This document shows, in pieces, positions 1 through 64,000 of a stretch of 64,000 bases of DNA. The notes beneath the pieces were generated by a model that was not told the DNA's origin, did not search any database, and worked only from the letters and a program-made list of their open reading frames with translations. Numbering within the stretch: the first letter of the stretch is position 1; every line of letters starts with the position of its first letter. The DNA comes from Sulfitobacter sp. D7 (GTDB lineage Bacteria; Pseudomonadota; Alphaproteobacteria; Rhodobacterales; Rhodobacteraceae). Made by a program: the position numbers and the translations under genes. The stretch lies in NCBI RefSeq assembly GCF_003611275.1, contig NZ_CP020694.1, forward strand, positions 2,914,001 to 2,978,000, read 5' to 3'.

Positions 1-946
1 AGGTGCGCGCTTCGATCTGGCGACCGTTGGCGGCCAGAAACTTTACATTCTCGACCACGTCGCGGGGGCGGCTGCCAGCCATATGCAGGTTGTTGCGGAT
101 CGTGGCGCGGCTGCGCGGCTCGACAAAGCTTTGGCCCTGCTGCCACATCTCGCGCAGACTCTGCGCATCGCGGCCCAAGAGCGCCTCCACCTCGGGAGAG
201 ACATCAACCAGCGCGCCCTCTTGATCCCATTCCAGATAGCCCACCCCCGCCACCTCAGCCGCGAGCGCGTGTTTCGCCGCGCTGACCTCTGCGTCATGCA
301 CCGCGTCCTGCGAGGCGGAGCGGTCCATTATCATCACCAGCACCCCCACCACCTGCCCCCGGTCGGATAGGGGCTGATAGATCGCCGCCCCTTGGGAGCG
401 GGCCAGAACCGGGCGCGAGAAATCGAAACGCCATGTGACCTGCCGCCCGGCCAGCGCCTTTTCGAGGTTGTCCGACACCTCCTCCAGCAGGTCCGGCGGG
501 ATAATCTGCGACAGGTGTTTGCCCACGATCTCATCGGCGGATTTCCCAAAGGAGGCGCTATAGGCATCATTGACGAAGGCATAGGTCATATCCGGTGTCA
601 GAAAGGCCGCCTGCACGGGCACATCGTTCAGTAAATCGGGCAGTTTCCTGCGGGTCTCATCGGAGTTGGCGCTGCCCTGAAGCTTGCGTCGGTTGCGCAT
701 CACGCGCCAAACCTGCGCCACCAGAACGGCAAATGCGGCGGTCGCAAAGACCAGCTCGATCGGGTCACTATAGGCCCCGCCGCGCGGCGCAGACGCCAGC
801 ACCACGGCGATATACATCGACAAAACCGCGATCTCGCCAGCCACGGCAAACCGGTTTACCGCATCGCCAACCTGCTTTGCGATCATCACGCCGGACAAGA
901 CGATTCCACACAGCGCAATCAATGTGAACGCCGCGACCAAGCTCAT
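1..946 (-). CDS. PAS-domain sensor protein, N-terminal part (runs off left edge)
   Basis: An uninterrupted leftward frame begins at ATG 946-944 and is still open at base 1, giving 315 residues of a longer protein. The start MSLVAAFTLIALCG and a second hydrophobic stretch near residues 40-80 look like two membrane helices. A PAS-like domain follows at about residues 105-215 (TYAFVNDAYSASFG, EIVGKHLSQIIP), and a second PAS-like segment begins at about 235 (GVGYLEWDQEGALVDVSPEV). The output domain lies outside the window, so it could be a histidine kinase or a c-di-GMP enzyme. It belongs to the sensor cluster that fills the first 8 kb. Confidence 0.8.
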   Translation of the reverse strand, partial: MSLVAAFTLIALCGIVLSGVMIAKQVGDAVNRFAVAGEIAVLSMYIAVVLASAPRGGAYSDPIELVFATAAFAVLVAQVWRVMRNRRKLQGSANSDETRRKLPDLLNDVPVQAAFLTPDMTYAFVNDAYSASFGKSADEIVGKHLSQIIPPDLLEEVSDNLEKALAGRQVTWRFDFSRPVLARSQGAAIYQPLSDRGQVVGVLVMIMDRSASQDAVHDAEVSAAKHALAAEVAGVGYLEWDQEGALVDVSPEVEALLGRDAQSLREMWQQGQSFVEPRSRATIRNNLHMAGSRPRDVVENVKFLAANGRQIEART

Positions 947-1230
947 GCGCACCTCTACTTTCCGTTGAAACTTCGGCTTTTTCCGCCGCCATGTCTATTG
1001 GGGGAAACCCTGACAGGCGGTCATTAACCATGTCCTTGGATGGCCATACGACCGACTGAAATGATATCGTGAAAATATATCCCGAAATTTCAGGACCTTG
1101 TTCACCCCTGTAGGGGATAACCCTGATTTGGCTGGGGCTTTGCCCAATTGGCGTCGAAATTCGGGCTCGGTACTCTGTGCCCCACCACGGAATTGGCCGT
1201 GAGATTTAAGCTCAATATTCGGATTAGCCA

Positions 1231-1452
1231 GTGACAAATAGTGAAACCCCAGACTCGCATCCCTTTGAGGGAACGACGAAACAGAGCAAGGCGCCAACCA
1301 AAGCCGATCTGATGGAGATCCGCAGCCTCTACGCTCAGGCCGACGCAATGGCCGAGGCTGCCGAGAAACCCGACGATGAGGATCAGCCCCACGCGGCGGC
1401 CCCGCCCCCGGCGCAGTCAAAACTGCCCGACAGGCAGAGTGATGCGGGCTGA
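1231..1452 (+). CDS. Small acidic hypothetical protein (doubtful)
   Basis: A 73-residue frame starts at GTG 1231. The product is hydrophilic and Ala/Asp/Glu/Pro-rich, with a helical middle (LMEIRSLYAQADAMAEAAE) and a disordered tail. It has no recognisable domain and no strong ribosome binding site. The opposite strand is also open over part of it (1102-1392), but that product is less protein-like. It fills an otherwise empty 520-base gap between two leftward signalling genes. It may be a real short cytoplasmic protein or chance; the call rests on composition only. Confidence 0.3.
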   Translation: MTNSETPDSHPFEGTTKQSKAPTKADLMEIRSLYAQADAMAEAAEKPDDEDQPHAAAPPPAQSKLPDRQSDAG

Positions 1453-1464
1453 GCGCCGGGCGCG

Positions 1465-2070
1465 TCACTTAGAACTGTTGGACACCACATGATCGCTGTC
1501 GATGCCGCCCAGCGAATGAAACAGGCCAGAGGTATTGCTGACGCCGAATTTCTTGAGCAGTTTCGCGCGGTACACTTCGACCGTCCGGTGCGAAATATCG
1601 AGGTTGAGCGCAATTTGCTTGCTGGTCAGCCCCTCTGCCAGATGGCTCAGGATCTCGCGCTCGCGCCGGGTAAGCGGCAGGTAGGGCCGCTCGGCGGAGA
1701 GGTCGGCAAAGCTCCAGACCGCGCGGTCGAGCGGGCGTTCGGGCGTGAAGGAATGGCCCCGCACACGGCACCAAAACAGGCTGCCATCGCGCCGCGCCAT
1801 GATGCGTTCGTCCCAATAGGTGTTGGTCTTGCGCAACTGGTCCACGCCACGGTCGCGGATGTTTACGAACTCTTCATCCGAGGGGTAGAGAATGGCGAAA
1901 AGCTGGTCGCGCAGGTCGGCGCGCGGATAGCCGAACATCTGCGCAAAGGCATTGTTGCAATCGCGGATGCAGCGGTTCTCGGTCACCACCAGCCCGATGG
2001 GCGCATGCACAAAGGCAAGCTCTGCAAAGCGCCCCGTCTCGAAGCAATCATCGGTACGTATTTCCACCAT
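1465..2070 (-). CDS. PAS-LuxR transcriptional regulator
   Basis: This 201-residue protein has an N-terminal PAS domain (about 15-125; APIGLVVTENRCIRDCNNAF, FGYPRADLRDQ) and a C-terminal LuxR/FixJ-type helix-turn-helix (about 132-185; LTRREREILSHLAEGL, SKQIALNLDISHRTVEVYRA). There is no receiver domain, so the PAS domain itself is presumably the sensing part. The family binds DNA as a dimer and senses a small ligand, light or redox state. It sits between two PAS-type sensors and faces the hydrolase at 2316. The target genes are unknown. Confidence 0.9.
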   Translation of the reverse strand: MVEIRTDDCFETGRFAELAFVHAPIGLVVTENRCIRDCNNAFAQMFGYPRADLRDQLFAILYPSDEEFVNIRDRGVDQLRKTNTYWDERIMARRDGSLFWCRVRGHSFTPERPLDRAVWSFADLSAERPYLPLTRREREILSHLAEGLTSKQIALNLDISHRTVEVYRAKLLKKFGVSNTSGLFHSLGGIDSDHVVSNSSK

Positions 2071-2181
2071 CTTGCTCCGTTTATTTCTTTTTCGGATGCT
2101 GAAAACTTAAGCTAGTCGACGGGGGGAGACGGCGCAACATGGCGCTGGCCCGTTTAGGGAGGATACCATGAAGACACGCAG

Positions 2182-2319
2182 ATGGATCGCCGCCGTTCCA
2201 TGACCAAGCTGGCCCCGGTCGCACAGGTGCGGAGACCGCCGCTGTCGCAATTCACCGACGGCGCGGATGGCAGCACCAACCGCGCGCTGAACCTGATACA
2301 GAAAGGCGCGCGCGGATGA
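2182..2319 (+). CDS. Possible 45-residue leader ORF overlapping the hydrolase start
   Basis: ATG 2182 opens a 45-residue basic frame (MDRRRSMTKLAPVAQV...) whose TGA overlaps the ATG of the next gene as ATGA at 2316-2319. That arrangement is typical of translational coupling. The protein has no recognisable domain. An AGGGAGG-like tract at 2156-2162 lies about 20 bases upstream, closer to another ATG at 2168 that gives only 11 residues. It may be a real small protein, a leader peptide or chance. Confidence 0.25.
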   Translation: MDRRRSMTKLAPVAQVRRPPLSQFTDGADGSTNRALNLIQKGARG

Positions 2320-3179
2320 CCTCCCCCCGTTTCCATTTCATCCCCGTCATGGGACACGAAATCCATGTCACTGAATGGGGCGAGCGCAAGAACCCTGCCT
2401 TGATGATGCTGCACGGTCTCGCCCGCACCGGGCGCGACTTTGACGAGGTGGCCGCGACCTTGTCGCAAAATTTCCACGTGCTCTGCCCCGATATGATCGG
2501 GCGGGGCCGGTCAAGTTGGGCGGCCAGCCCTGAGGCGGAGTATTCGGTCGAACATTATGCGCGCATCGCGACAGGGGTGTTGGATCACTTCCAGATTGAC
2601 CGCGCCGCGTGGTTTGGCACCTCTTTGGGCGGCATGATCGGGATGCACATGGCTTCGGGCCCCGAGACCGCGCGGGTCAGCGCATTGGTGGTGAACGACA
2701 TCAGCCCCGAACTACCCGCGACGGCGGTGAACCGGATCCTCTCCTATGTGGGCAGCCTGCCAGACTTTGGCAGCTTTGCCGAAGGTGAAGCGTGGCTGCG
2801 CCAGACCTATGCCCCCTTCGGCCCGGCGGCCGATGCCTATTGGCAGCGCATGGCGCGGTCTTCGCTGCGCCGCCGGGGGGACGGACGGCTGACCCTGCAT
2901 TATGACCCGCGCATCACCGTGCAGTTCACCGCCTCAGCCCATGAGCTTTCCACTTGGGACCGTTGGGACCGGACCACCACGCCCACGCATCTTTTGCGCG
3001 GCGCCCGGTCGGACCTGTTGCTGCCCGAGGCTGCAGAGCGCATGACCCAAAGCGGCTCGCGGCCCGGGATGAGTGAATTCCCCGACTGCGGCCACGCGCC
3101 CAATATGTCCAACCCTCAGGATATCGCCCTTTTGCACCGCGTTTTGGTTGAATTGCTGGGGCGATCGCCCCAAGGATAA
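2316..3179 (+). CDS. Alpha/beta-fold hydrolase
   Basis: The 287-residue protein has the alpha/beta-hydrolase hallmarks: the oxyanion HG motif in MMLHGLARTG, the nucleophile elbow GTSLGG (Ser near residue 102), an acidic residue near RGARSDLL and a C-terminal catalytic His in CGHAPNM. The length fits single-domain esterase or lactonase-type enzymes. No substrate can be named. The start may be coupled to a small upstream frame by an ATGA overlap. A perfect GC-rich palindrome (3157-3172, with core GCGATCGC) lies in the last codons. Confidence 0.88.
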   Translation: MTSPRFHFIPVMGHEIHVTEWGERKNPALMMLHGLARTGRDFDEVAATLSQNFHVLCPDMIGRGRSSWAASPEAEYSVEHYARIATGVLDHFQIDRAAWFGTSLGGMIGMHMASGPETARVSALVVNDISPELPATAVNRILSYVGSLPDFGSFAEGEAWLRQTYAPFGPAADAYWQRMARSSLRRRGDGRLTLHYDPRITVQFTASAHELSTWDRWDRTTTPTHLLRGARSDLLLPEAAERMTQSGSRPGMSEFPDCGHAPNMSNPQDIALLHRVLVELLGRSPQG

Positions 3180-3326
3180 AAGGCGTCACTTGCAAATTTG
3201 ACGCTGTTGCCCAGCATTTGTCTGCATCCGGGTATTTTCCTTGCGTCAACAAAGCCCCCTGCAGTCTAATACCCCAAGGGCGTATTCGGCACTAAGAAGG
3301 CCGGAGGGCGGAGGACAGAGACCGAT

Positions 3327-5414
3327 TTGGGCAAAGCCGGCATGGAAAAAATGAGAAATGCGCTGTCTCAGCGTGCGAAACGGATTATCGTTCTGGTCGT
3401 GTTGTGCGGCGTTGTCCTGGGCTTTGGCCACCGGATCGAGACCCTGTCTTATCAGACCTACATGCAGAATCTGGAGCTTGATACCACCTTAGAGCTGATC
3501 GAAGTCCGCGAACAAATCCGCGCGGATATCTTTGACCAGATCCTGAAGCTGCGTGAGTTGGCCACGGTCATCAGTGAGAACCCCACAATCACCCAGTCCG
3601 AATTCAGCGCCCGCGCGGCCGAGTTCATGGCCGAGAACCCGGATGTGATTAACCTCGCCGTGGCCCCCGACCTCGTCGTGACAATCGTCCACCCCTATGA
3701 GGCCAATCGCGGCGTGCTGGGGCTGGACTACCGCCAAAACGCGGCGCAACTGCCCAAGGTCGAAGAGGCCCTGCGGACCGGCGAAGGGTTGGTGACCGGC
3801 CCGGTTGATCTGGTGCAAGGCGGGCGCGGGCTGATCCTGCGGCATCCGATCTTTGATTCAACCAGCACCGCCGCCGCCCCGAACGAACCTTGGGGCATCC
3901 TCTCCATGGTTGTGGATTACGACGCGCTCGTCACGCAGCTGCGCATCCCCGAACTGACCGAAAAATACGATCTGGCCATCCGCGAGCTGACCCCCGAGGG
4001 AGAGATCGAACAGACGATCATCGGCGACCCCGAGATGACTTTGATCGACCCCATCGAGCTCGACTTCAACTTTGCTTTCGGCGCTTGGCAATTGGCCGCC
4101 ACTGTCAAAGGCGGCTGGCCAGAGCATCGTCCCGACTTCTGGCTGAACTGGATTTTGCGTCTGCAAGGCGCCCTAGGGGTCACCATTTTTGCCTGGTATA
4201 TCATCGGCTTGGCCGAGAACCGCAAACTCGCCGAAGAACGTCTGCGCACGGGCGTCGAGGCTTTGGACCATGGTTTTGTCATGTATGACGCAAAGGGCAT
4301 CTTGGTGCTTTGCAATGAAAAATACCGCGAAATCCACAACTATAGCGAGGTGGTGAAGCCCGGATCATCCTATGAAAAGATTGTCCGTGACAGCATCCGC
4401 CGTGGGATCGTGCCCGATGCCATCGGCAAGGAAGAAGAGTGGATTCGCGTCTGGTTGGAAAAACGAGAGAACGGCGCTTTTGAAACCGAACAGCGCATGC
4501 CCGATGGCCGCATCATCCGCACCTCGGACCGGCGGATGGAAGACGGCAGCGTCGTGGGTTTGCGGATTGACGTGACCGATCTGAAAAAGGCGCTGCTGAC
4601 CGCCGAAGACGCGAACAAGGCCAAGACCGACTTCATGGGCGTGCTGAGCCATGAGTTGCGCACGCCGCTGACGGTCATCTTGGGCCATGTCCGCCTTGCG
4701 CGGCATTTCGACCGCACCCCGGCAGCGCGCGATCTTCGTACCGCTATTGAGGCGGACCCCAAGACCCGTGAAACACTGGCGCCCAAACTGTCCGCCACGA
4801 TGGGCAAACTGGGCGATATCATGCAAACGGTGGAGCGTTCGGGCAATCACCTGCTGACCCTGATCAACGAGGTGCTCGATTTTGCCAAGATCGACGCTGG
4901 CAGCCTTTCGATCGCGATGGAACCAGTGCAGATCGACGATATCGTCACCCCTACCGCCGATCAGCTACGCCCGATGATCGAAGACAAGGGGCTGGAGCTA
5001 AACGTGAAATCGGCAACCGGCGTGATGCTGGCGGATGGCAAACGCATCCAGCAGGTGTTGATCAACCTGCTAAGCAACGCGACGAAATTCTCGGATCAAG
5101 GCACCATTTCGCTGACCTGCCGCATCCGCGGGGAAGTGGTTGAATTCCGCGTGACGGATTCGGGCATCGGCATCCCGGAGAACGAGTTGGAGCGCGTCTT
5201 CGAGCCCTTCCATCAGGTTGATTCCACCGCCACCCGCCGCTTTGGCGGCACCGGGCTGGGCCTTGCGATTTCACGCGATATCGCCACGGCCCATGGCGGC
5301 AGCCTTGTCGCCACCAGCATCATGGGCAAGGGCAGCAGCTTTTTGCTGACCCTGCCCCTGCGTCCCGCCATCGCTGTCGCCGCCGCCGAAGCGCGCGAGG
5401 CCGAGGTCGCCTAG
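3327..5414 (+). CDS. CHASE-PAS sensor histidine kinase
   Basis: This 695-residue membrane kinase has TM1 at about 19-36, a periplasmic CHASE-type domain at about 55-250 (QILKLRELATVISENPTIT; VNLAVAPDLVVT-like pattern), TM2 at about 272-295 and a PAS domain at about 305-420. HisKA follows with the phosphorylatable His at 442 (LSHELRTPL), then HATPase_c with NLLSNATKFS, DSGIGIP and FGGTGLGLAIS. The start may be TTG 3327, 11 bases after GGAGGA, or ATG 3342. There is no adjacent response regulator, so it is an orphan kinase. The CHASE ligand is unknown. Confidence 0.92.
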   Translation: MGKAGMEKMRNALSQRAKRIIVLVVLCGVVLGFGHRIETLSYQTYMQNLELDTTLELIEVREQIRADIFDQILKLRELATVISENPTITQSEFSARAAEFMAENPDVINLAVAPDLVVTIVHPYEANRGVLGLDYRQNAAQLPKVEEALRTGEGLVTGPVDLVQGGRGLILRHPIFDSTSTAAAPNEPWGILSMVVDYDALVTQLRIPELTEKYDLAIRELTPEGEIEQTIIGDPEMTLIDPIELDFNFAFGAWQLAATVKGGWPEHRPDFWLNWILRLQGALGVTIFAWYIIGLAENRKLAEERLRTGVEALDHGFVMYDAKGILVLCNEKYREIHNYSEVVKPGSSYEKIVRDSIRRGIVPDAIGKEEEWIRVWLEKRENGAFETEQRMPDGRIIRTSDRRMEDGSVVGLRIDVTDLKKALLTAEDANKAKTDFMGVLSHELRTPLTVILGHVRLARHFDRTPAARDLRTAIEADPKTRETLAPKLSATMGKLGDIMQTVERSGNHLLTLINEVLDFAKIDAGSLSIAMEPVQIDDIVTPTADQLRPMIEDKGLELNVKSATGVMLADGKRIQQVLINLLSNATKFSDQGTISLTCRIRGEVVEFRVTDSGIGIPENELERVFEPFHQVDSTATRRFGGTGLGLAISRDIATAHGGSLVATSIMGKGSSFLLTLPLRPAIAVAAAEAREAEVA

Positions 5415-5474
5415 ACACCCGATCCTGTCACCCGCCATCGCCCTCGCCGGTGGCACCCGTGGCGGCTGGCCCCT

Positions 5475-6329
5475 TCAACGCACGGGCAGCCGCTCCACCA
5501 CCTGCTCTTGCTCGCCCAACCCTTGGACGCTTAGCCGAACCCGGTCGCCGGGGCTAAGGTAGCGTGGCGGTTTGAACCCCATGCCCACGCCCGGTGGGGT
5601 GCCCGTGCAGATCAGATCGCCGGGCTCTAGCTGGATGAATTCGGACATGTAGGAAACGATCGTCGCCACATCAAAAACCATCTTCTCGGTCGTGCCGTTT
5701 TGCAGCCGTTCTCCGTTGATCTCGGCCCAGAGCGACAGTTTGCCGGGATCGCCCACCTCATCGCCCGTCACCAAAACCGGCCCTGTGGGGCAAAAGTTGG
5801 GAAAGCTCTTCCCCTTGACCCATTGCCCGCCCCGTTCGGCCTGCCAAGCGCGTTCCGACACGTCATTGACGACGCAATAGCCCAGCACATGGTCCAGCGC
5901 TTGATCACGGCTGACGTTCAACGCGGTATGGCCGATCACCACGCCCAACTCGACCTCCCAGTCAAGTTTGCTCATCTCTTTGGAGTAAAGGAGCGGATCA
6001 TTCGGCCCGCAATAGGTGCGGCTGGCCTTGGTGAACAGGATCGGCTCGGTCGGCACGTCCATGCCCGATTCCGCCGCATGGTCGGAATAGTTCAACCCCA
6101 CGCCCCAGATGTTGCGCGGCTGGCTGACCGGTGCAGCGATACGCTGGCCTTGGGTCTCGACCAGCGGCAGACTTTCCAGATCGACGCCATCCAACATCTT
6201 GCGCAATGTCGGAATGGTTTCGGGCGTGAAGTCTGGCACAAGGCTGCTGACATCCCGCGCCTGCCCTGCAGCATCCAGCACCACCGGCGTTTTTGCCCCG
6301 TCACGCGCCCCGTATCGCATCAATCGCAT
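5475..6329 (-). CDS. Fumarylacetoacetate hydrolase-family protein
   Basis: The 284-residue protein carries the FAH-family core: VGLNYSDHAAE, then the metal-binding DWEVELGVVIG with its acidic ligands, and the C-terminal LEPGDLICTGTPPGVG. The family includes enzymes of ring-cleavage product, ureidoglycolate and acylpyruvate breakdown, and the substrate cannot be read from sequence. The start at ATG 6329 (MRLMRYGARDG) is preferred over an upstream codon because GGGGAGAG lies just in front of it and family members begin similarly. The gene is divergent from the kinase at 6623. Confidence 0.9.
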   Translation of the reverse strand: MRLMRYGARDGAKTPVVLDAAGQARDVSSLVPDFTPETIPTLRKMLDGVDLESLPLVETQGQRIAAPVSQPRNIWGVGLNYSDHAAESGMDVPTEPILFTKASRTYCGPNDPLLYSKEMSKLDWEVELGVVIGHTALNVSRDQALDHVLGYCVVNDVSERAWQAERGGQWVKGKSFPNFCPTGPVLVTGDEVGDPGKLSLWAEINGERLQNGTTEKMVFDVATIVSYMSEFIQLEPGDLICTGTPPGVGMGFKPPRYLSPGDRVRLSVQGLGEQEQVVERLPVR

Positions 6330-6622
6330 GGTCAACTCTCCCCTTTGGCGACCCTCGTTGGCGGTACCATAGCCATAGAAACGGCGATGACCACCGCTTT
6401 GCAAAGGTCACCGGTTTCTGCCCTCCTGAGGCAGGACTTGCCGCGCTTAGCCGCCCTCTCCCGTCCGATAATCCACAATTATCTGCATTACCGGGGTGAA
6501 AAGCCCCATTCTTGCCCCAATTCACCCGCTGCGGCATTGGCAGCAGAGCGTAAGGGGGATACCTTGGGTCAAACATCTGCCTTCTCGCCAAGTCAGGTGC
6601 AAAGACCACGACAGAGGCAATA

Positions 6623-8212
6623 ATGAACGACTTTTACAACGCTTTGGCGGATTTCGATGATCCGCTGCGGCAACTCTATATGCTTGCTGTCGAGCCTGAT
6701 CTTTCCGTCGAAGACAAAATCGCCAAGCTCTTGCAACTGGGCACAGAGGCGCTTGGTCTTGAACTCGGCATCGTCTCTCGCGTGGATCATCCGGTTTACG
6801 AATGTGTCTATGTCCACGGCCCTGACTGGGCGCCTGCCCCCGGCAGCACCTTTGACATCAATGGCACCTATTGCCTGCACACGCTTGCCAATGCCGATGT
6901 GACCTCTTTCCACCACGCCGGTCAGCAAGAGATTTCGACCCATCCGTGTTATAAGAATTTCGGTCTGGAAAGCTATATCGGGGCGCCGCTGAAAACCGGG
7001 GACACGCTGTTTGGGACGTTGAACTTTTCCGGCACCGCCCCGCGCCCGGCCCCGTTCAGCAAGGCGCAGAGCCAATTCGTCCAATTCCTCGCCCGGTGGC
7101 TGAGCAGCGAGCTGTCCCTGCAATCCGAACGCCGTGCGCTGCGCGAACAGCGCGGGCTGCTCAAGGCAATGGTGGATGCCGTGCCCGAGGCCATTATCAT
7201 GGCCGACCCCAACCGCCGCGTGGCGCTGGTGAACCCGGCGGTCGAAACCCTGTTCGGCTATGCCCCCGACGCGCTTTTGGGGCGGCAGACGGCCGTTCTC
7301 TATGAGACCCTTGGCAGCTATGAGCGCATAGGCGAAGAGCTGTCAAATGCCAGCACGGCCAGCACGCAGGGCGCGTTTTCCGTTGCCTGCCGCCGCGCCG
7401 ATGGCTCGACCTTCGAAGGCCAAGTCGCCACTGCCAAGGTCGAGACCGATCGCGGCGAACATCTGGGCTATCTTGGGGTGGTGCGCGATGTCAGCGAACA
7501 GCGCGAATTTGAGCGCGCCAAGGACCAGCTTATCGCCACGGTGAGCCACGAGATGAAAACACCGCTGACCGCGCTTACCGGGGCGCTGCGCTTGCTTGAG
7601 GTCAGCCCCGGCGACCTGCCGCCGCAAAAGCGCAAGCTGCTGGAACTTGCGCTGCGAAACGCGCGGGCAATCGATCAGATGGTGGGGGATATTCTGGATG
7701 TGGAAACCCTGCGCAGACCGGATCAATCCGGCTTTTCTGAGCGCCCCTTGGCGCCATTGTTGGCCCAAGCCTCAGAGACCTTGGTCGCCTACGCCAAAGA
7801 GCGCGGTGTCGGTTTGGAAATGACCCCATCCGAGGCCCCCGCCCCGCTTTTGCGGCTGCACGAGGGGCGGCTCATGCGGCTGTTGTCAAACCTGTTGTCC
7901 AACGCGATCAAAGCCTCTGACGAAGGGGGCACGGTCCAGCTTGGCCTGTCGGAGGATGGCACCGGGTTTTGGGTCAAGGACCACGGCAGCGGCCTGCCGT
8001 TGGAGCTGCAACCGGTCCTGTTCGACCGGTTTTCCCGCGGGTCCAGCTACCGCGTCGAAGAAGGGCATGGGCTGGGCATGAGCATCGTCAAAGCCATCGT
8101 GGATCAGCACCTCGGCGAAATCCGTTTTGAAACAGCCGAGGGTGAGGGCACGACCTTTTTCGTGGATTTCCCCACTCTCAAAGGGCGGCCCGATGCGGTG
8201 GCCGCCTCCTGA
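6623..8212 (+). CDS. GAF-PAS sensor histidine kinase
   Basis: This 529-residue kinase lacks membrane helices and should be cytoplasmic. A GAF domain spans about 20-165 (LELGIVSRV, IGAPLKTGDTLFGTLNFSG) and a PAS domain about 175-295 (AVPEAIIMADPNRRVALVNP). HisKA has His at 309 (VSHEMKTPLTAL), and HATPase_c shows NLLSNAIKASDEGG, DHGSGLPL and GHGLGMSIVKA. AGAGGC lies upstream of the ATG. No response regulator is adjacent. The GAF fold with its conserved Cys/His-containing stretch (NGTYCLHTL) could bind a small ligand, but this is not established. Confidence 0.92.
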   Translation: MNDFYNALADFDDPLRQLYMLAVEPDLSVEDKIAKLLQLGTEALGLELGIVSRVDHPVYECVYVHGPDWAPAPGSTFDINGTYCLHTLANADVTSFHHAGQQEISTHPCYKNFGLESYIGAPLKTGDTLFGTLNFSGTAPRPAPFSKAQSQFVQFLARWLSSELSLQSERRALREQRGLLKAMVDAVPEAIIMADPNRRVALVNPAVETLFGYAPDALLGRQTAVLYETLGSYERIGEELSNASTASTQGAFSVACRRADGSTFEGQVATAKVETDRGEHLGYLGVVRDVSEQREFERAKDQLIATVSHEMKTPLTALTGALRLLEVSPGDLPPQKRKLLELALRNARAIDQMVGDILDVETLRRPDQSGFSERPLAPLLAQASETLVAYAKERGVGLEMTPSEAPAPLLRLHEGRLMRLLSNLLSNAIKASDEGGTVQLGLSEDGTGFWVKDHGSGLPLELQPVLFDRFSRGSSYRVEEGHGLGMSIVKAIVDQHLGEIRFETAEGEGTTFFVDFPTLKGRPDAVAAS

Positions 8213-8237
8213 CGGCACATCGTAGGATCCCCAAACG

Positions 8238-8465
8238 CTAGACCAAGAGAGCCCGGAGCGCGTACCCCGTGCGGTCGGTCCCCGCGGGGGTGCTGACCAC
8301 CGCCGCCAGTTGCGCCACCACATCGGCAGCCTCGATATGATCGGGCAAATCCATCATAAGACCGCCCCGCGCGGGTCCGGATCAGTCGGGCTGGCAAGGC
8401 CAGCGCCACATCCTCATCCCAATGGGCGATGATATTTTCCGCCTCTACCCAATGACCGGATCGGC
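8238..8465 (-). pseudogene. Frameshifted C-terminal gene relic
   Basis: Two short leftward frames read as one protein end if a frameshift near 8370 is allowed. The first segment is about 8375-8460 (AENIIAHWDEDVALALPARL); the second ends at TAG 8240-8238 (LMMDLPDHIEAADVVAQLAA). The composition is protein-like in each segment, with stops just beyond the joint. The parent family is not recognised. The rest of the 8213-8696 gap has a rightward fragment (about 8560-8690, with TLDAEESESTMFWQGRTASY) that also looks like a broken gene end. The whole gap reads as decayed coding DNA. Confidence 0.35.
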
Positions 8466-8696
8466 AAAGTGTTAAACGTGAAACCAAAAGGTTTCGACAG
8501 ACCGCTGAGCAGAAAGTGCAACGAGGGAAGGCCGTCTTCGGTGTGGGGTTGGCGCAATCAGCTGACCGAAGATGACATCGCCCCTTCACCCGCGCGGTCG
8601 AGCAATCCGAGCGCACATTGGACGCGGAGGAGAGCGAAAGCACTATGTTTTGGCAAGGGAGGACAGCTTCCTACGCCTGAAGGCCCGCGCGCCGGG

Positions 8697-9581
8697 CTAA
8701 CCTGCCTCGCGTTTTGCCACCGTGCAAAGCCAATCGCGCACGATGATCGCAGCACTTGAAACCCCTTGGCGCGGAGAAAGCAGATAGAAATCCTGCCCGA
8801 CCTCCATCACATGAGGCACCGGGCACACCAACCGCCCCGCCTCAAGATCGCGCTGGACCAAAAAGCGGCTCGCCAGCGCCACCCCCTGCCCGGCGAGAGC
8901 GGCATCCAGACTAAGCGTTGTTTGGTTAAACCGAAGCCGCCGCGCTGGTTTTACAACGCTATCAAACGCCTCTTGCGCAAAACGCGGCCAAAGATCATGC
9001 GTGTCGTGGAGCAGGGTCAGTCGCGCCAGACCCACCGCATCCAGTGGCGTGCCGTCAGCCGTCAAACTGGGCGAACAAACCGCCACAACCTCCTGCGCGA
9101 ACAGCAGATCAGCCCGCAGACTGGCACCGAAAGGCGGACGCGCCTGACGCACGGCAAGGTCGATCCCATCCGCATGAAAGCTCGCCACCCGCTCCGTCGC
9201 CGTGATGCGCAAGTCGATGCCGGGATGGGCTTCGGTGAAGTCTGACAAGCGGGGGATCAGCCATTTCGACGCAAAAGTCGGTGTCACGCTGACCGTCACC
9301 CGCGCGGGCGCGCTGCGCAGGGCATCCGTCGCCTCGCTCAACTGCTCAAAAGCCCGCGATACAGAGGCATGATAGGCCCGCCCTTCGTCGGTAAAGGCAA
9401 GGCCGCGTGGTTCGCGTAGAAACAGGCGCAGCCCCAGATGATCCTCCAGCCCGCGCACCTGCTGGGCGACCGCCCCTTGGGTGACGCCCAATTCATCCGC
9501 AGCGGCGCGGAAGTTCATATGACGCCCCGCCGCGGCAAAAGCGCGAAGTCCGTTCAGGGGCGGCAGTGGAAAGTCTGTGGG
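8697..9581 (-). CDS. LysR-family transcriptional regulator (GcvA-like)
   Basis: The 294-residue protein begins with a LysR winged helix-turn-helix (PPLNGLRAFAAAGRHMNFRA, ADELGVTQGAVAQQVRGLE) followed by a substrate-binding domain of usual length. Its FPLPPLNGLRAF opening resembles the GcvA/AmpR-type branch. GTG 9581 is chosen because TAGGAA lies 8-10 bases before it; a TTG ten codons upstream would be an alternative. It is divergent from the SDR gene at 9703 across 121 bases, the classic arrangement in which a LysR protein controls its neighbour. Confidence 0.9.
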   Translation of the reverse strand, partial: PTDFPLPPLNGLRAFAAAGRHMNFRAAADELGVTQGAVAQQVRGLEDHLGLRLFLREPRGLAFTDEGRAYHASVSRAFEQLSEATDALRSAPARVTVSVTPTFASKWLIPRLSDFTEAHPGIDLRITATERVASFHADGIDLAVRQARPPFGASLRADLLFAQEVVAVCSPSLTADGTPLDAVGLARLTLLHDTHDLWPRFAQEAFDSVVKPARRLRFNQTTLSLDAALAGQGVALASRFLVQRDLEAGRLVCPVPHVMEVGQDFYLLSPRQGVSSAAIIVRDWLCTVAKREAG

Positions 9582-9702
9582 CACGATAGAATTCCTACAG
9601 TCATACGACAATGCATCTGGCTGGCCAGCACAGCGTACTGCGCCTAATTAAAAAACCATAACACCGCAGCGCAATCGCTGCACAGCATATGGAGTATATC
9701 CG

Positions 9703-10407
9703 ATGACAACAGAAAAAGTAGCCCTGATCACCGCAGGCGGCAGCGGCATGGGCGCGGGGGCGGCCCGCAAACTGGCCGCTGATGGCTTTAAGGTCGGCGT
9801 GCTCTCATCCTCCGGCAAGGGAGAGGCGCTTGGCGCCGAATTGGGCGGCTTTGGCATCACCGGCTCGAACCAATCGCAAGAGGCGCTGGCGCAGTTGGTG
9901 GATGGCGCGATGGACCGCTGGGGCCGCGTTGATGTGCTGGTGAACTCCGCCGGACATGGGCCGAAAGGCGACATCCTAGAGATGACTGACGAAGACTGGC
10001 ACGGCGGGTTGGATGTCTATCTGATGAACGTGATCCGCCCCACCCGTCTGGTGACACGGATCATGGCGGCGCAGGGCGGCGGCGCGATCATCAATATCTC
10101 GACATTTGCCACCTTTGAGCCGGACCCGCTTTTCCCCACCTCAGGCGTCTTCCGGGCCGGGCTCGCGGGTTTCACCAAGCTCTATGCAGATCAATACGCG
10201 GGCCAAAACATCCGCATGAACAACGTCCTCCCCGGCTTTATCGACAGCCTGCCCGAGACCGAAGACCGCCGCGCGCGCATCCCCATGGGGCGCTATGGAA
10301 CCGAGGCTGAAGTCTCTTCGCTGATCGGCTGGCTCGCCTCCGAAGGCGGCGCCTATGTCACCGGGCAGAACTGGCGCATCGACGGGGGGCTGACCCGTGG
10401 CGTCTGA
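9703..10407 (+). CDS. SDR-family protein with substituted catalytic residues
   Basis: This 234-residue Rossmann protein has a dinucleotide loop AGGSGMGAGAAR (about 11-22), an NSAG-type motif (VLVNSAGHG) and the catalytic-Ser strand IINIS. Where classical SDRs have YxxxK, this protein reads TSGVFRAGL, so Tyr is replaced by Ser and Lys by Arg. The C-terminal end (ASEGGAYVTGQNWRIDGGL) is typical of FabG-like proteins. It probably binds NAD(P), but ordinary dehydrogenase chemistry is doubtful. It overlaps the next gene by 11 bases and is likely controlled by the divergent LysR protein. Confidence 0.88.
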   Translation: MTTEKVALITAGGSGMGAGAARKLAADGFKVGVLSSSGKGEALGAELGGFGITGSNQSQEALAQLVDGAMDRWGRVDVLVNSAGHGPKGDILEMTDEDWHGGLDVYLMNVIRPTRLVTRIMAAQGGGAIINISTFATFEPDPLFPTSGVFRAGLAGFTKLYADQYAGQNIRMNNVLPGFIDSLPETEDRRARIPMGRYGTEAEVSSLIGWLASEGGAYVTGQNWRIDGGLTRGV

Positions 10408-10645
10408 GGCGATCGCGCGCGCGGCTCCTGCGCAGCTGGCGTTCTGGGTCAAATGGGTGGCTTCGGTGATCCAGATTCTTGGCTATGCCGCCACCGGCTT
10501 TGGCTGGACGCCTTGGAACCTCTACCTCTTTGTGGTGGGGGTTCTGGGCTGGCTGATCGTCGGGGTGCTTTGGAATGATCGGGCGATAACGCTGGTCCAT
10601 CTCGTTGCCATGGCCGCGATGCTGGCGGGGATGGCGAGCCAGTAG
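10397..10645 (+). CDS. Small membrane protein, unknown function
   Basis: The 82-residue product starts at GTG 10397 inside the end of the SDR gene, implying translational coupling. It has three hydrophobic segments: about 15-35 (FWVKWVASVIQILGYAATGF), 38-58 (PWNLYLFVVGVLGWLIVGV) and 62-80. The pattern resembles short uncharacterised roseobacter membrane proteins often found near such SDR genes. No catalytic motif is visible. Confidence 0.7.
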   Translation: MASEAIARAAPAQLAFWVKWVASVIQILGYAATGFGWTPWNLYLFVVGVLGWLIVGVLWNDRAITLVHLVAMAAMLAGMASQ

Positions 10646-10751
10646 CGGGTAGGCAATCCACGGGTTTTGATCCGGGCCGCCTTATGGAACGCCCTTGCGG
10701 ATTGCCCACACCCTCGGAATAGTGCGGAGGAGCGTGCAATCTGAGGCGGCT

Positions 10752-10991
10752 ATGACTGAAATACCAAAACACCCCATGCGCCGCCTGCTGACAAGCCTCG
10801 CCATCTGGTTTTTGGTGGTGACCTTCGTGGTGCTGATTTATGCCAAAGGAGACGACCCCATGCCGCTGAGCGTCCTCAGCCGTCTTGGGATTGCCGCCGC
10901 CATCGTTGCCTTTGTGAACATTCCGCTGATCCGCAGGATCGGCCATATCTACCTGCACACGACACCCGATGAGGATGATCTCGACGACTAG
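10752..10991 (+). CDS. Small two-helix membrane protein
   Basis: ATG 10752 gives 79 residues ([17 protein letters not shown]...) with two hydrophobic helices (about 11-29 and 44-62) and an acidic C-terminus (TPDEDDLDD). A longer frame extends upstream to 10695, but family-like length and composition favour 10752. The gene lies 80 bases ahead of htpX on the same strand and may be co-transcribed with it. The function is not recognised. Confidence 0.6.
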
Positions 10992-11070
10992 CCGCTCTGC
11001 CGCGGCCTGCCTTGCACCCTGCGAAAATCGACCCATATTTCCTATCAAAGGACAACCGCGAGAGACCAAG

Positions 11071-11994
11071 ATGGGCTATGTAAAGACAGCGATGCTGATG
11101 GCGGCGATGACCGCGCTTTTCATGGGGGTCGGCTACCTGATCGGCGGATCGGGCGGTGCGCTGATCGCACTTGTGGTGGCGGCGGGGATGAACGCCTTTA
11201 CGTGGTGGAACTCCGACCGCATGGTGCTCAAGATGCACAACGCGCAGCCGGTTTCCCCCAATGACCGCACCGGGCTTTATGCCCTCACAGCCGAGCTTGC
11301 GCGGAACGCGGGCCTGCCCGAACCGAAGGTCTATCTGATCGACACGCCGCAACCCAACGCCTTTGCCACCGGGCGCAACCCGGCCAATGCTGCCGTGGCA
11401 GTGACGAAAGGGCTGATGCAAAGCCTCAGCCGCGAGGAACTGGCGGGCGTCATCGCGCATGAACTGGCCCATATCCGCAACCATGATACCGCGATCATGA
11501 CCGTGACGGCCACCTTCGCGGGTGCAATTTCGATGCTGGCGAACTTCGCCCTATTTTTCGGCGGCGCGCGTGAACGGATGGGGATGATCGGCACGCTGAT
11601 GATGATGTTTCTTGCCCCCATGGCCGCAGCGCTGGTGCAGATGGCGATCAGCAGAACGCGGGAATATGCCGCAGACAAGGCCGGGGCCGAGATCTGCGGC
11701 CACCCGCTCTGGCTGGCCTCAGCGCTTGAGAAAATCGCGATGGGCGCCGCGCGGATCGACAATCACGCCGCCGAGCGGAACCCGGCCACGGCGCATATGT
11801 TCATCATCAACCCGCTGCACGCGCATAAACATGACAGCCTCTTTGCCACACACCCGGCGACGGAAAACCGCATCGCAGCCCTGCGCGCGATGACGCCCAC
11901 GGCGGCCCCGGTGCGGACCGAGAGCGCCCGCCCCACCACCAGCAGCCGTATCCCCAAGGCCGGCAGACGTGGTGACGCGGGGCCGTGGCGCTAA
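11071..11994 (+). CDS. htpX: Zinc metalloprotease HtpX (M48B)
   Basis: This 307-residue inner-membrane protease has the HEXXH zinc motif in [13 protein letters not shown] (near residue 130), the third ligand Glu in [14 protein letters not shown] and membrane helices at the N-terminus (about 7-40) and after the active site. HtpX degrades misfolded membrane proteins in the cytoplasmic membrane and works alongside FtsH. The start [13 protein letters not shown] fits the family; an upstream in-frame codon at 10969 would overlap the previous gene and is rejected. The C-terminal tail after residue 285 is basic and Pro/Thr-rich. Confidence 0.93.
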
Positions 11995-12001
11995 GCCGCG
12001 C

Positions 12002-13045
12002 TCAGCCCCGCCGCCAGTAAGCCGTGCAAATCTGGCGTGTCTTATCCATGCCGAGGGTGGTTTTGAAATGCCCCCGCAACTGCTGGGCGTTCCGGAACTC
12101 TCCGGCGAAAAAGGCATAGCCCAAACCGTCATCCGTCAGCGCCTGCGCATGGCCTAGCACCTCGGCCTCGAACGCGGCGGGCGGCAGCGCATGGACGCGC
12201 AGCTTGGTCTTGGGCAGGTAGTCGCGATAGGACACGCCACGCGGCAGGGCCGCCACCACATCGCCCACCGCATCCTCTGGCAGGCGCGCTAAAAGCTGCG
12301 CCACAGCGGGCAGCCCCGTGCCATCTGCGGCCAGAAAATAGGAGGAGGCTTCGGGCAAGGCGCTGATGCCCACCGGCCCCATTGCCCCGATCCGTTGCCC
12401 GGCATGGGCGTTCTGCGCCCATTGCGAAATCAAGCCCGATCCATGGCGCACCACGTCGATATCGACCTCTTCGCGCGCGGCGCGGATATTCTTGAGCGTG
12501 ACATAGCGCGCGTGCAACTCATCCGCGCCCTTTGGCCAGACCGGCGCACCGTTGGCGCCCATCACGGGCCACACGGGTGCGCGGCTGGGATCGCGCGGCA
12601 GGATCAACCGCAGATGCAGCCCCTGCGCGGCGAGTTCGGCAATATCCGGGTAATGCAGGGTGACGCGCTGCATCCCCTCGAACAGGATTTCGCTGTTCAA
12701 CACAGTCAGCAGGCGAAAGTTCTGCGGCGTGGCACCGGCCTCTTGCGAGATGCCCTGCCAGCGGATGCGATCGGCCAGCGCGAGATCAAACTCCGCCACG
12801 TGATGCACCATGCCCTCTTTCGAGAATTGCAAGGCGTTTTCGCCGGGCGCTTGAAGGCTGACTTCCAGCCCCCGCGCGCAGAGATCGAACTCCACCCGGT
12901 AGTCGTCTTGCTCAAACACATGACCGGTCGCCCCTTTGGCGCGAAACGCCATGCCGTGGTCATCAACAAGATGCGACAGGATCTGCGAGAGCATCTCCTC
13001 CGGCGCGTCCATCGGGATGGTGGTCTTGGCTTTGGCGATGGTCAT
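12002..13045 (-). CDS. Siderophore-interacting protein (FAD-dependent ferric reductase type)
   Basis: The 347-residue protein combines an N-terminal DUF2218-like region (about 1-95) with a SIP/ViuB ferredoxin-reductase-like part. The FAD region includes MQRVTLHYPD (near 125) and LKNIRAAREEVDIDVVRHG. The C-terminal SIP domain has YFLAADGTGLPAVAQLLARL and ends GMDKTRQICTAYWRRG. Such proteins reduce ferric siderophores in the cytoplasm to release iron. It lies next to a TonB-dependent receptor and a siderophore ABC transporter on the same strand, with a terminator hairpin between it and the receptor. Confidence 0.9.
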   Translation of the reverse strand: MTIAKAKTTIPMDAPEEMLSQILSHLVDDHGMAFRAKGATGHVFEQDDYRVEFDLCARGLEVSLQAPGENALQFSKEGMVHHVAEFDLALADRIRWQGISQEAGATPQNFRLLTVLNSEILFEGMQRVTLHYPDIAELAAQGLHLRLILPRDPSRAPVWPVMGANGAPVWPKGADELHARYVTLKNIRAAREEVDIDVVRHGSGLISQWAQNAHAGQRIGAMGPVGISALPEASSYFLAADGTGLPAVAQLLARLPEDAVGDVVAALPRGVSYRDYLPKTKLRVHALPPAAFEAEVLGHAQALTDDGLGYAFFAGEFRNAQQLRGHFKTTLGMDKTRQICTAYWRRG

Positions 13046-13068
13046 CTGGGGCTCCTCCCGGTCAAAGA

Positions 13069-13101
13069 AAAGCGCGGCACACGAGGGTGGTGCCGCGCTT
13101 T
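13069..13101 (-). terminator. Terminator after the siderophore receptor gene
   Basis: A 12-base inverted repeat (AAAGCGCGGCAC at 13069-13080 with its complement at 13090-13101) is followed, on the minus strand, by TTTTCTTT. It lies just past the receptor stop and before the SIP gene start, so it should end or weaken transcription between them. Confidence 0.7.
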
Positions 13102-13105
13102 AGGC

Positions 13106-15202
13106 TCACCAGCTATGGGCCAGCTTCACGGTGACTTCACGGCCGGGGCTGTAGAAGTCAGCGTAGAAACCGCCGTAGGAGGTGTGCTTTTCGTCGAACA
13201 GGTTGGTGACATTGGCCGACAGGGTGGTCTGCTCGGACAGGTCATAGCTTACGGCCGCATCCACCACGACAAAGCTGCCCGTCTCGCCTGTCGCGTTGCT
13301 GTCGCTGTAGTAATAGCCGCTGTTGAACCGCGCGCCCAACCCGACCGTCAGATCACCACGGCCAAGGTTTTCCCATGTCCGGCTGGCCCAGATCGAGGCG
13401 ACATTTTCAGGCACCAGACCGGGGCGGTTGCCGACGTTGCCGGAGGTGCCGTTCTCTTTGATCTCGGCATCCAGATAGCTGTAGGCGGCGGTGAGGGTAT
13501 AGGCGCCCATCTCGGCTTTGGCTTCCAGATCGATGCCGCGGACACCGATTTCACCGATGGTTTCCGGCTGGTTGGTCGCCGGGTTGGTGCGGGTGATGTT
13601 GCTTTTCGACAGGTCATAGACCGAGGCCGTCAGCAGCGCATTGGTGCCCATGGGCTGCCATTTCGTGCCCAGCTCAAACTGCTCGCCCTCTTCCGGCTCG
13701 ACGCCAAAGCCTGCGGGCACGACCGACTGCGCGTAGTTCCCAAAGACCGAAACGTTCGGCTTGATCTTATAGGTCAGACCCACGCGGCCTGTCGTCTCGC
13801 TGATGTCGTTGGTCTGCACCGTACCGGCAAGGTTGTTGGTTTCGGTCACGTCGATCCAGTCGTGACGCAGCCCGAAGGAGGCGATGAAACGTTCGTTCCA
13901 GTTCAGCTCTTGCTGAAGGTAGAGCGCCTTGCCTTCCGTCTCTGTGTCGAGATCGGCAAAAATCGGAACGCTGGTGGGACGGCCTGTGTAGCTTGGGTTG
14001 TCGCGGTCAACCGACGGCGCCGCGCCATAAAAGCGCTGATCGGTCTCGTCGGACCACGAGAATTCGACCCCCGCCGTGGTGGTGCTGGCCGCACTGCCAA
14101 GGAAACCCTCATAGGTCAGATGCAGGTCGGAGATCATGTTCTCGCTCGTGCCGTCGCTGGCAAAGTACGCGCGGTCCACCATGCTGTCATTCGGGGTATA
14201 GTCGCTGACATAGGCATAGCCGAAGTCATCCGCGCTGTCGCTGTAGCGCAGGGTGCCGCCAAAGCTCAGCCCGTTGCCAAAGTCATGCGCGCCCAGAACG
14301 GAAACGGTGGTCCGTTCGGTGCCGCGGTAGTTATAGGCAGGCTCACCGTAGAACACGTCGCTGCGGTCAAAATCGCCGCCCGCCGGGAAACCACCGCTGC
14401 CGGGCACAGAATCGCGGTCAAGGTGATCGACGATCATGGTCAGCTCAGACGCATCGGAGGGACGCCATGTCAGGCCACCCATCGCAAAGAACTCGTCATT
14501 CTCGGAATAGGGGTACTCAAGCTCGCCGTTGCGCAGCAGGCCGGTGAAACGGTAGCTGAGCGTGCCTTCTTCATCCAGCGTGTCGCCGAAATCCACACCG
14601 GTTTCCAAGCTGCCGTAGGAGTCCACCGAGGTGTAAACACTGCCAAACCGCTCGTCGCGCGGGCGTTTGGTGACATAGTTGACCGAGCCGCCGGGGTCGG
14701 ACAGGCCAAAGGTCGAAGACGATGCGCCCCGGATGACTTCCACACGCTCAAAGGCAAAGGGCTCTTCGCGGATGGCCCCAAAGTTCGGGCCTAATGTCAG
14801 CCCATCGCGGTAGGTATAGGCCTCGAACCCGCGCAGAATGAAATAGTCGAACCGGTCGTCCGCGCCATAGCTGTCGGTGCTGGCGCCGGCGGTGTAGTTC
14901 AACACCTGCTCCACACTATCCGCACCGCGCGCCTCGATCTCGCGGCTGGTGATGACAGAGACGCTGGCCGGGATATCAATGATCTCTCCCGACAGCTTGC
15001 CGCCGCTGCTGAGTTCGCTGGCGACCACGGTTTCGGCATCCGCCGCGCCTGAGGTTTGCGCGCTGGTCTCTAGGATCACGTCGTCCAACTGGTAGGTCGC
15101 TTGCGCGGAGACTGCGCCGGGCACCAGCGCCGTACAGCACAAAAGCGCCGTCTTGAGAGAGCCGCGCCCTAGTTGCAGGGGAATGAATTTAAAAGAGGGC
15201 AT
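13106..15202 (-). CDS. TonB-dependent siderophore receptor
   Basis: This 698-residue outer-membrane receptor has an exported N-terminus (to about 34, cleavage near VSAQA), a TonB-box-like region and a plug domain at about 60-190 (IIDIPASVSVITSREIEARG, VEVIRGASSSTFG, GGSVNYVTKRP). A 22-strand-type barrel follows and ends in the aromatic KLAHSW. The length and motifs fit ferric-siderophore receptors of the FhuA/FoxA group. An AT-rich 14-bp element at 15286-15299 lies upstream and also occurs before the binding-protein gene, suggesting common iron control. The siderophore type is not deducible. Confidence 0.93.
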   Translation of the reverse strand: MPSFKFIPLQLGRGSLKTALLCCTALVPGAVSAQATYQLDDVILETSAQTSGAADAETVVASELSSGGKLSGEIIDIPASVSVITSREIEARGADSVEQVLNYTAGASTDSYGADDRFDYFILRGFEAYTYRDGLTLGPNFGAIREEPFAFERVEVIRGASSSTFGLSDPGGSVNYVTKRPRDERFGSVYTSVDSYGSLETGVDFGDTLDEEGTLSYRFTGLLRNGELEYPYSENDEFFAMGGLTWRPSDASELTMIVDHLDRDSVPGSGGFPAGGDFDRSDVFYGEPAYNYRGTERTTVSVLGAHDFGNGLSFGGTLRYSDSADDFGYAYVSDYTPNDSMVDRAYFASDGTSENMISDLHLTYEGFLGSAASTTTAGVEFSWSDETDQRFYGAAPSVDRDNPSYTGRPTSVPIFADLDTETEGKALYLQQELNWNERFIASFGLRHDWIDVTETNNLAGTVQTNDISETTGRVGLTYKIKPNVSVFGNYAQSVVPAGFGVEPEEGEQFELGTKWQPMGTNALLTASVYDLSKSNITRTNPATNQPETIGEIGVRGIDLEAKAEMGAYTLTAAYSYLDAEIKENGTSGNVGNRPGLVPENVASIWASRTWENLGRGDLTVGLGARFNSGYYYSDSNATGETGSFVVVDAAVSYDLSEQTTLSANVTNLFDEKHTSYGGFYADFYSPGREVTVKLAHSW

Positions 15203-15285
15203 GGCGGTCTCCGTAATAACCTAGTGAATCAGTCGGGATTTCCTTACCCCTATGATACGGAGGGCGCCAGAGTCAATCTGACTAA

Positions 15286-15299
15286 TTTAGTAAGTTATT
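15286..15299 (-). promoter_or_regulatory. Candidate iron-responsive operator before the receptor gene
   Basis: TTTAGTAAGTTATT (plus-strand orientation) lies 84 bases upstream of the receptor start and matches 12 of 14 bases with the element before the ABC binding-protein gene (19142-19155). It overlaps a perfect inverted repeat ACTAA-T-TTAGT at 15281-15291. The AT-rich, partly palindromic character suits a Fur/Irr/RirA-type site, but the regulator is not determined. Confidence 0.5.
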
Positions 15300-16124
15300 T
15301 TAAGCTGCGACTTCTTTTCGTGATTGCCCGATTTTATGGCGCCCGATCGGCACCATGCAGGGGGTCTGCGAAACGGGGTCGCTGACAATACGGCACGACA
15401 GGCCGAAGACGGCTTTCACCAGGTCCTCTGTCAGGACCTCAGCGGGCGGCCCCTCGGCGCGGATGCCGCCATCGCCCACGGCGATCAGGTGGTCGGCATA
15501 GCGCGCGGCGAGGTTGAGATCATGCAGCACCATGACGATCGTCGTGCCCTGCGCGGTGTTGAGATCGACAAGCAGGTCCAGCACTTCTACTTGATGCGCG
15601 ACGTCCAAAAAGGTTGTTGGCTCATCCAGCAACAACAGGTCGGTCTCTTGCGCCAAGGCCATGGCGATCCACACCCGCTGGCGCTGACCACCCGACAAGG
15701 TATCAAGATCGCGCTCGGCCAGTTCTTCGGTCCCGGTCGCGGCGAGCGCGCGGGCCACGGCGCGGTCGTCCTCTGCCGACCAGCGCGAGAACAGCCCCTG
15801 ATGCGGATGCCGCCCGCGCCCGACAAGGTCGGCCACGGCGATCCCCTCGGGCGCGATGGGCGATTGCGGCAACAACCCCATGACCTGCGCCAGCTTGCGC
15901 GATTTCATCTGATGCACCGACTGTCCATCGAGCAGAACCGCGCCGGATTTTGGCTGCAAAATCCGCGCCAGCGTCCGCAACAGGGTCGACTTCCCCGAGG
16001 CATTGCCGCCCACGATGGCGGTGATCTTGCCCGCAGGCAGGGAGAGAGAGACGTCCTCCAAAATCACGCGCTTTTCATAGCCCGCGCCCAGATTGCGCGT
16101 TTCAAGACGGTGGTCGTGGGTCAT
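15300..16124 (-). CDS. Iron-siderophore ABC transporter, ATP-binding protein
   Basis: The 274-residue ATPase has Walker A GGNASGKST (39-47), Q-loop, signature LSGGQRQRV (about 142-150) and Walker B LLLLDEPTTFLD, followed by the H-loop in VMVLHDLNLAARYAD. It is the FepC/FhuC type. It overlaps the permease upstream by an ATGA-type junction (16121-16124) and is the last gene of a four-gene leftward operon. It energises periplasm-to-cytoplasm transport of a ferric siderophore. Confidence 0.94.
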   Translation of the reverse strand: MTHDHRLETRNLGAGYEKRVILEDVSLSLPAGKITAIVGGNASGKSTLLRTLARILQPKSGAVLLDGQSVHQMKSRKLAQVMGLLPQSPIAPEGIAVADLVGRGRHPHQGLFSRWSAEDDRAVARALAATGTEELAERDLDTLSGGQRQRVWIAMALAQETDLLLLDEPTTFLDVAHQVEVLDLLVDLNTAQGTTIVMVLHDLNLAARYADHLIAVGDGGIRAEGPPAEVLTEDLVKAVFGLSCRIVSDPVSQTPCMVPIGRHKIGQSRKEVAA

Positions 16125-17152
16125 AGCGTGCCCCCATTTCTATTGGCGCGAACGATAAGATACAAAAGGAAGGGCGCGCCGACCGCCCCGGTGACGACGC
16201 CAACAGGCAAGCGCGCGGGCAAAAGGAACTGCCCCACGAAGTCACCCGCGATGACCAGCACTGCACCCACCAGACCGGCCGCCAGAAGCAATCCGCGGGA
16301 CCCCGGCAAGAGCCGCGCCGCAATGGGCCCCGCGAGGAAGGCGACAAAGGCAATCGGCCCGGTCGCAGCCGTCGCGATGGCCACAAGGCCGACGGCGGCC
16401 AGTGTCACCCGCAGCCGCGTGGCATCGGCCCGCACGCCAAGGGCTTCGGCGGTGTCATCGCCAAGGCGCAGCACCTCCAAATCGCGGGCGGTAACGGCCA
16501 GCAGCCCTCCGAACACCAACAGCGCCCCGGCCACGGGCAGGGCTTGGACAAGCTGCATACCATTGAGGCTGCCGGTCAGCCAACGCATCGCCTCGGCCCG
16601 GTCCCATGCGGGCGCTTCGAGCAAGACATAGGCTGTCACACTATCGAGCATGGCCGAGACGCCGATGCCAATCAGGATCAGCCGCGCCCCCGCAGCGCCG
16701 CGGCGCGAGGACAGCGCCCAGATCAGCGCCGCGACCCCAAGCCCCGCCGCCACCGCGACGAGCGACACCAACCACCCATCGAGGGCCAGAATAACGATGG
16801 CAAAGACCGCCGCCGCCCCCGCACTGGCGCTGATGCCGATGATGTCGGGGCTGGCCAGCGAATTGCGCAGCATGATCTGAAACGCCACCCCGCCCAAGCC
16901 AAAGCTGGCCCCGGCGAGCAGCCCCATGACCGCACGCGGCAAGCGCAACTCGGTCACCACGAAAGCGGCATTCGCCTCCGGCGCACCGGTCAGCGCGGCC
17001 CAGACATCGCCCGGCGGCACGCAGCCCCGTCCGCAGCTGAGCGTCAGCAGCACCAAGCCCAGCACAAGCGCCGCCAGAAACCCCAGCACCTGAAGGCGGC
17101 CCGCCGCCACGGGGCGGGTGCTGCGCGGGGCGGTGAAGGTCACATCGCTCAT
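16121..17152 (-). CDS. Iron-siderophore ABC transporter permease (FecCD family)
   Basis: This 343-residue membrane protein has about nine or ten hydrophobic helices and FecCD-family motifs (ELRLPRAVMGLLAGASFGLG, LRNSLASPDIIGISASAGAA, LVIAGDFVGQFLLPARLPVG with GAPFLLYLI). It overlaps both neighbours by four bases, so the subunits are translationally coupled. With the next permease it should form the heterodimeric channel. Confidence 0.93.
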   Translation of the reverse strand: MSDVTFTAPRSTRPVAAGRLQVLGFLAALVLGLVLLTLSCGRGCVPPGDVWAALTGAPEANAAFVVTELRLPRAVMGLLAGASFGLGGVAFQIMLRNSLASPDIIGISASAGAAAVFAIVILALDGWLVSLVAVAAGLGVAALIWALSSRRGAAGARLILIGIGVSAMLDSVTAYVLLEAPAWDRAEAMRWLTGSLNGMQLVQALPVAGALLVFGGLLAVTARDLEVLRLGDDTAEALGVRADATRLRVTLAAVGLVAIATAATGPIAFVAFLAGPIAARLLPGSRGLLLAAGLVGAVLVIAGDFVGQFLLPARLPVGVVTGAVGAPFLLYLIVRANRNGGTL

Positions 17153-18150
17153 AGCCCACGCATCCTGTGATTGCGCACCGTCCAGATAAAGAAGGGCGCG
17201 CCGACAAAGGCGGTGACGATGCCCACGTCCAACTCATTCGGGCGCGCGATGACCCGGCCCAGCACGTCCGACAGCCCCAGCATGGAGGCCCCCGCCAAGA
17301 CCGAGAGCGGCAACACCAGCTTGTAATCAACACCCGCGATCATCCGGCACAGATGCGGCACCACCAGCCCGACAAAGCCAATCGGCCCGCAAAGCGCCGT
17401 CGCCGTGCCGCAGAGGATCACAGCCCCCGCCGCCGCCATGACCCGGCCCAAGGCGACGCTCTGACCAAGGCCGGTGGCAAGCTCTTCGCCCAAGGCCAAT
17501 GCGTTGAGCACCCGGGCCGAGGCGAGGCTTAGCGCAAACCCGACCAGCGCGAAGGGCAAGGCGGGCAAGAGCGTCTCAAAGCTCGCGCCGCCGATGCCGC
17601 CCACCTGCCAAGATTGCACAGAGCCCGCGATGTCATTGCGCGGCAGGACCACCGCGATGATAAAGGCCGACACCGCCACAGAGGTCGCCGTGCCAGCAAG
17701 GGTCAGCTTCAGCGGGGTCGCCCCGCCCTGCCCGGCGGAGCCGATCAGATAGACGAAAACCGCCGTCACCCCGGCCCCGGCGATGCCGAGCCACAGAAAG
17801 CTCTGCGCGCCGCTGATGTCGAACCAAGCGATGCCCACCACGACGAAAAGCGCCGCGCCCGCATTCACGCCCAGAATACCCGGATCGGCCAGTGGGTTGC
17901 GGCTGATGCCCTGCATCACCGCCCCCGCAAGGCCAAGCGCGCCCCCCGCGAGAATGGCCAGCGCCGTGCGCGGCATCCGCACCGCGACCGCCGCAGCGCC
18001 GATGGTCTCAATCCGGCCGGTCATGCCCGCCCAGGTCTCGGCCCAAGGCACTGAACGCGCGCCCACGGTCAGCGACAGGCCGGTTATCAGCAGCAGCAGG
18101 CCCAGCAAAAGCGCGAGACCAGCCAGCCGCTGGGGGCGCTGCACCTGCAT
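17149..18150 (-). CDS. Iron-siderophore ABC transporter permease (FecCD family)
   Basis: The 333-residue protein is the second FecCD permease (VRMPRTALAILAGGALGLAG, NPLADPGILGVNAGAALFVV, FVGLVVPHLCRM, GAPFFIWTVRN). It is a multi-helix inner-membrane subunit. It abuts the binding-protein gene (shared base 18150) and overlaps the other permease by four bases, confirming a single operon. Confidence 0.93.
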   Translation of the reverse strand: MQVQRPQRLAGLALLLGLLLLITGLSLTVGARSVPWAETWAGMTGRIETIGAAAVAVRMPRTALAILAGGALGLAGAVMQGISRNPLADPGILGVNAGAALFVVVGIAWFDISGAQSFLWLGIAGAGVTAVFVYLIGSAGQGGATPLKLTLAGTATSVAVSAFIIAVVLPRNDIAGSVQSWQVGGIGGASFETLLPALPFALVGFALSLASARVLNALALGEELATGLGQSVALGRVMAAAGAVILCGTATALCGPIGFVGLVVPHLCRMIAGVDYKLVLPLSVLAGASMLGLSDVLGRVIARPNELDVGIVTAFVGAPFFIWTVRNHRMRGL

Positions 18151-19118
18151 TATTCCCCGCGCGTGGCGGCCGCGCTCAGCCGTGCAAGATAATCGTCGAG
18201 CACATTGTCGATCGACAGCGGCGTCGGGTTCGCGGCGGTGCCCATCGGATCATTCGCCAGTAGCACGACCGAGCCACGGGAAACGGCGGGGAAACGCGCG
18301 ATCAGCGGGTTCTTGGCCAGTTCGTCCAACCGCGCCTGATCGCCATAGGTGACCACGACATCCACGTCTTCGAACAGATCGATCCGCTCTGCGCTGACCC
18401 GGCCCGAGTATTTCCCGGCCTCGCTGGCCTCGCGCACCGCTTGGGGCGTTGCCATGCCGATGTCGGTCAGGAACTGCACCCGCTGGTCGGCGGCGGCGTA
18501 GAAACCGATGGTGCTGAGGTCGCGCGGATCGAGGTGAGTGACGAACATCCCGGTTTTGCCAGCCAGTTCGGGATATTCTTCGCGGGCGGTGGCGATACGC
18601 TCTTCGATCTCGGCGACCATCGCGTCACCTTCTTCGGCCATGCCAAGGCCCGCCGCGTTCTGGCGGATCATCTCGCGCCATGTCGTCGTCCATGCGGCTT
18701 CGGGATAGGCGATGACCGGCGCAATGCGGCTCAGCGTTTCATAATCCGACTGCGACAGACCGGAATAGGCGGCAAGGATCACATCGGGCTGGGTGCTGGC
18801 CACGGCTTCGAAATCAATGCCATCGCCCTCGTCAAAGAGCGTGGGCACCTCTGCGTCCAATTCATCAAGCTTTTCGATCACCCAAGGCAGCAGCCCATCG
18901 CCATCGTCGTCCCCCCATGAGGCGCGGGCAAAACCGACGGGTACGATGCCGAGCGCCAAGGGCACCTCGTGATTGGCCCAGCCGACAGACGCCACCCGTT
19001 CGGGCCGCTCTTCGATGATGGTTTCGCCAAAGGCGTGTTCAACGGTGACGGGAAAGTCCTGCGCCGAGGCGGCAGTCGCGCCAAAGGCCAAGCAAATGAA
19101 TGACAATGTTCTGAGCAC
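18150..19118 (-). CDS. Iron-siderophore ABC transporter, periplasmic binding protein
   Basis: This 322-residue protein has a Sec signal peptide (cleavage near ATAASAQ, residue 19-20) and a FhuD/FepB-type helical-backbone fold (HAFGETIIEERPERVASVGW, GIDFEAVASTQPDVILAAYS, RIAPVIAYPEA). It captures the ferric siderophore in the periplasm. It is the first gene of the operon. The 14-bp AT-rich element at 19142-19155 lies only 24 bases upstream, where it could block a promoter. Confidence 0.92.
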   Translation of the reverse strand: MLRTLSFICLAFGATAASAQDFPVTVEHAFGETIIEERPERVASVGWANHEVPLALGIVPVGFARASWGDDDGDGLLPWVIEKLDELDAEVPTLFDEGDGIDFEAVASTQPDVILAAYSGLSQSDYETLSRIAPVIAYPEAAWTTTWREMIRQNAAGLGMAEEGDAMVAEIEERIATAREEYPELAGKTGMFVTHLDPRDLSTIGFYAAADQRVQFLTDIGMATPQAVREASEAGKYSGRVSAERIDLFEDVDVVVTYGDQARLDELAKNPLIARFPAVSRGSVVLLANDPMGTAANPTPLSIDNVLDDYLARLSAAATRGE

Positions 19119-19141
19119 TGCGGCCCCCTTAATCCGATTCT

Positions 19142-19155
19142 TTTAGTAAACTATT
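19142..19155 (-). promoter_or_regulatory. Candidate iron-responsive operator before the ABC operon
   Basis: TTTAGTAAACTATT (plus-strand orientation) contains the small inverted repeat TAGT-AA-ACTA and is nearly identical to the element before the receptor gene. Its position directly upstream of the first ABC gene fits a repressor site. The binding protein is unknown. Confidence 0.5.
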
Positions 19156-19239
19156 GTCTGTTATGCCCCAGTGGGCGGGGATGCAACAGGGCAGTTCATC
19201 GGATCGTGGGGTTGGGCCGTGCCAAAGCGAAGGTGCGCG

Positions 19240-19480
19240 CGGTCGGCCCAGATGCCGCTGCGACAAGCGTGATAAACGCACAGATAGGTGAAACAGCCCC
19301 GCCAGACCGCCCGTATGCGCCCCCGGTCTTCCCCGAGGGGAGGGACAGGAAAACCGGTGGGGCGCATCGCTGCAAGTCTATCGAGGAGCCACTCCCTGGG
19401 GTAGGGGAACGGGCAGCAGCTCCCGAGAAGGCCCGCGTCGTGAAGCATATTCTCAGGCGAAACGGTCGAAATGAACCGGT
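19240..19480 (+). other. Structured intergenic segment, possibly a degenerate riboswitch
   Basis: No convincing gene fills 19161-19652. On the plus strand this part can form a long imperfect hairpin (GCGCCCCCGGT near 19317 with ACCGGTGGGGCGC near 19353) and a second stem (GGAGC near 19384 with GCTCC near 19420). Short pieces recall cobalamin-riboswitch boxes in the right order (AGGTGAAACAGCCCCGCCAG, GAGCCACTCC, GAGAAGG, CTCAGG), but each is imperfect and no rightward gene follows. The leftward 117-residue frame here (19161-19514) is unlike any protein recognised. Confidence 0.2.
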
Positions 19481-19652
19481 TGCCAGCTTGGGACGCGGTC
19501 ATTGTTCTGGTCAACGACGCCTTCGTGCAGACCCGTCTATCGGCGGGTATGTCTAACTATAGGTCGCGCTTTGCATCGCTGCATCTGGGCGGGGGTATAA
19601 ACGGGCTAGTCTTAAGGATAGGTTGCCGCCCCCCCCGGTCAGACACGCCCCG

Positions 19653-22262
19653 TTACAGACCGACCTGCGCCTTCATTGCTGCCAGGGTCGCGTCCCAAGT
19701 TTCGGGCAAAGCCTTTGACAGCCCGCGCGCTTCGCCGTCTTTGCCGGTCTTGCAGGCGGTCTCGATCTCCTTGAGCAGGCCGTGCAGCCGGTCCGCCCCA
19801 AGCATGCCGCACATCCCGGCCATGGCATGGGCCTGCGCCTGCAAATCGGGCAGGCCATCGGCGGCCATCAATGCGGGCAGGTCATCCGCGCCCTTTTGGC
19901 CAAGCTTTTCCATCCGCTCCCGCAGCTTCTCCACGCCCAATAGGTCGATCAGGTCCGCGATCTGTTGTTCGTTCAACAATGGCCGTTTCGCGGATTTCGC
20001 CTGCACCGATGTCTGCGCGCTGGCCAAACGCTCTGGCAGGGCCTGTTCCGGCATCACCTCACGCCCCGAAAGCTCGCGCAGCTTTGCACGCAGCACTTTC
20101 ATATCCAGCGGCTTTTGCAAAAACCCCGACATCCCGACCGCGCTGAACTCCGCCCGTTCTTTCGGCAAGGCGTGGGCGGTCACGGCGATGATCGGCGTCT
20201 CCCGATTGGGGCCATCGCCGGAGAGAATCGCCTTGGTCGCCTGAATGCCATTCACCTCGGGCATGGAGATATCCATGAGGATCGCATCGAAGGGCGCGTC
20301 TTCGGCAAGCTCGATCGCCGCGCGCCCACCGGTGGCAAGGGTGACATCATGGCCGATTTTCTCCAGCATTGCCATGATCAGTTCGCAGTTGATCTCATTG
20401 TCGTCCACCAGCAGCAGGTTGAGCCGCTTTGCTGGCAGCATCTCGACGCGTTTTTTCTGTGGGTCGGGGGCGGCGTCGCAGTCGATCTCTGCCAGATCAG
20501 CAAGTTTCACCGGCAAGCGCAGCGTGAAACATGCCCCCTCTCCCACGGTCGAGTCGCACGTAATCTCGCCACCCAAACGTTTGACCAAACGACGCACGAT
20601 CCCAAGCCCCAAACCGGTGCCCCCAGTGCGCCGCTCATAGCGGCTGTCGAGCGAGACGAAGTCTTCGAAGATACGGTCGATATCCCCCGCCGGAATGCCG
20701 GGTCCGTCATCCTCGACCTGAAGGTGGAACTCCTCCCCCTCTGAGCCAGATTCGGCGAACCACCCGCGCAATGTCACATCACCGCCGGGGCTAAACTTGA
20801 TCGCGTTGCTCAGAAGGTTGACCAAAATCTGCTGGATCGCCCGTGGGTCCGTCACGATGGCCTTGTCGTCCAACTGCGTCAAATCTAGGTGCAGCCGCGT
20901 GCCCCCGGCCTCGGCCAGAGGGTCCATCGTGTTGATGATTCCCGCCATCAGCACCGTCATGTCACAGGTCTGACGCACCTGTTCATAGGTGCCCGCCTCG
21001 CTGCGCTCGATGGCCAGCACGTCGTTGATATGGCCCAACAAAATCTCACCCGAGGTCATCCCCGCATCGAGATAGCGCTTTTGCTCATCGTCGAGCCGGT
21101 CATCTTGCAGCAGTTGCAAAGCCGAGATCACACCATTGAGGGGCGTGCGCATCTCGTGGCTCATCATGGCGAAGAAGCGCGACTTTTCCTGATAGGCAAC
21201 AAGGGCTTCGTCACGCGCGGCAATAATCTCGGCCTCGCGGAGGCGTTTTTCGGTGATATCCCGGATATAAGCGATGAACAGCGCCCCCTGCCCCATGGGC
21301 GATTGCGACACGGACATCTCGACCGGGAAAATGCGCCCGGTTTGGTCGATCATTTCAAACTCGCGGCGGCCCTTATCGGCGACCTCCGTCTCTCCAGTCT
21401 GGCGGAATTTCTCAAGCCGTTCGCGGTGCACGCTGCGGTCGGCGGGCGGGATCAACAGGCTGATATAGTCCCTGCCCTTTGCGGCCTCATGGGTGATTCC
21501 GAATATCTCTTCGGCGGAGCCGTTGAAATCTTCGATCTCGCCGTGGTCGTTGATAACGACGATGGCGTCGAGCGATGCTTGAAGGGTGGTGGCAAGGCGC
21601 AGGTGGTTTTCTTCAACCAATTGCGAGGTGCGGTTCAACCGGCTGGCCTGCCGCGACAGGCGGTAGACCGCGCCGACCAAGGCAAGGGTGACGATCAACA
21701 CGATCGCCGCCATCACTTCGATCAGTCGCACGATCTCATGGCGTTCATTCTGGGACATCTCGTTGGCGATGGCGATAGAGGTCAAGGCAATCTCACGCGG
21801 GACATCCTCGACGCTGCGCAGCATCGTATCGATATCATCCAGCGCTGCGGCCAGTTCGACGTCAGTGCCATCAATCGCCGGTAAGAACCCATCCAGCAGG
21901 ATGCGCAGTTCGCGAATCTTGGGTTTGGCCTTTGCGTTATTGCGCATCCGTTCGGCCAGCAAAACGCGGCTGTAGAAGATGTCGAACCGCTTGCGGAACT
22001 CTTTCAGCGCCTCGGGCGTGGCGGATTTCGCCTGCGCCAATGCGCGGTCAGTCTTGAGGAACTCGATCTCAATCTGGGTAAAAACCCATTCGGCGTGGTC
22101 TTGTTGCGCACTGTCGAGCGCCTGAATGCGATCCCAGACGTTATAGGCCAGATAGGCGGCGATGCTCATCCCCGCCACGAGGATAAGCATCAATACCTGT
22201 CGGCTTCTGGCGCGCGCGGGTCGGAATTTTCCTGCGTCGTTCATCCAAGCCCTCTGCGCCAT
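19653..22262 (-). CDS. Hybrid sensor histidine kinase (PAS-HisKA-HATPase-REC-Hpt)
   Basis: The 869-residue kinase has TM1 at about 23-43, a roughly 140-residue helical periplasmic domain, TM2 at about 183-200 and a PAS domain at about 218-340. HisKA has His369 (MMSHEMRTPLNG). HATPase_c (NLLSNAIKFSPGG, DDGPGIP, GGTGLGLGIV) leads to a receiver (LLVDDNEINCEL, phospho-Asp in ILMDISMPEVNG) and a C-terminal Hpt domain with His in AQAHAMAGMCGMLG. It is a full phosphorelay unit that could pass phosphate to the divergent regulator at 23003. It lies 6 bases after a small periplasmic-protein gene; ATG 22244, after AGAGGG, is an alternative start. Confidence 0.93.
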   Translation of the reverse strand: MAQRAWMNDAGKFRPARARSRQVLMLILVAGMSIAAYLAYNVWDRIQALDSAQQDHAEWVFTQIEIEFLKTDRALAQAKSATPEALKEFRKRFDIFYSRVLLAERMRNNAKAKPKIRELRILLDGFLPAIDGTDVELAAALDDIDTMLRSVEDVPREIALTSIAIANEMSQNERHEIVRLIEVMAAIVLIVTLALVGAVYRLSRQASRLNRTSQLVEENHLRLATTLQASLDAIVVINDHGEIEDFNGSAEEIFGITHEAAKGRDYISLLIPPADRSVHRERLEKFRQTGETEVADKGRREFEMIDQTGRIFPVEMSVSQSPMGQGALFIAYIRDITEKRLREAEIIAARDEALVAYQEKSRFFAMMSHEMRTPLNGVISALQLLQDDRLDDEQKRYLDAGMTSGEILLGHINDVLAIERSEAGTYEQVRQTCDMTVLMAGIINTMDPLAEAGGTRLHLDLTQLDDKAIVTDPRAIQQILVNLLSNAIKFSPGGDVTLRGWFAESGSEGEEFHLQVEDDGPGIPAGDIDRIFEDFVSLDSRYERRTGGTGLGLGIVRRLVKRLGGEITCDSTVGEGACFTLRLPVKLADLAEIDCDAAPDPQKKRVEMLPAKRLNLLLVDDNEINCELIMAMLEKIGHDVTLATGGRAAIELAEDAPFDAILMDISMPEVNGIQATKAILSGDGPNRETPIIAVTAHALPKERAEFSAVGMSGFLQKPLDMKVLRAKLRELSGREVMPEQALPERLASAQTSVQAKSAKRPLLNEQQIADLIDLLGVEKLRERMEKLGQKGADDLPALMAADGLPDLQAQAHAMAGMCGMLGADRLHGLLKEIETACKTGKDGEARGLSKALPETWDATLAAMKAQVGL

Positions 22263-22268
22263 TGTCAG

Positions 22269-22751
22269 TTACTCGACACTAATGCGGTCAAGCTGCCAGA
22301 TCGACCGGCTGTAGACCAGTTCAGTCTGGTAGGCGATGTCACTGTCGTAAGGGTAGACGACCCAGAGTGGCCCCTTGTCCCGGCGCGACATTTCCTCGCC
22401 ATTGGTGTAGTAGGCGATGATCGGGCCGCCTTCGACGGCGTCGGACATCGGGATTTCCACAGCATAGTCATTGATGGCCGTCGCGGTGATCGTGCCGTCT
22501 TCGACGTTCAACGTGTCGAACAGATCCTTGAGGGAAACGCCTTCGAACTCCTGCGAGCCATCGGTCCAGATGGTTGTCGTTTCAAAGCTTGAGATCGGCA
22601 TCGACTGCAGGTCAGACAGGGTAAAGTTATGGGTTTCACCGGCCAGCGTCACGTTGAGCACGGCCTCTTCGTCTTGGGCGGCAACCGCCGAAGCAAGGCC
22701 CATTGTGAGCGCGGCTGCGGTGATGGTCATGCTAAGATTCTGAAAAATCAT
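22269..22751 (-). CDS. Exported molybdopterin-binding-fold protein, probable kinase partner
   Basis: The 160-residue protein has a signal peptide (cleavage near AVAAQDEE, residue 25-26). The rest resembles the oxidoreductase molybdopterin-binding (SUOX-like) fold: FTLSDLQSMPISSFETTT, FEGVSLKDLFDTL, GPLWVVYPYD. It contains no cysteine at all, so the Cys ligand of molybdenum in SUOX enzymes is absent. It is the first gene of a two-gene unit with the hybrid kinase, 6 bases apart, which suggests a periplasmic sensing or ligand-binding role. Cofactor binding is not shown. Confidence 0.85.
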   Translation of the reverse strand: MIFQNLSMTITAAALTMGLASAVAAQDEEAVLNVTLAGETHNFTLSDLQSMPISSFETTTIWTDGSQEFEGVSLKDLFDTLNVEDGTITATAINDYAVEIPMSDAVEGGPIIAYYTNGEEMSRRDKGPLWVVYPYDSDIAYQTELVYSRSIWQLDRISVE

Positions 22752-22835
22752 GTCTTGGTTCCTTATCTGGTGTTATGACCTGACCATACCCTGACCTAAT
22801 GAGAGGCGCGAATGCGCAGAAGCGCATCCCCCCTA

Positions 22836-22893
22836 TACCAAAGGATAGGCGCGCCTGCCCCGGAGCGCCCCGCCCTGCCATACCAAAGGATAG
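22836..22893. promoter_or_regulatory. Two direct copies of the TACCAAAGGATAG element
   Basis: TACCAAAGGATAG occurs at 22836-22848 and again at 22881-22893, 45 bases apart, in the divergent region between the kinase-partner gene and the response regulator. Related copies precede the surface-protein operon and the lysozyme-like gene. This spacing and recurrence suit binding sites of a regulator, most simply the LuxR-type regulator encoded at 23003 controlling itself. Confidence 0.55.
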
Positions 22894-23002
22894 CGGCGCA
22901 TGCCTTTGCGTCCTTTGTTCCTTGGGCTTTCATCTTTCTTTTCAAACGGGCACACTCTACCCATTAGAGAACGCCGGCCATTTGGGCTTCAGGAGATCTA
23001 TT

Positions 23003-23623
23003 ATGTCTTTGCGTATTTTAATTGCCGATGATCACGACATGGTTCGAGAGACCATTGCCATGTTCCTTGATGCCGATGGGGCGACCGTCACCGAAGCGGC
23101 ATGTGATCTGGCCGGTGCCTTGGACAAGATCAAGTCCGAGCCGCCCTACGATCTGGTTCTGCTCGATCATACGATGCCCGGTATGAAGGGGTTGCAGGGC
23201 CTGCAAACCGTGCTTGGTATCAACGAGGGCCGCCCCGTCGGGCTGATTTCTGGCACCGCCACCCGGCTGATCGCCGAACAGGCGTTGGAAATGGGGGCAA
23301 TCGGCTTTTTGCCCAAGACCCTGCCCGCCAAGTCACTGGTCAACGCGGTCCGCTTTATGGCCGCCGGGGAGACCTATGCCCCGGTCACCTTCATGTCGGG
23401 CAAAGACAATCCCGAAGAGACGGATTTCGAGAAAGCCTTGTCAGAGCGTGAGCGCCAAGTGCTGCGCGGATTGATGAGCGCGCAGTCGAATAAAGAGATC
23501 GCGCGCGACCTCGATCTGCAAGAAGTGACGATTAAACTGCACGTGAAAACACTTTGCCGAAAACTGGACGCAAAGAATCGTACGGATGCAGCGATCATTG
23601 CGCGCGACGCGGGCTTCGTTTGA
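23003..23623 (+). CDS. LuxR/NarL-type response regulator
   Basis: This 206-residue regulator has a receiver domain (1-120) with acidic pocket ADDHD, phospho-Asp55 in LVLLDHTMPG and Lys105 in GFLPKTLP. A LuxR helix-turn-helix follows (about 143-200; LSERERQVLRGLMSAQSNKE, IARDLDLQEVTIKLHVKTL). The ATG at 23003 follows AGGAG at 22991-22995; the upstream open frame is not needed. It faces the hybrid-kinase operon and precedes the surface-protein cluster, so it is the likely output of that phosphorelay. Two copies of a shared element lie in its promoter region. Confidence 0.93.
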   Translation: MSLRILIADDHDMVRETIAMFLDADGATVTEAACDLAGALDKIKSEPPYDLVLLDHTMPGMKGLQGLQTVLGINEGRPVGLISGTATRLIAEQALEMGAIGFLPKTLPAKSLVNAVRFMAAGETYAPVTFMSGKDNPEETDFEKALSERERQVLRGLMSAQSNKEIARDLDLQEVTIKLHVKTLCRKLDAKNRTDAAIIARDAGFV

Positions 23624-23715
23624 GGCCCGTTTTCGCCGCCTGAAACGCCCCGGCCCGGACCCTGCGCGGCCCCCCGTAGCGCGCCCAATTTGCCCTCTGG
23701 CTTGTAAACCATAAT

Positions 23716-23739
23716 CGCCCGCCCCGCGCGGGCGTTTTT
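23716..23739 (+). terminator. Intrinsic terminator after the response regulator
   Basis: A 7-bp GC stem (CGCCCGC 23716-23722 with GCGGGCG 23728-23734) is followed by TTTTT. It lies 93 bases after the regulator stop and separates it from the surface-protein genes, which therefore have their own promoter. Confidence 0.8.
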
Positions 23740-23843
23740 GCGTTTAGCCTATGGCGTTTTGCACCGGATCAAAGATTCGGAAACTGCACTTTTCCCTGCA
23801 AAATTAACCATCTATCCGCCCCGCCCCCAGCGCCATCCCCGCG

Positions 23844-23891
23844 CCAAATGATAGGCCGGGGCGCGACCCGATAGGGGCGCCTATCCTTTCG
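23844..23891. promoter_or_regulatory. Inverted pair of CAAAGGATAGG-type elements before the surface operon
   Basis: CCAAATGATAGG (23844-23855, plus) and CGAAAGGATAGGCGCC (minus strand, 23876-23891) face each other within the 420-base non-coding stretch upstream of 24043. The second overlaps a palindrome-like GATAGGGGCGCCTATC (23870-23885). They resemble the copies in front of the response regulator. Apart from these elements and the terminator, the stretch 23740-24042 shows no gene. Confidence 0.5.
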
Positions 23892-24042
23892 ACTAACCGT
23901 CTGACCAGAGGCTCAGCGAGTTAACCCTTCGCTCAGATGATATCGGTATTCGATTCCCCGAAGATGAGAACAGGACAACGCAATGAGCGTGTCCGTTCAT
24001 TGCAACTGCCGGCTCTTCACCGGCCCACAAGGGAACTACTAG

Positions 24043-24555
24043 ATGCGTATCCATATCTCCCAATCATCCAAGACACTCATTGCGAGTACGGCCTTGTCCC
24101 TCGCGGGTTTCGCGGCTGCCGCCGACGCGCTCACGAGCGAATTCTCCTTCCGCGTGGTGGAAACCAATGCCGAGGGCGAAGAAGTCCTCGTTGAGCGTGA
24201 AACGATCCGCCCGGGCGAGGTGATCTCTTATGAGCTGCGCCACCAGAACACGACCGAAGGCGCGATGGAGGGGCTCGTCATCGCCGCCCCGGTTCCTGAT
24301 GGCGTCTCTCTCGCCCTTGGGGCCGAAGTGACCTCTGTCGCCGCGGTCTTTGAAGTCCAGGCCGAGATGGACCCAGAGCAGGAAGGGCTGGAATGGTCGA
24401 CCGTTCCCGCCACCCGCAAGGTCGTCGATGCCAATGGCAACATGACCGAAGAGCCTCTTCCCGAAGAAGCCGTCGCCGCCGTGCGCTGGACCCTCTCGGA
24501 ACCGCTCGAAGCAGGCGCCTCCGCCTTCAACAGCTACCGCGTGCGCCTGAACTAA
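24043..24555 (+). CDS. Exported DUF11-like surface protein (small)
   Basis: The 170-residue protein has a signal peptide (cleavage near FAAAADA, residue 25-28) and one beta-sandwich domain of the DUF11 type (RPGEVISYELRHQNTTEGAM, GLVIAAPVPDGVSLALGAEV, WTLSEPLEAGASAF). It contains no cysteine in the mature part. It is the first of three exported DUF11-type genes in a row, 60 bases before the next. It may be a minor subunit or partner of the larger proteins. No biochemical role is known for such small members. Confidence 0.85.
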   Translation: MRIHISQSSKTLIASTALSLAGFAAAADALTSEFSFRVVETNAEGEEVLVERETIRPGEVISYELRHQNTTEGAMEGLVIAAPVPDGVSLALGAEVTSVAAVFEVQAEMDPEQEGLEWSTVPATRKVVDANGNMTEEPLPEEAVAAVRWTLSEPLEAGASAFNSYRVRLN

Positions 24556-24563
24556 TTCCGGCG

Positions 24564-24587
24564 CCTCTCTCTCCACTCTCTCTCTCC
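24564..24587 (+). repeat. CT-rich short repeat tract
   Basis: A run of CT dinucleotides with one CCA break lies between the first two surface-protein genes. A second, purer CT tract occurs after the lysozyme-like gene at 34072-34090, the only other one seen. Confidence 0.6.
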
Positions 24588-24615
24588 AACTACTATAGAA
24601 CTAGGGAATATTAAC

Positions 24616-27249
24616 GTGAAAAACCATACAACCTTCCTGCGCTCCGTGAGCGCTGTTGCTCTGACCGCCGTGATCGGCACTGTCGCTTTCGCGGCACCCG
24701 AAGCGGGCTCGGTCATCGGCAACCAAGCCGTCGCGACCTATACCAACGCGGCGGGCGACACGATCACGGTAACCTCCAACACCGTTGAGACGATCGTTCA
24801 GCAAGTTGCCGGCGTGACATTGACCTCCGACAACTCCGAGACGATCGCCCCCGGCGGCAAGGCCTTCCTGCCGCACATCATTACCAACGATGGTAACGGC
24901 CCGGATGCCTTCGCTCTTACCGCGGTGGAAACCGACACCGGCACGCTTGATACGTCGCAACTGGTCTTCTACCCCGACGCCAATATGGACGGCGTGGCCG
25001 ATAGCGCCACACCGCTGACCGAGACTCCGACCCTTGCCCCGGGTGAGCAGTTCGGCATCGTGATCGAAGCCTCCGTCGCCTCCACGGCGACCGGCTCTGA
25101 CACGATCACCGTGACGGCGGCCTCGACCCTCGACGGCACCGTGCTGAGCACCAACACGGACACGCTGACAATCTCCAACGACGCGATTGTCGAGTTGGTC
25201 AAATCGATGACAGCAGACCCCTCAGGCGGCGCCAATCCAAACATCATCGACGCGGGCGACGTAGTGACCATCACGCTGACCTACTCCAGCACCGGTCTCG
25301 CTGCCGCCAACAACTACTCTGTGCAGGACGTGCTCGATGGCCGCCTGGCCTACGTTCCCGGCTCGGCCCGCTGGTCTGACTCTGCTACACCGCTGGACGA
25401 TGACAACGGTTCCACCGTCGTGGACACCACAAACGGCTCCGGCGAGACAATCGCTTGGGACTATGATGACGGCCAAAACGTCAACTTCCTGATCTCCTCT
25501 GTCGGCTCTGGCCGCTCGGGTGAGGTGACCTTCCGTGCCGTGATCGCGGATACCGCCAATGCGGGCATCATCACCAACGTGGCGACCCAAGACGTTGACG
25601 GCACAGCCTTCCCGCCGTCGAACACCGCCTCTGTCACCGTGGACAACCAATATGCAGTGGCGATTGCCGATACGGCAATCAACTCCAACGGCACCGCCAA
25701 TGCGGCAATCGCCTCGGGCACCGACGATGACGCCGCGAGCAACGATGTCGTCACGGAAACCGGCGATGTCTACCAAGGCGGCGTGATCCGTCAGGAATTT
25801 GTGCTGACCAACCTCTCCAACAGCCCGGACAGCCTGCAGCTCGATGTGGCCAATGTGGACTTCCCGAACGGTACCACCTTCCGCTTTGTCGGCGCTGATG
25901 GTGTCACACCGGTGGTAAGCTCTGTTGGTCCGCTGGCCATCGGGGAAAGCGCCAAAGTGACGTTGATTGCCACATTGCCATCAGACGTCACACCAACCGC
26001 GACCACCAACTACACCGCGACAATCACCACCACGTCGGACAGCTCGGGCGTCTCTGACGTATCGACCGCTGAATTCTCAGGCGCGGTGCTGGCAGCTTCG
26101 GTTGACCTTGAAAACGCCGTGGTCGGTTCCGAAGGTGATGGCGCGGCCCCGACAAACGGTGGCAACCCATGGATCACCGAAACGGCGGACCCCGGTGAAC
26201 CTGTCGTCTTTGACATGCTGGTCGAAAACAACGGCCCGACCTCGGACAGCTTCAACCTGTCGCTGGATCAGGCCCTGCCCGCAGGCTGGACGGTTGAGTT
26301 CCAACTGCCAGACGGGTCGATCGTGTCGAACACAGGCACCATCCCGGCAGGTGATTCGCAGGCCATCCGTGCGGTGATCACCCCGGCCGATGACGCCCTG
26401 CCCGGCGATACCTTGGTCGACATCGCGGTCGTCTCTTCCGTCTCGGGACAGGGTGACCGTATCGTCAACCAAGTCACGGTCAACGAAATCTACGACGTGA
26501 AGATCATCGACAACCAAAGCGCGCAGGCTTCGCCGGGTGGTATCGTGGACATCCTCCACACCATCTCGAACGAAGGGAACGTGGCCATCACCGAGGCGTC
26601 GATCACCGAATCCGGTCTGACCAACTTCTCCGGCGCGATCTTCTGGGACCAGAACGGCAATGGCGTGATCGATCCATCCGAGCCGGTGATCGACAACTTC
26701 GATGACCTGACCGACGGTGTTTCGCCGGGTGTCAACGGGCTTGCTCCGGGCGACAGCATCTCGCTGATCTACCGTGTGCAGACGCCATCGACAGCCACCC
26801 AAGGTGTCTCCGAAGTCGGCACGATCTCGATCAACAACACGTTGAACGGCACCGGGACCGATATCGACCAGACCAACAACGCCGTCGAAGACCGCGTGGT
26901 CATCATCTCGGGCGATGTCACACTGAGCAAGTATCAGTATATCGACGCGGGCTGCGATGGCACCGTGGGCACCTTCACCAAGACCCGTCTTGATGTCGAG
27001 CCCGGCCAGTGCATCCGCTACATGGTCGAAGCCGAGAACACGGGCGCCTCTGCGGCGGACAACGTGATCATCTCGGACGCCGCACCGGCCTATACCGCGG
27101 TCACAAACTGTGGCGGTGCCTGCCCAGAGAGCCTGTTCCCGGGCACCAGCACGGCCACCGTCACCTCGACCAACGTATCGAGCACACATGGCACGATCCT
27201 TCCCGGCGGCTTTGCCCGGGTAGAGTTCACCGTGCGGGTCGACGACTAA
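24616..27249 (+). CDS. Large exported DUF11-repeat protein
   Basis: This 877-residue protein starts at GTG 24616. Its signal peptide ends near AFAAPEAG (residue 26-30), followed by several DUF11-type beta-sandwich repeats of 120-150 residues (VTNDGNGPDAFAL-like, ITLTYSSTGLAAANNYSV, FVLTNLSNSPDSLQL, MLVENNGPTSDSFNLSL, ISNEGNVAITEASI). Calcium-type acidic loops such as YPDANMDGVAD and WDQNGNGVIDPSEP occur. The last repeat has four Cys. There is no transmembrane or sorting anchor, so it may be secreted or held by the barrel protein downstream. A 12-bp stem-loop follows the stop. Confidence 0.88.
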   Translation: MKNHTTFLRSVSAVALTAVIGTVAFAAPEAGSVIGNQAVATYTNAAGDTITVTSNTVETIVQQVAGVTLTSDNSETIAPGGKAFLPHIITNDGNGPDAFALTAVETDTGTLDTSQLVFYPDANMDGVADSATPLTETPTLAPGEQFGIVIEASVASTATGSDTITVTAASTLDGTVLSTNTDTLTISNDAIVELVKSMTADPSGGANPNIIDAGDVVTITLTYSSTGLAAANNYSVQDVLDGRLAYVPGSARWSDSATPLDDDNGSTVVDTTNGSGETIAWDYDDGQNVNFLISSVGSGRSGEVTFRAVIADTANAGIITNVATQDVDGTAFPPSNTASVTVDNQYAVAIADTAINSNGTANAAIASGTDDDAASNDVVTETGDVYQGGVIRQEFVLTNLSNSPDSLQLDVANVDFPNGTTFRFVGADGVTPVVSSVGPLAIGESAKVTLIATLPSDVTPTATTNYTATITTTSDSSGVSDVSTAEFSGAVLAASVDLENAVVGSEGDGAAPTNGGNPWITETADPGEPVVFDMLVENNGPTSDSFNLSLDQALPAGWTVEFQLPDGSIVSNTGTIPAGDSQAIRAVITPADDALPGDTLVDIAVVSSVSGQGDRIVNQVTVNEIYDVKIIDNQSAQASPGGIVDILHTISNEGNVAITEASITESGLTNFSGAIFWDQNGNGVIDPSEPVIDNFDDLTDGVSPGVNGLAPGDSISLIYRVQTPSTATQGVSEVGTISINNTLNGTGTDIDQTNNAVEDRVVIISGDVTLSKYQYIDAGCDGTVGTFTKTRLDVEPGQCIRYMVEAENTGASAADNVIISDAAPAYTAVTNCGGACPESLFPGTSTATVTSTNVSSTHGTILPGGFARVEFTVRVDD

Positions 27250-27260
27250 CCGACCTCTCC

Positions 27261-27298
27261 GGTGCCCCCGGGCTGAGCAACGCTCACCCGGGGGCACC
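27261..27298 (+). terminator. Strong stem-loop between the two large surface genes
   Basis: GGTGCCCCCGGG (27261-27272) and CCCGGGGGCACC (27287-27298) form a perfect 12-bp stem with a 14-base loop. There is no clean T-run after it, so it may act as an mRNA-stabilising or attenuating structure rather than a full terminator. Confidence 0.6.
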
Positions 27299-27368
27299 CC
27301 CTTCTACCCCCGTTTTCGTCTCCCCAATTATTTCATGCCCTTTCTAGGGATCGCACAGGAGCAAGCTG

Positions 27369-30300
27369 ATGCGCAGTTTCCTTATGTCTAAAGCCCGCCC
27401 GGCTCTGGCCCTGATCAGCGCCTCCGCAATGAGCCTGAGCCTTCTGCCCCACACCGCCGCCGCCGCCCCGGCCCCCGCCGGATCTTTCATCCGCAACGTG
27501 GCAGAAGTCAGCTATTTCAATACCTCCCTTGGCATCATGGAACGTGTCTTCTCAAACCCGGTTCGGGCCGAAGTCGCCGCAGTTCCCGGGCTGGAAGTGA
27601 CCGGCTACTCCGACCTTCTGCTGACCCGCGGCGCCTTTGGCCGCTACCATTTCGACGTGATCAACACCGGCAACGTGCCGCTTTCCACATCGCTCAGCAT
27701 TGGCGAACAGGGCAGCGCCCAAATGATGTCCCGCCAATCGCTTTTCCCCGACCTGAACGGCAACGGCCTGATCGATGTCGAAGACCGGGCGGTCGACATG
27801 TCCGCGCCCATCATGCTCGCGGCGGGAGAGCGGCTGCAACTGATCTATGAGTTCCGCATTTCCGCAGACACCCCTGTAAGCACCCAGTTCGCCAGCATGT
27901 TGACGGCCTCTGCCGTGACCGAAGATGGCCAAAGCCTGAGCGAAGAAGCGGTGGGGGTCTCGCGCGTCGAAGAAGGCGGGCTCGAAGTTTCCAAAGAGCA
28001 GGTCGTCTCGGAAAACGACGAAGGCGCGCTCATCACCTACACCCTGCGGTTGCGCAACGACTCCGAGCGGGACGCCTTTGGCTATCCGCAGATCGACGGC
28101 CAGCCCATCGTGATCGACGGCACACCCCGGACCGGTGTCTTGCTGCGCGATGCGATCCCGCTGAATACCGTGTTTAACACGGTGCAGGATTCGGGGACCA
28201 TGACGGCCCTTGTCCATATGCGCGGCGCCCCCGCGCACCAATACCTCAGCGTGGTCCCCGCAGGGCTTTCCCACGATGTAGATGCGGTGGCCTTCTTTCA
28301 TGAGGGCGACTACGCCATCGGCCATGCCACCGATCCCAGCTTTTCGGTGCGCGTGCCTGCCGCCTTGGGCAAGGTCGAGGTGCACAACACCGCCTCCGCC
28401 TTTTACAACAACCAAGAGAGCACACTGCTGCTGGCCTCCAACACCGTGATCTATGACCGCGAGTCGGAGACAGCTGGCACATTGGTGTTCGAGCACCCCG
28501 AAACCGGCGCCGATCAACCCTATGGCACACCGGGCAGCGACACCCGTCTGCGTCTCACCTCAGGCACCTGCAACGTCAGCACCGAGGTCGACAGCACAGC
28601 GGTGACGATCCGCAGCATGCTGACCGGCGACGTGGAAACGATCATCGCGACCGAGACCGGCGCGAATACCGGCATATTCCTCACCCCCGCCCTGCCGTTG
28701 GCGCAGATGTCGCCCGCCGTCGCCGGGGATCAGGTCATGGCCACAGACTTTGGCGACAGCTTCATCGCCACGGCGACCTGCGACAGTGAGGTGCTTGAGG
28801 ACGATCTGATGATCAACCCCGGCAACTTCCTGTTCAACTCCGTCTCCAACGCCCCGGTTTCCGATGTGTCTGTCGCCCTTGTCGATGCGCGTACGGGCAA
28901 TGAAATGGCCCGCACGCAGACTGACCAACGCGGGTTCTTTACCTTTTCCGAAATGCCCGAAGGCGACTACCGCTATGCCGTGATGGATGCGCCCACTTGG
29001 GTCTTCCCCTCCGCCCGGCTGGACTATGCCGGGATGGGCCGCAAGGTGATGGATGCAGGTTGGGGCAACGCCTTCAACCACGCAGGCGGCGCGCTTTTTG
29101 TCTCCGATATTCCGGTGGATCCGAATTACGGCACGCCGCTGGCCTTGGACAAGGCTGCGGACCTCGACAGCGTGGGCCATGGTGAATTCGTCACCTATAC
29201 GCTCAGCTTTACCAACAACATGCATCAGGCCCTGATCGGTGGCGAAATCCTCGACCGCCCCGCCTATGGTGTGAACTTTGTTCCCGGCACGGTCACCCTT
29301 AACGGTGAGCCGCTGGACGATCCGCAAGAGATCGGCAACGGCGATCTGCGCTTTGACGTGGGCATGCTTGAGCCGCTGACAAGCCATGAGCTGACCTATG
29401 TGATGCAATTCTCTGCAGCAGCCCGCGAAGGCCGCATTGAAAACACCGCGATCCTGTCGGGCCGCCAAGCCGGCACCGGGGCACTGCAACAGTCGCAGAC
29501 CGCCCGCGCCCTGGTACGGCTCGACAATTCGGGCGGTGTTTTTGCCCGGCAGGGCACCGTCCTGGGCGCCGTGTTCATGGATTGCAACGGCAACGGTCTG
29601 CGCGACCGCGCCGAGGATGAGCCGGGCATTCCCGGCGTGCGCATCGTGACCCAAGAAGGGCTCTTTGTTGTGACCGATATCAATGGTGCCTATTCGCTCA
29701 ACGGCATGCGCCCGGTGACCCACGCTTTCCTCGTGCAGCCCGAAACCCTCCCCGCTGGGAGTGCGGTGCAAGTGACCCGCACCAACGATCTGCGCCGCGG
29801 TGGGTCGCGCGTGGTGCCACTGAAAAAGGGCGAGCTTAGAACCGAGAACTTTGCCGTGGCCCAATGCACCCCCGAAGCGCTCAAGGAAGTCAGCAAACGT
29901 CGTGATCATTTCGCCGGAAAACGTCAGACCCCGGGCGTGAATGCAACAGATCTGCCGATCGACGGCCAGCGCAGCAGCACCCGGTCGGTGCGCGGCGAGG
30001 CTGGCATCGCCACCACCACCCAGCTGACCCCCGGCATGGTCGCCGCACAAAACGAAGAGGCCGGGGTCGACGCCTCCTCTGTGGCTCAAGCCGCCCGTGC
30101 CTCGGCGCAGCGCCAAACGCTCGACAGCATGATCCCTAACCTTGATAGCGCCCCCGGCTTTGTCGACTTTGCCGAAGACACCGCCGTCACCCGCGCCACC
30201 CAGAACATCCGGATTAAGGGCAAGGCTGACTTGACGCTGACGCTTTTGGTGAATGGCCGCGAGCTTGGCGGCGACCGGGTAGGAGAGCGCACCAGTCTGG

Positions 30301-33110
30301 AAAAGAACAACGTGCAGGCGCTGGAATATGTGGCGGTGAAACTGGGCTCGGGCGAGAACGTGCTGACGCTGGTGGGCCGTGACGGCTTCGGCATCGAACG
30401 TGTCCGCAAGGAACTGCGCCTTACCGCGCCCGGCAAACCCGCCCGGATCGAGATCCTCTTGCCGGAAACCGCCGCGGCCAATCCCGCTTCTGTGGTGCCG
30501 GTGGTGGTGCGCGTGCTCGACGCCCGGGGTCGCCCGGTGCCCGCGTCCGGCACGGTGACCCTTTCGGCCCGCCGGTCGCTTTGGGATGTGACCGACATCC
30601 GCAGCAGCGCGCCCGGCGTGCAGGCCTATCTCGACAATGGCGAGGCGACCTTTAACCTCATCCCACCGCAGGCCTCTGGCCCCGATCTGATCACCGTACG
30701 GTCGTCCTTTGGCGAGGCTGAAGCGCGGCTGACCTTCACCCCGGATCTGAACGAACGGGTTCTGATCGGCGTGATCGAAGGCGCGGTATCGCTGAGCGGG
30801 GACGCGGGCAACGTCATCGAAGAAGACCGCATCAGCGCTTTCGAAGATACCACAACAGGCATCCGCGGTGAGCTTTACCTCAAAGGGGTGATCCGTGGCG
30901 ACGCCCTGCTGACCCTGCGCTACAGCTCGGACCGTGACACCGAAGACAGCCTGTTTCGCGACATCCGCGGAGAGGAATACTACCCCGTCTATGGCGACAA
31001 TTCCGAACGCGGTGCCGATGCGCAATCTTCATCCAACCTTTTCGTGAAGGTGGAGAAGGGCCGCTCTTACGTGCTCTACGGCGATATCGCCATCGAGCCT
31101 GAGGCCAGCGCGCTGAAACTGGGTGGCCTGCAACGTGTCGCAACCGGCGCAAAAGGTCACTGGGAGAACGACCGCGTATCGGTCACCGTCTTTGCGGCCC
31201 GCACCGCGCAGGAGCAGCAGGAACAGGAAATCCGCGGGCGCGGTGTTTCTGGCCCCTATGACCTTGACCTGAGCGGCTATGTGCAGGGGTCCGAGCGTGT
31301 GGAAATCTTGGTTCGGGACGAAGATGGCGGCGATATCCTATCGGCCACGCCCCTGCTGCGCGGCACCGACTACTTGCTCGACTTCTTCCGCAACACGATC
31401 ACCTTCGACACGCCGGTGCGCCAATTCGACCTTGACGGTAACCCCGTGTCAATCCGCGTGACCTATGAGGTCGAAGCCGAGGGCGCCGAGGCCTATTGGC
31501 TCTACGGAGGCGAGGTGAACTATGCCCTGTCCGAGCGGACCTCCATCGGCGCCCGTGCGGTGCATGCCGACGCACCCCTTGGCAACACGGCCCGCCAGCG
31601 GATGCACTCTGCCTATATCCAGCACGAAGACCGCCAAGGTGGTCTGTGGGAGGCCGAAGTCGCCCGCTCGGAAAACGCCATGGGCGAGAAAGACACCGCC
31701 GCGCGCCTGTCCTACGAGCTGAAGACCGAGACCCGCCATTTCGCATTCGAGGCGATCCACACCGGGCGTGATTTCTACGCTCAGGGCGGACTGGCCCGCC
31801 CGGGCACCAGCCAAGTCCGCCTAAGCTATGGCGAAGAAATCGATCAGCGCAGCGACATCGCCTTTGGCGCGGAATACACCCGTGACCGGGTCAACGACAG
31901 CGCTCGGCTGACCGTGGATGCGATCTATTCGCGGCATCTGAGCCAGACCCTGCGCGGCGAGATTGGTCTTGAATACAGCCGCGACCGCACCGCCAGCGGC
32001 AGCGAGACCGACACCGCCCTGATCCTCGGCGCGCATTGGACCCCAGCGGCCCGTCCCGGCACAGTGATCGAAGCCCAGCTGCGCGCGCCGCTCGGTGGCG
32101 ACGCCCCCACTGAACTGACCCTCGGCCTCTATGACGAGCCCAAGAACGGCTGGCGCGTCTATAATGAGATCGAGCTTCAATTCGGCAGTGACGAGCTGGT
32201 CACCCGCGCCGCCTATGGTTTCACCTACACGCTGAACGAATGGGTCACTGGCCGAACCGAGATGACCAAAGCCGGCGGCACAAGCGACACCACCATGGTG
32301 CAGGGTCTGTCGGTCGATTGGGATATCAACGAAAGCACCAATCTGCGCGCCGATCTTGAGCATTCGCGCAACCTTGAGACCGATGACGGTGAGCTGACAT
32401 CATTCGCGATCGGCACAAGCTGGCAGTCGGCGGATGGCGATTGGGTCGGCGATGCCGAACTGGAGACCACATGGGAAGAGTCCGGCAAAACCCACTACGC
32501 CAGCATCGGCATCGCGGGCAATGTCACCCCGGACCTGACCGTTCTGGCGCGCAGCCGTGCCGCGCTTGATCGGCGCGATAGCGAAGACACCCGCCGTATG
32601 CGCACCCGCATCGGCGCAGCCTATCGCCCCAAGGACAATGCCCGCCTTGATGTGCTGGCGTGGTACGAACACCGGCTGGAAGAGAAACACGCCAGCACGG
32701 AAACGCACCTATGGTCGATCGATGTGAATTACGAGATCGATGCCGACCTGCGGATCAACGGCAAATATGCCGGCCAGTACCAAAAGATCGGCACCCATGC
32801 CGGCGCGGCGGCCAATACCACCACGCAGCTGATCCAAGGCGGTCTGAACTACGAATTCGGCGACGACCGTTTCCAACTCGGCCTCAACGCCACGCATCTG
32901 TGGGACAGCGAGGGCAACTCTTCTAACGGGATCGGCGCCGAATTCGGCTTCACCCCGCGCGAAGGTGTCCTGCTGGCACTCGGCTACAACAAGGCCCGTG
33001 GCCGGGTGGCCGGGCAAAGCGGCCTCTATGACGAAGGGTTCTATTTCCGGTTCAACTTGCTGTTGGACAACTCACTCTGGACCCAGTTCGACCAGTTCCT
33101 CGGAAGCTGA
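27369..33110 (+). CDS. Giant exported DUF11/SdrD-like protein with C-terminal outer-membrane barrel
   Basis: The 1913-residue protein follows AGGAG and has a signal peptide to about 34 (TAAAAPAPAG). DUF11-type domains (about 50-380) lead to a Cys-containing domain (385-480), a carboxypeptidase-regulatory-like fold (480-560; SDVSVALVDARTGNE) and another DUF11 domain (590-710). An SdrD-B-like domain (728-800; AVFMDCNGNGLRDRAEDEPG), an Ala/Gln-rich linker (840-930) and an invasin-like Ig domain (1020-1125) follow. About 780 residues with alternating polar/apolar strands end the protein (YYPVYGDNSERG, SYVLYGDIAIEP, last residues QFDQFLGS). I infer an outer-membrane barrel displaying or secreting the repeats; the function is unknown. 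Confidence 0.88.
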   Translation: MRSFLMSKARPALALISASAMSLSLLPHTAAAAPAPAGSFIRNVAEVSYFNTSLGIMERVFSNPVRAEVAAVPGLEVTGYSDLLLTRGAFGRYHFDVINTGNVPLSTSLSIGEQGSAQMMSRQSLFPDLNGNGLIDVEDRAVDMSAPIMLAAGERLQLIYEFRISADTPVSTQFASMLTASAVTEDGQSLSEEAVGVSRVEEGGLEVSKEQVVSENDEGALITYTLRLRNDSERDAFGYPQIDGQPIVIDGTPRTGVLLRDAIPLNTVFNTVQDSGTMTALVHMRGAPAHQYLSVVPAGLSHDVDAVAFFHEGDYAIGHATDPSFSVRVPAALGKVEVHNTASAFYNNQESTLLLASNTVIYDRESETAGTLVFEHPETGADQPYGTPGSDTRLRLTSGTCNVSTEVDSTAVTIRSMLTGDVETIIATETGANTGIFLTPALPLAQMSPAVAGDQVMATDFGDSFIATATCDSEVLEDDLMINPGNFLFNSVSNAPVSDVSVALVDARTGNEMARTQTDQRGFFTFSEMPEGDYRYAVMDAPTWVFPSARLDYAGMGRKVMDAGWGNAFNHAGGALFVSDIPVDPNYGTPLALDKAADLDSVGHGEFVTYTLSFTNNMHQALIGGEILDRPAYGVNFVPGTVTLNGEPLDDPQEIGNGDLRFDVGMLEPLTSHELTYVMQFSAAAREGRIENTAILSGRQAGTGALQQSQTARALVRLDNSGGVFARQGTVLGAVFMDCNGNGLRDRAEDEPGIPGVRIVTQEGLFVVTDINGAYSLNGMRPVTHAFLVQPETLPAGSAVQVTRTNDLRRGGSRVVPLKKGELRTENFAVAQCTPEALKEVSKRRDHFAGKRQTPGVNATDLPIDGQRSSTRSVRGEAGIATTTQLTPGMVAAQNEEAGVDASSVAQAARASAQRQTLDSMIPNLDSAPGFVDFAEDTAVTRATQNIRIKGKADLTLTLLVNGRELGGDRVGERTSLEKNNVQALEYVAVKLGSGENVLTLVGRDGFGIERVRKELRLTAPGKPARIEILLPETAAANPASVVPVVVRVLDARGRPVPASGTVTLSARRSLWDVTDIRSSAPGVQAYLDNGEATFNLIPPQASGPDLITVRSSFGEAEARLTFTPDLNERVLIGVIEGAVSLSGDAGNVIEEDRISAFEDTTTGIRGELYLKGVIRGDALLTLRYSSDRDTEDSLFRDIRGEEYYPVYGDNSERGADAQSSSNLFVKVEKGRSYVLYGDIAIEPEASALKLGGLQRVATGAKGHWENDRVSVTVFAARTAQEQQEQEIRGRGVSGPYDLDLSGYVQGSERVEILVRDEDGGDILSATPLLRGTDYLLDFFRNTITFDTPVRQFDLDGNPVSIRVTYEVEAEGAEAYWLYGGEVNYALSERTSIGARAVHADAPLGNTARQRMHSAYIQHEDRQGGLWEAEVARSENAMGEKDTAARLSYELKTETRHFAFEAIHTGRDFYAQGGLARPGTSQVRLSYGEEIDQRSDIAFGAEYTRDRVNDSARLTVDAIYSRHLSQTLRGEIGLEYSRDRTASGSETDTALILGAHWTPAARPGTVIEAQLRAPLGGDAPTELTLGLYDEPKNGWRVYNEIELQFGSDELVTRAAYGFTYTLNEWVTGRTEMTKAGGTSDTTMVQGLSVDWDINESTNLRADLEHSRNLETDDGELTSFAIGTSWQSADGDWVGDAELETTWEESGKTHYASIGIAGNVTPDLTVLARSRAALDRRDSEDTRRMRTRIGAAYRPKDNARLDVLAWYEHRLEEKHASTETHLWSIDVNYEIDADLRINGKYAGQYQKIGTHAGAAANTTTQLIQGGLNYEFGDDRFQLGLNATHLWDSEGNSSNGIGAEFGFTPREGVLLALGYNKARGRVAGQSGLYDEGFYFRFNLLLDNSLWTQFDQFLGS

Positions 33111-33133
33111 CCGGGAGACTCAGCCCCGAGGGA

Positions 33134-33167
33134 GAGCCACGTTCCAAGCGCATCTGGAACGTGGCTC
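33134..33167 (+). terminator. Terminator of the surface-protein operon
   Basis: A perfect 13-bp stem (GAGCCACGTTCCA 33134-33146 with its complement 33155-33167) and 8-base loop lie 24 bases after the giant gene, followed by ATTCCTCTTT. Confidence 0.7.
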
Positions 33168-33230
33168 ATTCCTCTTTCAGAGCGCTGCAGCGCTCCAAAG
33201 GTGACCTGGCCTATTCCTAGTGCCGGACCA

Positions 33231-33246
33231 ACTATCCTTTCGAGAC
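33231..33246 (-). promoter_or_regulatory. Further copy of the CGAAAGGATAG element
   Basis: ACTATCCTTTCGAGAC reads TCGAAAGGATAGT on the minus strand. It matches the inverted copy before the surface operon over CGAAAGGATAG. It lies about 90 bases upstream of the lysozyme-like gene. Confidence 0.45.
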
Positions 33247-33335
33247 GCTAACTAGCTGTCCGCATTAATGAAATATCGATTTTAAGCGCGCATGATCAGG
33301 GTCAACGCAACATCCAACCCAGATGGGAAACCCAG

Positions 33336-34058
33336 ATGAAAAAGCTCGCTGCCAGCACTGCCTTTTGCCTGATCGCCGCCACCCTTTCCGGTGCGGCAAA
33401 TGCAAATGATTTCGCCCGCTTCGACAGCAGGAAGATCGCCGTCACCGGCTTGAATTTCGCCCTGTCACCCTCCGCTTCGGAGGACCGCATTTACCTTAAC
33501 CGCAGCATGATCAAGACGACCGCCAAACGCGCACCGCGCAAGCTTGCCATTCCCACGCGCGGGGGGCCATCCGCCGCCGTGCGCCATGTCATCGCGTCGG
33601 CTGAGGCCGGGGGCAAAGGCTATGACGCGGTGCAACACGGGGCACGGGTCAAGCCGCCGAAGCGCCCCACAAGCATGACCATCGGCGAAATCTACCGCTG
33701 GATCGCGGCCACCCCCGGCCAGCCCCATGCCATTGGGCGCTACCAGTTCATCCCCAACACCTTGAAAACGCTCGTCGCCGAAGCCGGGATGAGCAAAAGT
33801 GACGTCTTTACCCCACGGGTCCAAGACCTGTTGGCCGACCTATTGCTCGAAGATGCGGGCTTTACCCCCTTCATGAAGGGCAAGATCAGCCGCCATCGCT
33901 TTATGGAGAACCTCGCCCGCATCTGGGCCGGGCTGCCCACGTCAACGGGAAGGTCTTATTATCACGGCCATGCGGGCAACCGGGCCGTCATCACGTGGAA
34001 TGAGTTCGACAGCCATATGAAAAGCATTTTTGAAAACATGGCACGCGGCATCTCCTAA
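33336..34058 (+). CDS. Secreted lysozyme-like (GH104-type) muramidase
   Basis: This 240-residue protein has a signal peptide (cleavage near GAANAND, residue 23-24), a basic linker and a lysozyme-like domain from about 85. Catalytic Glu is expected in IASAEAGGKGYDAV, and family motifs are SMTIGEIYRW and HAIGRYQFIPNTLKTL. The fold is that of phage-type muramidases that cut peptidoglycan. It lies directly after the surface-protein operon and has one copy of the shared element upstream, so it may open the wall for assembly of those proteins. A terminator follows. Confidence 0.85.
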   Translation: MKKLAASTAFCLIAATLSGAANANDFARFDSRKIAVTGLNFALSPSASEDRIYLNRSMIKTTAKRAPRKLAIPTRGGPSAAVRHVIASAEAGGKGYDAVQHGARVKPPKRPTSMTIGEIYRWIAATPGQPHAIGRYQFIPNTLKTLVAEAGMSKSDVFTPRVQDLLADLLLEDAGFTPFMKGKISRHRFMENLARIWAGLPTSTGRSYYHGHAGNRAVITWNEFDSHMKSIFENMARGIS

Positions 34059-34071
34059 CCACGCGCCCCCT

Positions 34072-34090
34072 TCTCTCTCTCTCTCTCTCT
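34072..34090 (+). repeat. (CT)n microsatellite
   Basis: About nine uninterrupted CT units lie 13 bases after the lysozyme-like gene stop and before its terminator. Slippage here would change only the untranslated region. Confidence 0.75.
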
Positions 34091-34101
34091 GTCTCCCTCC
34101 A

Positions 34102-34141
34102 GGCCAAAGCGTGCGTATTTTCGCCGCTTTGGCCACTTTTT
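34102..34141 (+). terminator. Intrinsic terminator after the lysozyme-like gene
   Basis: GGCCAAAGCG (34102-34111) pairs with CGCTTTGGCC (34125-34134), followed by ACTTTTTTAG. It is a clear stem with a T-run, and it abuts the end of the convergent relic gene. Confidence 0.85.
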
Positions 34142-34526
34142 TAGCTGCGGCGCTGCACCTCGCGCGGCATTTCCGAGAAGATTTCCAGACCATCGGCGCG
34201 CAGGATCACGATCTTCTCCAAGCGTACGGCGAATTTGCACTCCAGATAAATGCCCCGCTCAATCAAAAAGACATTCCCTCGGCCAGTACCGGGTCGGAAT
34301 GCGCAGCGACTTTACGCGGCTCATGTACGTCACTGCCAAGACCATGGCCCAGGCGGTGCAGGACAATTGCAGCGTAGCCTGCCTGCGTGACCACATCGCT
34401 GCTCCCCCAGCCCGCCGTCGCTACGATGGCCGTCATGCGCCAGATGGCCTGATCCCTGAACAACAGTTGAACCGATAAGGCCATCCGCTGGCATGCGCCG
34501 GCGTTGTTCATTACGGCCTCGGCCAA
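34141..34526 (-). pseudogene. M24 (Xaa-Pro) peptidase C-terminal relic
   Basis: Two adjacent leftward frames reproduce the end of a creatinase/prolidase-fold peptidase: first AGYAAIVLHRLGHGLGSDVHEP ... PVLAEGMSF, then after a frameshift near 34265 IERGIYLECKFAVRLE ... EIFSEMPREVQ, ending at TAA 34143-34141. The metal-site His of HRLGHGLG and the IEPGIY-like motif are recognisable. The N-terminal two thirds are missing. This is a decayed gene; the frameshift could only be excluded as a base-calling error by re-reading the region. Confidence 0.75.
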
Positions 34527-34610
34527 AGACCGCCGCCTCCGGCAGGAGGGCGGAACCCAGCGAGCATAAGCGTCGTTAACCTTATGTACATGCCCAAGGA
34601 GGAATGGCTC

Positions 34611-34751
34611 ATGTGGACGTATGAATTCCTGATACTGGTCGCAGGCGTGGTGGCCTTGGCTCTCGTGGCAAAGCAGCGCCCCCAGCCCCGGCAGGCCCGC
34701 GCGATTGCGCCCCGCCCTCGGGCAAATACCACACCCAAGCGTCGGTATTGA
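34611..34751 (+). CDS. Small single-helix membrane protein
   Basis: ATG 34611 follows AAGGAGGAA at a good distance and opens 46 residues: a short N-terminus, one hydrophobic helix (FLILVAGVVALALVA) and a basic Pro/Arg-rich tail ending in KRRY. An in-frame ATG lies nine codons upstream, but the ribosome binding site would then fall inside the gene. The strong site and the helix-plus-basic-tail layout argue for a real small protein. The function is unknown. Confidence 0.55.
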   Translation: MWTYEFLILVAGVVALALVAKQRPQPRQARAIAPRPRANTTPKRRY

Positions 34752-34875
34752 ACGACTATCGCAGATTTAGGTGCTCTGCTTTTAGCGCTTTCGCGATTCT
34801 ACCCTCACCTCTCGGCCCCCGTCCTTGCCTGCACATCGGTTTCCGCCATGATGCGCGCAACAGAGGGAGCCGACG

Positions 34876-35517
34876 TTGGACACCATTGAATATTTCTATT
34901 CCGCCCATTCCGCTTACGCCTATCTTGGGCATCGCAAACTGCTGGAGATTTGCGCCGCCCGTGGTGCGAAGCTCATCCACCAACCATTTGATCTTTATCC
35001 GGTGATCGCAGCTGGTCGGGTGTCCCATTTTCGTGGCTTTACCCCCCATTATATCGACTATTTCTTTGGCAGAGAGATCACCCGTTGGGCTCAGTATCGC
35101 GGGCTGGACATCCTCAACCACCGCCCCACGCATCACGACAATGCGCTCGACCTTTCAAACGGTTACCTGATCGCCGCCGCGCGGGCTGGGCGCGATGTCG
35201 ATGCGCTTTCCTTTGCGATTCTTCAGGCGCATTGGCGCGATGATATCGATCTCGCGAATCCCGAGCATCTGCGCCGCGCGACCGCTGCGATTGATCCCGA
35301 CAGCGACGCTCTGATCGCGCAGGCGACGGATGCAGACGTTCAGACCATTCACGCCGAGAACACCGAAGAGGCGATCGCCCGCGGCATCTTCGGCTCGCCC
35401 AGCTATTTTCTGAATGGAGACATGTATTACGGCCAAGACCATCTGGAATTGATGGATCACGCCTTTGACCAACCCTACCGCGACACGGGCTTTTACAACC
35501 CGCCGAAAGACGGGTGA
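34876..35517 (+). CDS. DsbA/HCCA-isomerase-family protein
   Basis: The 213-residue protein starts at TTG 34876 after GAGGGAG. It is of the 2-hydroxychromene-2-carboxylate isomerase/GST-kappa type: EYFYSAHSAYAYLGH near the start, with the active-site Ser region, and a C-terminal thioredoxin-like GSPSYFLNGDMYYGQDHLEL. It lacks a CxxC pair, so it is not a thiol oxidase. Relatives use glutathione in aromatic degradation, but the substrate here is unknown. The tRNA-Arg gene follows on the other strand. Confidence 0.85.
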   Translation: MDTIEYFYSAHSAYAYLGHRKLLEICAARGAKLIHQPFDLYPVIAAGRVSHFRGFTPHYIDYFFGREITRWAQYRGLDILNHRPTHHDNALDLSNGYLIAAARAGRDVDALSFAILQAHWRDDIDLANPEHLRRATAAIDPDSDALIAQATDADVQTIHAENTEEAIARGIFGSPSYFLNGDMYYGQDHLELMDHAFDQPYRDTGFYNPPKDG

Positions 35518-35555
35518 GACGCGCCAAAAGCGCTGCGTTCTTCAATTTTGGGTAG

Positions 35556-35632
35556 TGGCGGACCGAGGAGGATTCGAACCCCCGACCCCCTGATTCGTAG
35601 TCAGGTACTCTATCCAGCTGAGCTATCGGTCC
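35556..35632 (-). tRNA. tRNA-Arg (anticodon ACG)
   Basis: The minus strand folds into a 77-base cloverleaf with encoded CCA. The acceptor GGACCGA pairs with TCGGTCC, the D arm contains AGCTCAGCTGGATAGAG, the anticodon stem CTGA/TCAG encloses a loop with ACG, and the T arm contains GGTTCGAATCC. A-to-I editing of ACG would read CGN codons. Confidence 0.96.
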
Positions 35633-35708
35633 ACTGAGCGGGGGTTTAGTCTTAGCCCCGGGGAGTTGCAAGCCCTCGTTTTGAGGAAATGCAATTTTCT
35701 GCGAAAAT

Positions 35709-37094
35709 CTATAGGGTGCCGTCCCCCTTGGGCAGCGTTATGTCAAAAACAGTCCCTTCCGGCCCACTGCTGCGCAGGGCCAAGGTGCCGCCGTGGCCGC
35801 GCACCAGTTCGGATGCGATCACCAGACCCAAGCCCGACCCACCTTTGCGCGCACCGCCCTGAAACGCGGTAAAAAGGTGCTCTCGCGCTTTCGGTGGCAG
35901 GCCGGGGCCGGTGTCGCTGACGGTGACGCACCACGCATCGCTCATATCCTCGGCCCGCAAATAGACTTCGCCCGGTTTGCCGGTGGCGGTAATCGCCTGC
36001 CGGGCGTTCCGCATCAGATTGGCCAGCACGCGGTACATTTGTTCGGGGTCCGCACGCACGGTCAGATTCGCGGGGATGTCGGCGGCAAAGCTGATGTCGC
36101 TTTCGGGGTCGGCAAGGCGTTCGCCGTCGATGACCTCTTCCACCAGATCTTCCAGCAGCATGAGGGTCAGCGTCGGCCCCGGCTCTTCGGCCTTGCCGAA
36201 AGCCAGTGTCGATTCGCATAGGTGCACCGCACGGGTGATGGAACTGACGAGCTTGGGCGCCATGCGTTTGACCGTTGGGTCTTCGGACATCTCGATCCGG
36301 TCGGTGAACAGCTGCGCCGAGGTGAGGATATTGCGCAGATCATGGCTGATCTTGCTGACCGCGCTGCCCAATTGGGCCAAACGCTCTTTCTGTTTCAGCG
36401 CCTGTGTCAGGTCCGTCTGGAGCTTCTGAAGCGCCACTTCAGCCTCGCGCAATTCGGTGACACTGGCGGAGGGCTCAATAATCCGCCGGGCGTCCTCGGG
36501 CGCGGCGGCGTAGCGCTGCATATGCCCTGCCACCCGCTTGATCGGCTTGAGCAGCAAAGCCCGCATGGCAAAGAACAAAAGCACCGCCGTAATGACTGAG
36601 ATCACGGCCGAGAGGATGAGGATGCGAATCCCGTAGTCGAGCATGGCCACACGCATCGGCGCGGTCTCCATCGTGACTTCGATCAACAACCCCGCCTCGC
36701 GCACCGGGGCGCCGATTACGCGGACCACCTCATTGCCGGGCCGGAACAGTCGCAGCATGGCATCGCGGATCAACACCGTCGCCGAGGCATCGCGCAAATC
36801 ATAGGTTTGCGACACCATCCGCGGCATCGGAGAGGCCAGCACCAATTGCCGCGCTTCGTCCCGGCGCAGTACCACGTTGAAGACCTCGGCGTTGCGCAGC
36901 AACTCCGCCTCCAACTCCGGGTCGAGCATATCGTCAGCCAAAAGCGCCAGCGACGCGATCTGCGCCCGCTCTAGCCGGGTCAGCATATATTCCTCGCGGA
37001 ACCGCGCGATGGAGGGGACAAAAATCAGCACTTCGGCCAGCATCACAAAGATGGTGGTGAGGATCAGCAAACGGCCAGAGAGCGAGTGGATCAT
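35709..37094 (-). CDS. Sensor histidine kinase
   Basis: This 461-residue kinase has TM1 at about 8-28, a short periplasmic domain, TM2 at about 156-179 and a HAMP-like segment with coiled coil (180-245). The H-box is ISHDLRNILTSAQL, with His251, and HATPase_c shows NLMRNARQAI, DTGPGLP and GGSGLGLVIA. The dimerisation motif is divergent from the standard HELRTP type. It lies 8 bases from the oxidoreductase gene on the same strand, so the two may be co-transcribed. No response regulator is adjacent. Confidence 0.9.
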   Translation of the reverse strand: MIHSLSGRLLILTTIFVMLAEVLIFVPSIARFREEYMLTRLERAQIASLALLADDMLDPELEAELLRNAEVFNVVLRRDEARQLVLASPMPRMVSQTYDLRDASATVLIRDAMLRLFRPGNEVVRVIGAPVREAGLLIEVTMETAPMRVAMLDYGIRILILSAVISVITAVLLFFAMRALLLKPIKRVAGHMQRYAAAPEDARRIIEPSASVTELREAEVALQKLQTDLTQALKQKERLAQLGSAVSKISHDLRNILTSAQLFTDRIEMSEDPTVKRMAPKLVSSITRAVHLCESTLAFGKAEEPGPTLTLMLLEDLVEEVIDGERLADPESDISFAADIPANLTVRADPEQMYRVLANLMRNARQAITATGKPGEVYLRAEDMSDAWCVTVSDTGPGLPPKAREHLFTAFQGGARKGGSGLGLVIASELVRGHGGTLALRSSGPEGTVFDITLPKGDGTL

Positions 37095-37102
37095 GTGCTA
37101 TC

Positions 37103-38524
37103 TCAGGGCAACAGGCGCTGCACGGCGCGCACAACCGTTTTAACCAACGCGCTTTCGAAGAGGCGCGGACTGAAATAGGCCCCCGCCGCGCGTTTGTTGA
37201 TTTCCGAGATCGTGGGGTAAGGGGCGACCATAGCGGCAATCTGGCTCATCTTCATGTTGTTGACCAGCGCAAGTGACCACAGGGTGATCAATTCGCCCGC
37301 CTGATGGCCGACGATGCTGGCCCCGACCGGGCGGCCCTTGACCACCATGACCTTGATGAACCCTTTGGTCTGGCGTTCGGCGATGGCGCGGTCGTTGTGG
37401 TTATAGTGAAAACGCACGACTTCCAGTTTGTCGCCATGTTCTTCCCGCGCCTGCGCCTCGGTCAACCCGACTTGTGCCAGTTCCGGCGCGGCATAGGTGA
37501 CCCATGGAATATGGTGCAACTTGGTCTTGCTCGGCAGGCCAAAAAGGATCGAGCGGATCACAACCCCGGCGTGATAGCCCGCCACATGGGTGAATTGCAG
37601 CCCGCCTGCCACGTCGCCAATGGCATAGACGCGGCGGTTGCTGCTGCGCAGGCTGTCATCGACCTTGATGCCTGCTTTGGTGGTTTCCACTCCCGCCTTA
37701 TCAAGGTCGAGACGCTCAATGTTGCTCTTGCGCCCCACGGCCATCATCAGGTGCGAGCCTTTGATGACACGGCCAACCTCAGTTTCAACCGTAATCGCGC
37801 CCGCTTCACCGCTGATCTTCGCGGCGTTGCTGCCCTCTTCAAAAGCTACGCCTTCGTCGCGCATGGTCTGAAGAACCACCTCAGCCAGCTCCGGGTCATC
37901 CTTGCCAAGCGCCCGATCGCCTTCGATCACCGTCACCTTGCAGCCCATCCGCACATGGGCCTGCGCCATCTCGATGCCGATGGGGCCACCCCCGATGATG
38001 ATGATATGCTCCGGCTTTTCCCGTAGATCGAAAAGGGTTTCGTTGGTCTCATAGGGCACATCATTCAGCCCCGGAATCGGCGGCACCAGCGGGGATGACC
38101 CGGTGGCCACGACGATCCGCCGCGCGGTGATGATCGTATCACCCGCCTGCACCTCTTTATCGGAAATGAAGCGCCCGTATTCACGGATCACCCGCACGCC
38201 CAGACCCTCAAACCGCTCAACCGAATCGACCGGCGCAATTTGCGAGATGACATCGGCCACGTGATCCATGGCGACGGCGTAATCCACCGTACCGGCGGCA
38301 TTCTCGACCCCATATTGCGCGCTGTGCTGCTGGGCATGGGCGGTCTTGCCAGTCTTGATCAGCGCCTTTGAAGGCACGCAGCCATAGTTCAGGCAATCAC
38401 CGCCCATTTTATGCCCTTCAAGTAGGGTCACATCCGCGCCCATCTGCACGGCCCCCGCCGCCACCGACAACCCGCCAGAGCCTGCGCCGATGATCAGAAC
38501 GTCAGTTTTAATACGAGTGGTCAT
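37103..38524 (-). CDS. FAD-dependent pyridine nucleotide-disulfide oxidoreductase
   Basis: This 473-residue class-I oxidoreductase has an FAD loop GAGSGGLSVA (about 12-21), the redox disulfide in GGDCLNYGCVPSKALI, an NAD(P) loop IGGGPIGIE, and the C-terminal dimerisation domain with HNHDRAIAERQTKGFIKVMV. It resembles mercuric-reductase/dihydrolipoamide-dehydrogenase-like proteins of unknown substrate. There is no vicinal C-terminal Cys pair, so mercury reduction is unlikely. Start ATG 38524 overlaps the stop of the VTT protein as ATGA. Pairing with a TVP38/VTT membrane protein is common. Confidence 0.9.
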   Translation of the reverse strand: MTTRIKTDVLIIGAGSGGLSVAAGAVQMGADVTLLEGHKMGGDCLNYGCVPSKALIKTGKTAHAQQHSAQYGVENAAGTVDYAVAMDHVADVISQIAPVDSVERFEGLGVRVIREYGRFISDKEVQAGDTIITARRIVVATGSSPLVPPIPGLNDVPYETNETLFDLREKPEHIIIIGGGPIGIEMAQAHVRMGCKVTVIEGDRALGKDDPELAEVVLQTMRDEGVAFEEGSNAAKISGEAGAITVETEVGRVIKGSHLMMAVGRKSNIERLDLDKAGVETTKAGIKVDDSLRSSNRRVYAIGDVAGGLQFTHVAGYHAGVVIRSILFGLPSKTKLHHIPWVTYAAPELAQVGLTEAQAREEHGDKLEVVRFHYNHNDRAIAERQTKGFIKVMVVKGRPVGASIVGHQAGELITLWSLALVNNMKMSQIAAMVAPYPTISEINKRAAGAYFSPRLFESALVKTVVRAVQRLLP

Positions 38525-39255
38525 TTCAGCAGATCCTTCTTGCCGGTAAACGTCTTGATCGCCACAGGCAGCAGCGACAGAACGCAAAGACCCAGAATGG
38601 GCAGCAAAATATGGGGCTCAAAGATGATCCCGAGGTCCGGCGTCTCACCTCGGGCAAAAACCGCACCTAGCCCCGCCCCGACAGAGGTAAAGACCAGCGC
38701 CCCTGGCATGATGCCGAAAAACGTCGAGATCGCGAAGCGAAACAACGGCACGCCAAGAAAAGCAGGCACCAGATTCGCTACGAAAAACGGCACCACCGGC
38801 ACGAGCCGGATAAAGAAGAGCATCGACCATTGGTTATCGTCGATCCCTGCCTTGATCTTGCGCACCACCCCCTCTGAGGCATCCATCCGTTCTTTCAGCC
38901 GGTCGCCGAGGCCCCATTGCGCGGCCAGAAAGATCACGATCGCGCCGAGTGTGGCGCCGCCCACATTATAAAGGACACCCGGAAACAGTCCGAAGAGAAA
39001 GCCGCCCGTCAATGTGGCCACCGTGGCCCCCGGCAAGGAAAACGCCACGATCACCACATAGGCGACGACAAAGGCCAGCGCGGTCAGCAGGTAGTTGTTG
39101 TCGCGAAAGGCGATCAGCGCCTCGCGATTCTCACGCAGGGCGTCGAAACTCAGGTAATCACGCAGGGTAAACGCGCCGATGGCGGCGACCGCTAGGATCA
39201 CCGCAAGGGGCAGGTAACGCATCAGCGCGGGCTTACTTTGATCTTTGCGGCTCAT
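38521..39255 (-). CDS. TVP38/TMEM64 (VTT-domain) membrane protein
   Basis: The 244-residue protein has about six hydrophobic segments and the VTT/SNARE-associated domain (ALAFVVAYVVIVAFSLPGAT, GGFLFGLFPGVLYNVGGATL, RLVPVVPFFVANLVPAFLGV). Such DedA-like proteins sit in the cytoplasmic membrane and are linked to lipid or ion homeostasis. It overlaps the oxidoreductase gene by four bases, an arrangement that implies joint expression. Confidence 0.9.
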   Translation of the reverse strand: MSRKDQSKPALMRYLPLAVILAVAAIGAFTLRDYLSFDALRENREALIAFRDNNYLLTALAFVVAYVVIVAFSLPGATVATLTGGFLFGLFPGVLYNVGGATLGAIVIFLAAQWGLGDRLKERMDASEGVVRKIKAGIDDNQWSMLFFIRLVPVVPFFVANLVPAFLGVPLFRFAISTFFGIMPGALVFTSVGAGLGAVFARGETPDLGIIFEPHILLPILGLCVLSLLPVAIKTFTGKKDLLK

Positions 39256-39464
39256 TTCAACACTTTTATTAGGCCTACATCAGACCATTTTCCGTTTCCT
39301 TAATGATGGCGTGAAGCAGCGCGCAGGAACAGGCTCCTCACGCGCGCTTGATAGGACTTGTGCCCAGAGCCCCGATTTCGCAGGGTAGAAGGGCGAACTG
39401 AAACAAACCGCCCCCTTCTGACCGGCATTTTGTTGCAAAGCGCAGTTTTTCCGCCCCAGGGGGT

Positions 39465-39490
39465 TTGACTTGCGCGCCCCGCCGCATTAA
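39465..39490 (+). promoter_or_regulatory. Likely promoter of the rpmH operon
   Basis: TTGACT at 39465-39470 is followed at about 16 bases by TTAAAG (39487-39492), a plausible sigma-70 pair about 85 bases before rpmH. The 319-base gap 39256-39573 otherwise shows no gene. Confidence 0.45.
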
Positions 39491-39573
39491 AGGACGGGCT
39501 TGAATTGACGCTGGCCGCGGTGGAACCCTTCAAGTGATTCCGTGCCCAGCCAGCTTTAAATGGAGACGGAGCG

Positions 39574-39708
39574 ATGAAACGCACCTTTCAACCCTCGAAC
39601 CTCGTGCGCAAGCGGCGCCATGGTTTCCGCGCGCGCATGGCCACCAAAGCCGGCCGTAAGATCATCAATGCACGCCGCGCACAGGGCCGGAAATCGCTGA
39701 GCGCGTAA
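39574..39708 (+). CDS. rpmH: Ribosomal protein L34
   Basis: The 44-residue basic protein [20 protein letters not shown]... ending in RKSLSA matches the L34 family throughout. It is a component of the large ribosomal subunit. GGAGACGGAGCG precedes the ATG. The order rpmH-rnpA-yidD is nearly universal in bacteria and confirms the call. Confidence 0.98.
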
Positions 39709-39734
39709 GCGCCCTCGATCTTCGGAACCAGAAT

Positions 39735-40157
39735 ATGACACCGCCGGAGGCACCCTTGAATGGCATTTGCGCCACAAAAGGGAACCCTGCCCCGGCGGTT
39801 TCTCTGCGTTTGGAAACCCTGACCAAACGGGCGGACTTTCAGCGTGCCAGCCGCGCCAAACGTGTAGCGACCCCGGGATTCATCCTACAAATGCGACCCC
39901 GCCGGGAGGATGAGCCCAGCGCGGCGCCCATTCGCGTGGGATTTACCTGCTCGAAAAAGGTCGGCAACGCCGTGGCCCGCAACCGCGCCAAGCGCCGCCT
40001 GCGTGAAATCGCGCGGCTGACACTGCCTCAGGCGGGGCGCGCAGGCATGGACTATGTCTTTGTCGGGCGGCGCGAGGCGACAGCGGCCCTGCCCTTCGAC
40101 CAGTTGCTAGCCGATCTCACCCGCGCGCTTGATATCCTTCACGGGGCGCGCAAATGA
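39735..40157 (+). CDS. rnpA: Ribonuclease P protein component
   Basis: The 140-residue basic protein has the RNase P protein signature [15 protein letters not shown] (RNR motif) and the N-terminal [15 protein letters not shown]. It assists the P RNA in maturing tRNA 5' ends. It starts 26 bases after rpmH and overlaps yidD by four bases (40154-40157). Confidence 0.97.
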
Positions 40158-40375
40158 CCCCCTTGGCGGCGCTGCTCGCCCTGCCGGTGCGCGGCTACCG
40201 GCTGCTTTTCAGCCCGTGGGTCGGATACAATTGCCGCTACCAGCCCACCTGCAGCGCCTATGCGCTGGAAGCTTTGCAAAAACACGGCGGGCTGCGGGGT
40301 GGATGGCTGGCCGCTCGGCGCATCGCCCGCTGCCACCCTTGGGGCCACAGCGGGATCGACAACGTCCCAGACTAG
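40154..40375 (+). CDS. yidD: Membrane protein insertion efficiency factor YidD
   Basis: The 73-residue protein has the YidD core: [40 protein letters not shown]. The conserved Cys residues and amphipathic N-terminal helix are present. It assists YidC-dependent membrane insertion. Its start overlaps the rnpA stop as ATGA. yidC itself lies 2.9 kb downstream, separated by ttcA and an EAL gene. Confidence 0.95.
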
Positions 40376-40441
40376 CGCCACGCTTGCGGCAAAGGGGTAA
40401 AATGCCCTAGGTGAAGCCAAGCAGATAGTGAGAGACCGACG

Positions 40442-41296
40442 ATGCTGGACGAAACCAACGAGATTCACCCCCTCTTTGCCGGCGCACCGCAAAGCACCGA
40501 GTTCAAGAAACTGCGCAAGCGCATCGTCCGCATGACCCGCGAGGCGATTGACCAATACGGCATGGTCGAGCCGACCGCCGAGGGCGCGCCGAAACCCAAA
40601 TGGCTGGTCTGCCTGTCGGGCGGCAAAGACAGCTACACCCTGCTTGCGGTCCTGCATGAATTGCAATGGCGTGGCCTGCTGCCTGTCGAGCTTCTGGCTT
40701 GCAACCTCGACCAAGGCCAGCCGAACTTTCCGGCCACCGTGCTGCCGGAATTCCTTGAAAAGATGGGCGTTCCGCATCGCATCGAATATCAAGACACCTA
40801 CTCAATCGTGATGGACAAGATCCCTGCCGGACGCACTTTCTGCGCCCTTTGCAGCCGTCTGCGCCGGGGCAATCTTTACCGGATCGCGCGGGAGGAAGGC
40901 TGCTCTGCCGTGGTGCTGGGGCATCATCGGGATGACATCCTCGAAACCTTTTTCATGAACCTTTTCCACGGCGGACGGCTGGCGACGATGCCGCCCAAAT
41001 TGGTAAACGAAGAAGGCGATCTGTTCCTCTACCGCCCCCTCGCCCATGTGGCTGAAAGCGATTGCGAACGCTTTGCCACGGCGATGAATTACCCGATCAT
41101 TCCCTGCGATCTTTGCGGGTCGCAGGATGGGCTTCAACGCCAGCAGGTCAAGGCGATTCTCGACGGATGGGAGGCCAATAGTCCCGGTCGTCGGCAAGTT
41201 ATGTTCCGCGCACTGATGAACGCCCGGCCCTCACATTTGCTGGATCCCCAGCTTTTCGACTTTGCCGGTCTCATGCGGAACATTGAGAGTGCATAG
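40442..41296 (+). CDS. ttcA: tRNA 2-thiocytidine(32) synthetase TtcA
   Basis: This 284-residue enzyme has the PP-loop [11 protein letters not shown] (near residue 60) and two CxxC pairs, [10 protein letters not shown] and CDLCGSQDG, that hold the iron-sulfur cluster. It thiolates cytidine-32 in certain tRNAs, including tRNA-Arg(ICG), the type encoded at 35556. The length agrees with the family. It has its own ribosome binding region after a 66-base gap from yidD. Confidence 0.94.
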
Positions 41297-41418
41297 CAAG
41301 AACAATTTTAGATAATAATCCGCGAAAAACCGGTCTCTGTTAACCCACGACACACCCTAAAGGCGATATCCCACCCCTATCAGCGCAGGCATGGCGCGCA
41401 TTGAAGAGGGATATCGCG

Positions 41419-42960
41419 ATGGCACATTACCGCACCACTGGGCCCGGGCAACTGCGCCAGTCGCTCGCCGCTTTGCTTAGCGGTCAGGCCGCTCTGGCCT
41501 TTCTCCCCGCGATGTCATTGCTGGCGTTTTGGATCGGCGGTGAAATGGCATTGATTGGCGCCTCTGCCGCGCTGCCACTTCTGTTTCTTGCGGGGCAGCG
41601 GTTTGGCGAGGGGGCGACGTTTCCCCGTGACGCGCACACCGCCATACTACAGCGCAGCACCTTTGAAGAGCTGACCGAACAGGTCTTTCAAAGCGCCCGA
41701 ACACAGGGCCGCTTGTCGGCAACGTGCTTTATCGCGCTTGAGGATTTTGACCAGATCATCGAACGTTACGGCCAATCCGCCGCTGATACGATTGCGCGGC
41801 AAAGCGGCGAACGGTTGCACAGCGCCCTGCGGGATGACGATATCATCGGCAAGATGGGCGAAGCACGTTTCGCCATCTGCACGGCCCCGGTCCGCCAGCT
41901 TGATCTTGAGCTTTGCATTCAACTCGCCGGGCGGCTTCAGGCCACTTTGGAAGAACCGTTCTTTGTCGATGGGGTCACGATCTATCTCACGGCCTCCGTC
42001 GGATTTTGCCTCAACACCCGCGCCCCGGGCGGTGATGGCTCCGCTTGGCTTGCCGCCGCCGCCACGGCGCTGCGCAGCGGCCAGCGGCGCGGGCCATCTT
42101 CCATCCGCGCCTTCTCTGACCAGATGCGCCGGGAAACCGAAAGCCGCGCAGAACTCCGCGAGGAGGTCGCGCAGGCATTGGCCAGTGGGCAGATTCAACC
42201 ATGGTTCCAGCCGCAAATCTCAACCGACACCGGTCAAATCACCGGCTTTGAAGCACTGGCGCGCTGGAACCACCCGGTCCAAGGCATGATCCCGCCCTCC
42301 GATTTCCTGCCCGCCGTCGAAGAAGCTGGCCTGTTGGAACGTTTGGCCGAGGTGATGATGTATCATTCCTTTGCAGCGCTCAAAGCTTGGGACAGCTCCG
42401 GCACCGAAGTGCCCCAGATCGGGGTGAATTTCGCAGGCGGCGAACTTGCCAACCCTCAGCTCATCGACAAAATCACGTGGGAGTTGGACCGTTTTGATTT
42501 ATCCCCCGAAAGGCTCGCAATCGAAGTACTGGAAACGGTCGTCGCTTCCGCCGCCGATGATGTGATCACCCGAAATATAAATGCCCTGCGCAAGCTCGGT
42601 TGCCGCATCGACCTTGATGATTTCGGTACCGGCCATGCCTCCATCGCGTCCATCCGCCGCTTTTCGGTAAGCCGGATCAAAATCGATCGTTCCTTCGTTA
42701 TGAAGGCCGATCGCGACCCCGATCAGCAACGCATGATCAGCGCCATCTTGACCATGGCCGAACGCCTGGGCGTCGAAACCCTTGCCGAAGGGGTGGAGAC
42801 GGTGGGGGAGCATGTCCTGTTGGCCCAACTCGGCTGTGACCACGTGCAAGGCTTCGGCATCGCCCGCCCCATGCCTTTTGAGCAAACACTTGATTGGATC
42901 GCCCGCCACAATGTAAAACTGCAAGATGTGCCCCGCATCATGAACGGGCGCGCGACATAG
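41419..42960 (+). CDS. EAL phosphodiesterase with degenerate GGDEF domain
   Basis: The 513-residue protein has two N-terminal membrane helices (about 15-60). Its GGDEF-like domain (about 80-240) has a signature that reads KMGEARF, so diguanylate cyclase activity is not expected. The EAL domain (about 255-500) is complete: FEALARWNHP, NFAGGEL, EVLETV, DLDDFGTGHAS, KIDRSFV. It probably degrades c-di-GMP at the membrane. ATG 41419 is preferred (GAGGG 8-12 bases upstream); TTG 41401 is an alternative. It interrupts the usual yidD-yidC neighbourhood. Confidence 0.9.
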   Translation: MAHYRTTGPGQLRQSLAALLSGQAALAFLPAMSLLAFWIGGEMALIGASAALPLLFLAGQRFGEGATFPRDAHTAILQRSTFEELTEQVFQSARTQGRLSATCFIALEDFDQIIERYGQSAADTIARQSGERLHSALRDDDIIGKMGEARFAICTAPVRQLDLELCIQLAGRLQATLEEPFFVDGVTIYLTASVGFCLNTRAPGGDGSAWLAAAATALRSGQRRGPSSIRAFSDQMRRETESRAELREEVAQALASGQIQPWFQPQISTDTGQITGFEALARWNHPVQGMIPPSDFLPAVEEAGLLERLAEVMMYHSFAALKAWDSSGTEVPQIGVNFAGGELANPQLIDKITWELDRFDLSPERLAIEVLETVVASAADDVITRNINALRKLGCRIDLDDFGTGHASIASIRRFSVSRIKIDRSFVMKADRDPDQQRMISAILTMAERLGVETLAEGVETVGEHVLLAQLGCDHVQGFGIARPMPFEQTLDWIARHNVKLQDVPRIMNGRAT

Positions 42961-43247
42961 CGCCACCTTCGTCCGATCTGCACGCGCCAAATGTAGCGTG
43001 CCGTGCCTACCCCAGACAGATGATACGCCCCTCGCGCCGAGGCCCCCAACCCCCTTCGGCCCCGACCCGAGTCAAAGCCAGCGCCACAGGCCCCCCGCAA
43101 CCGCCCCCGGCGAAACTCCGCAAAACCCATGCCAGATGGGCCAAAACCACGCTACATCGCCCCTAACCTTACCCGATTCCACTTGACCTTTGGCCCCGCA
43201 CTCTGTTGAACCCCCATGATATTCAAAGACATCAGGTGGCGGTCCCC

Positions 43248-45119
43248 ATGGACGAACAGAACAAGAATCTCATCCTTGCCACGGCGCTCAGCTTTGCCGT
43301 CATCCTCGTGTGGTTCCTCCTGTTCCCGCCCCCCGAAGCCGACCCTGCGCTAGAACCCGGCACAGAGACCAGCCAAACCATCGAGGGCACCTCGGTCCCA
43401 GCCTCCACCGCCGACACCGCTGCCGCGCCCGGCACGGAGGATGGCGAAGGCGCCGCACCCGAAGGCCGCCGCGCGGCTCTGGCGGCTGCCCCCCGCGTGG
43501 CCATTGCGACCGATAAGGTCAGCGGCTCCATCTCGCTCATGGGTGGTCGGATCGATGACCTGAAACTAAACGACTACCAAACCACGCTCGACGCAGACGC
43601 CGAAATCGTGACCCTGCTCTCCCCCGAAGGATCGAGCGATGCCTATTACGCGCTGCATGGTTGGGCCGCAGGCTCTGGTCTTGCGCCCGATGCCGTGCCG
43701 GGTGTCGATACGCTCTGGACCCTGAGCGAGGGCGAAACACTGGGCGTCGACAGCCCCGTCACACTAAGCTGGGACAATGGCGCCGGTCAGGTCTTCACCC
43801 GCACCATCTCGGTCGACGACGAATATATGTTCGACATCACCCAGAGCGTGACCAACAATGGCGAAGGCGCGGTGAACCTCGCCCCCTTCGGCATGATCGC
43901 GCAACACGGGTTGCCCGAAGACCTGAAAAGCTTCTTCATCCTGCATGAAGGCGCCGTGGCCATGGCCAATGGTGAGCTTTCCGAAGTCGATTGGGACGAC
44001 ATCGCCGAAGCCGACGTGAACAGCACCTGGGGCCGCCCCGCCGTGGTCACCGAAGGCGTCACCGAGGGCTGGGTCGGCTTCACCGATCACTATTGGCAGG
44101 CCGTGCTGATCCCCGACGCGGGCGAGACCTTTGAGCAGGCGCTCACCTATGACCCGCGCGCCGACACCTACCGCGCCTTCACCCGCCAGCCGACCCGCTC
44201 GGTCGCCGCAGGCGAAAGCGTCAGCACCTCCAGCAAGTTCTTCGCAGGTGCGAAGGAGTGGGAAACCCTGCAGGATTACCAAGCCTCCGGTGTCGCCAAA
44301 TTCATCGACAGCATCGACTGGGGTTGGTTCTTTTTCCTGACCAAGCCGATCTTTTGGCTGCTGCACAACCTCAACCAGCTCATCGGCAACATGGGCGTTG
44401 CGATCATCGGCCTGACACTGCTGATTAAGGCGCTGCTCTTCCCGCTGGCCTATAAATCCTACGTCTCCATGGCGCGGATGAAGGAACTTCAGCCCGAAAT
44501 GGAAAAGCTGAAGAAAGATGCGGGCGACGACCGTCAGAAGATGCAGCAGGGCATGATGGAGCTTTACAAGAAGAACAAGGTAAACCCCGCCGCGGGCTGT
44601 CTGCCGATCCTTCTGCAAATCCCGATCTTCTTCTCGCTCTACAAGGTGATCTTTGTCACGATCGAATTGCGCCACGCGCCCTTCTTTGGCCCGTTCCAAG
44701 ACCTCAGCGCGCCCGATCCGACCTCGATCATGAACCTCTGGGGCCTGCTGCCCTATGCGGCCCCCGAGCCCGGCTCGATGCTGGCGCTGGTGTTCATCGG
44801 TATTCTGCCGCTTCTGTTGGGTATTTCCATGTACCTGCAGCAAAAGCTGAACCCGGCCCCCACCGATCCGACCCAGCAGATGATCTTTGCTTGGATGCCT
44901 TGGGTCTTCATGTTCATGCTGGGCGGTTTCGCGAGCGGCCTCGTGGTCTACTGGATCGCGAACAACACGATCACCTTCACCCAGCAGTATCTGATCATGC
45001 GCAGCCAGGGGTACAAACCTGACCTCTGGGGCAACATCGCAGGCGGCTTTAAACGCACGCCCAAGGGTGATGCCGCCAATGCAGATAGCAAACCCAAATC
45101 GGGCAAGTCGAAAAAGTGA
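43248..45119 (+). CDS. yidC: Membrane protein insertase YidC
   Basis: The 623-residue protein has an N-terminal helix (LILATALSFAVILVWFLLF), a large periplasmic beta domain (to about 375) and the conserved five-helix core (WFFFLTKPIFWLLHNLNQLI, MKELQPEMEKLKKDAGDD, GCLPILLQIPIFFSLYKVI, VYWIANNTITFTQQYLIM). It inserts proteins into the cytoplasmic membrane. ATG 43248 gives the usual MDEQNKN start. The stop overlaps the MOSC gene start by one base. The non-coding 287 bases upstream hold no visible gene. Confidence 0.96.
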   Translation: MDEQNKNLILATALSFAVILVWFLLFPPPEADPALEPGTETSQTIEGTSVPASTADTAAAPGTEDGEGAAPEGRRAALAAAPRVAIATDKVSGSISLMGGRIDDLKLNDYQTTLDADAEIVTLLSPEGSSDAYYALHGWAAGSGLAPDAVPGVDTLWTLSEGETLGVDSPVTLSWDNGAGQVFTRTISVDDEYMFDITQSVTNNGEGAVNLAPFGMIAQHGLPEDLKSFFILHEGAVAMANGELSEVDWDDIAEADVNSTWGRPAVVTEGVTEGWVGFTDHYWQAVLIPDAGETFEQALTYDPRADTYRAFTRQPTRSVAAGESVSTSSKFFAGAKEWETLQDYQASGVAKFIDSIDWGWFFFLTKPIFWLLHNLNQLIGNMGVAIIGLTLLIKALLFPLAYKSYVSMARMKELQPEMEKLKKDAGDDRQKMQQGMMELYKKNKVNPAAGCLPILLQIPIFFSLYKVIFVTIELRHAPFFGPFQDLSAPDPTSIMNLWGLLPYAAPEPGSMLALVFIGILPLLLGISMYLQQKLNPAPTDPTQQMIFAWMPWVFMFMLGGFASGLVVYWIANNTITFTQQYLIMRSQGYKPDLWGNIAGGFKRTPKGDAANADSKPKSGKSKK

Positions 45120-45856
45120 TGCAGATCACTGCGCTCAACCGGCACCCGCTCAAGGCCCATGGCCGCGAGACGGTTGAGCGTGTGACCCTGCGCGCCGGGC
45201 AGTCGATGCCCTATGACCGGCTCTGGGCCGTGGCCCATGACGCATCCAAAGCCGCGCCCGGAGATTGGGCGCGGTGTTTGAATTTCACGCGGGGGGCGTC
45301 CTCGCCGCAGCTGCAGGCGATCACGGCCAAGCTGGATGAGACGACTGAGATGCTTACCCTGCGCCACCCGACGTGGGGCGAGATCACCTTTCACCCCGAT
45401 CGCGAACAGGCCGCATTCCTTGACTGGGTGCGCCCCTTGGTGGCCGAAGGCCGCGCCGCCCCCGCAGATATCCTGCGGCTCGACGGGCGTGGCTATACCG
45501 ACAGTGCCGAACCGACGCTCTCGCTCAATAGCCTGGCCTCCCATGCCGCAGTCGAAGCGCTTGCCGGCAGCCCGCTGCAAACCGCCCGCTGGCGCGGCAA
45601 CATCTGGTTTGACGGCGCGGCCCCGTGGGATGAGTTCGAATGGATCGGACGCGACCTGAAAATCGGCGAGGCGCGGCTGCATGTGTCAAAACGCATCACC
45701 CGCTGCCTTGCCACGACCGTGAACACCGACACCGGCGCGCGCGACGTGGATACGCTCGCCGCGCTTGACCAATTGGGTCACCGAGACTTCGGTGTTACCC
45801 TGACCGTCACCACCGGCGGAGAGATCGCCGTGGGCGACGAACTGGAGCTGATTTGA
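45119..45856 (+). CDS. MOSC-domain protein
   Basis: This 245-residue protein has an N-terminal beta-barrel region (QITALNRHPLKAHGRETVER) and a C-terminal MOSC domain with the conserved Cys in SKRITRCLATTVNTDTGARD and a final GGEIAVGDELEL. MOSC proteins carry sulfur or molybdenum groups, as in mARC-like enzymes. It overlaps yidC and engB by one base each, so all three are translationally coupled. Confidence 0.9.
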   Translation: MQITALNRHPLKAHGRETVERVTLRAGQSMPYDRLWAVAHDASKAAPGDWARCLNFTRGASSPQLQAITAKLDETTEMLTLRHPTWGEITFHPDREQAAFLDWVRPLVAEGRAAPADILRLDGRGYTDSAEPTLSLNSLASHAAVEALAGSPLQTARWRGNIWFDGAAPWDEFEWIGRDLKIGEARLHVSKRITRCLATTVNTDTGARDVDTLAALDQLGHRDFGVTLTVTTGGEIAVGDELELI

Positions 45857-46506
45857 TGCAAGTGAACTACACCATTGCCGAGGAGCCGGACGCGCCGAGC
45901 GCCGAAAAAGGCCGGATGCTTTTCGCCGGTGAGACGACATTCGTCAAAGGCGTGGTGGCGATGGACGGGCTGCCGCCCCCAGACCGCATGGAGGTCTGCT
46001 TTGCGGGCCGTTCCAACGTCGGGAAATCGACGCTGATCAACGCGCTGACGGGCATGAAAGCACTGGCGCGGGCCTCGAACACGCCCGGCCGTACGCAGGA
46101 GATTAACTTCTTCACGGCCGGCGAAGAGCATTACCTCGTTGACCTGCCGGGCTACGGCTATGCCAACGCGCCGCTGCCGGTGGTCGAGAAATGGCAGCGT
46201 CTGCTCAAGCAATACCTTTCGGGCCGTCAAACTCTGCGCCGCGCCTTTGTGCTGATCGACGCGCGTCATGGCGTCAAAAAGGTCGACAACGAAATCATGT
46301 CCCTGCTCGACAGCTCTGCCGTGACCTTTCAGGTCGTGCTGACCAAGGCAGACAAGGTCAAAGAAGCCGAGCGTGAGAAAATCCTGACGCAGGTGAAAGA
46401 CGCGCTAAGCAAACACCCCGCCGCCTATCCCGAGATTGTGGTCACGTCTTCGGAAAAGGGCTGGGGCATCCCTACCCTGCGTGCCATCATCGCCACGCTG
46501 GAGTAG
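45856..46506 (+). CDS. engB: Ribosome biogenesis GTP-binding protein EngB/YihA
   Basis: This 216-residue GTPase has G1 GRSNVGKST (near residue 55), G3 DLPGYGYA, G4 LTKADK and G5 TSSEKG. It acts in assembly of the large ribosomal subunit. The position between yidC-MOSC and argB is the standard alphaproteobacterial order. The start overlaps the MOSC stop. Confidence 0.95.
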
Positions 46507-46543
46507 CACTTTTCGCCGCTATCGGCTTCCCATGGGTCAACAA

Positions 46544-47407
46544 ATGAGAACGCAAGACATGAACCGCGACTGGATCGCCACTGCCCAAACCCTCAGCCAA
46601 GCACTGCCCTTCCTGCAACGCTATGCCGATGCCACCGTGGTCATCAAATTGGGCGGTCATGCGATGGGCAGCGACGCGGCGATGGACGAATTTGCCCGTG
46701 ATGTCGCGCTGATGCGACAGGTGGGTGTGAACCCGGTGATCGTCCATGGCGGCGGGCCGATGATCAACGACATGCTGGCGCGGCTGAACATTAAATCCGA
46801 ATTCGTGAATGGCAAGCGGGTCACCGATGCCGCGACCATGGAAGTGGTCGAGATGGTCCTGTCGGGCCTCGTCAATGCGCGGATCGTGCAGGCGATTTCC
46901 GAACAGGGGGGACGCGCCGTTGGCGTCTCGGGCAAAGACAGCGGTTTGATCGTTTGCGAGCCCGAAGACCCCGCTCTGGGCCTCGTCGGCAACCCGACAC
47001 AGGTGAACCCACGCATCCTGCGGGACTTTGCCGACAAGGGCATCATTCCCGTCATCGCACCGCTTGGCATGGGCCGGGGCGGTGAGACCTATAACATCAA
47101 TGGTGACACCGCCGCAGGCGCCATAGCGGGCGCGCTGAAGGCCGACCGCCTGCTGTTGCTCACGGACGTGGCTGGCGTCAAAGATGGCGCGGGTGAGGTG
47201 GTGACCGACCTGACGGCGAGCCAGATCAGCGACATGATCGCCGATGGCATCATTGCAGGCGGGATGATCCCTAAGGTTCAGACAGCACTAGATGCGCTCG
47301 AAGGCGGCGTGCGCGCGGCGGTGATCCTTGACGGGCGGGCGCCCAATGCCTGCTTGCTGGAGCTTTTCACAGAACACGGCGCGGGCAGCATCATTCGCAA
47401 AGGCTAA
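46544..47407 (+). CDS. argB: Acetylglutamate kinase
   Basis: The 287-residue kinase has the nucleotide motif [11 protein letters not shown], the substrate loop [14 protein letters not shown], and [20 protein letters not shown]. It phosphorylates N-acetylglutamate in arginine synthesis. ATG 46544 ([14 protein letters not shown]) is chosen because family members begin similarly; an upstream in-frame extension overlaps engB. The N-terminal helix is typical of the arginine-inhibited hexameric form. Confidence 0.95.
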
Positions 47408-47472
47408 GGCAAAGCGCTTGCCCCCTGCCCCTGCTTCGCGCCTATGATGGGCCGAGCAGTGAAAGGAATGAC

Positions 47473-47967
47473 ATGCGCCGCCTGATCCTAATGCGACACG
47501 CGAAATCGGACTGGTCCCACGGCACCAGCGATCACGACCGCCCGCTGAACAAGCGCGGGCGCGGGGCTGCCGAAGCGCTTGGCAATTGGCTGCGGGCGGA
47601 AGAGTTGCTGCCTGACGCGGTACTCTGCTCCACGGCGGCGCGCACCCGTGAAACCTGCGCGCTGCTGGACTTGCCTGAAAGCAGCGCCGTCGATCATTTT
47701 CAACAGCTTTACCTCGCCGAGCCGGAGAAGATCATCACAACGCTTCGCCAGCAGGCAAAGGGGGCAACGGTGCTGCTTATAGCCCACAACCCCGGCATTG
47801 CCGCCGCCGCAGCATTGCTGTTGCAACAAACGCCCGATCAGGACGCCTTTGATCGCTATCCTTCGGGGGCGACCACGGTGATTGATTTCGATCTCGACAG
47901 TTGGGCCGACCTCACCCCCGGCACCGGGGCGCTGCACGCTTTCACCGTGCCCAAGGAACTGGTCTGA
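47473..47967 (+). CDS. SixA-type histidine phosphatase
   Basis: The 164-residue protein has the RHG-type motif LILMRHAKSDWSHG at the start, PLNKRGRGAAEALG, and the second His in LLIAHNPGIAA. It belongs to the phosphohistidine phosphatase (SixA) branch, which removes phosphate from Hpt or PTS histidines. It follows argB by 65 bases. A bidirectional hairpin after it separates it from the convergent amino-acid ABC operon. Confidence 0.9.
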   Translation: MRRLILMRHAKSDWSHGTSDHDRPLNKRGRGAAEALGNWLRAEELLPDAVLCSTAARTRETCALLDLPESSAVDHFQQLYLAEPEKIITTLRQQAKGATVLLIAHNPGIAAAAALLLQQTPDQDAFDRYPSGATTVIDFDLDSWADLTPGTGALHAFTVPKELV

Positions 47968-47972
47968 AACGC

Positions 47973-48002
47973 AAACGCCCCGACCGAAAGGCCGGGGCGT
48001 TT
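47973..48002. terminator. Bidirectional terminator between convergent genes
   Basis: AAACGCCCCG-A-CC pairs with GG-C-CGGGGCGTTT around a GAAA loop. It sits between stops at 47967 (plus) and 48029 (minus) and has A- and T-rich flanks suited to both directions. Confidence 0.8.
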
Positions 48003-48028
48003 GGTAAGCGTTGTAGCCGTAGCGCGGA

Positions 48029-48796
48029 TCAGTGGCCCAGAATTTGGCTCAAGAAAAGCTGTGTGCGCGGGCTTTGCGGATTGTTGAAGAAAGCCTCCGG
48101 CTCGTTCTGCTCAACAATCTGGCCTTCATCCATGAAGATCACCCGGTTCGCCACCTGACGGGCAAAACCCATCTCGTGGGTTACACAGAGCATCGTCATG
48201 CCCTCTTCGGCGAGCTCGATCATCGTGTCGAGCACCTCTTTGATCATCTCCGGGTCGAGCGCCGAGGTCGGCTCATCAAACAGCATGATGCGCGGGCGCA
48301 TGCAGAGCGAGCGGGCAATCGCCACACGCTGCTGCTGACCACCCGAAAGTTGGCCGGGATACTTGTTGGCCTGATCGGGGATCTTCACCTTTTCGAGGAA
48401 GTGCATCGCCGTTTGCTCAGCTTCCTTCTTGGGTGTTTTACGCACCCAGATCGGCGCCAGCGTACAGTTCTCAAGGATCGTCAGATGCGGGAAGAGGTTG
48501 AAGTGCTGGAAGCACATGCCGACCTCTGACCGGATCTTGTCGATGTTCTTAAGGTCCGAGCTGAGGAGCGTGCCGTCGACTTCGATGCTCCCCTTTTGGT
48601 GCTCTTCCAACGCGTTGATACAGCGGATCAGCGTTGACTTGCCGGAGCCCGAAGGCCCGCAAATCACGATCCGCTCGCCCCGGTGCACGGTCAGATCAAT
48701 GTCACGCAGCACGTGGAACGCGCCATACCACTTGTTCATGTTCTCGATCCGAATCGCGACTTCGTCGGATACTTTCATTTGTGCGGTCTCAGCCAT
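48029..48796 (-). CDS. aapP: General L-amino-acid ABC transporter, ATP-binding protein
   Basis: The 255-residue ATPase has Walker [10 protein letters not shown], signature [15 protein letters not shown], Walker [14 protein letters not shown] and the H-loop [10 protein letters not shown]. It is the polar amino-acid type (AapP/BztD). It is the last gene of the leftward operon and ends next to a bidirectional terminator. It powers uptake of many L-amino acids. Confidence 0.93.
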
Positions 48797-48810
48797 GCGA
48801 GAACCCTCCC

Positions 48811-50109
48811 TTAACGATGGTCAGTCGCAAGACGGCGTTCCAGCCACTGCGAGTATTGAGAAATGCCGTAGCAAACGATGAAGAACAGCACGGAAGCAAA
48901 GAGGAAAAGCTCCCAGTAGACGCCGTTCCAATCGGTCGAGGCCAAGATCGGGCCGCGGATCATGCCGATGATATCGAAGAGCGAGATCACCGAGACCAGC
49001 GTGGTGTCCTTGAACAGGCCCACCGCGATGTTGACGATGCCCGGGATCGAGATCTTCAGCGCCTGCGGCAGGATGATCAGCCGCATCGCCTGCGGGTAAT
49101 CAAGGCCAAGGCTATCGGCGGCCTCGTATTGGCCCTTTGGCAGCGCGGCCAGACCGCCCCGGATCACCTCGGCGATATAGGCCGAAGAGAACATGGTGAT
49201 CATGATCACGACACGGATGAAGAGGTCAACGCCCGAGCCCGGCGGGAAGAAATAGGCCAGCATCACGTTCGCCACGAACAAGAGCGTGATCAACGGCACG
49301 CCCCGGACGAATTCGATAAAGACCACGCAGATGCCTTTGACGATTGGCAGGTGAGACTGACGCCCCAAAGCCAGCGCAATCCCGATCGGCAGCGACAGCG
49401 ACACACAGGTGATGCCCAGCATCATGTTCAGCATGAAGCCACCAAGGTCGCGGCTGGGGATCGCTTGCAGCAGTGGCGAGGCGGGGCGCAAAGCCTCCCC
49501 GATGAAGCCACCGATATACCAGACGAACACCGCAGCAACGAGGCCACCCGCCAGCGCCATGGCAAAGCTTTTCTGCACCAGACGGCTATAGACTATATAG
49601 CCCGCGATCACGCCCACGAGGGCAAAGATCGGCCCCCAGATTGGACCGCCCCAGATCAGCCAGAAGGCCAGAAACGGGTAGACGCCAGTGAAATAAAGCA
49701 GCTTGCGCGGCAGGTCGATGAAGAGCACCGGGGCCACCGCAAGGAACAGCAGCACCAGCGCGAGGGTCGGACGCCAGTATTGATCACTGGGATATTTGAA
49801 CCCGAACAAGAGCTGATGCCAACGCTCGCTCAGCACCGAGAAACAGGCCCCCGTGGCCCCGTCCAGCACCTCGCGACATTCAGACAGGCTGCTTGCCGAC
49901 CAAACGCCGTTCAACAGCCATGGCAGAGAACCGGCGAGCAACAGATAGAGGAAATAAAGCGCCACCACCGTCAGCAGGGCGTTCGCCCAAGTCGGGAAGA
50001 GGTTGTCTTTCACCCATTTTACCGGGCCGCCCACCTTGTCCGGCGGTGCCGAAGGCGGCAGTGAGGTTTCACGCACGAAGGCGATGGATTCAGCATGTGT
50101 GTCTGACAT
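48811..50109 (-). CDS. aapM: General L-amino-acid ABC transporter permease
   Basis: The 432-residue protein has about eight membrane segments and the binding-protein-dependent permease loop ([40 protein letters not shown]). The long N-terminal region with extra helices distinguishes the AapM/BztC type from ordinary HisM proteins. It is spaced 14 bases from aapP and 3 from aapQ. Confidence 0.93.
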
Positions 50110-50112
50110 GGC

Positions 50113-51327
50113 TTAACGCTCCTTCAGCTTCGTTGCGTTGTTGTAGACGTTCATCACCATGGAGATGCCCAGCGAGATGACGAGGTAGAAGAGCATCAAC
50201 AAGACGACACATTCGATCGCCCGCCCGGTCTGGTTCAGGGTGATCCCGCCCAGTGTGGCGGTGATGTCGGCATAGCCCACGAGGATCGCCAGCGAGGAGT
50301 TCTTGGTGATGTTGAGGTAGTTCGAGATCAGCGGCGGGATGATTACGCGCAGCGCCTGCGGCAGCACCACAAGGTTCATGATCCGGCCCGACCGCAGCCC
50401 CAAGGCAGCAGCGGCTTCGGATTGCCCCTTGCTGACGGCTTGGATGCCCGCGCGGACGTTCTCGGCGATGAAAGCACCGGTGTAGATCGACAGGGCGAAC
50501 CACAACGCGATCAGCGGTGCACCAATCTGGATGCCGCCGCGGAAGTTGAACCCTTTGAGCGCGGGGTAATCCAGCCCGATCGGCATGCCCATGATGAAGA
50601 ACATGATGATCGTCGGCAGCAACAAGATCGCGACTGATGGCCAAAGCATCGGCAGCAGGCGACCGGTGTCGTAAAGCAGTTTCGTCGCATAGCGGCGGTA
50701 GGCAAAGACGCCGATCACCGAGGCGACAAAGGTCGCCACCACGATCATCGAGCCCGGTCCCCAGACCGGACCGGGGATATAGACGCCCCGGTTGGTAAAG
50801 GCAAAAGACCCCAGCATCATGCTCGACGCCGGATCATCGCCCCGGAAGGCCGAAGGCGCGGGCATCGCGGCGGTCATGATGGTGTAGATGATCAGGATCC
50901 AGATCAGCACCGGGATGTTGCGGAAGATCTCGACATAGCCTGCCATCAGCTTGCGGATGAGCCAGTTGTTCGACAGGCGCAGAACCCCGGCGACGACGCC
51001 AAAGATCGTGGCCGTCACGCAGGCAAGGAGGGACACCAGCAGCGTGTTGATGATGCCGACCCATGCCGCCTGAAGGTTCGACGACTGGCTGGTGTAGGGG
51101 ATCAGCGTTTGGTTGATGTCATAGCCCGCGGGGTTACCGAGGAACTGGAAAGAGATGTTCAACCCGGCGGCGCGAAGGTTCGCGGCAAGGTTCGATCCCA
51201 GATACCAGATCGCCGTGACCAGCAGCGCAAGTGCGATAACCTGAAAGGTAATCGACCGATAGCGGGTGTCGCTCAACAGCATAGATGGCCGGAACGACTC
51301 CTTGGGAGGGTCGGAGAATGTCGTCAT
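50113..51327 (-). CDS. aapQ: General L-amino-acid ABC transporter permease
   Basis: This 404-residue permease of the AapQ/BztB type has multiple helices and the conserved loop AFIAENVRAGIQAVSKGQSE followed by AAALGLRSGRIMNLVVLPQA. The large insert between its first helix pairs is characteristic of the family. It pairs with AapM to form the channel. Confidence 0.93.
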   Translation of the reverse strand: MTTFSDPPKESFRPSMLLSDTRYRSITFQVIALALLVTAIWYLGSNLAANLRAAGLNISFQFLGNPAGYDINQTLIPYTSQSSNLQAAWVGIINTLLVSLLACVTATIFGVVAGVLRLSNNWLIRKLMAGYVEIFRNIPVLIWILIIYTIMTAAMPAPSAFRGDDPASSMMLGSFAFTNRGVYIPGPVWGPGSMIVVATFVASVIGVFAYRRYATKLLYDTGRLLPMLWPSVAILLLPTIIMFFIMGMPIGLDYPALKGFNFRGGIQIGAPLIALWFALSIYTGAFIAENVRAGIQAVSKGQSEAAAALGLRSGRIMNLVVLPQALRVIIPPLISNYLNITKNSSLAILVGYADITATLGGITLNQTGRAIECVVLLMLFYLVISLGISMVMNVYNNATKLKER

Positions 51328-51508
51328 GTATGTATCCCTGTGTTCCGGCTTGTTTTTTATTGGTGCATTTGGCGCACCTTGGCCGAATCATTTTTGGTCG
51401 TTGATCGTTTCTTCGATCGTGGGCTTTTATTGTCTCGTTGGGGTTTTGTCAGTCGTTTTTAGACCGTTTTTCGTGTCGCAAAGGCACTTCGCGCCTCCAG
51501 AGGCACAA

Positions 51509-51530
51509 AGGGCGCAGGAATTCCTGCGCC
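51509..51530 (-). terminator. Palindromic hairpin after the binding-protein gene
   Basis: A perfect 22-base palindrome (GGGCGCAGGAA with its complement) lies 15 bases past the aapJ stop. Such hairpins between binding-protein and permease genes usually protect the first cistron and reduce read-through, giving excess binding protein. Confidence 0.7.
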
Positions 51531-51544
51531 CCTTGGCTTGCTAT

Positions 51545-52561
51545 TTAGCGGAAGGGCGGTGCGTAGAGCAGGCCACCGTCTGTCCACTGGGCGTTCAGCC
51601 CGCGTGCCAGACCGATCGGGGTCTCTTCGCCGATGTTCTTGGCAAAGATCTCGCCGTAGTTGCCTTCGGCCATGATGGCGCGCTTGGCCCACTCGGCGTC
51701 GAGGCCGATCATCTCACCCAAGGTACCTTCGGTGCCCAGAAGACGAGCGATCTCAGGGTTGTTGGTGTTGCCGGTCATCTCTTCGATGTTGGCGGATGTG
51801 ACACCCAGTTCTTCAGCAGCGATCAGCGCGTTCAGCACCCAGCGGGTGATGTCGCCCCAGTCGTTGTCGCCGTGACGGACCAGCGGGCCGAGCGGCTCTT
51901 TCGAGATGATCTCGGGCAGCAGCACGTGCTCGCCGGGGTTCTCAAAAGTGGCGCGTGTCGCGGCAAGGCCGGATGCGTCTGTGGTGTAGGTGTCGCAGGC
52001 ACCAGCAAGGTACTGCTGCTGGCCTTCGGCGTTGGTTTCGACAGGCACCGGCTCATAGCTGATGTTGTTCTTGCGGAAGAAGTCCGCGAGGTTCAGCTCG
52101 GTTGTTGTGCCGGTCTGGATGCAGACGGTCGCGCCGTCCAGATCCTTGGCCGAGGAAACGCCAAGCGCTTTGGGGACCATGAAGCCCTGACCGTCGTAGT
52201 AGTTGACGCCGATGAAGTCGAACTTCAGGTCGGTGTCACGGCTGAAGGTCCATGTGGTGTTCCGTGCGAGGAAGTCGATCTCGCCCGAGGCCAGCGCGGT
52301 GAAGCGGGTCTTGCCGGTTGTCGGCACGAATTCCACGGCGTTCTTGTCGCTCAGTACGGCGGCGGCAACGGCACGGCACACAGCCACGTCGAAACCTTCC
52401 CATTCGCCGTTGGCATTCGGCGCGGCAAAGCCTGCAAGGCCTGTGGTCACGCCACAGTTCAGCTTGCCGCGGGCCTTGACGTCATCAAGCGTGGCGGCAC
52501 CAGCAGCACCGGCCGCAAGGCCAGCAACGGTCAGCGCGCCAAAAATTACGGTTTTTTTCAT
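51545..52561 (-). CDS. aapJ: General L-amino-acid ABC transporter, periplasmic binding protein
   Basis: The 338-residue protein has a signal peptide (MKKTVIFGALTVAGLAAG, cleavage near AGAATLD) and a type-II binding fold (KLNCGVTTGLAGFAAPNANG, WEGFDVAVCRAVAAAVL, CIQTGTTTELNLADFF). ATG 52561 after GAGGTAAAA is the start. It is the first gene of the operon. The family binds a broad range of L-amino acids. Confidence 0.94.
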   Translation of the reverse strand: MKKTVIFGALTVAGLAAGAAGAATLDDVKARGKLNCGVTTGLAGFAAPNANGEWEGFDVAVCRAVAAAVLSDKNAVEFVPTTGKTRFTALASGEIDFLARNTTWTFSRDTDLKFDFIGVNYYDGQGFMVPKALGVSSAKDLDGATVCIQTGTTTELNLADFFRKNNISYEPVPVETNAEGQQQYLAGACDTYTTDASGLAATRATFENPGEHVLLPEIISKEPLGPLVRHGDNDWGDITRWVLNALIAAEELGVTSANIEEMTGNTNNPEIARLLGTEGTLGEMIGLDAEWAKRAIMAEGNYGEIFAKNIGEETPIGLARGLNAQWTDGGLLYAPPFR

Positions 52562-52754
52562 TTTTACCTCTTCCTGATAGTCCGCCACGTTCACTGGCGG
52601 TTAATCCGACGTCAGGTGACGCCGAAAGCGATCTTGCGCAGGGTTCCCCCTGCTCAATGAAAAGCAGTGTGGGCGGATTCAGGTTTGAAGGTCAAGGGCG
52701 CGATGGGCAAAATCAGGGCGGGTTTTCACATCGCGTGGCAAAGCTTTTATCAAG

Positions 52755-53468
52755 TTAAGCAGCTTTGCAAAGCACGATAATTGCACATGCATGTAAAAAC
52801 GCCTGTCGCTTGATTTCGGCCTCTTGCTCGGCCACGTCATCGCGGCCCCACTGCTCGGCCTGCCAATTCTCATCCAGCCGCGACAAGGCCCAAATCTCTT
52901 CGGGGTCAAAGGCTTGCTCCAGCGCGGCAAAGCCAAGGATCAGCGAACCGGTCAGGCTGACGAGGTCATGAAATGCCGCCAGTTCGAACGCAACGAGCCG
53001 CGCCGTCCGGCGGTGCAACTCGGCCAAGGCTTCGGGCGTTTGCGGGGCATGCATGATGCCCTGTCGCGGCTCCAAACGGACGCCGAGTGTCTCTGCCGCC
53101 CAATCCAGCATCGGATCCCACTGCGCTGCTTGCCGGGCGACCAACTCTTCGGGGCTGTCGGCGCGGTAGCACAGCAAGTCACTGTCCCCATAGGCCGCCA
53201 GCATGTCGACGACCTCGGCCTTTTGCACCGCGACCTTGTCGATCGCGGCATTGGCGGTTTTGGTCACCGGCATTGTGCGGGGGTCGATCTGCTTTTCCTG
53301 CGCCTGCCATTCGGCGGCCACGGCATCGGCCATGGCGCGGGTCGGCAGGGTCAGGGGGCGCTTGGCCGGGGTCTTCACCCGGCGGCCATCCAGTTCTACG
53401 GTGAAACCGTCTTCGACCGCGACCACGGCGGCGTCTTTCCAAAAGCGTTTGGCTTTCCAGTCACTCAT
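52755..53468 (-). CDS. ATP12-family F1-ATPase assembly chaperone
   Basis: The 237-residue protein matches the ATP12 family (WKAKRFWKDAAVVAVEDGFT, VELDGRRVKTPAKRPLTLPT, DLLCYRADSPEELVARQAAQ, GSLILGFAALEQ). In mitochondria Atp12 assists F1-alpha assembly; a similar role is inferred here. It overlaps the HAD gene by four bases and is the last gene of the leftward run that begins at the rarA stump. Confidence 0.9.
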   Translation of the reverse strand: MSDWKAKRFWKDAAVVAVEDGFTVELDGRRVKTPAKRPLTLPTRAMADAVAAEWQAQEKQIDPRTMPVTKTANAAIDKVAVQKAEVVDMLAAYGDSDLLCYRADSPEELVARQAAQWDPMLDWAAETLGVRLEPRQGIMHAPQTPEALAELHRRTARLVAFELAAFHDLVSLTGSLILGFAALEQAFDPEEIWALSRLDENWQAEQWGRDDVAEQEAEIKRQAFLHACAIIVLCKAA

Positions 53469-54148
53469 GCGGGAATGCTCCAGATTTGTTCCAGCAGTGC
53501 GGGCAGCGCCGCGAATTCCTCAACCAGATGCGCGGCGGCGGCCAACCGTTCCGGACCGTGATAGCCCCATTTGACCCCGATCCCGGTCACCCCGGCGGCG
53601 GCGGCCATGTCCATGTCGAAAGAGGTATCGCCAATCATCACCGTCGCCTCCGGCCCCACCCCGGCATCGGCCATCGCCTGATGGATCATCGACGGATGCG
53701 GCTTGGAGGGGTGAAAATCCGCGACCTGCTGGGTGATAAAAAGCCCCTCCAGCCCGTGCCCGGCGATCAACTTATCAAGCCCGCGTTTCGACTTGCCCGT
53801 GGCAACGCCCAACAGCACCTCCGGCTGGCCATGAAGACGCCGCAACGTGTCCAGCGCGCCAGGATAAAGCGGCGAGGATTGCGCCACGCCCGCCTCGGCC
53901 CGCAGGGTCATATAGGCGGCCTTATAGGCCTCCACCATCGCAAGGTGATCGCCGGTTGGGCGTGTGGGCGTCAGCACGGTCATTGCCACATCAAGCGACA
54001 GGCCGACGATCGACAGGATCTCGGCACGGCTCGGCGCGGGCGCGTCGACAGCCGCAAAGGCCGCGGTCATCGCAGCCACGATATCGCCTTGGCTGTCGAC
54101 CAGCGTGCCGTCGACGTCAAAGATCACCAAACGCAGTGGCTTGCTCAT
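53465..54148 (-). CDS. HAD-superfamily hydrolase (phosphoglycolate-phosphatase-like)
   Basis: The 227-residue protein has motif I VIFDVDGTLVDS, motif II in GVATGKS, Lys in KPHPSM and motif IV VMIGDTSFDMDMA. The cap domain lies between motifs I and II. Substrates may be sugar phosphates or phosphoglycolate; this is not decidable. Four-base overlaps occur with both neighbours. Confidence 0.9.
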   Translation of the reverse strand: MSKPLRLVIFDVDGTLVDSQGDIVAAMTAAFAAVDAPAPSRAEILSIVGLSLDVAMTVLTPTRPTGDHLAMVEAYKAAYMTLRAEAGVAQSSPLYPGALDTLRRLHGQPEVLLGVATGKSKRGLDKLIAGHGLEGLFITQQVADFHPSKPHPSMIHQAMADAGVGPEATVMIGDTSFDMDMAAAAGVTGIGVKWGYHGPERLAAAAHLVEEFAALPALLEQIWSIPA

Positions 54149-55191
54149 TGCAGCGACTCAAAGGGGTCTTCGTCGGCAAGATCTTCGGTCCAGCCAAAGG
54201 TGTCCCAGCTATGCGCCATATGTTCGGGCAACTCGGCGGTGATGGTAACCGTCTTGCGGGTATGGGGATGCTCAAACCGCATCATCCGCGCGTGCAGGTG
54301 CAGCTTTTTCGAGATGATCCCGCCCAGTTGCGCGCCCCAGCCGTCGCCGAGGTTCTCTTGCCCCGAGCCGCCGTATTTCCCATCGCCGACAATCGGATGC
54401 CCGATCTCGGCCATATGCGCGCGCAGCTGGTGCGTGCGGCCGGTGACTGGCTCCATCGCCACCCAAGACGCGCGCGAGCCGACGCGGAACAGCGTGGCAT
54501 AGAGCGTATGCGCCCGTTTCGCGCCCGGCGTGTCATCCATATCGCGCGGATGCACGGCGATCATCTTCTCGCCCTCGCCGCTGCGGCCATGACCGCCAGC
54601 TTTAACGAGACCGTATTTGATTTCGCCCAAGTACGGCGTCGGCACACCGGCGACGATGGCCCAGTAAATCTTGCGCGTCTCGCGGTGCCGCATCGCCGCT
54701 GTGAGCGCCTTGGCCGCCAAACGGGTCCGCGCCAGCAGCAGCACGCCCGAGGTATCACGGTCAAGCCGGTGCACCAGACGCGGTTTTTCCTCGGCGTCAA
54801 AGATCAACGCCTCAGACAGCGCATCGACATGGCGATCCGCCTGCCCCGAGCCGCCCTGCACGGCCAGACCCGGCGGTTTGTTCAGGGCGATGACATGCTC
54901 GTCGCGGTAAATCACGCAGTTGCGGATCATCTTGGCATCAGCATCGGTAATGCGCGTCCGTTTTGGCGGGGGCGGCGGGGCGCTGTCGGGCAGCGGCGGC
55001 ACGCGCACCTCTTGGCCGGCTTCGAGCCGCGTGTTGGCCTTGACCCGGCCCCCATCGACGCGAATCTCGCCCTTGCGGCACATCTTTTCGATGAGCCCCT
55101 GATTGATCTGCGGAAACATCCGCTTGAACCAACGGTCCAGCCGCTGGTCTCCATCGCCTTCGGCGACGGTAATGGTTTGTACGCGGCTCAT
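54145..55191 (-). CDS. RluA/RluC-family pseudouridine synthase
   Basis: This 348-residue enzyme has an N-terminal S4 RNA-binding domain (RLDRWFKRMFPQINQGLIEK) and the catalytic motif LVHRLDRDTSGVLLLARTR with the essential Asp. GRTHQLRAHMAEIGHPIVGD lies near the C-terminus. The order of domains and the length fit RluC-type 23S rRNA modification; the exact site is inferred. Confidence 0.92.
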   Translation of the reverse strand: MSRVQTITVAEGDGDQRLDRWFKRMFPQINQGLIEKMCRKGEIRVDGGRVKANTRLEAGQEVRVPPLPDSAPPPPPKRTRITDADAKMIRNCVIYRDEHVIALNKPPGLAVQGGSGQADRHVDALSEALIFDAEEKPRLVHRLDRDTSGVLLLARTRLAAKALTAAMRHRETRKIYWAIVAGVPTPYLGEIKYGLVKAGGHGRSGEGEKMIAVHPRDMDDTPGAKRAHTLYATLFRVGSRASWVAMEPVTGRTHQLRAHMAEIGHPIVGDGKYGGSGQENLGDGWGAQLGGIISKKLHLHARMMRFEHPHTRKTVTITAELPEHMAHSWDTFGWTEDLADEDPFESLQ

Positions 55192-55541
55192 GCCAATACC
55201 TCTCGGGCCACCCAGAGGCCCAGCAAACAGGCGGCCAGCGACAAGATCACCGAGGCCCCCACATATGAAAATGCGACAGCGGCGCGGCCTGTTTCAAGCA
55301 GCCGCATCGTGTCGAGTGAAAACGCCGAAAAGGTGGTGAAGCCGCCAAGCAGGCCGGTCATCAGAAAGGGCAGCAACAGCGCCTTATCCGCCAGTGCGAC
55401 CCAGACCACCCCGATTGCGAGCGAGCCCGCGACATTCACTGCCAGCGTGCCCAGCGGGAAGCCGACGGTCAGACCGACAAGGTAGCGCAAGCACGCGCCC
55501 AGAGCGCCGCCGAGCGCCACCATGATCAGTGTTTTCATCAT
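55188..55541 (-). CDS. crcB: Fluoride channel CrcB (Fluc)
   Basis: The 117-residue protein has four hydrophobic helices and Fluc motifs (GGALGACLRYLVGL, GTLAVNVAGSLAIGV, TGLLGGFTTFSAFSLD). It exports fluoride as a dual-topology dimer. ATG 55541 is used; GTG 55547 and ATG 55538 are alternatives. No fluoride riboswitch is evident in the 31-base gap to the rarA stump. Confidence 0.93.
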   Translation of the reverse strand: MMKTLIMVALGGALGACLRYLVGLTVGFPLGTLAVNVAGSLAIGVVWVALADKALLLPFLMTGLLGGFTTFSAFSLDTMRLLETGRAAVAFSYVGASVILSLAACLLGLWVAREVLA

Positions 55542-55572
55542 CGACACCCCATCGCGCGGGCGCGGCCCGGAG

Positions 55573-56130
55573 TCAAGTTTTCCGCTTGGCCCGCAGCCCC
55601 GCGAAGTAATCCTGTCGCTTTTTCAACTCCCGTTCGAAGCCACGTTTCACCGGCTCGTAGAGGCTGGGGCGCTCCATCGTGTCGGGAAAGTAGTTCTGCC
55701 CCGAGAACCCGTCTTCGGCGTCGTGGTCATAGGCATAGCCGCTGCCGTAGCCCTGCTCCTTCATCAGCTTAGTGGGCGCGTTGAGGATATGCTTGGGCGG
55801 CGGCTCTGACCCGGTACTGCGGGCCAGCCTGCGGGCACCCTTGTAGGCTTTGTAGACGGCGTTGGATTTCGGCGCGAGGCAGATGTAGGTCAGCGCCTGC
55901 GCGATGGCCAACTCCCCCTCGGGGCTGCCAAGCCGTTCGTAGGTCTCCCATGCCTGAAGGCAGAAAGCCTGCGCCTGCGGATCGGCGAGGCCAACGTCCT
56001 CAACCGCCATGCGGGTAATGCGCCGCATCAGGTAGCGCGGGTCCTCCCCGCCCTCCAGCATCCGGCCCAGCCAATAAAGCGCCGCGTCCGGGTCCGAGCC
56101 GCGCATGGATTTGTGTAGGGCGGAAATCGT
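55573..56130 (-). pseudogene. rarA: rarA (mgsA) truncated at its 5' part
   Basis: The frame reads as the C-terminal 185 or so residues of the replication-associated recombination ATPase RarA (ISALHKSMRGSDPDAALYWL, RITRMAVEDVGLADPQA, NAVYKAYKGARR, GYAYDHDAEDGFSGQNYFPD). The full protein is about 440 residues with an AAA+ ATPase at the front. Homology ends near 56130, and an in-frame TAG follows at about 56149. The ATPase domain is absent from the window, so the gene was cut by insertion or rearrangement. Internal re-initiation at ATG 56106 is possible, but the product would lack ATPase motifs. Confidence 0.9.
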
Positions 56131-56149
56131 ATTTAACTTGTTTTTCTAC

Positions 56150-56829
56150 CCGGTGAGTGAGTGAGCGAGTAAATTCTCTTTATAATCAGGTAGATCGGCG
56201 CGTTCTGAAACTGCAACCTTAACAGTATTCTCCATGGGTATATTTTTTTTCTTCCCAATCGCAACCTATCGGCGAGCGTCCAGATCGTCACCTAATAGGT
56301 GATACAGAGTTTTCCACCCAGAATCTCGGGCTCACAAGATTGAAAGGTGGGTCTGTTTGCAGATTTCTCAGATCGGGTCGGTTCGGTGCGCAGCCGTTGC
56401 GCCGCAGTAATAGTGTGTCGGCCATGTCGATTTGTATGTGGTGATTCCACAGATGTACCGACAACCAGTCGAGTAACACGATTTTGCTCACGTGTGATGT
56501 GGGCTGACCTACTGGGCCTTCCCGGCAAACCGCAGCTCTTGTTGCGGGCGTAGCTGGCGGGATTTATGGCTAAGCGGTCGAAATCTTCCAGCGTGTTCAT
56601 GATCGATATGCGGCGGCGGCGCTACTTGCCGGGAGTGCTGATCAGAACCTCATGTCGATGGCGACCAACACGGTTGACAAGGGTAGCATAGATAGCCGCC
56701 ATTGCCGGTCTCCTCAGCGGTGTGGTTATGCAAAACCACTGTTGAGACCTGAGACCCGGTTATGGCTAGCCGCTGCGCAATTTGAGGGTTGCGGAAGCTG
56801 CTAGAACCTCTCAGCGGCGCTTCTTCCCT
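56150..56829. other. Gene-poor scar at the island junction
   Basis: About 680 bases between the rarA stump and the first transposase fragment contain only short frames with no recognisable product (the longest leftward is 56292-56600, 102 residues). The opening part has short GAGT repeats (56155-56172). The sequence looks more AT-rich and less codon-structured than its left neighbour, consistent with foreign or decayed DNA. Confidence 0.5.
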
Positions 56830-57087
56830 ACGTGCTATGGAACGGAGCTAACATCGAACACCATCTTGCAATGGCAGGAGGAGCGATGCGTCGAATTGCA
56901 CTACATCGCCCCCGGAAAACCTATGCAGAGCGGCTTCGTGGAAAGCTTCAATGGCCGTCTGCGGGACGAATGCCTCAGCGAGCATTTGTTCGCCGACCTG
57001 CGCCAAGCCCGGGACCTGCTCTCTGCCTGGCGCGAGGACTACAATCCCCATCGCCCACACACGAGCCTCGACGGGCTCATTCCGTGA
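56830..57087 (+). pseudogene. IS3-family transposase, C-terminal fragment
   Basis: The frame ending at TGA 57085-57087 reads as the end of an IS3 orfB DDE transposase: GTELTSNTILQWQEERCVEL, HYIAPGKPMQSGFVESFNGR, LRDECLSEHLFADLRQARDL, YNPHRPHTSLDGLIP. The conserved catalytic Glu of FVESFNGR is present. Most of the catalytic core upstream is missing, and the match starts abruptly near 56830. The following 70 bases (AACTCAAAATAGCGGACTAA) resemble an IS3-type right end. Confidence 0.88.
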
Positions 57088-57176
57088 GAGCATCACCAAC
57101 GGTTAGTAAAAGACCCAGACCTGAACAGAGCTAACTCAAAATAGCGGACTAAGGGGAGCAGGTCAGCGAAAAGCCC

Positions 57177-57554
57177 TTATGGCATGAGATTTTCCTTATT
57201 GTGATACCAATCAAACCCGCTTGCTCCGCCTCCGAGAGGAGTGCCCGCGTACATGCACCAACGATCAGAGCTGACCTTGCCGTACTCCTTTAGATAGGTA
57301 GCATAAACGTACGCCATTTCGTGATCTACGTCGGTTGCAAGAAAAGCTTTTAACTTGCGTCTCCCGCGCTCTGTTAGAAACGCACGCCCTCCATCAGGTT
57401 CGGCAGATAGCTTGCACTTGATAACTATGAGCCGCCGCTTTTTCGCAACGCCAGCTTGCTCTTTAGAAAGCCAACCATACCAAACGAGTAAAAAGGGCAG
57501 AACAAGATCATTGCTTAGACCGAGGGCAGAAAGTTGGCCATTTATTGGGGACAC
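57177..57554 (-). CDS. Hypothetical protein, divergent from XRE regulator
   Basis: This 125-residue protein of unknown family has a hydrophobic patch near the start (LVLPFLLVWYGWLSKEQAG), a Lys/Arg-rich middle and a Tyr-rich stretch (HEMAYVYATYLKEYGKVSSD). Codon use is visibly less GC-biased than the flanking core genes. It is divergent from a small XRE-type regulator, an arrangement seen for regulator-target or toxin-antitoxin pairs, but nothing in the sequence proves such a role. Confidence 0.55.
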   Translation of the reverse strand: MSPINGQLSALGLSNDLVLPFLLVWYGWLSKEQAGVAKKRRLIVIKCKLSAEPDGGRAFLTERGRRKLKAFLATDVDHEMAYVYATYLKEYGKVSSDRWCMYAGTPLGGGASGFDWYHNKENLMP

Positions 57555-57594
57555 GAATCACTCCTATTTTGGGAGTGCCTGACTAACCAACGTA

Positions 57595-57882
57595 TTGCAC
57601 CCTGTCGAGCACGATTGGAGCAAAACATTGGCAGGCGCCGCGCACACGGAGACATACTTGGTTTTCCGCAAAAAATTGATCGAAAGCCGGAAGGCTGCAG
57701 CACTTTCACAAGCTGAGCTTGCGAAAATGCTAGGAAAGCCTCCTTCTTACGTAGCCAAGTATGAGTTGGGAGAACGTCGTTTAGATGTGGTCGAGATGTG
57801 CGTCATACTGAAATGTATTGGGACCAATCCTTGTCGGTTTCTCCAATCTATTTTTGAAGTCGCACCAACGTCTTTACGCTAG
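57595..57882 (+). CDS. Small XRE-family helix-turn-helix regulator
   Basis: The 95-residue frame contains a Cro/C1-type helix-turn-helix at about 25-80 (FRKKLIESRKAAALSQAELA, KMLGKPPSYVAKYELGERRL). TTG 57595 is the only extended start, so the true start may be further in. It lies between IS fragments and is divergent from an unknown gene. It is likely a DNA-binding repressor of a former mobile element or of its neighbour. Confidence 0.7.
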   Translation: MHPVEHDWSKTLAGAAHTETYLVFRKKLIESRKAAALSQAELAKMLGKPPSYVAKYELGERRLDVVEMCVILKCIGTNPCRFLQSIFEVAPTSLR

Positions 57883-57996
57883 CGTAACGCTTCGATCGTT
57901 AAGCGTCCGCTGCCTGACGCCAGGACCCCGGGGGACAGATTTGAGAATTTGAACGACGGAGTGTTTTTGGTTCATCGTAGCTTTTAAGGAGCGAAG

Positions 57997-58342
57997 ATGA
58001 ACAAGAAGCCCGGAACATCGAAAGACGCAGCTAACAAGCTGGTCAAGAACTTCCGCCGTAAGACCGCCAGACCTACTCGGCGGAGGAGATAATCAGAATT
58101 GTTTTAGCCGGATTGCGCGGGGAGGAAAGCATCTCGGCGTTATGTCGCCGCAAGGGCATCTCTGACAGCCTGTACTGAACTTGGTCGAAGGAATTCCTTG
58201 AGACTGGAAATCGTCGTCTTTCCGGCGAGACAGCGCGTCAGGCGACATCCCTGAGGTAAAGGAGTTGAGATCGGAAGCCATGGCTCTGAAAGAATGCGCG
58301 GCCGACCTAACACTCGAGAACCGTCTGCTCAAAAAAGCATGA
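57997..58342 (+). pseudogene. IS3-family orfA, frameshifted
   Basis: The gene starts with MNKKPGTSKDAANKLVKNFR at ATG 57997 after AAGGAG. The expected continuation is found in other frames: EEIIRIVLAGLRGEESISAL, CRRKGISDSLY, then past an internal TGA, WSKEFLETGNRRLSGETARQ and ADLTLENRLLKKA, ending at TGA 58340-58342. At least one frameshift and one stop inactivate it. Only the first few codons of orfB (MRYPAKQ) follow at about 58365 before the sequence is broken. Confidence 0.88.
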
Positions 58343-58384
58343 CAGGGGCTGGGCAGTTCGAGGAATGAGGTATCCAGCAAAGCA

Positions 58385-58440
58385 GATACATTCAGCATGA
58401 TGTGGAGGATGAGATACATTCGGCCTGATGCGGGGGATGA
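58385..58440 (+). repeat. Tandem 28-bp repeat at the IS/epimerase junction
   Basis: Two adjacent 28-base units (58385-58412 and 58413-58440) share 24 positions; both begin GATACATTC and end GGATGA. On the minus strand, the unit in one frame reads HPPHxAECI, which looks like epimerase coding sequence, so the repeat is probably a duplicated piece of that gene. Confidence 0.8.
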
Positions 58441-58555
58441 GGCGGCGGTCCAGTCCAACGACACGGTATTCTTCGTGCAATCGTTTGACGACCGCCGCCC
58501 CGAGGTATCCGCTTGAACCGGTGACGACGATGACTAGCTTGTCGGACTCCTTCAT
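58441..58555 (-). pseudogene. NAD-dependent epimerase/SDR, N-terminal stump
   Basis: The frame from ATG 58555 (after AGGAGAC) reads MKESDKLVIVVTGSSGYLGA, AVVKRLHEEYRVVGLDR, the Rossmann start of an extended SDR with the TGSSGYLG nucleotide loop. Homology ends within about 38 residues, where the 28-bp tandem repeat and IS DNA begin. The rest of the gene is absent. It was the distal gene of the leftward island operon. Confidence 0.8.
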
Positions 58556-58570
58556 TGCCAGTCTCCTGCT

Positions 58571-58690
58571 TTACTTGCGCAGATACTTAACCAGCGCTGC
58601 GATCACCAAAATGAGGATCACGATGATCAAAAGCCAGCCGATCCCCATCCCAAACATCATCCCGCCGCCCATCATATCACCGTCCATCAT
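58571..58690 (-). CDS. Met-rich single-helix membrane protein
   Basis: The 39-residue protein has a Met/Gly-rich start (MMDGDMMGGGMMFGMG), one hydrophobic helix (WLLIIVILILVIAALV) and the end KYLRK. It resembles the 48-residue protein at 63470-63616 in every part. Clustered Met residues are typical Cu(I) ligands, and copper loci often carry such short proteins. It lies between the epimerase stump and ccdA. Confidence 0.7.
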   Translation of the reverse strand: MMDGDMMGGGMMFGMGIGWLLIIVILILVIAALVKYLRK

Positions 58691-58773
58691 CTCATTTCCC
58701 TATCTACTGCTGGTCGAAACTAACCCTATACGAAGACAACCCCTTTCCAGTGCGGGAGAGTTCCAAGTTAATT

Positions 58774-59502
58774 TCAGCCGATCTGTCCCAGCACCGGAAA
58801 GGTTTCCAAGAGCCACCATGAGAAAGCGCTGAGCTGTCCGGTCATCATAGTGACACCCATAACGATCATAATCCCCCCCGCCACCTGATGGAGCCGTCGC
58901 CCGAGAGAGCCGATGGCACGCAGACGGGCCGCAACCTGCTCCGTAAAAGCCGCAACGATGAGGAATGGCACTCCAAGGCCGGCTGAGTAGACAGCCAACA
59001 ATCCGATCCCTTCAGATACTGTGGCGCTGGCAGCACTTGCTGTTAGGATCGCACCCAGGATCGGTCCGATACATGGGGTCCAACCAAAGCCGAAAGCAAG
59101 GCCCAGAACGTAGGATGCCACCGGCTGCCCGCCGGGAAGGTCAATGTCGAAACGCATGTCACGTTCCATGGCCTGAATCCGGGCGGCCCCGAGCATGAAC
59201 AGCCCAAAAAGGATTACGATTGCGCCGCCAATCAGGTTTAACTCGAACCGCCAACGCAGGAGCACTTGCCCCAGAGCCGTTGCCGAAGCCCCGAGCCCTA
59301 TGAAAATCGTCGAAAACCCCAATACGAAACAGAAACTTAACCAAACCGCTTGTTTGCGGCTGCGATGCGCCCCAGTAACCCCAGTTCGTCCCGCGATATA
59401 GGAGACATAGCCCGGGACCAAAGGTAAGACGCAAGGTGACACAAAGGAGATTATCCCGGCAAGCAAAGCCGCTATGAGCCCGAGAGAGGAAACATCAAGC
59501 AT
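58774..59502 (-). CDS. ccdA: CcdA-type thiol-electron transporter
   Basis: The 242-residue protein has six hydrophobic helices with the conserved SFVSPCVLPLVPGYVSYIAG near the start and FGWTPCIGPILGAIL in the second half, giving the paired membrane Cys residues. CcdA passes electrons from cytoplasmic thioredoxin to periplasmic thioredoxin-like proteins. Here the likely acceptors are the two TlpA/DsbE-type proteins of the same operon. It overlaps the preceding gene by 8 bases. Confidence 0.93.
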   Translation of the reverse strand: MLDVSSLGLIAALLAGIISFVSPCVLPLVPGYVSYIAGRTGVTGAHRSRKQAVWLSFCFVLGFSTIFIGLGASATALGQVLLRWRFELNLIGGAIVILFGLFMLGAARIQAMERDMRFDIDLPGGQPVASYVLGLAFGFGWTPCIGPILGAILTASAASATVSEGIGLLAVYSAGLGVPFLIVAAFTEQVAARLRAIGSLGRRLHQVAGGIMIVMGVTMMTGQLSAFSWWLLETFPVLGQIG

Positions 59503-59977
59503 CAGGCAAGCCCACCTTCCGGGAGGAATGCCTAACCGCGCCGAAGTAGGCCGCGAGGGGAACGAAGATCCATTGCAACATAGGGGTTAGCCCGGCGTCG
59601 ATGATCGGAATGACCGGCATGATCTCGCGGTAGGCCCATGCTTCGCGCAATTCGATATTTAGCCATTCGCTGAAAACCGTGTAGCCAAGCCCCATCACCA
59701 ACATTGCGCCTAAAACAGGATATACCCGCCTCTGCGGCCAAGAGCCGGTGCCAAAGAAGAACAGGGCAAGCAATAGGCTGCTCATGGCGATCAGTAGATC
59801 GCCTCCGGTGCAATGCACGGCAGCAAAGATAATCTCACCCCACGTCCCCTCAACCCAGATGGTATAAAGTGGAATATGTCCTGCCTCCCAAATGAGATGC
59901 CCCAGGAAGGTGATTACGGCAAAACGCCGAAGTGCGGAAAGCCAATGGGGTCCCGTGATCGTGCTGTAAGATTTCAT
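59495..59977 (-). CDS. Multi-helix membrane protein, unknown function
   Basis: The 160-residue protein (MKSYSTITGPHWLSALRRF...) has about four helices, conserved-looking HLIWEAGHIPLYTIW near the first helix and a HCTGGDLLIAMSSLLLAL segment. The two His and one Cys near the membrane surface could bind metal or haem, but this is conjecture. ATG 59977 overlaps the stop of the preceding SCO-like gene as ATGA and is preferred over ATG 59986. Confidence 0.7.
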   Translation of the reverse strand: MKSYSTITGPHWLSALRRFAVITFLGHLIWEAGHIPLYTIWVEGTWGEIIFAAVHCTGGDLLIAMSSLLLALFFFGTGSWPQRRVYPVLGAMLVMGLGYTVFSEWLNIELREAWAYREIMPVIPIIDAGLTPMLQWIFVPLAAYFGAVRHSSRKVGLPDA

Positions 59978-60612
59978 AAGAACCATCCAGTCATTCGCTG
60001 CCAGAAGCTGGGTTCAGCATGAGGATGGGTGTTGGTCAGCCCATTGATATAGAGCAAGAGGTTAAGCGGCTCAAAATCAGCGCCGTGAAAAATGCCGACC
60101 TGCTGGCCTGCGCGGTTCAGCAGATGGACCTGAGGGGTTAGGTCTTTCCGTTCGCTTACCCCAGCGAGAGCAGCGTTTGCATGACTAAGTTTTTCAGGGT
60201 CTGGCGTCCGCGCGAATATCCTGTTCTGCGTAGCGGGACCGCTTTGCGGCTCGTCGCTAAGGGTAACAAAGACCACCATATCGCGCATCGCGCTGGAGTT
60301 GAGCGCAGTGAGCGTTTCGGTGAGCGTAGCTTGTTGTGCCTCACAAGGATCGCCACAACCTTCGGGCACAAAGCTCAGAACCACGATCTTTCCCCTCAAA
60401 GCATTGAGGGATGTGCTTTCATGCGCCGCCCCTATCCAAGCGAGGTCTGGTGCGTCGTCGGGCAAGATCGGTTCGAAGGCGGCTTCCTTGGCAGCCATCA
60501 CCTGATTAAGGTTCTCACCCGGATGATCGGCAAAAACCGGTGAGGCCAAAAGTAGGCTGGCAACAAGTAAGAGGGCGCTGCGCCATGTGGTGGGGGTGTA
60601 TTTTTGGGTCAT
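59974..60612 (-). CDS. SCO-like thioredoxin-fold protein with altered ligand site
   Basis: This 212-residue exported protein (signal peptide to about residue 28, SPVFADHP) has a thioredoxin-like core and the CxxxC in PEGCGDPCEAQ, as in SCO copper chaperones. The usual third ligand His region reads TPQVHLLNRAG, in which the His is shifted. The ending FWQRMTGWFL suggests a membrane-associated tail. It overlaps the true SCO gene upstream by four bases. It may be a thiol reductase or copper carrier. Confidence 0.75.
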   Translation of the reverse strand: MTQKYTPTTWRSALLLVASLLLASPVFADHPGENLNQVMAAKEAAFEPILPDDAPDLAWIGAAHESTSLNALRGKIVVLSFVPEGCGDPCEAQQATLTETLTALNSSAMRDMVVFVTLSDEPQSGPATQNRIFARTPDPEKLSHANAALAGVSERKDLTPQVHLLNRAGQQVGIFHGADFEPLNLLLYINGLTNTHPHAEPSFWQRMTGWFL

Positions 60613-61256
60613 TGGGTCCGTTTCTCTTTCGCGATACGCATGGAGATTTGTTCGGCCATCTCCTCAGCTGGTTGCGCGCTTTCAAGAAAAACAGCGTCAA
60701 ACTCACCCTTGCGGTTCATCAGGTAAATATGGCCGGCGTGGGCCATCATGTATCCGTGGGGCGCCGTTTCTGCGGGAATTTTCTCGTTGTAAACCTTGAA
60801 GGCCTCGGTCGCCTCGGCGATTTGGTCCTCGCTTCCGGTCAACCCGATCAGATTCGGGTGAAAGTTCGCGACATACTCCTTCAGAACCGAAGGCGTATCG
60901 CGCTCTGGATCGACCGTCACGAAGAGCGGAGCAATCTCATCAGCTTCAGGGCCCAGCAGTTCCAGCACGTTACCCATATATGCCAAGGTGGTTGGACAGA
61001 TATCTGGGCAGTGGGTGAAGCCAAAAAACACAAGCTGCCAGCGGCCTGCGTAGTCCTTTTGGCTAACGACCTGACCGTTGTGGTCGAGCAACGAGAATTC
61101 TGAACGGATGTCAGCGTCGCCGCGATAGACCGTTTGGCCGGCAGGAACGTTGTCCGGGCGCAGCAGGGCAAGGCCCGCAACAAGCACGGCGGCAGCGATA
61201 GCACTCGCCCACAGGGCAATGCTTAGCCGACGACGGGCCGGCGTAATCTTAGTCAT
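60609..61256 (-). CDS. SCO1/SenC-family copper chaperone
   Basis: The 215-residue membrane-anchored protein (helix about 13-32) has the copper-binding CxxxC in FFGFTHCPDICPTTLAYMG and the C-terminal His region AHAGHIYLMNRKG. SCO proteins load copper into the CuA site of cytochrome c oxidase and keep its cysteines reduced. The Met/His context of the island supports copper handling. A hairpin precedes it, separating it from the Met-rich gene. Confidence 0.92.
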   Translation of the reverse strand: MTKITPARRRLSIALWASAIAAAVLVAGLALLRPDNVPAGQTVYRGDADIRSEFSLLDHNGQVVSQKDYAGRWQLVFFGFTHCPDICPTTLAYMGNVLELLGPEADEIAPLFVTVDPERDTPSVLKEYVANFHPNLIGLTGSEDQIAEATEAFKVYNEKIPAETAPHGYMMAHAGHIYLMNRKGEFDAVFLESAQPAEEMAEQISMRIAKEKRTQ

Positions 61257-61278
61257 GATACTTCTTTCAATAGAATGA

Positions 61279-61303
61279 TCCGCCCGCCAGTCAGACGGGC
61301 GGA
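61279..61303 (-). terminator. Hairpin after the Met-rich periplasmic gene
   Basis: TCCGCCCG (61279-61286) and CGGGCGGA (61296-61303) form an 8-bp stem just past the stop at 61311. No T-run follows, so it is more likely an attenuator or RNA-stabilising element within the operon. Confidence 0.55.
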
Positions 61304-61310
61304 CCGAGGT

Positions 61311-61610
61311 TCAGCCCTTTTGATCTTCGCCATGCGCAGAATTCATGTGGTCGATCATGGACTGCATCATCTCTGTGCAGGCTTCCATCATCGGCCCCAT
61401 ATCAGACATCATTTTCATCATGGGCATCATGTCTTCCATACCCTTCATGCCTTCCATGTTTTTCATGCCGGACATCTCGCCGTTCATGCTGTGACCTTCG
61501 GCCATCGGCATATCGTCCGTTTCTGGTTTTGCATCTTGTGCCTGAGCGATGGGAGCGGCCAACATCATGCCGGTCAGGGCAGCAGCCGTGATTTTCATTT
61601 TGTAAGTCAT
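61311..61610 (-). CDS. Met-rich exported protein, probable copper binder
   Basis: The 99-residue protein has a signal peptide (cleavage near AQAQDAKP, residue 24-25). The mature part is extremely Met-rich (about 20 Met in 75 residues; SGMKNMEGMKGMEDMMPMMK) with scattered His, Asp and Glu. It has one Cys. Such low-complexity Met/His proteins bind Cu(I) or Ag(I) in the periplasm. AAGGAA precedes ATG 61610. Confidence 0.8.
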   Translation of the reverse strand: MTYKMKITAAALTGMMLAAPIAQAQDAKPETDDMPMAEGHSMNGEMSGMKNMEGMKGMEDMMPMMKMMSDMGPMMEACTEMMQSMIDHMNSAHGEDQKG

Positions 61611-61634
61611 GCCAGTTCCTTCTTGGGTTGAGTG

Positions 61635-61913
61635 TTAGTCTGTCGTGGTGTCCGGCTTGATTGTCGGATCGTTTTTAGCGCAGCCGGCAGAGCCGCCGCG
61701 CATGCAAAGCCCCAGAGCGCACATAGCGGCACAAGGGGCGAGGCTAAGGATCAAAGGTGCCGCACCAACAGCAGTCAGCCAGTCCCAGTTGAGCGCAGTG
61801 CCGCCACCGATAGCGGCAAAGCCAGTCAGCATGAGGCTCTGTCGCCGCGAAGGCATGGGGATCGCACTTGCTGGCCTGTCGTTGTTTGAAATTTGGGTCA
61901 CTGTTGGGTTCAT
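61635..61913 (-). CDS. Small membrane protein, unknown
   Basis: This 92-residue protein has two hydrophobic segments (SLMLTGFAAIGGGTAL; AAPLILSLAPCAAMCALGLC) and a Cys-rich stretch with five Cys near the C-terminus (PCAAMCALGLCMRG, GCAK). It overlaps the TlpA-like gene stop as ATGA (61910-61913). The Cys pattern next to Met-rich and thioredoxin-like genes suggests a metal-related role, but no family is recognised. Confidence 0.65.
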   Translation of the reverse strand: MNPTVTQISNNDRPASAIPMPSRRQSLMLTGFAAIGGGTALNWDWLTAVGAAPLILSLAPCAAMCALGLCMRGGSAGCAKNDPTIKPDTTTD

Positions 61914-62425
61914 CCTTTAGAAATGACGCGTTTGATTTGAGAGATTACCGCTGGGCTGTCCCAATCGGCCGGTCCCACTTTGCGGGCGACTTCGCGGCCT
62001 TCGGCGCTAACAAGAAGTGTCGTCGGCAAGCCGACAACGCCAAGAGCCATCATCGCCCTCAATTGATCCGAGGCGTAGAGAGCGAGATGCTGAATGCCGA
62101 TGTCGGAATAGAATGCGCGGACGGTGTCGAAACCACCCCTGTCGATCGACAAGGCGAGCACATGAAACTCTGGCCCGCCAAGCTTTGCCTGTAGTCTGTC
62201 GAGGGTTGGCATCTCATCACGACAAGGGGCGCACCATGTCGCCCAGATGTTAAGCAACACCGTGCTTCCCCGGAAATCTGCCAAAGTCAGGTCCCGGCCC
62301 CTCCCGTCGGTGATCGGCGGCGAGAGCATTGGTAAGGGCGCGTTGTGCTCGGCCATGACCGGACGCGCCGCAGCCGGCGTGGCCCCGAGCGCCAGTGCGC
62401 CGCCAAGAAAACCGCGCCGCTTCAT
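61910..62425 (-). CDS. TlpA-family thiol-disulfide reductase
   Basis: The 171-residue exported protein begins with an RR-containing signal region (MKRRGFLGGALALGATPAAA) and has a thioredoxin fold with the active site WATWCAPCRDEM and the cis-Pro loop VGLPTTLLV. It acts in the periplasm to reduce disulfides, probably fed by CcdA. It overlaps both neighbours by four bases. Confidence 0.9.
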   Translation of the reverse strand: MKRRGFLGGALALGATPAAARPVMAEHNAPLPMLSPPITDGRGRDLTLADFRGSTVLLNIWATWCAPCRDEMPTLDRLQAKLGGPEFHVLALSIDRGGFDTVRAFYSDIGIQHLALYASDQLRAMMALGVVGLPTTLLVSAEGREVARKVGPADWDSPAVISQIKRVISKG

Positions 62426-63000
62426 GCCCCCTGCTCCTGTTGCAAACGCCGCACCACTGGAAGAATGTCGTTTTCCAGAGAGTGCCGGTTGAAGGGGCCA
62501 ACATGTTTGTAAGCAATGCGCCCTTTTGAATCGATCACAAAGGTTTCCGGCACTCCGTAAACGCCCCAGTCAATAGAGGCCCGGCCAGAGCTATCCGCAC
62601 CGATCCGGTCATAGGGATCGCCGAGTTCTGCGAGAAACCTGCGTGCAGCGGCTGGCTTGTCCTTTAGATTGATGCCGTGGATTGACACGCTGCCGGTCTG
62701 AGAAAGCTCCACCAGCAGCGGCATCTCGACCCGGCATGGCACGCACCAGGAGGCCCAGACATTTACGAGTGAAACTTCGCCGCGGAGATCTGATGTCGAC
62801 AAGCCGTTTTCGCGTCCTTCGATTGGAGGCAAATCAAACTCTGGGATGTCCCGGCCGATCATGGTGCTCGGAAGGCTGTCTTCATTGTTAAACAGTCCCC
62901 ATAGGAAAGCCGCCGCGATGGCCGCGAAGACCGCCGCAGGAAGCGCGGCGATCAGAAGGGACCATCGCCACTTGGGCGCAGCTTGATCCTGGTTGCTCAT
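62422..63000 (-). CDS. CcmG/DsbE-type thioredoxin
   Basis: The 192-residue membrane-anchored protein (helix about 15-35) has the active site WASWCVPCRVEMP and the DsbE-type GVYGVPETFVID loop. It matches the cytochrome c maturation thiol reductase family. It lies between a cytochrome c gene and a second thioredoxin, with four-base overlaps. Confidence 0.9.
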   Translation of the reverse strand: MSNQDQAAPKWRWSLLIAALPAAVFAAIAAAFLWGLFNNEDSLPSTMIGRDIPEFDLPPIEGRENGLSTSDLRGEVSLVNVWASWCVPCRVEMPLLVELSQTGSVSIHGINLKDKPAAARRFLAELGDPYDRIGADSSGRASIDWGVYGVPETFVIDSKGRIAYKHVGPFNRHSLENDILPVVRRLQQEQGA

Positions 63001-63473
63001 GATCCTTCCTCGTTCTTCGAGGTGATCTCGGCCTGATAATTGCGTTCACGCTCGGGCCATGTGCTCTTGATATAGCCAAGGATCGCTGTGATTTCCGCGT
63101 CACTCAGAATGCCCTCGAACACGGGCATGTCGCTTTCATAACCCGGCACGACCGAGGCCAGCCCGTTCTTGGTAATGTCGAAAAGCTGCTGATCGGCATG
63201 GTGCCATGTATGGCCCGTTTCATCATGCGGCGGCGCGGGCATGCGACCATTGTCGAGCCGCCTGCGCCAGTCCGGTTGGCCCTCGAGGTCTGCGCCGTGG
63301 CAGGAGGCACAGTTCTCCGCATAGAGGTCAGCGCCCTGATCGAGCATTTCCGCATCCACAGGCACGCCAAGCACGGTGAGCGCCGGGGGGGCGTCTTCCT
63401 TCCCCCCGGCCCAGACAGCAACCGCAGCGGCGCCCGTGATGCCAACCACAGCGGCTACGATCAACGCTCTCAT
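62997..63473 (-). CDS. Class I c-type cytochrome
   Basis: This 158-residue exported protein (helix/signal at about 3-22) has a single haem motif CASCH in ENCASCHGADLEGQPDWRRR and a distal Met in SDMPVFEGIL. It is a small electron carrier, possibly for the oxidase that the SCO protein serves. It overlaps the next gene by four bases and the Met-rich gene by four. Confidence 0.9.
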   Translation of the reverse strand: MRALIVAAVVGITGAAAVAVWAGGKEDAPPALTVLGVPVDAEMLDQGADLYAENCASCHGADLEGQPDWRRRLDNGRMPAPPHDETGHTWHHADQQLFDITKNGLASVVPGYESDMPVFEGILSDAEITAILGYIKSTWPERERNYQAEITSKNEEGS

Positions 63474-63616
63474 GCCGAGCGCCTCAGGTATTTGACCAGA
63501 GCCAACACGCCCAGAACCAGCACCGCCAGCACCAAAAGGAACAACAGGCCGCAGCCGATCATCATTCCGGCCGACATCGGCCCATTCATCATAGATCCGT
63601 TCATCATTTCCATCAT
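63470..63616 (-). CDS. Met-rich single-helix membrane protein (paralogue)
   Basis: ATG 63616, preceded by GAGG, gives 48 residues: Met-rich start (MMEMMNGSMMNGPMSAGMMI), one helix (LLFLLVLAVLVLGVLAL) and the end KYLRRSA. It mirrors the 39-residue protein at 58571-58690. An in-frame ATG at 63631 could add five residues. A membrane-tethered copper-binding peptide is likely, by composition. Confidence 0.65.
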   Translation of the reverse strand: MMEMMNGSMMNGPMSAGMMIGCGLLFLLVLAVLVLGVLALVKYLRRSA

Positions 63617-63623
63617 TCCATCC

Positions 63624-64000
63624 TCACTCATTTGAATACACGGCCACGCCGTCCTCGCCGAAGGCATAGGTCTTGAGGGTGCCACTCTTGCCCGCCATGC
63701 CGGGTGCGTTGCTGGGCATACCCGGCAGCGTAATGCCGGTGATCTCGGGGCGTTCAGACGTTAGGCGTCGAATGACCTCCACAGGGACCAGACCACTGAT
63801 GTAATAGCCATCGACCTCAGCGAGGTGGCAACCGAGCCCCTGTTCTGGCACGCCAACTTCGACAGAACGCTTGTCAAAATCGCGGTCGTCAATGCGGGTG
63901 ACATGATAACCGTTTTCTTCTGCATAATCGGCATAGGCGTCACAGCAGCCACAGGACGGATCGCGCCAAATGGTCATCTGGCGGTCAGCCGGAACGGTGA
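63624..64000 (-). CDS. DUF411 metal-related protein (N-terminus beyond window)
   Basis: The frame from the right edge reads TVPADRQMTIWRDPSCGCCD, then AYADYAEENGYHVTRI, LGCHLAEVDGYYISGLVPV and GITLPGMPSNAPGM, the DUF411 family. It is open to base 64000, so a signal peptide likely lies outside. The CGCC pair and GCH motif are conserved metal-site residues. DUF411 proteins occur with copper-resistance genes (CopG-like). Confidence 0.88.
   Translation of the reverse strand, partial: TVPADRQMTIWRDPSCGCCDAYADYAEENGYHVTRIDDRDFDKRSVEVGVPEQGLGCHLAEVDGYYISGLVPVEVIRRLTSERPEITGITLPGMPSNAPGMAGKSGTLKTYAFGEDGVAVYSNE

Follow-up and report, generated by a model that had tools for sequence, protein, structure and literature searches.

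A hybrid-kinase phosphorelay with a LuxR-type response regulator probably controls a neighbouring putative surface system, which is made up of two exported proteins of 170 and 877 residues (D170 and D877) and a 1913-residue protein with a C-terminal beta barrel. The genes lie together in the stretch of DNA analysed here (the window, 64 kb), and the argument draws on a palindromic operator, on the company kept by the regulator and the barrel protein across genomes and on the constancy of the three surface genes. The features concerned are listed in Table 1.

Gene organisation of the block

The initial annotation had described a contiguous block at 22269-34058 that encoded a kinase, a regulator and a set of exported proteins. 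The block itself is real, but the kinase gene was found to lie outside these limits, beside the PF00174 gene and on the same strand. The exported cofactor-fold protein is small and has a partial match to PF00174 (E 1.8e-7), and the regulator is of LuxR type, as proposed, with matches to PF00072 and PF00196 (Pfam). Three exported DUF11-type proteins had been claimed; D877 and the 1913-residue protein gave DUF11 or SdrD_B matches above the Pfam cut-off, but D170 gave no Pfam match, its score against a DUF11-type repeat model (E 0.024) being below the cut-off. The signal peptides, including those of the 170-, 877- and 1913-residue proteins, were judged by eye.

Table 1. Genes, putative operators and terminator-like hairpins, with positions in the 64-kb window.
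Feature	Position	Strand	Basis or remark
Weak operator-like site shortly past the 3' end of kinase gene, two mismatches	19606..19621	+	no gene assigned; may be chance
Hybrid histidine kinase, 869 aa: PAS, HisKA, HATPase, receiver, Hpt	19653..22262	-	Pfam; phosphorylation motifs in orthologues; membrane spans by eye
Exported 160-aa protein, partial PF00174 fold, no cysteine	22269..22751	-	putative periplasmic signal partner of kinase
Operator CTATACCAAAGGATAG, perfect palindrome match	22833..22848	+	
Second operator, one mismatch	22878..22893	+	
LuxR/NarL-type response regulator, 206 aa	23003..23623	+	listed ORF from 22799
Terminator-like hairpin after regulator	23716..23734	+	pattern match only
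Operator half-site at -162 of D170 gene	23881..23896	+	position as full sites in relatives
D170, exported 170-aa protein, first of constant triad	24043..24555	+	
D877, exported 877-aa DUF11 protein	24616..27249	+	
1913-aa protein: repeat/DUF11/SdrD_B passenger half N-terminal, two Ig-like domains, C-terminal beta barrel	27369..33110	+	
Terminator-like hairpin after barrel gene	33134..33167	+	pattern match only
Operator half-site at -104 of lysozyme-like gene	33232..33247	+	
Lysozyme-like exported protein, 240 aa	33336..34058	+	phage endolysin / GH104-type by source names

The block is probably not one operon. The two hairpins suggest four transcription units and argue weakly against a single operon for the whole block, although the same scan also yielded 12 hairpins in shuffled sequence.

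The kinase carries HisKA, HATPase, receiver and Hpt domains and the regulator is a receiver-HTH output protein (Pfam), which is the domain content of a hybrid-kinase phosphorelay. Stretches reading SHE.RTP and MD.SMP, and the Hpt stretch, were present in the alignment of kinase orthologues. Gene neighbourhood suggests that the two proteins are partners in phosphotransfer. Sulfite-oxidase-type proteins of the PF00174 family bind molybdenum through a cysteine ligand. In 32 of 33 loci the exported member beside the kinase lacks cysteine after residue 20, the exception being L085 with one; with none beyond the signal-peptide region, it is unlikely to be a functional molybdoenzyme. Since it is cysteine-less and constantly paired with the kinase, it may have a role in sensing. 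The listed reading frame of the regulator (22799-23623) appears too long; its first 61 residues match weakly, and apart from the rest, in L023, L024 and L025 (S. dubius), and alignments with more distant loci start only at residue 59-71. The likely start is the ATG at 23003, which leaves a divergent promoter of 251 bp with two operators.

Genes for a siderophore-interacting protein, a TonB receptor, an ABC ATPase, a FecCD permease and a periplasmic binding protein occupy 12002-19118 of the window, beside the kinase, and together look like a cluster for uptake of iron or cobalamin; one of them still adjoins the kinase in L021, L022 and L041. An ORF at 56782-57087, by eye similar to the end of an IS3-type transposase, and an HTH-like ORF at 57595-57882 lie in a 2.6-kb stretch that is free of long ORFs.

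The operator and its distribution

A shared promoter element had been proposed for the block, and the word CTATCCTTT fits this description: the 64-kb window has four copies, in cluster promoters only (expected 0.26; 0 of 100 shuffles reached four). Two copies are in the interval that separates the PF00174 gene from the regulator, one before D170 and one before the lysozyme-like gene. Comparison with relatives showed that the word forms one half of the palindrome CTATMCNNNNGKATAG. When up to one mismatch was tolerated over ten core positions and near-duplicates were dropped, the palindrome was found between the sensor gene and the regulator in 26 of 31 loci with the trio of kinase, PF00174 and regulator genes, and was absent by the same measure from L043, L045, L049, L060 and L076. 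The window sites before the D170 and lysozyme-like genes are half-sites only.

The regulator was matched at E 1e-25 in 38 of 58 Sulfitobacter genomes; 35 with at least 52% identity were counted and three with 33-42% were omitted. A perfect site was present in 34 of these 35 genomes and in one of the 23 without the regulator (P 9e-14, by Fisher tests which, here and for the barrel protein, ignore kinship), whereas the reversed control pattern occurred in 23/35 and 14/23 respectively (P 0.46). In 31 of the 35 a perfect site was no more than 1 kb from the regulator or the PF00174 gene, the exceptions being G017, G030, G075 and G080. At the level of the family (295 genomes, nearly one per genus), perfect sites were found in 86/124 genomes with the regulator and 24/171 without (P 7e-23). 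A site means little without its position, because the genus total was 75 perfect sites against 66 control matches and one-mismatch sites in the window's own genome were fewer than control matches (8 against 24 per strand). These comparisons show a tie between operator and regulator.

The region upstream of D170 was scanned with a matrix built from the trio-locus palindromes alone and not trained on D170 sites. From 39 such regions 10 near-duplicates were dropped (L021-L025, L059, L061, L068, L075 and L083) and 29 were scored. An operator near -160 (score of at least 12 at any of 22 start positions, -170 to -149) was found in 14 of the 29 and in 2 of 5800 shuffles; no strong site was found over that range in the other 15 (score below 12). 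The positive regions included L027, L028, L069 and L070, from genomes in which the trio does not adjoin the triad of D170, D877 and barrel genes; the site is identical in L027, L028 and L069, which are mutually related. The window's own region scored 6.6, equivalent to a half-site. Taken across genomes, the comparisons give strong support to control of the triad by the regulator beside it, with half-sites only in the clade of the window.

The exported lysozyme-like protein, also part of the initial annotation, was confirmed at family level by its match to the endolysin family phrog_90 (E 6e-16), which would assign it to the phage-endolysin / GH104-type; the source names of some homologues are muramidase, lysozyme family or GH104. 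It had no Pfam match and gave one chance-level match to PDB sequences. The sequence TATCCTTT was found 97-118 bp upstream of the gene in 10 of 29 regions, seven of which are the window and its close relatives. Operator scores of at least 13 were obtained in L062 (-124) and L087 (-165), and far upstream in L063 and L064; these are genomes in which the lysozyme-like gene does not adjoin the barrel gene. For most barrel-linked copies no strong operator was found upstream. The lysozyme-like gene appears to be tied to the set less tightly than the triad, and its membership is less certain, because strong sites are few in the linked loci and relatives occur in 42/58 Sulfitobacter genomes, many matching the C-terminal two thirds only.

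A conserved small ORF of about 60 codons was noted near the lysozyme-like gene (L026:4615-4797, L040:16878-17060, L048:16857-17039 and L074:4853-5032), with an operator-like site 92-94 bp upstream (L026, L040 and L048; the spacing in L074 was obtained by arithmetic). Relatives of this ORF were also seen in L073 and L077, with no match in the window.

The triad and the barrel protein

Comparison showed the triad to be constant. The genes for the 170-, 877- and 1913-residue proteins stood together in 40 of 41 loci, that is, in 12/12 named Rhodobacteraceae loci and 28/29 further loci (partly from the same genomes), and the single exception, L029, is truncated by the end of its contig. The barrel gene is in pieces in L061 (G063). 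In that genome (L061:4474-10111, 15310-17912) the barrel and kinase genes are both split into frame pieces, which may be either joint decay or sequencing error.

A full-length orthologue of the barrel protein was found in 17/58 Sulfitobacter genomes (as three frame pieces in G063). The proposal that the block forms one regulated surface system withstands the refuting condition set for it, the large protein not occurring mostly without the regulator: the regulator was present in 17/17, against 18/41 of the others (P 2e-5), and at least 80% identical in 15 of the 17. The two genes lay within 10 kb in 11/17, 557-587 kb apart on the same contig in G012, G013 and G071, and on different contigs in G005, G072 and G075. 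In the family the barrel protein occurred in 14/295 genomes, with the regulator (E 1e-55) in 13 of these 14, against 111/281 of the remainder (P 8e-5). For regulators of at least 70% identity the counts were 8/14 and 1/281 (G151; P 2e-11). The genes were at most 11 kb apart in 12 of the 14; they are far apart in G257, and in G135 the triad is present and neither regulator nor site was found.

An SdrD B-type domain was recognised by Pfam (4e-12) and by PDB profile (1.2e-7), and the N-terminus of an orthologue of D877 (G028) aligns at 32% with residues 15-191 of the 1913-residue protein. The barrel was modelled at pLDDT 86 with about 36 strands and an inserted plug-like part. The 1913-residue protein alone gave no match to PDB sequences at E 0.1, and a profile of 57 homologues matched repeat or Ig-type domains, SdrD best, and nothing in the barrel. 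Comparison further showed a split form, passenger and barrel being two adjacent genes in some relatives with the barrel homologous over 784 columns; the fused and split forms suggest a partnership of passenger and barrel. The signal peptides, the Ig-like repeats and the barrel make it reasonable to infer a surface structure.

The fold of the modelled barrel was compared with SprA, LptD, SlpA and ushers. Usher barrels have 24 strands. The ushers FimD and PapC gave the best, though moderate, structural alignment and share the plug-like insert, but differ from the modelled barrel in strand number (24 against about 36). Passenger and outer-membrane barrel, fused or in neighbouring genes, also make up two-partner and autotransporter secretion systems, although the barrel here would be much larger and no related sequence was found; FhaC aligned with the model over 223 residues only, with an rmsd of 11.6. 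Gram-positive SdrD / DUF11 surface proteins are similar in their SdrD B-type domain and DUF11 repeats, but no wall anchor was recognised here and a C-terminal barrel takes its place. SprA of the type 9 secretion system is described as a 36-strand barrel (PMC10994853); it was not among the matches listed for the long model and gave no match in the homologue-profile search of PDB sequences. An open-access literature search, which covered few subscription journals, gave no description of this gene set among the matches listed.

The trio beside other surface genes, and alternative readings

Seven trio loci without a linked barrel gene were viewed. Exopolysaccharide genes surround the trio in L051, L052, L053 and L088; L072 has a GalU-like gene only, L054 lacks such genes altogether, and small exported proteins take their place in L073. 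In L053 the assignment has Pfam support (SLBB export protein, nucleotidyl transferase and WecG/sugar-transferase fusion), and the chain-length-type and polymerase-type genes at these loci, without Pfam match, were named by eye. Operators stand before the PF00174 gene and between the regulator and the chain-length-type gene, and three of the four loci have one before the export gene. The initial annotation had credited the surface proteins with a phosphorelay of their own, a claim that does not hold, as the same trio with the same operator adjoins exopolysaccharide genes elsewhere. For this reason the trio looks like a shared surface-control module. In a tree of 37 regulator sequences six exopolysaccharide-type loci group together, the barrel-linked regulators are not one clade and L030 groups with L073.

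It is conceivable, if rather unlikely, that the trio is mainly a regulator of exopolysaccharide and that the barrel operon is one of several envelope targets, captured beside it in some lineages, the two not necessarily serving a single structure. The four loci just described are consistent with this, as are the 111 family genomes that have the regulator and no barrel protein, and G035 carries one trio copy of each type (L030 and L052). Against it, regulators of at least 70% identity are nearly confined to barrel genomes, and the host genome has only one regulator of this kind at E 1e-25. That the genes are mere neighbours without common regulation is very improbable: the distances of 557-587 kb in G012, G013 and G071 and the separate terminator-like hairpins speak for it, but D170 promoters keep the site in genomes with a distant regulator (L027 and L028) and the co-occurrence tests oppose it. 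A further reading concerns the barrel alone, which might be an usher-like or other dedicated secretion pore assembling D170 and D877 into a fibre, and not a simple anchor. This is doubtful, since OpdK and AlgE score 14.7, near the usher's score, no chaperone was recognised in the set and the protein showed no relationship in sequence with five E. coli ushers. Usher identity by sequence (PF00577) was rejected at an hhalign probability of 0.3% against these five, and Pfam matches at E up to 5 included no usher family.

Control of the D170-D877-barrel system by the phosphorelay is preferred here. We infer a regulated surface-display system, whose signal, topology and function, like the phosphate path, direct binding and sign of regulation, are put forward conditionally. 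The cysteine-less PF00174 protein and the hybrid kinase would read a periplasmic signal, and the LuxR-type regulator would be phosphorylated by way of the receiver and Hpt domains of the kinase. The regulator would bind CTATMCNNNNGKATAG at its own divergent promoter, giving feedback, and also some 160 bp ahead of the D170-D877-barrel operon; binding in front of the lysozyme-like gene is less certain. The C-terminal barrel of the 1913-residue protein would insert in the outer membrane with its DUF11/SdrD_B half displayed or exported, D877 and D170 may be its partner subunits, and the lysozyme-like enzyme may open peptidoglycan for assembly. Attachment is the best guess for the task of the structure. 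A bolder and unlikely version would make this a new outer-membrane display or secretion machine of the Rhodobacterales, with a barrel of about 36 strands, fused or separate DUF11 passengers and a portable phosphorelay switch that governs exopolysaccharide elsewhere.

The small periplasmic protein DbfQ of Vibrio cholerae is described as encoded beside DbfRS, a two-component system controlling the biofilm life cycle (PMC12714742). As far as that description goes, the likeness lies in the gene for a small periplasmic protein beside a signalling system; DbfRS is a kinase/regulator pair, whereas the trio combines a PF00174-fold partner with a hybrid kinase that carries Hpt and a regulator of LuxR type.

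The analysis provides a concrete operator sequence, and a regulator module that accompanies surface genes of two kinds, those of a large protein system and of exopolysaccharide. Both kinds occur within one family of marine bacteria, so surface switching is directly testable, and large barrel proteins of no known function are marked out as a family.

Operators were also observed before other genes. The only other perfect operator of the window's own genome (L098:7748, C1:3193748) is located 77 bp upstream of an NYN-domain ORF, and the close relative G026 has the same site at that gene. A gene for a haemolysin-III-related membrane protein has a perfect operator 91 bp upstream in G012 and G072 and a differing perfect operator in the same place in G013 (L102:5409, L103:5768, L104:6037), and operator sites recur before a 334-codon ORF in G013 and G071.
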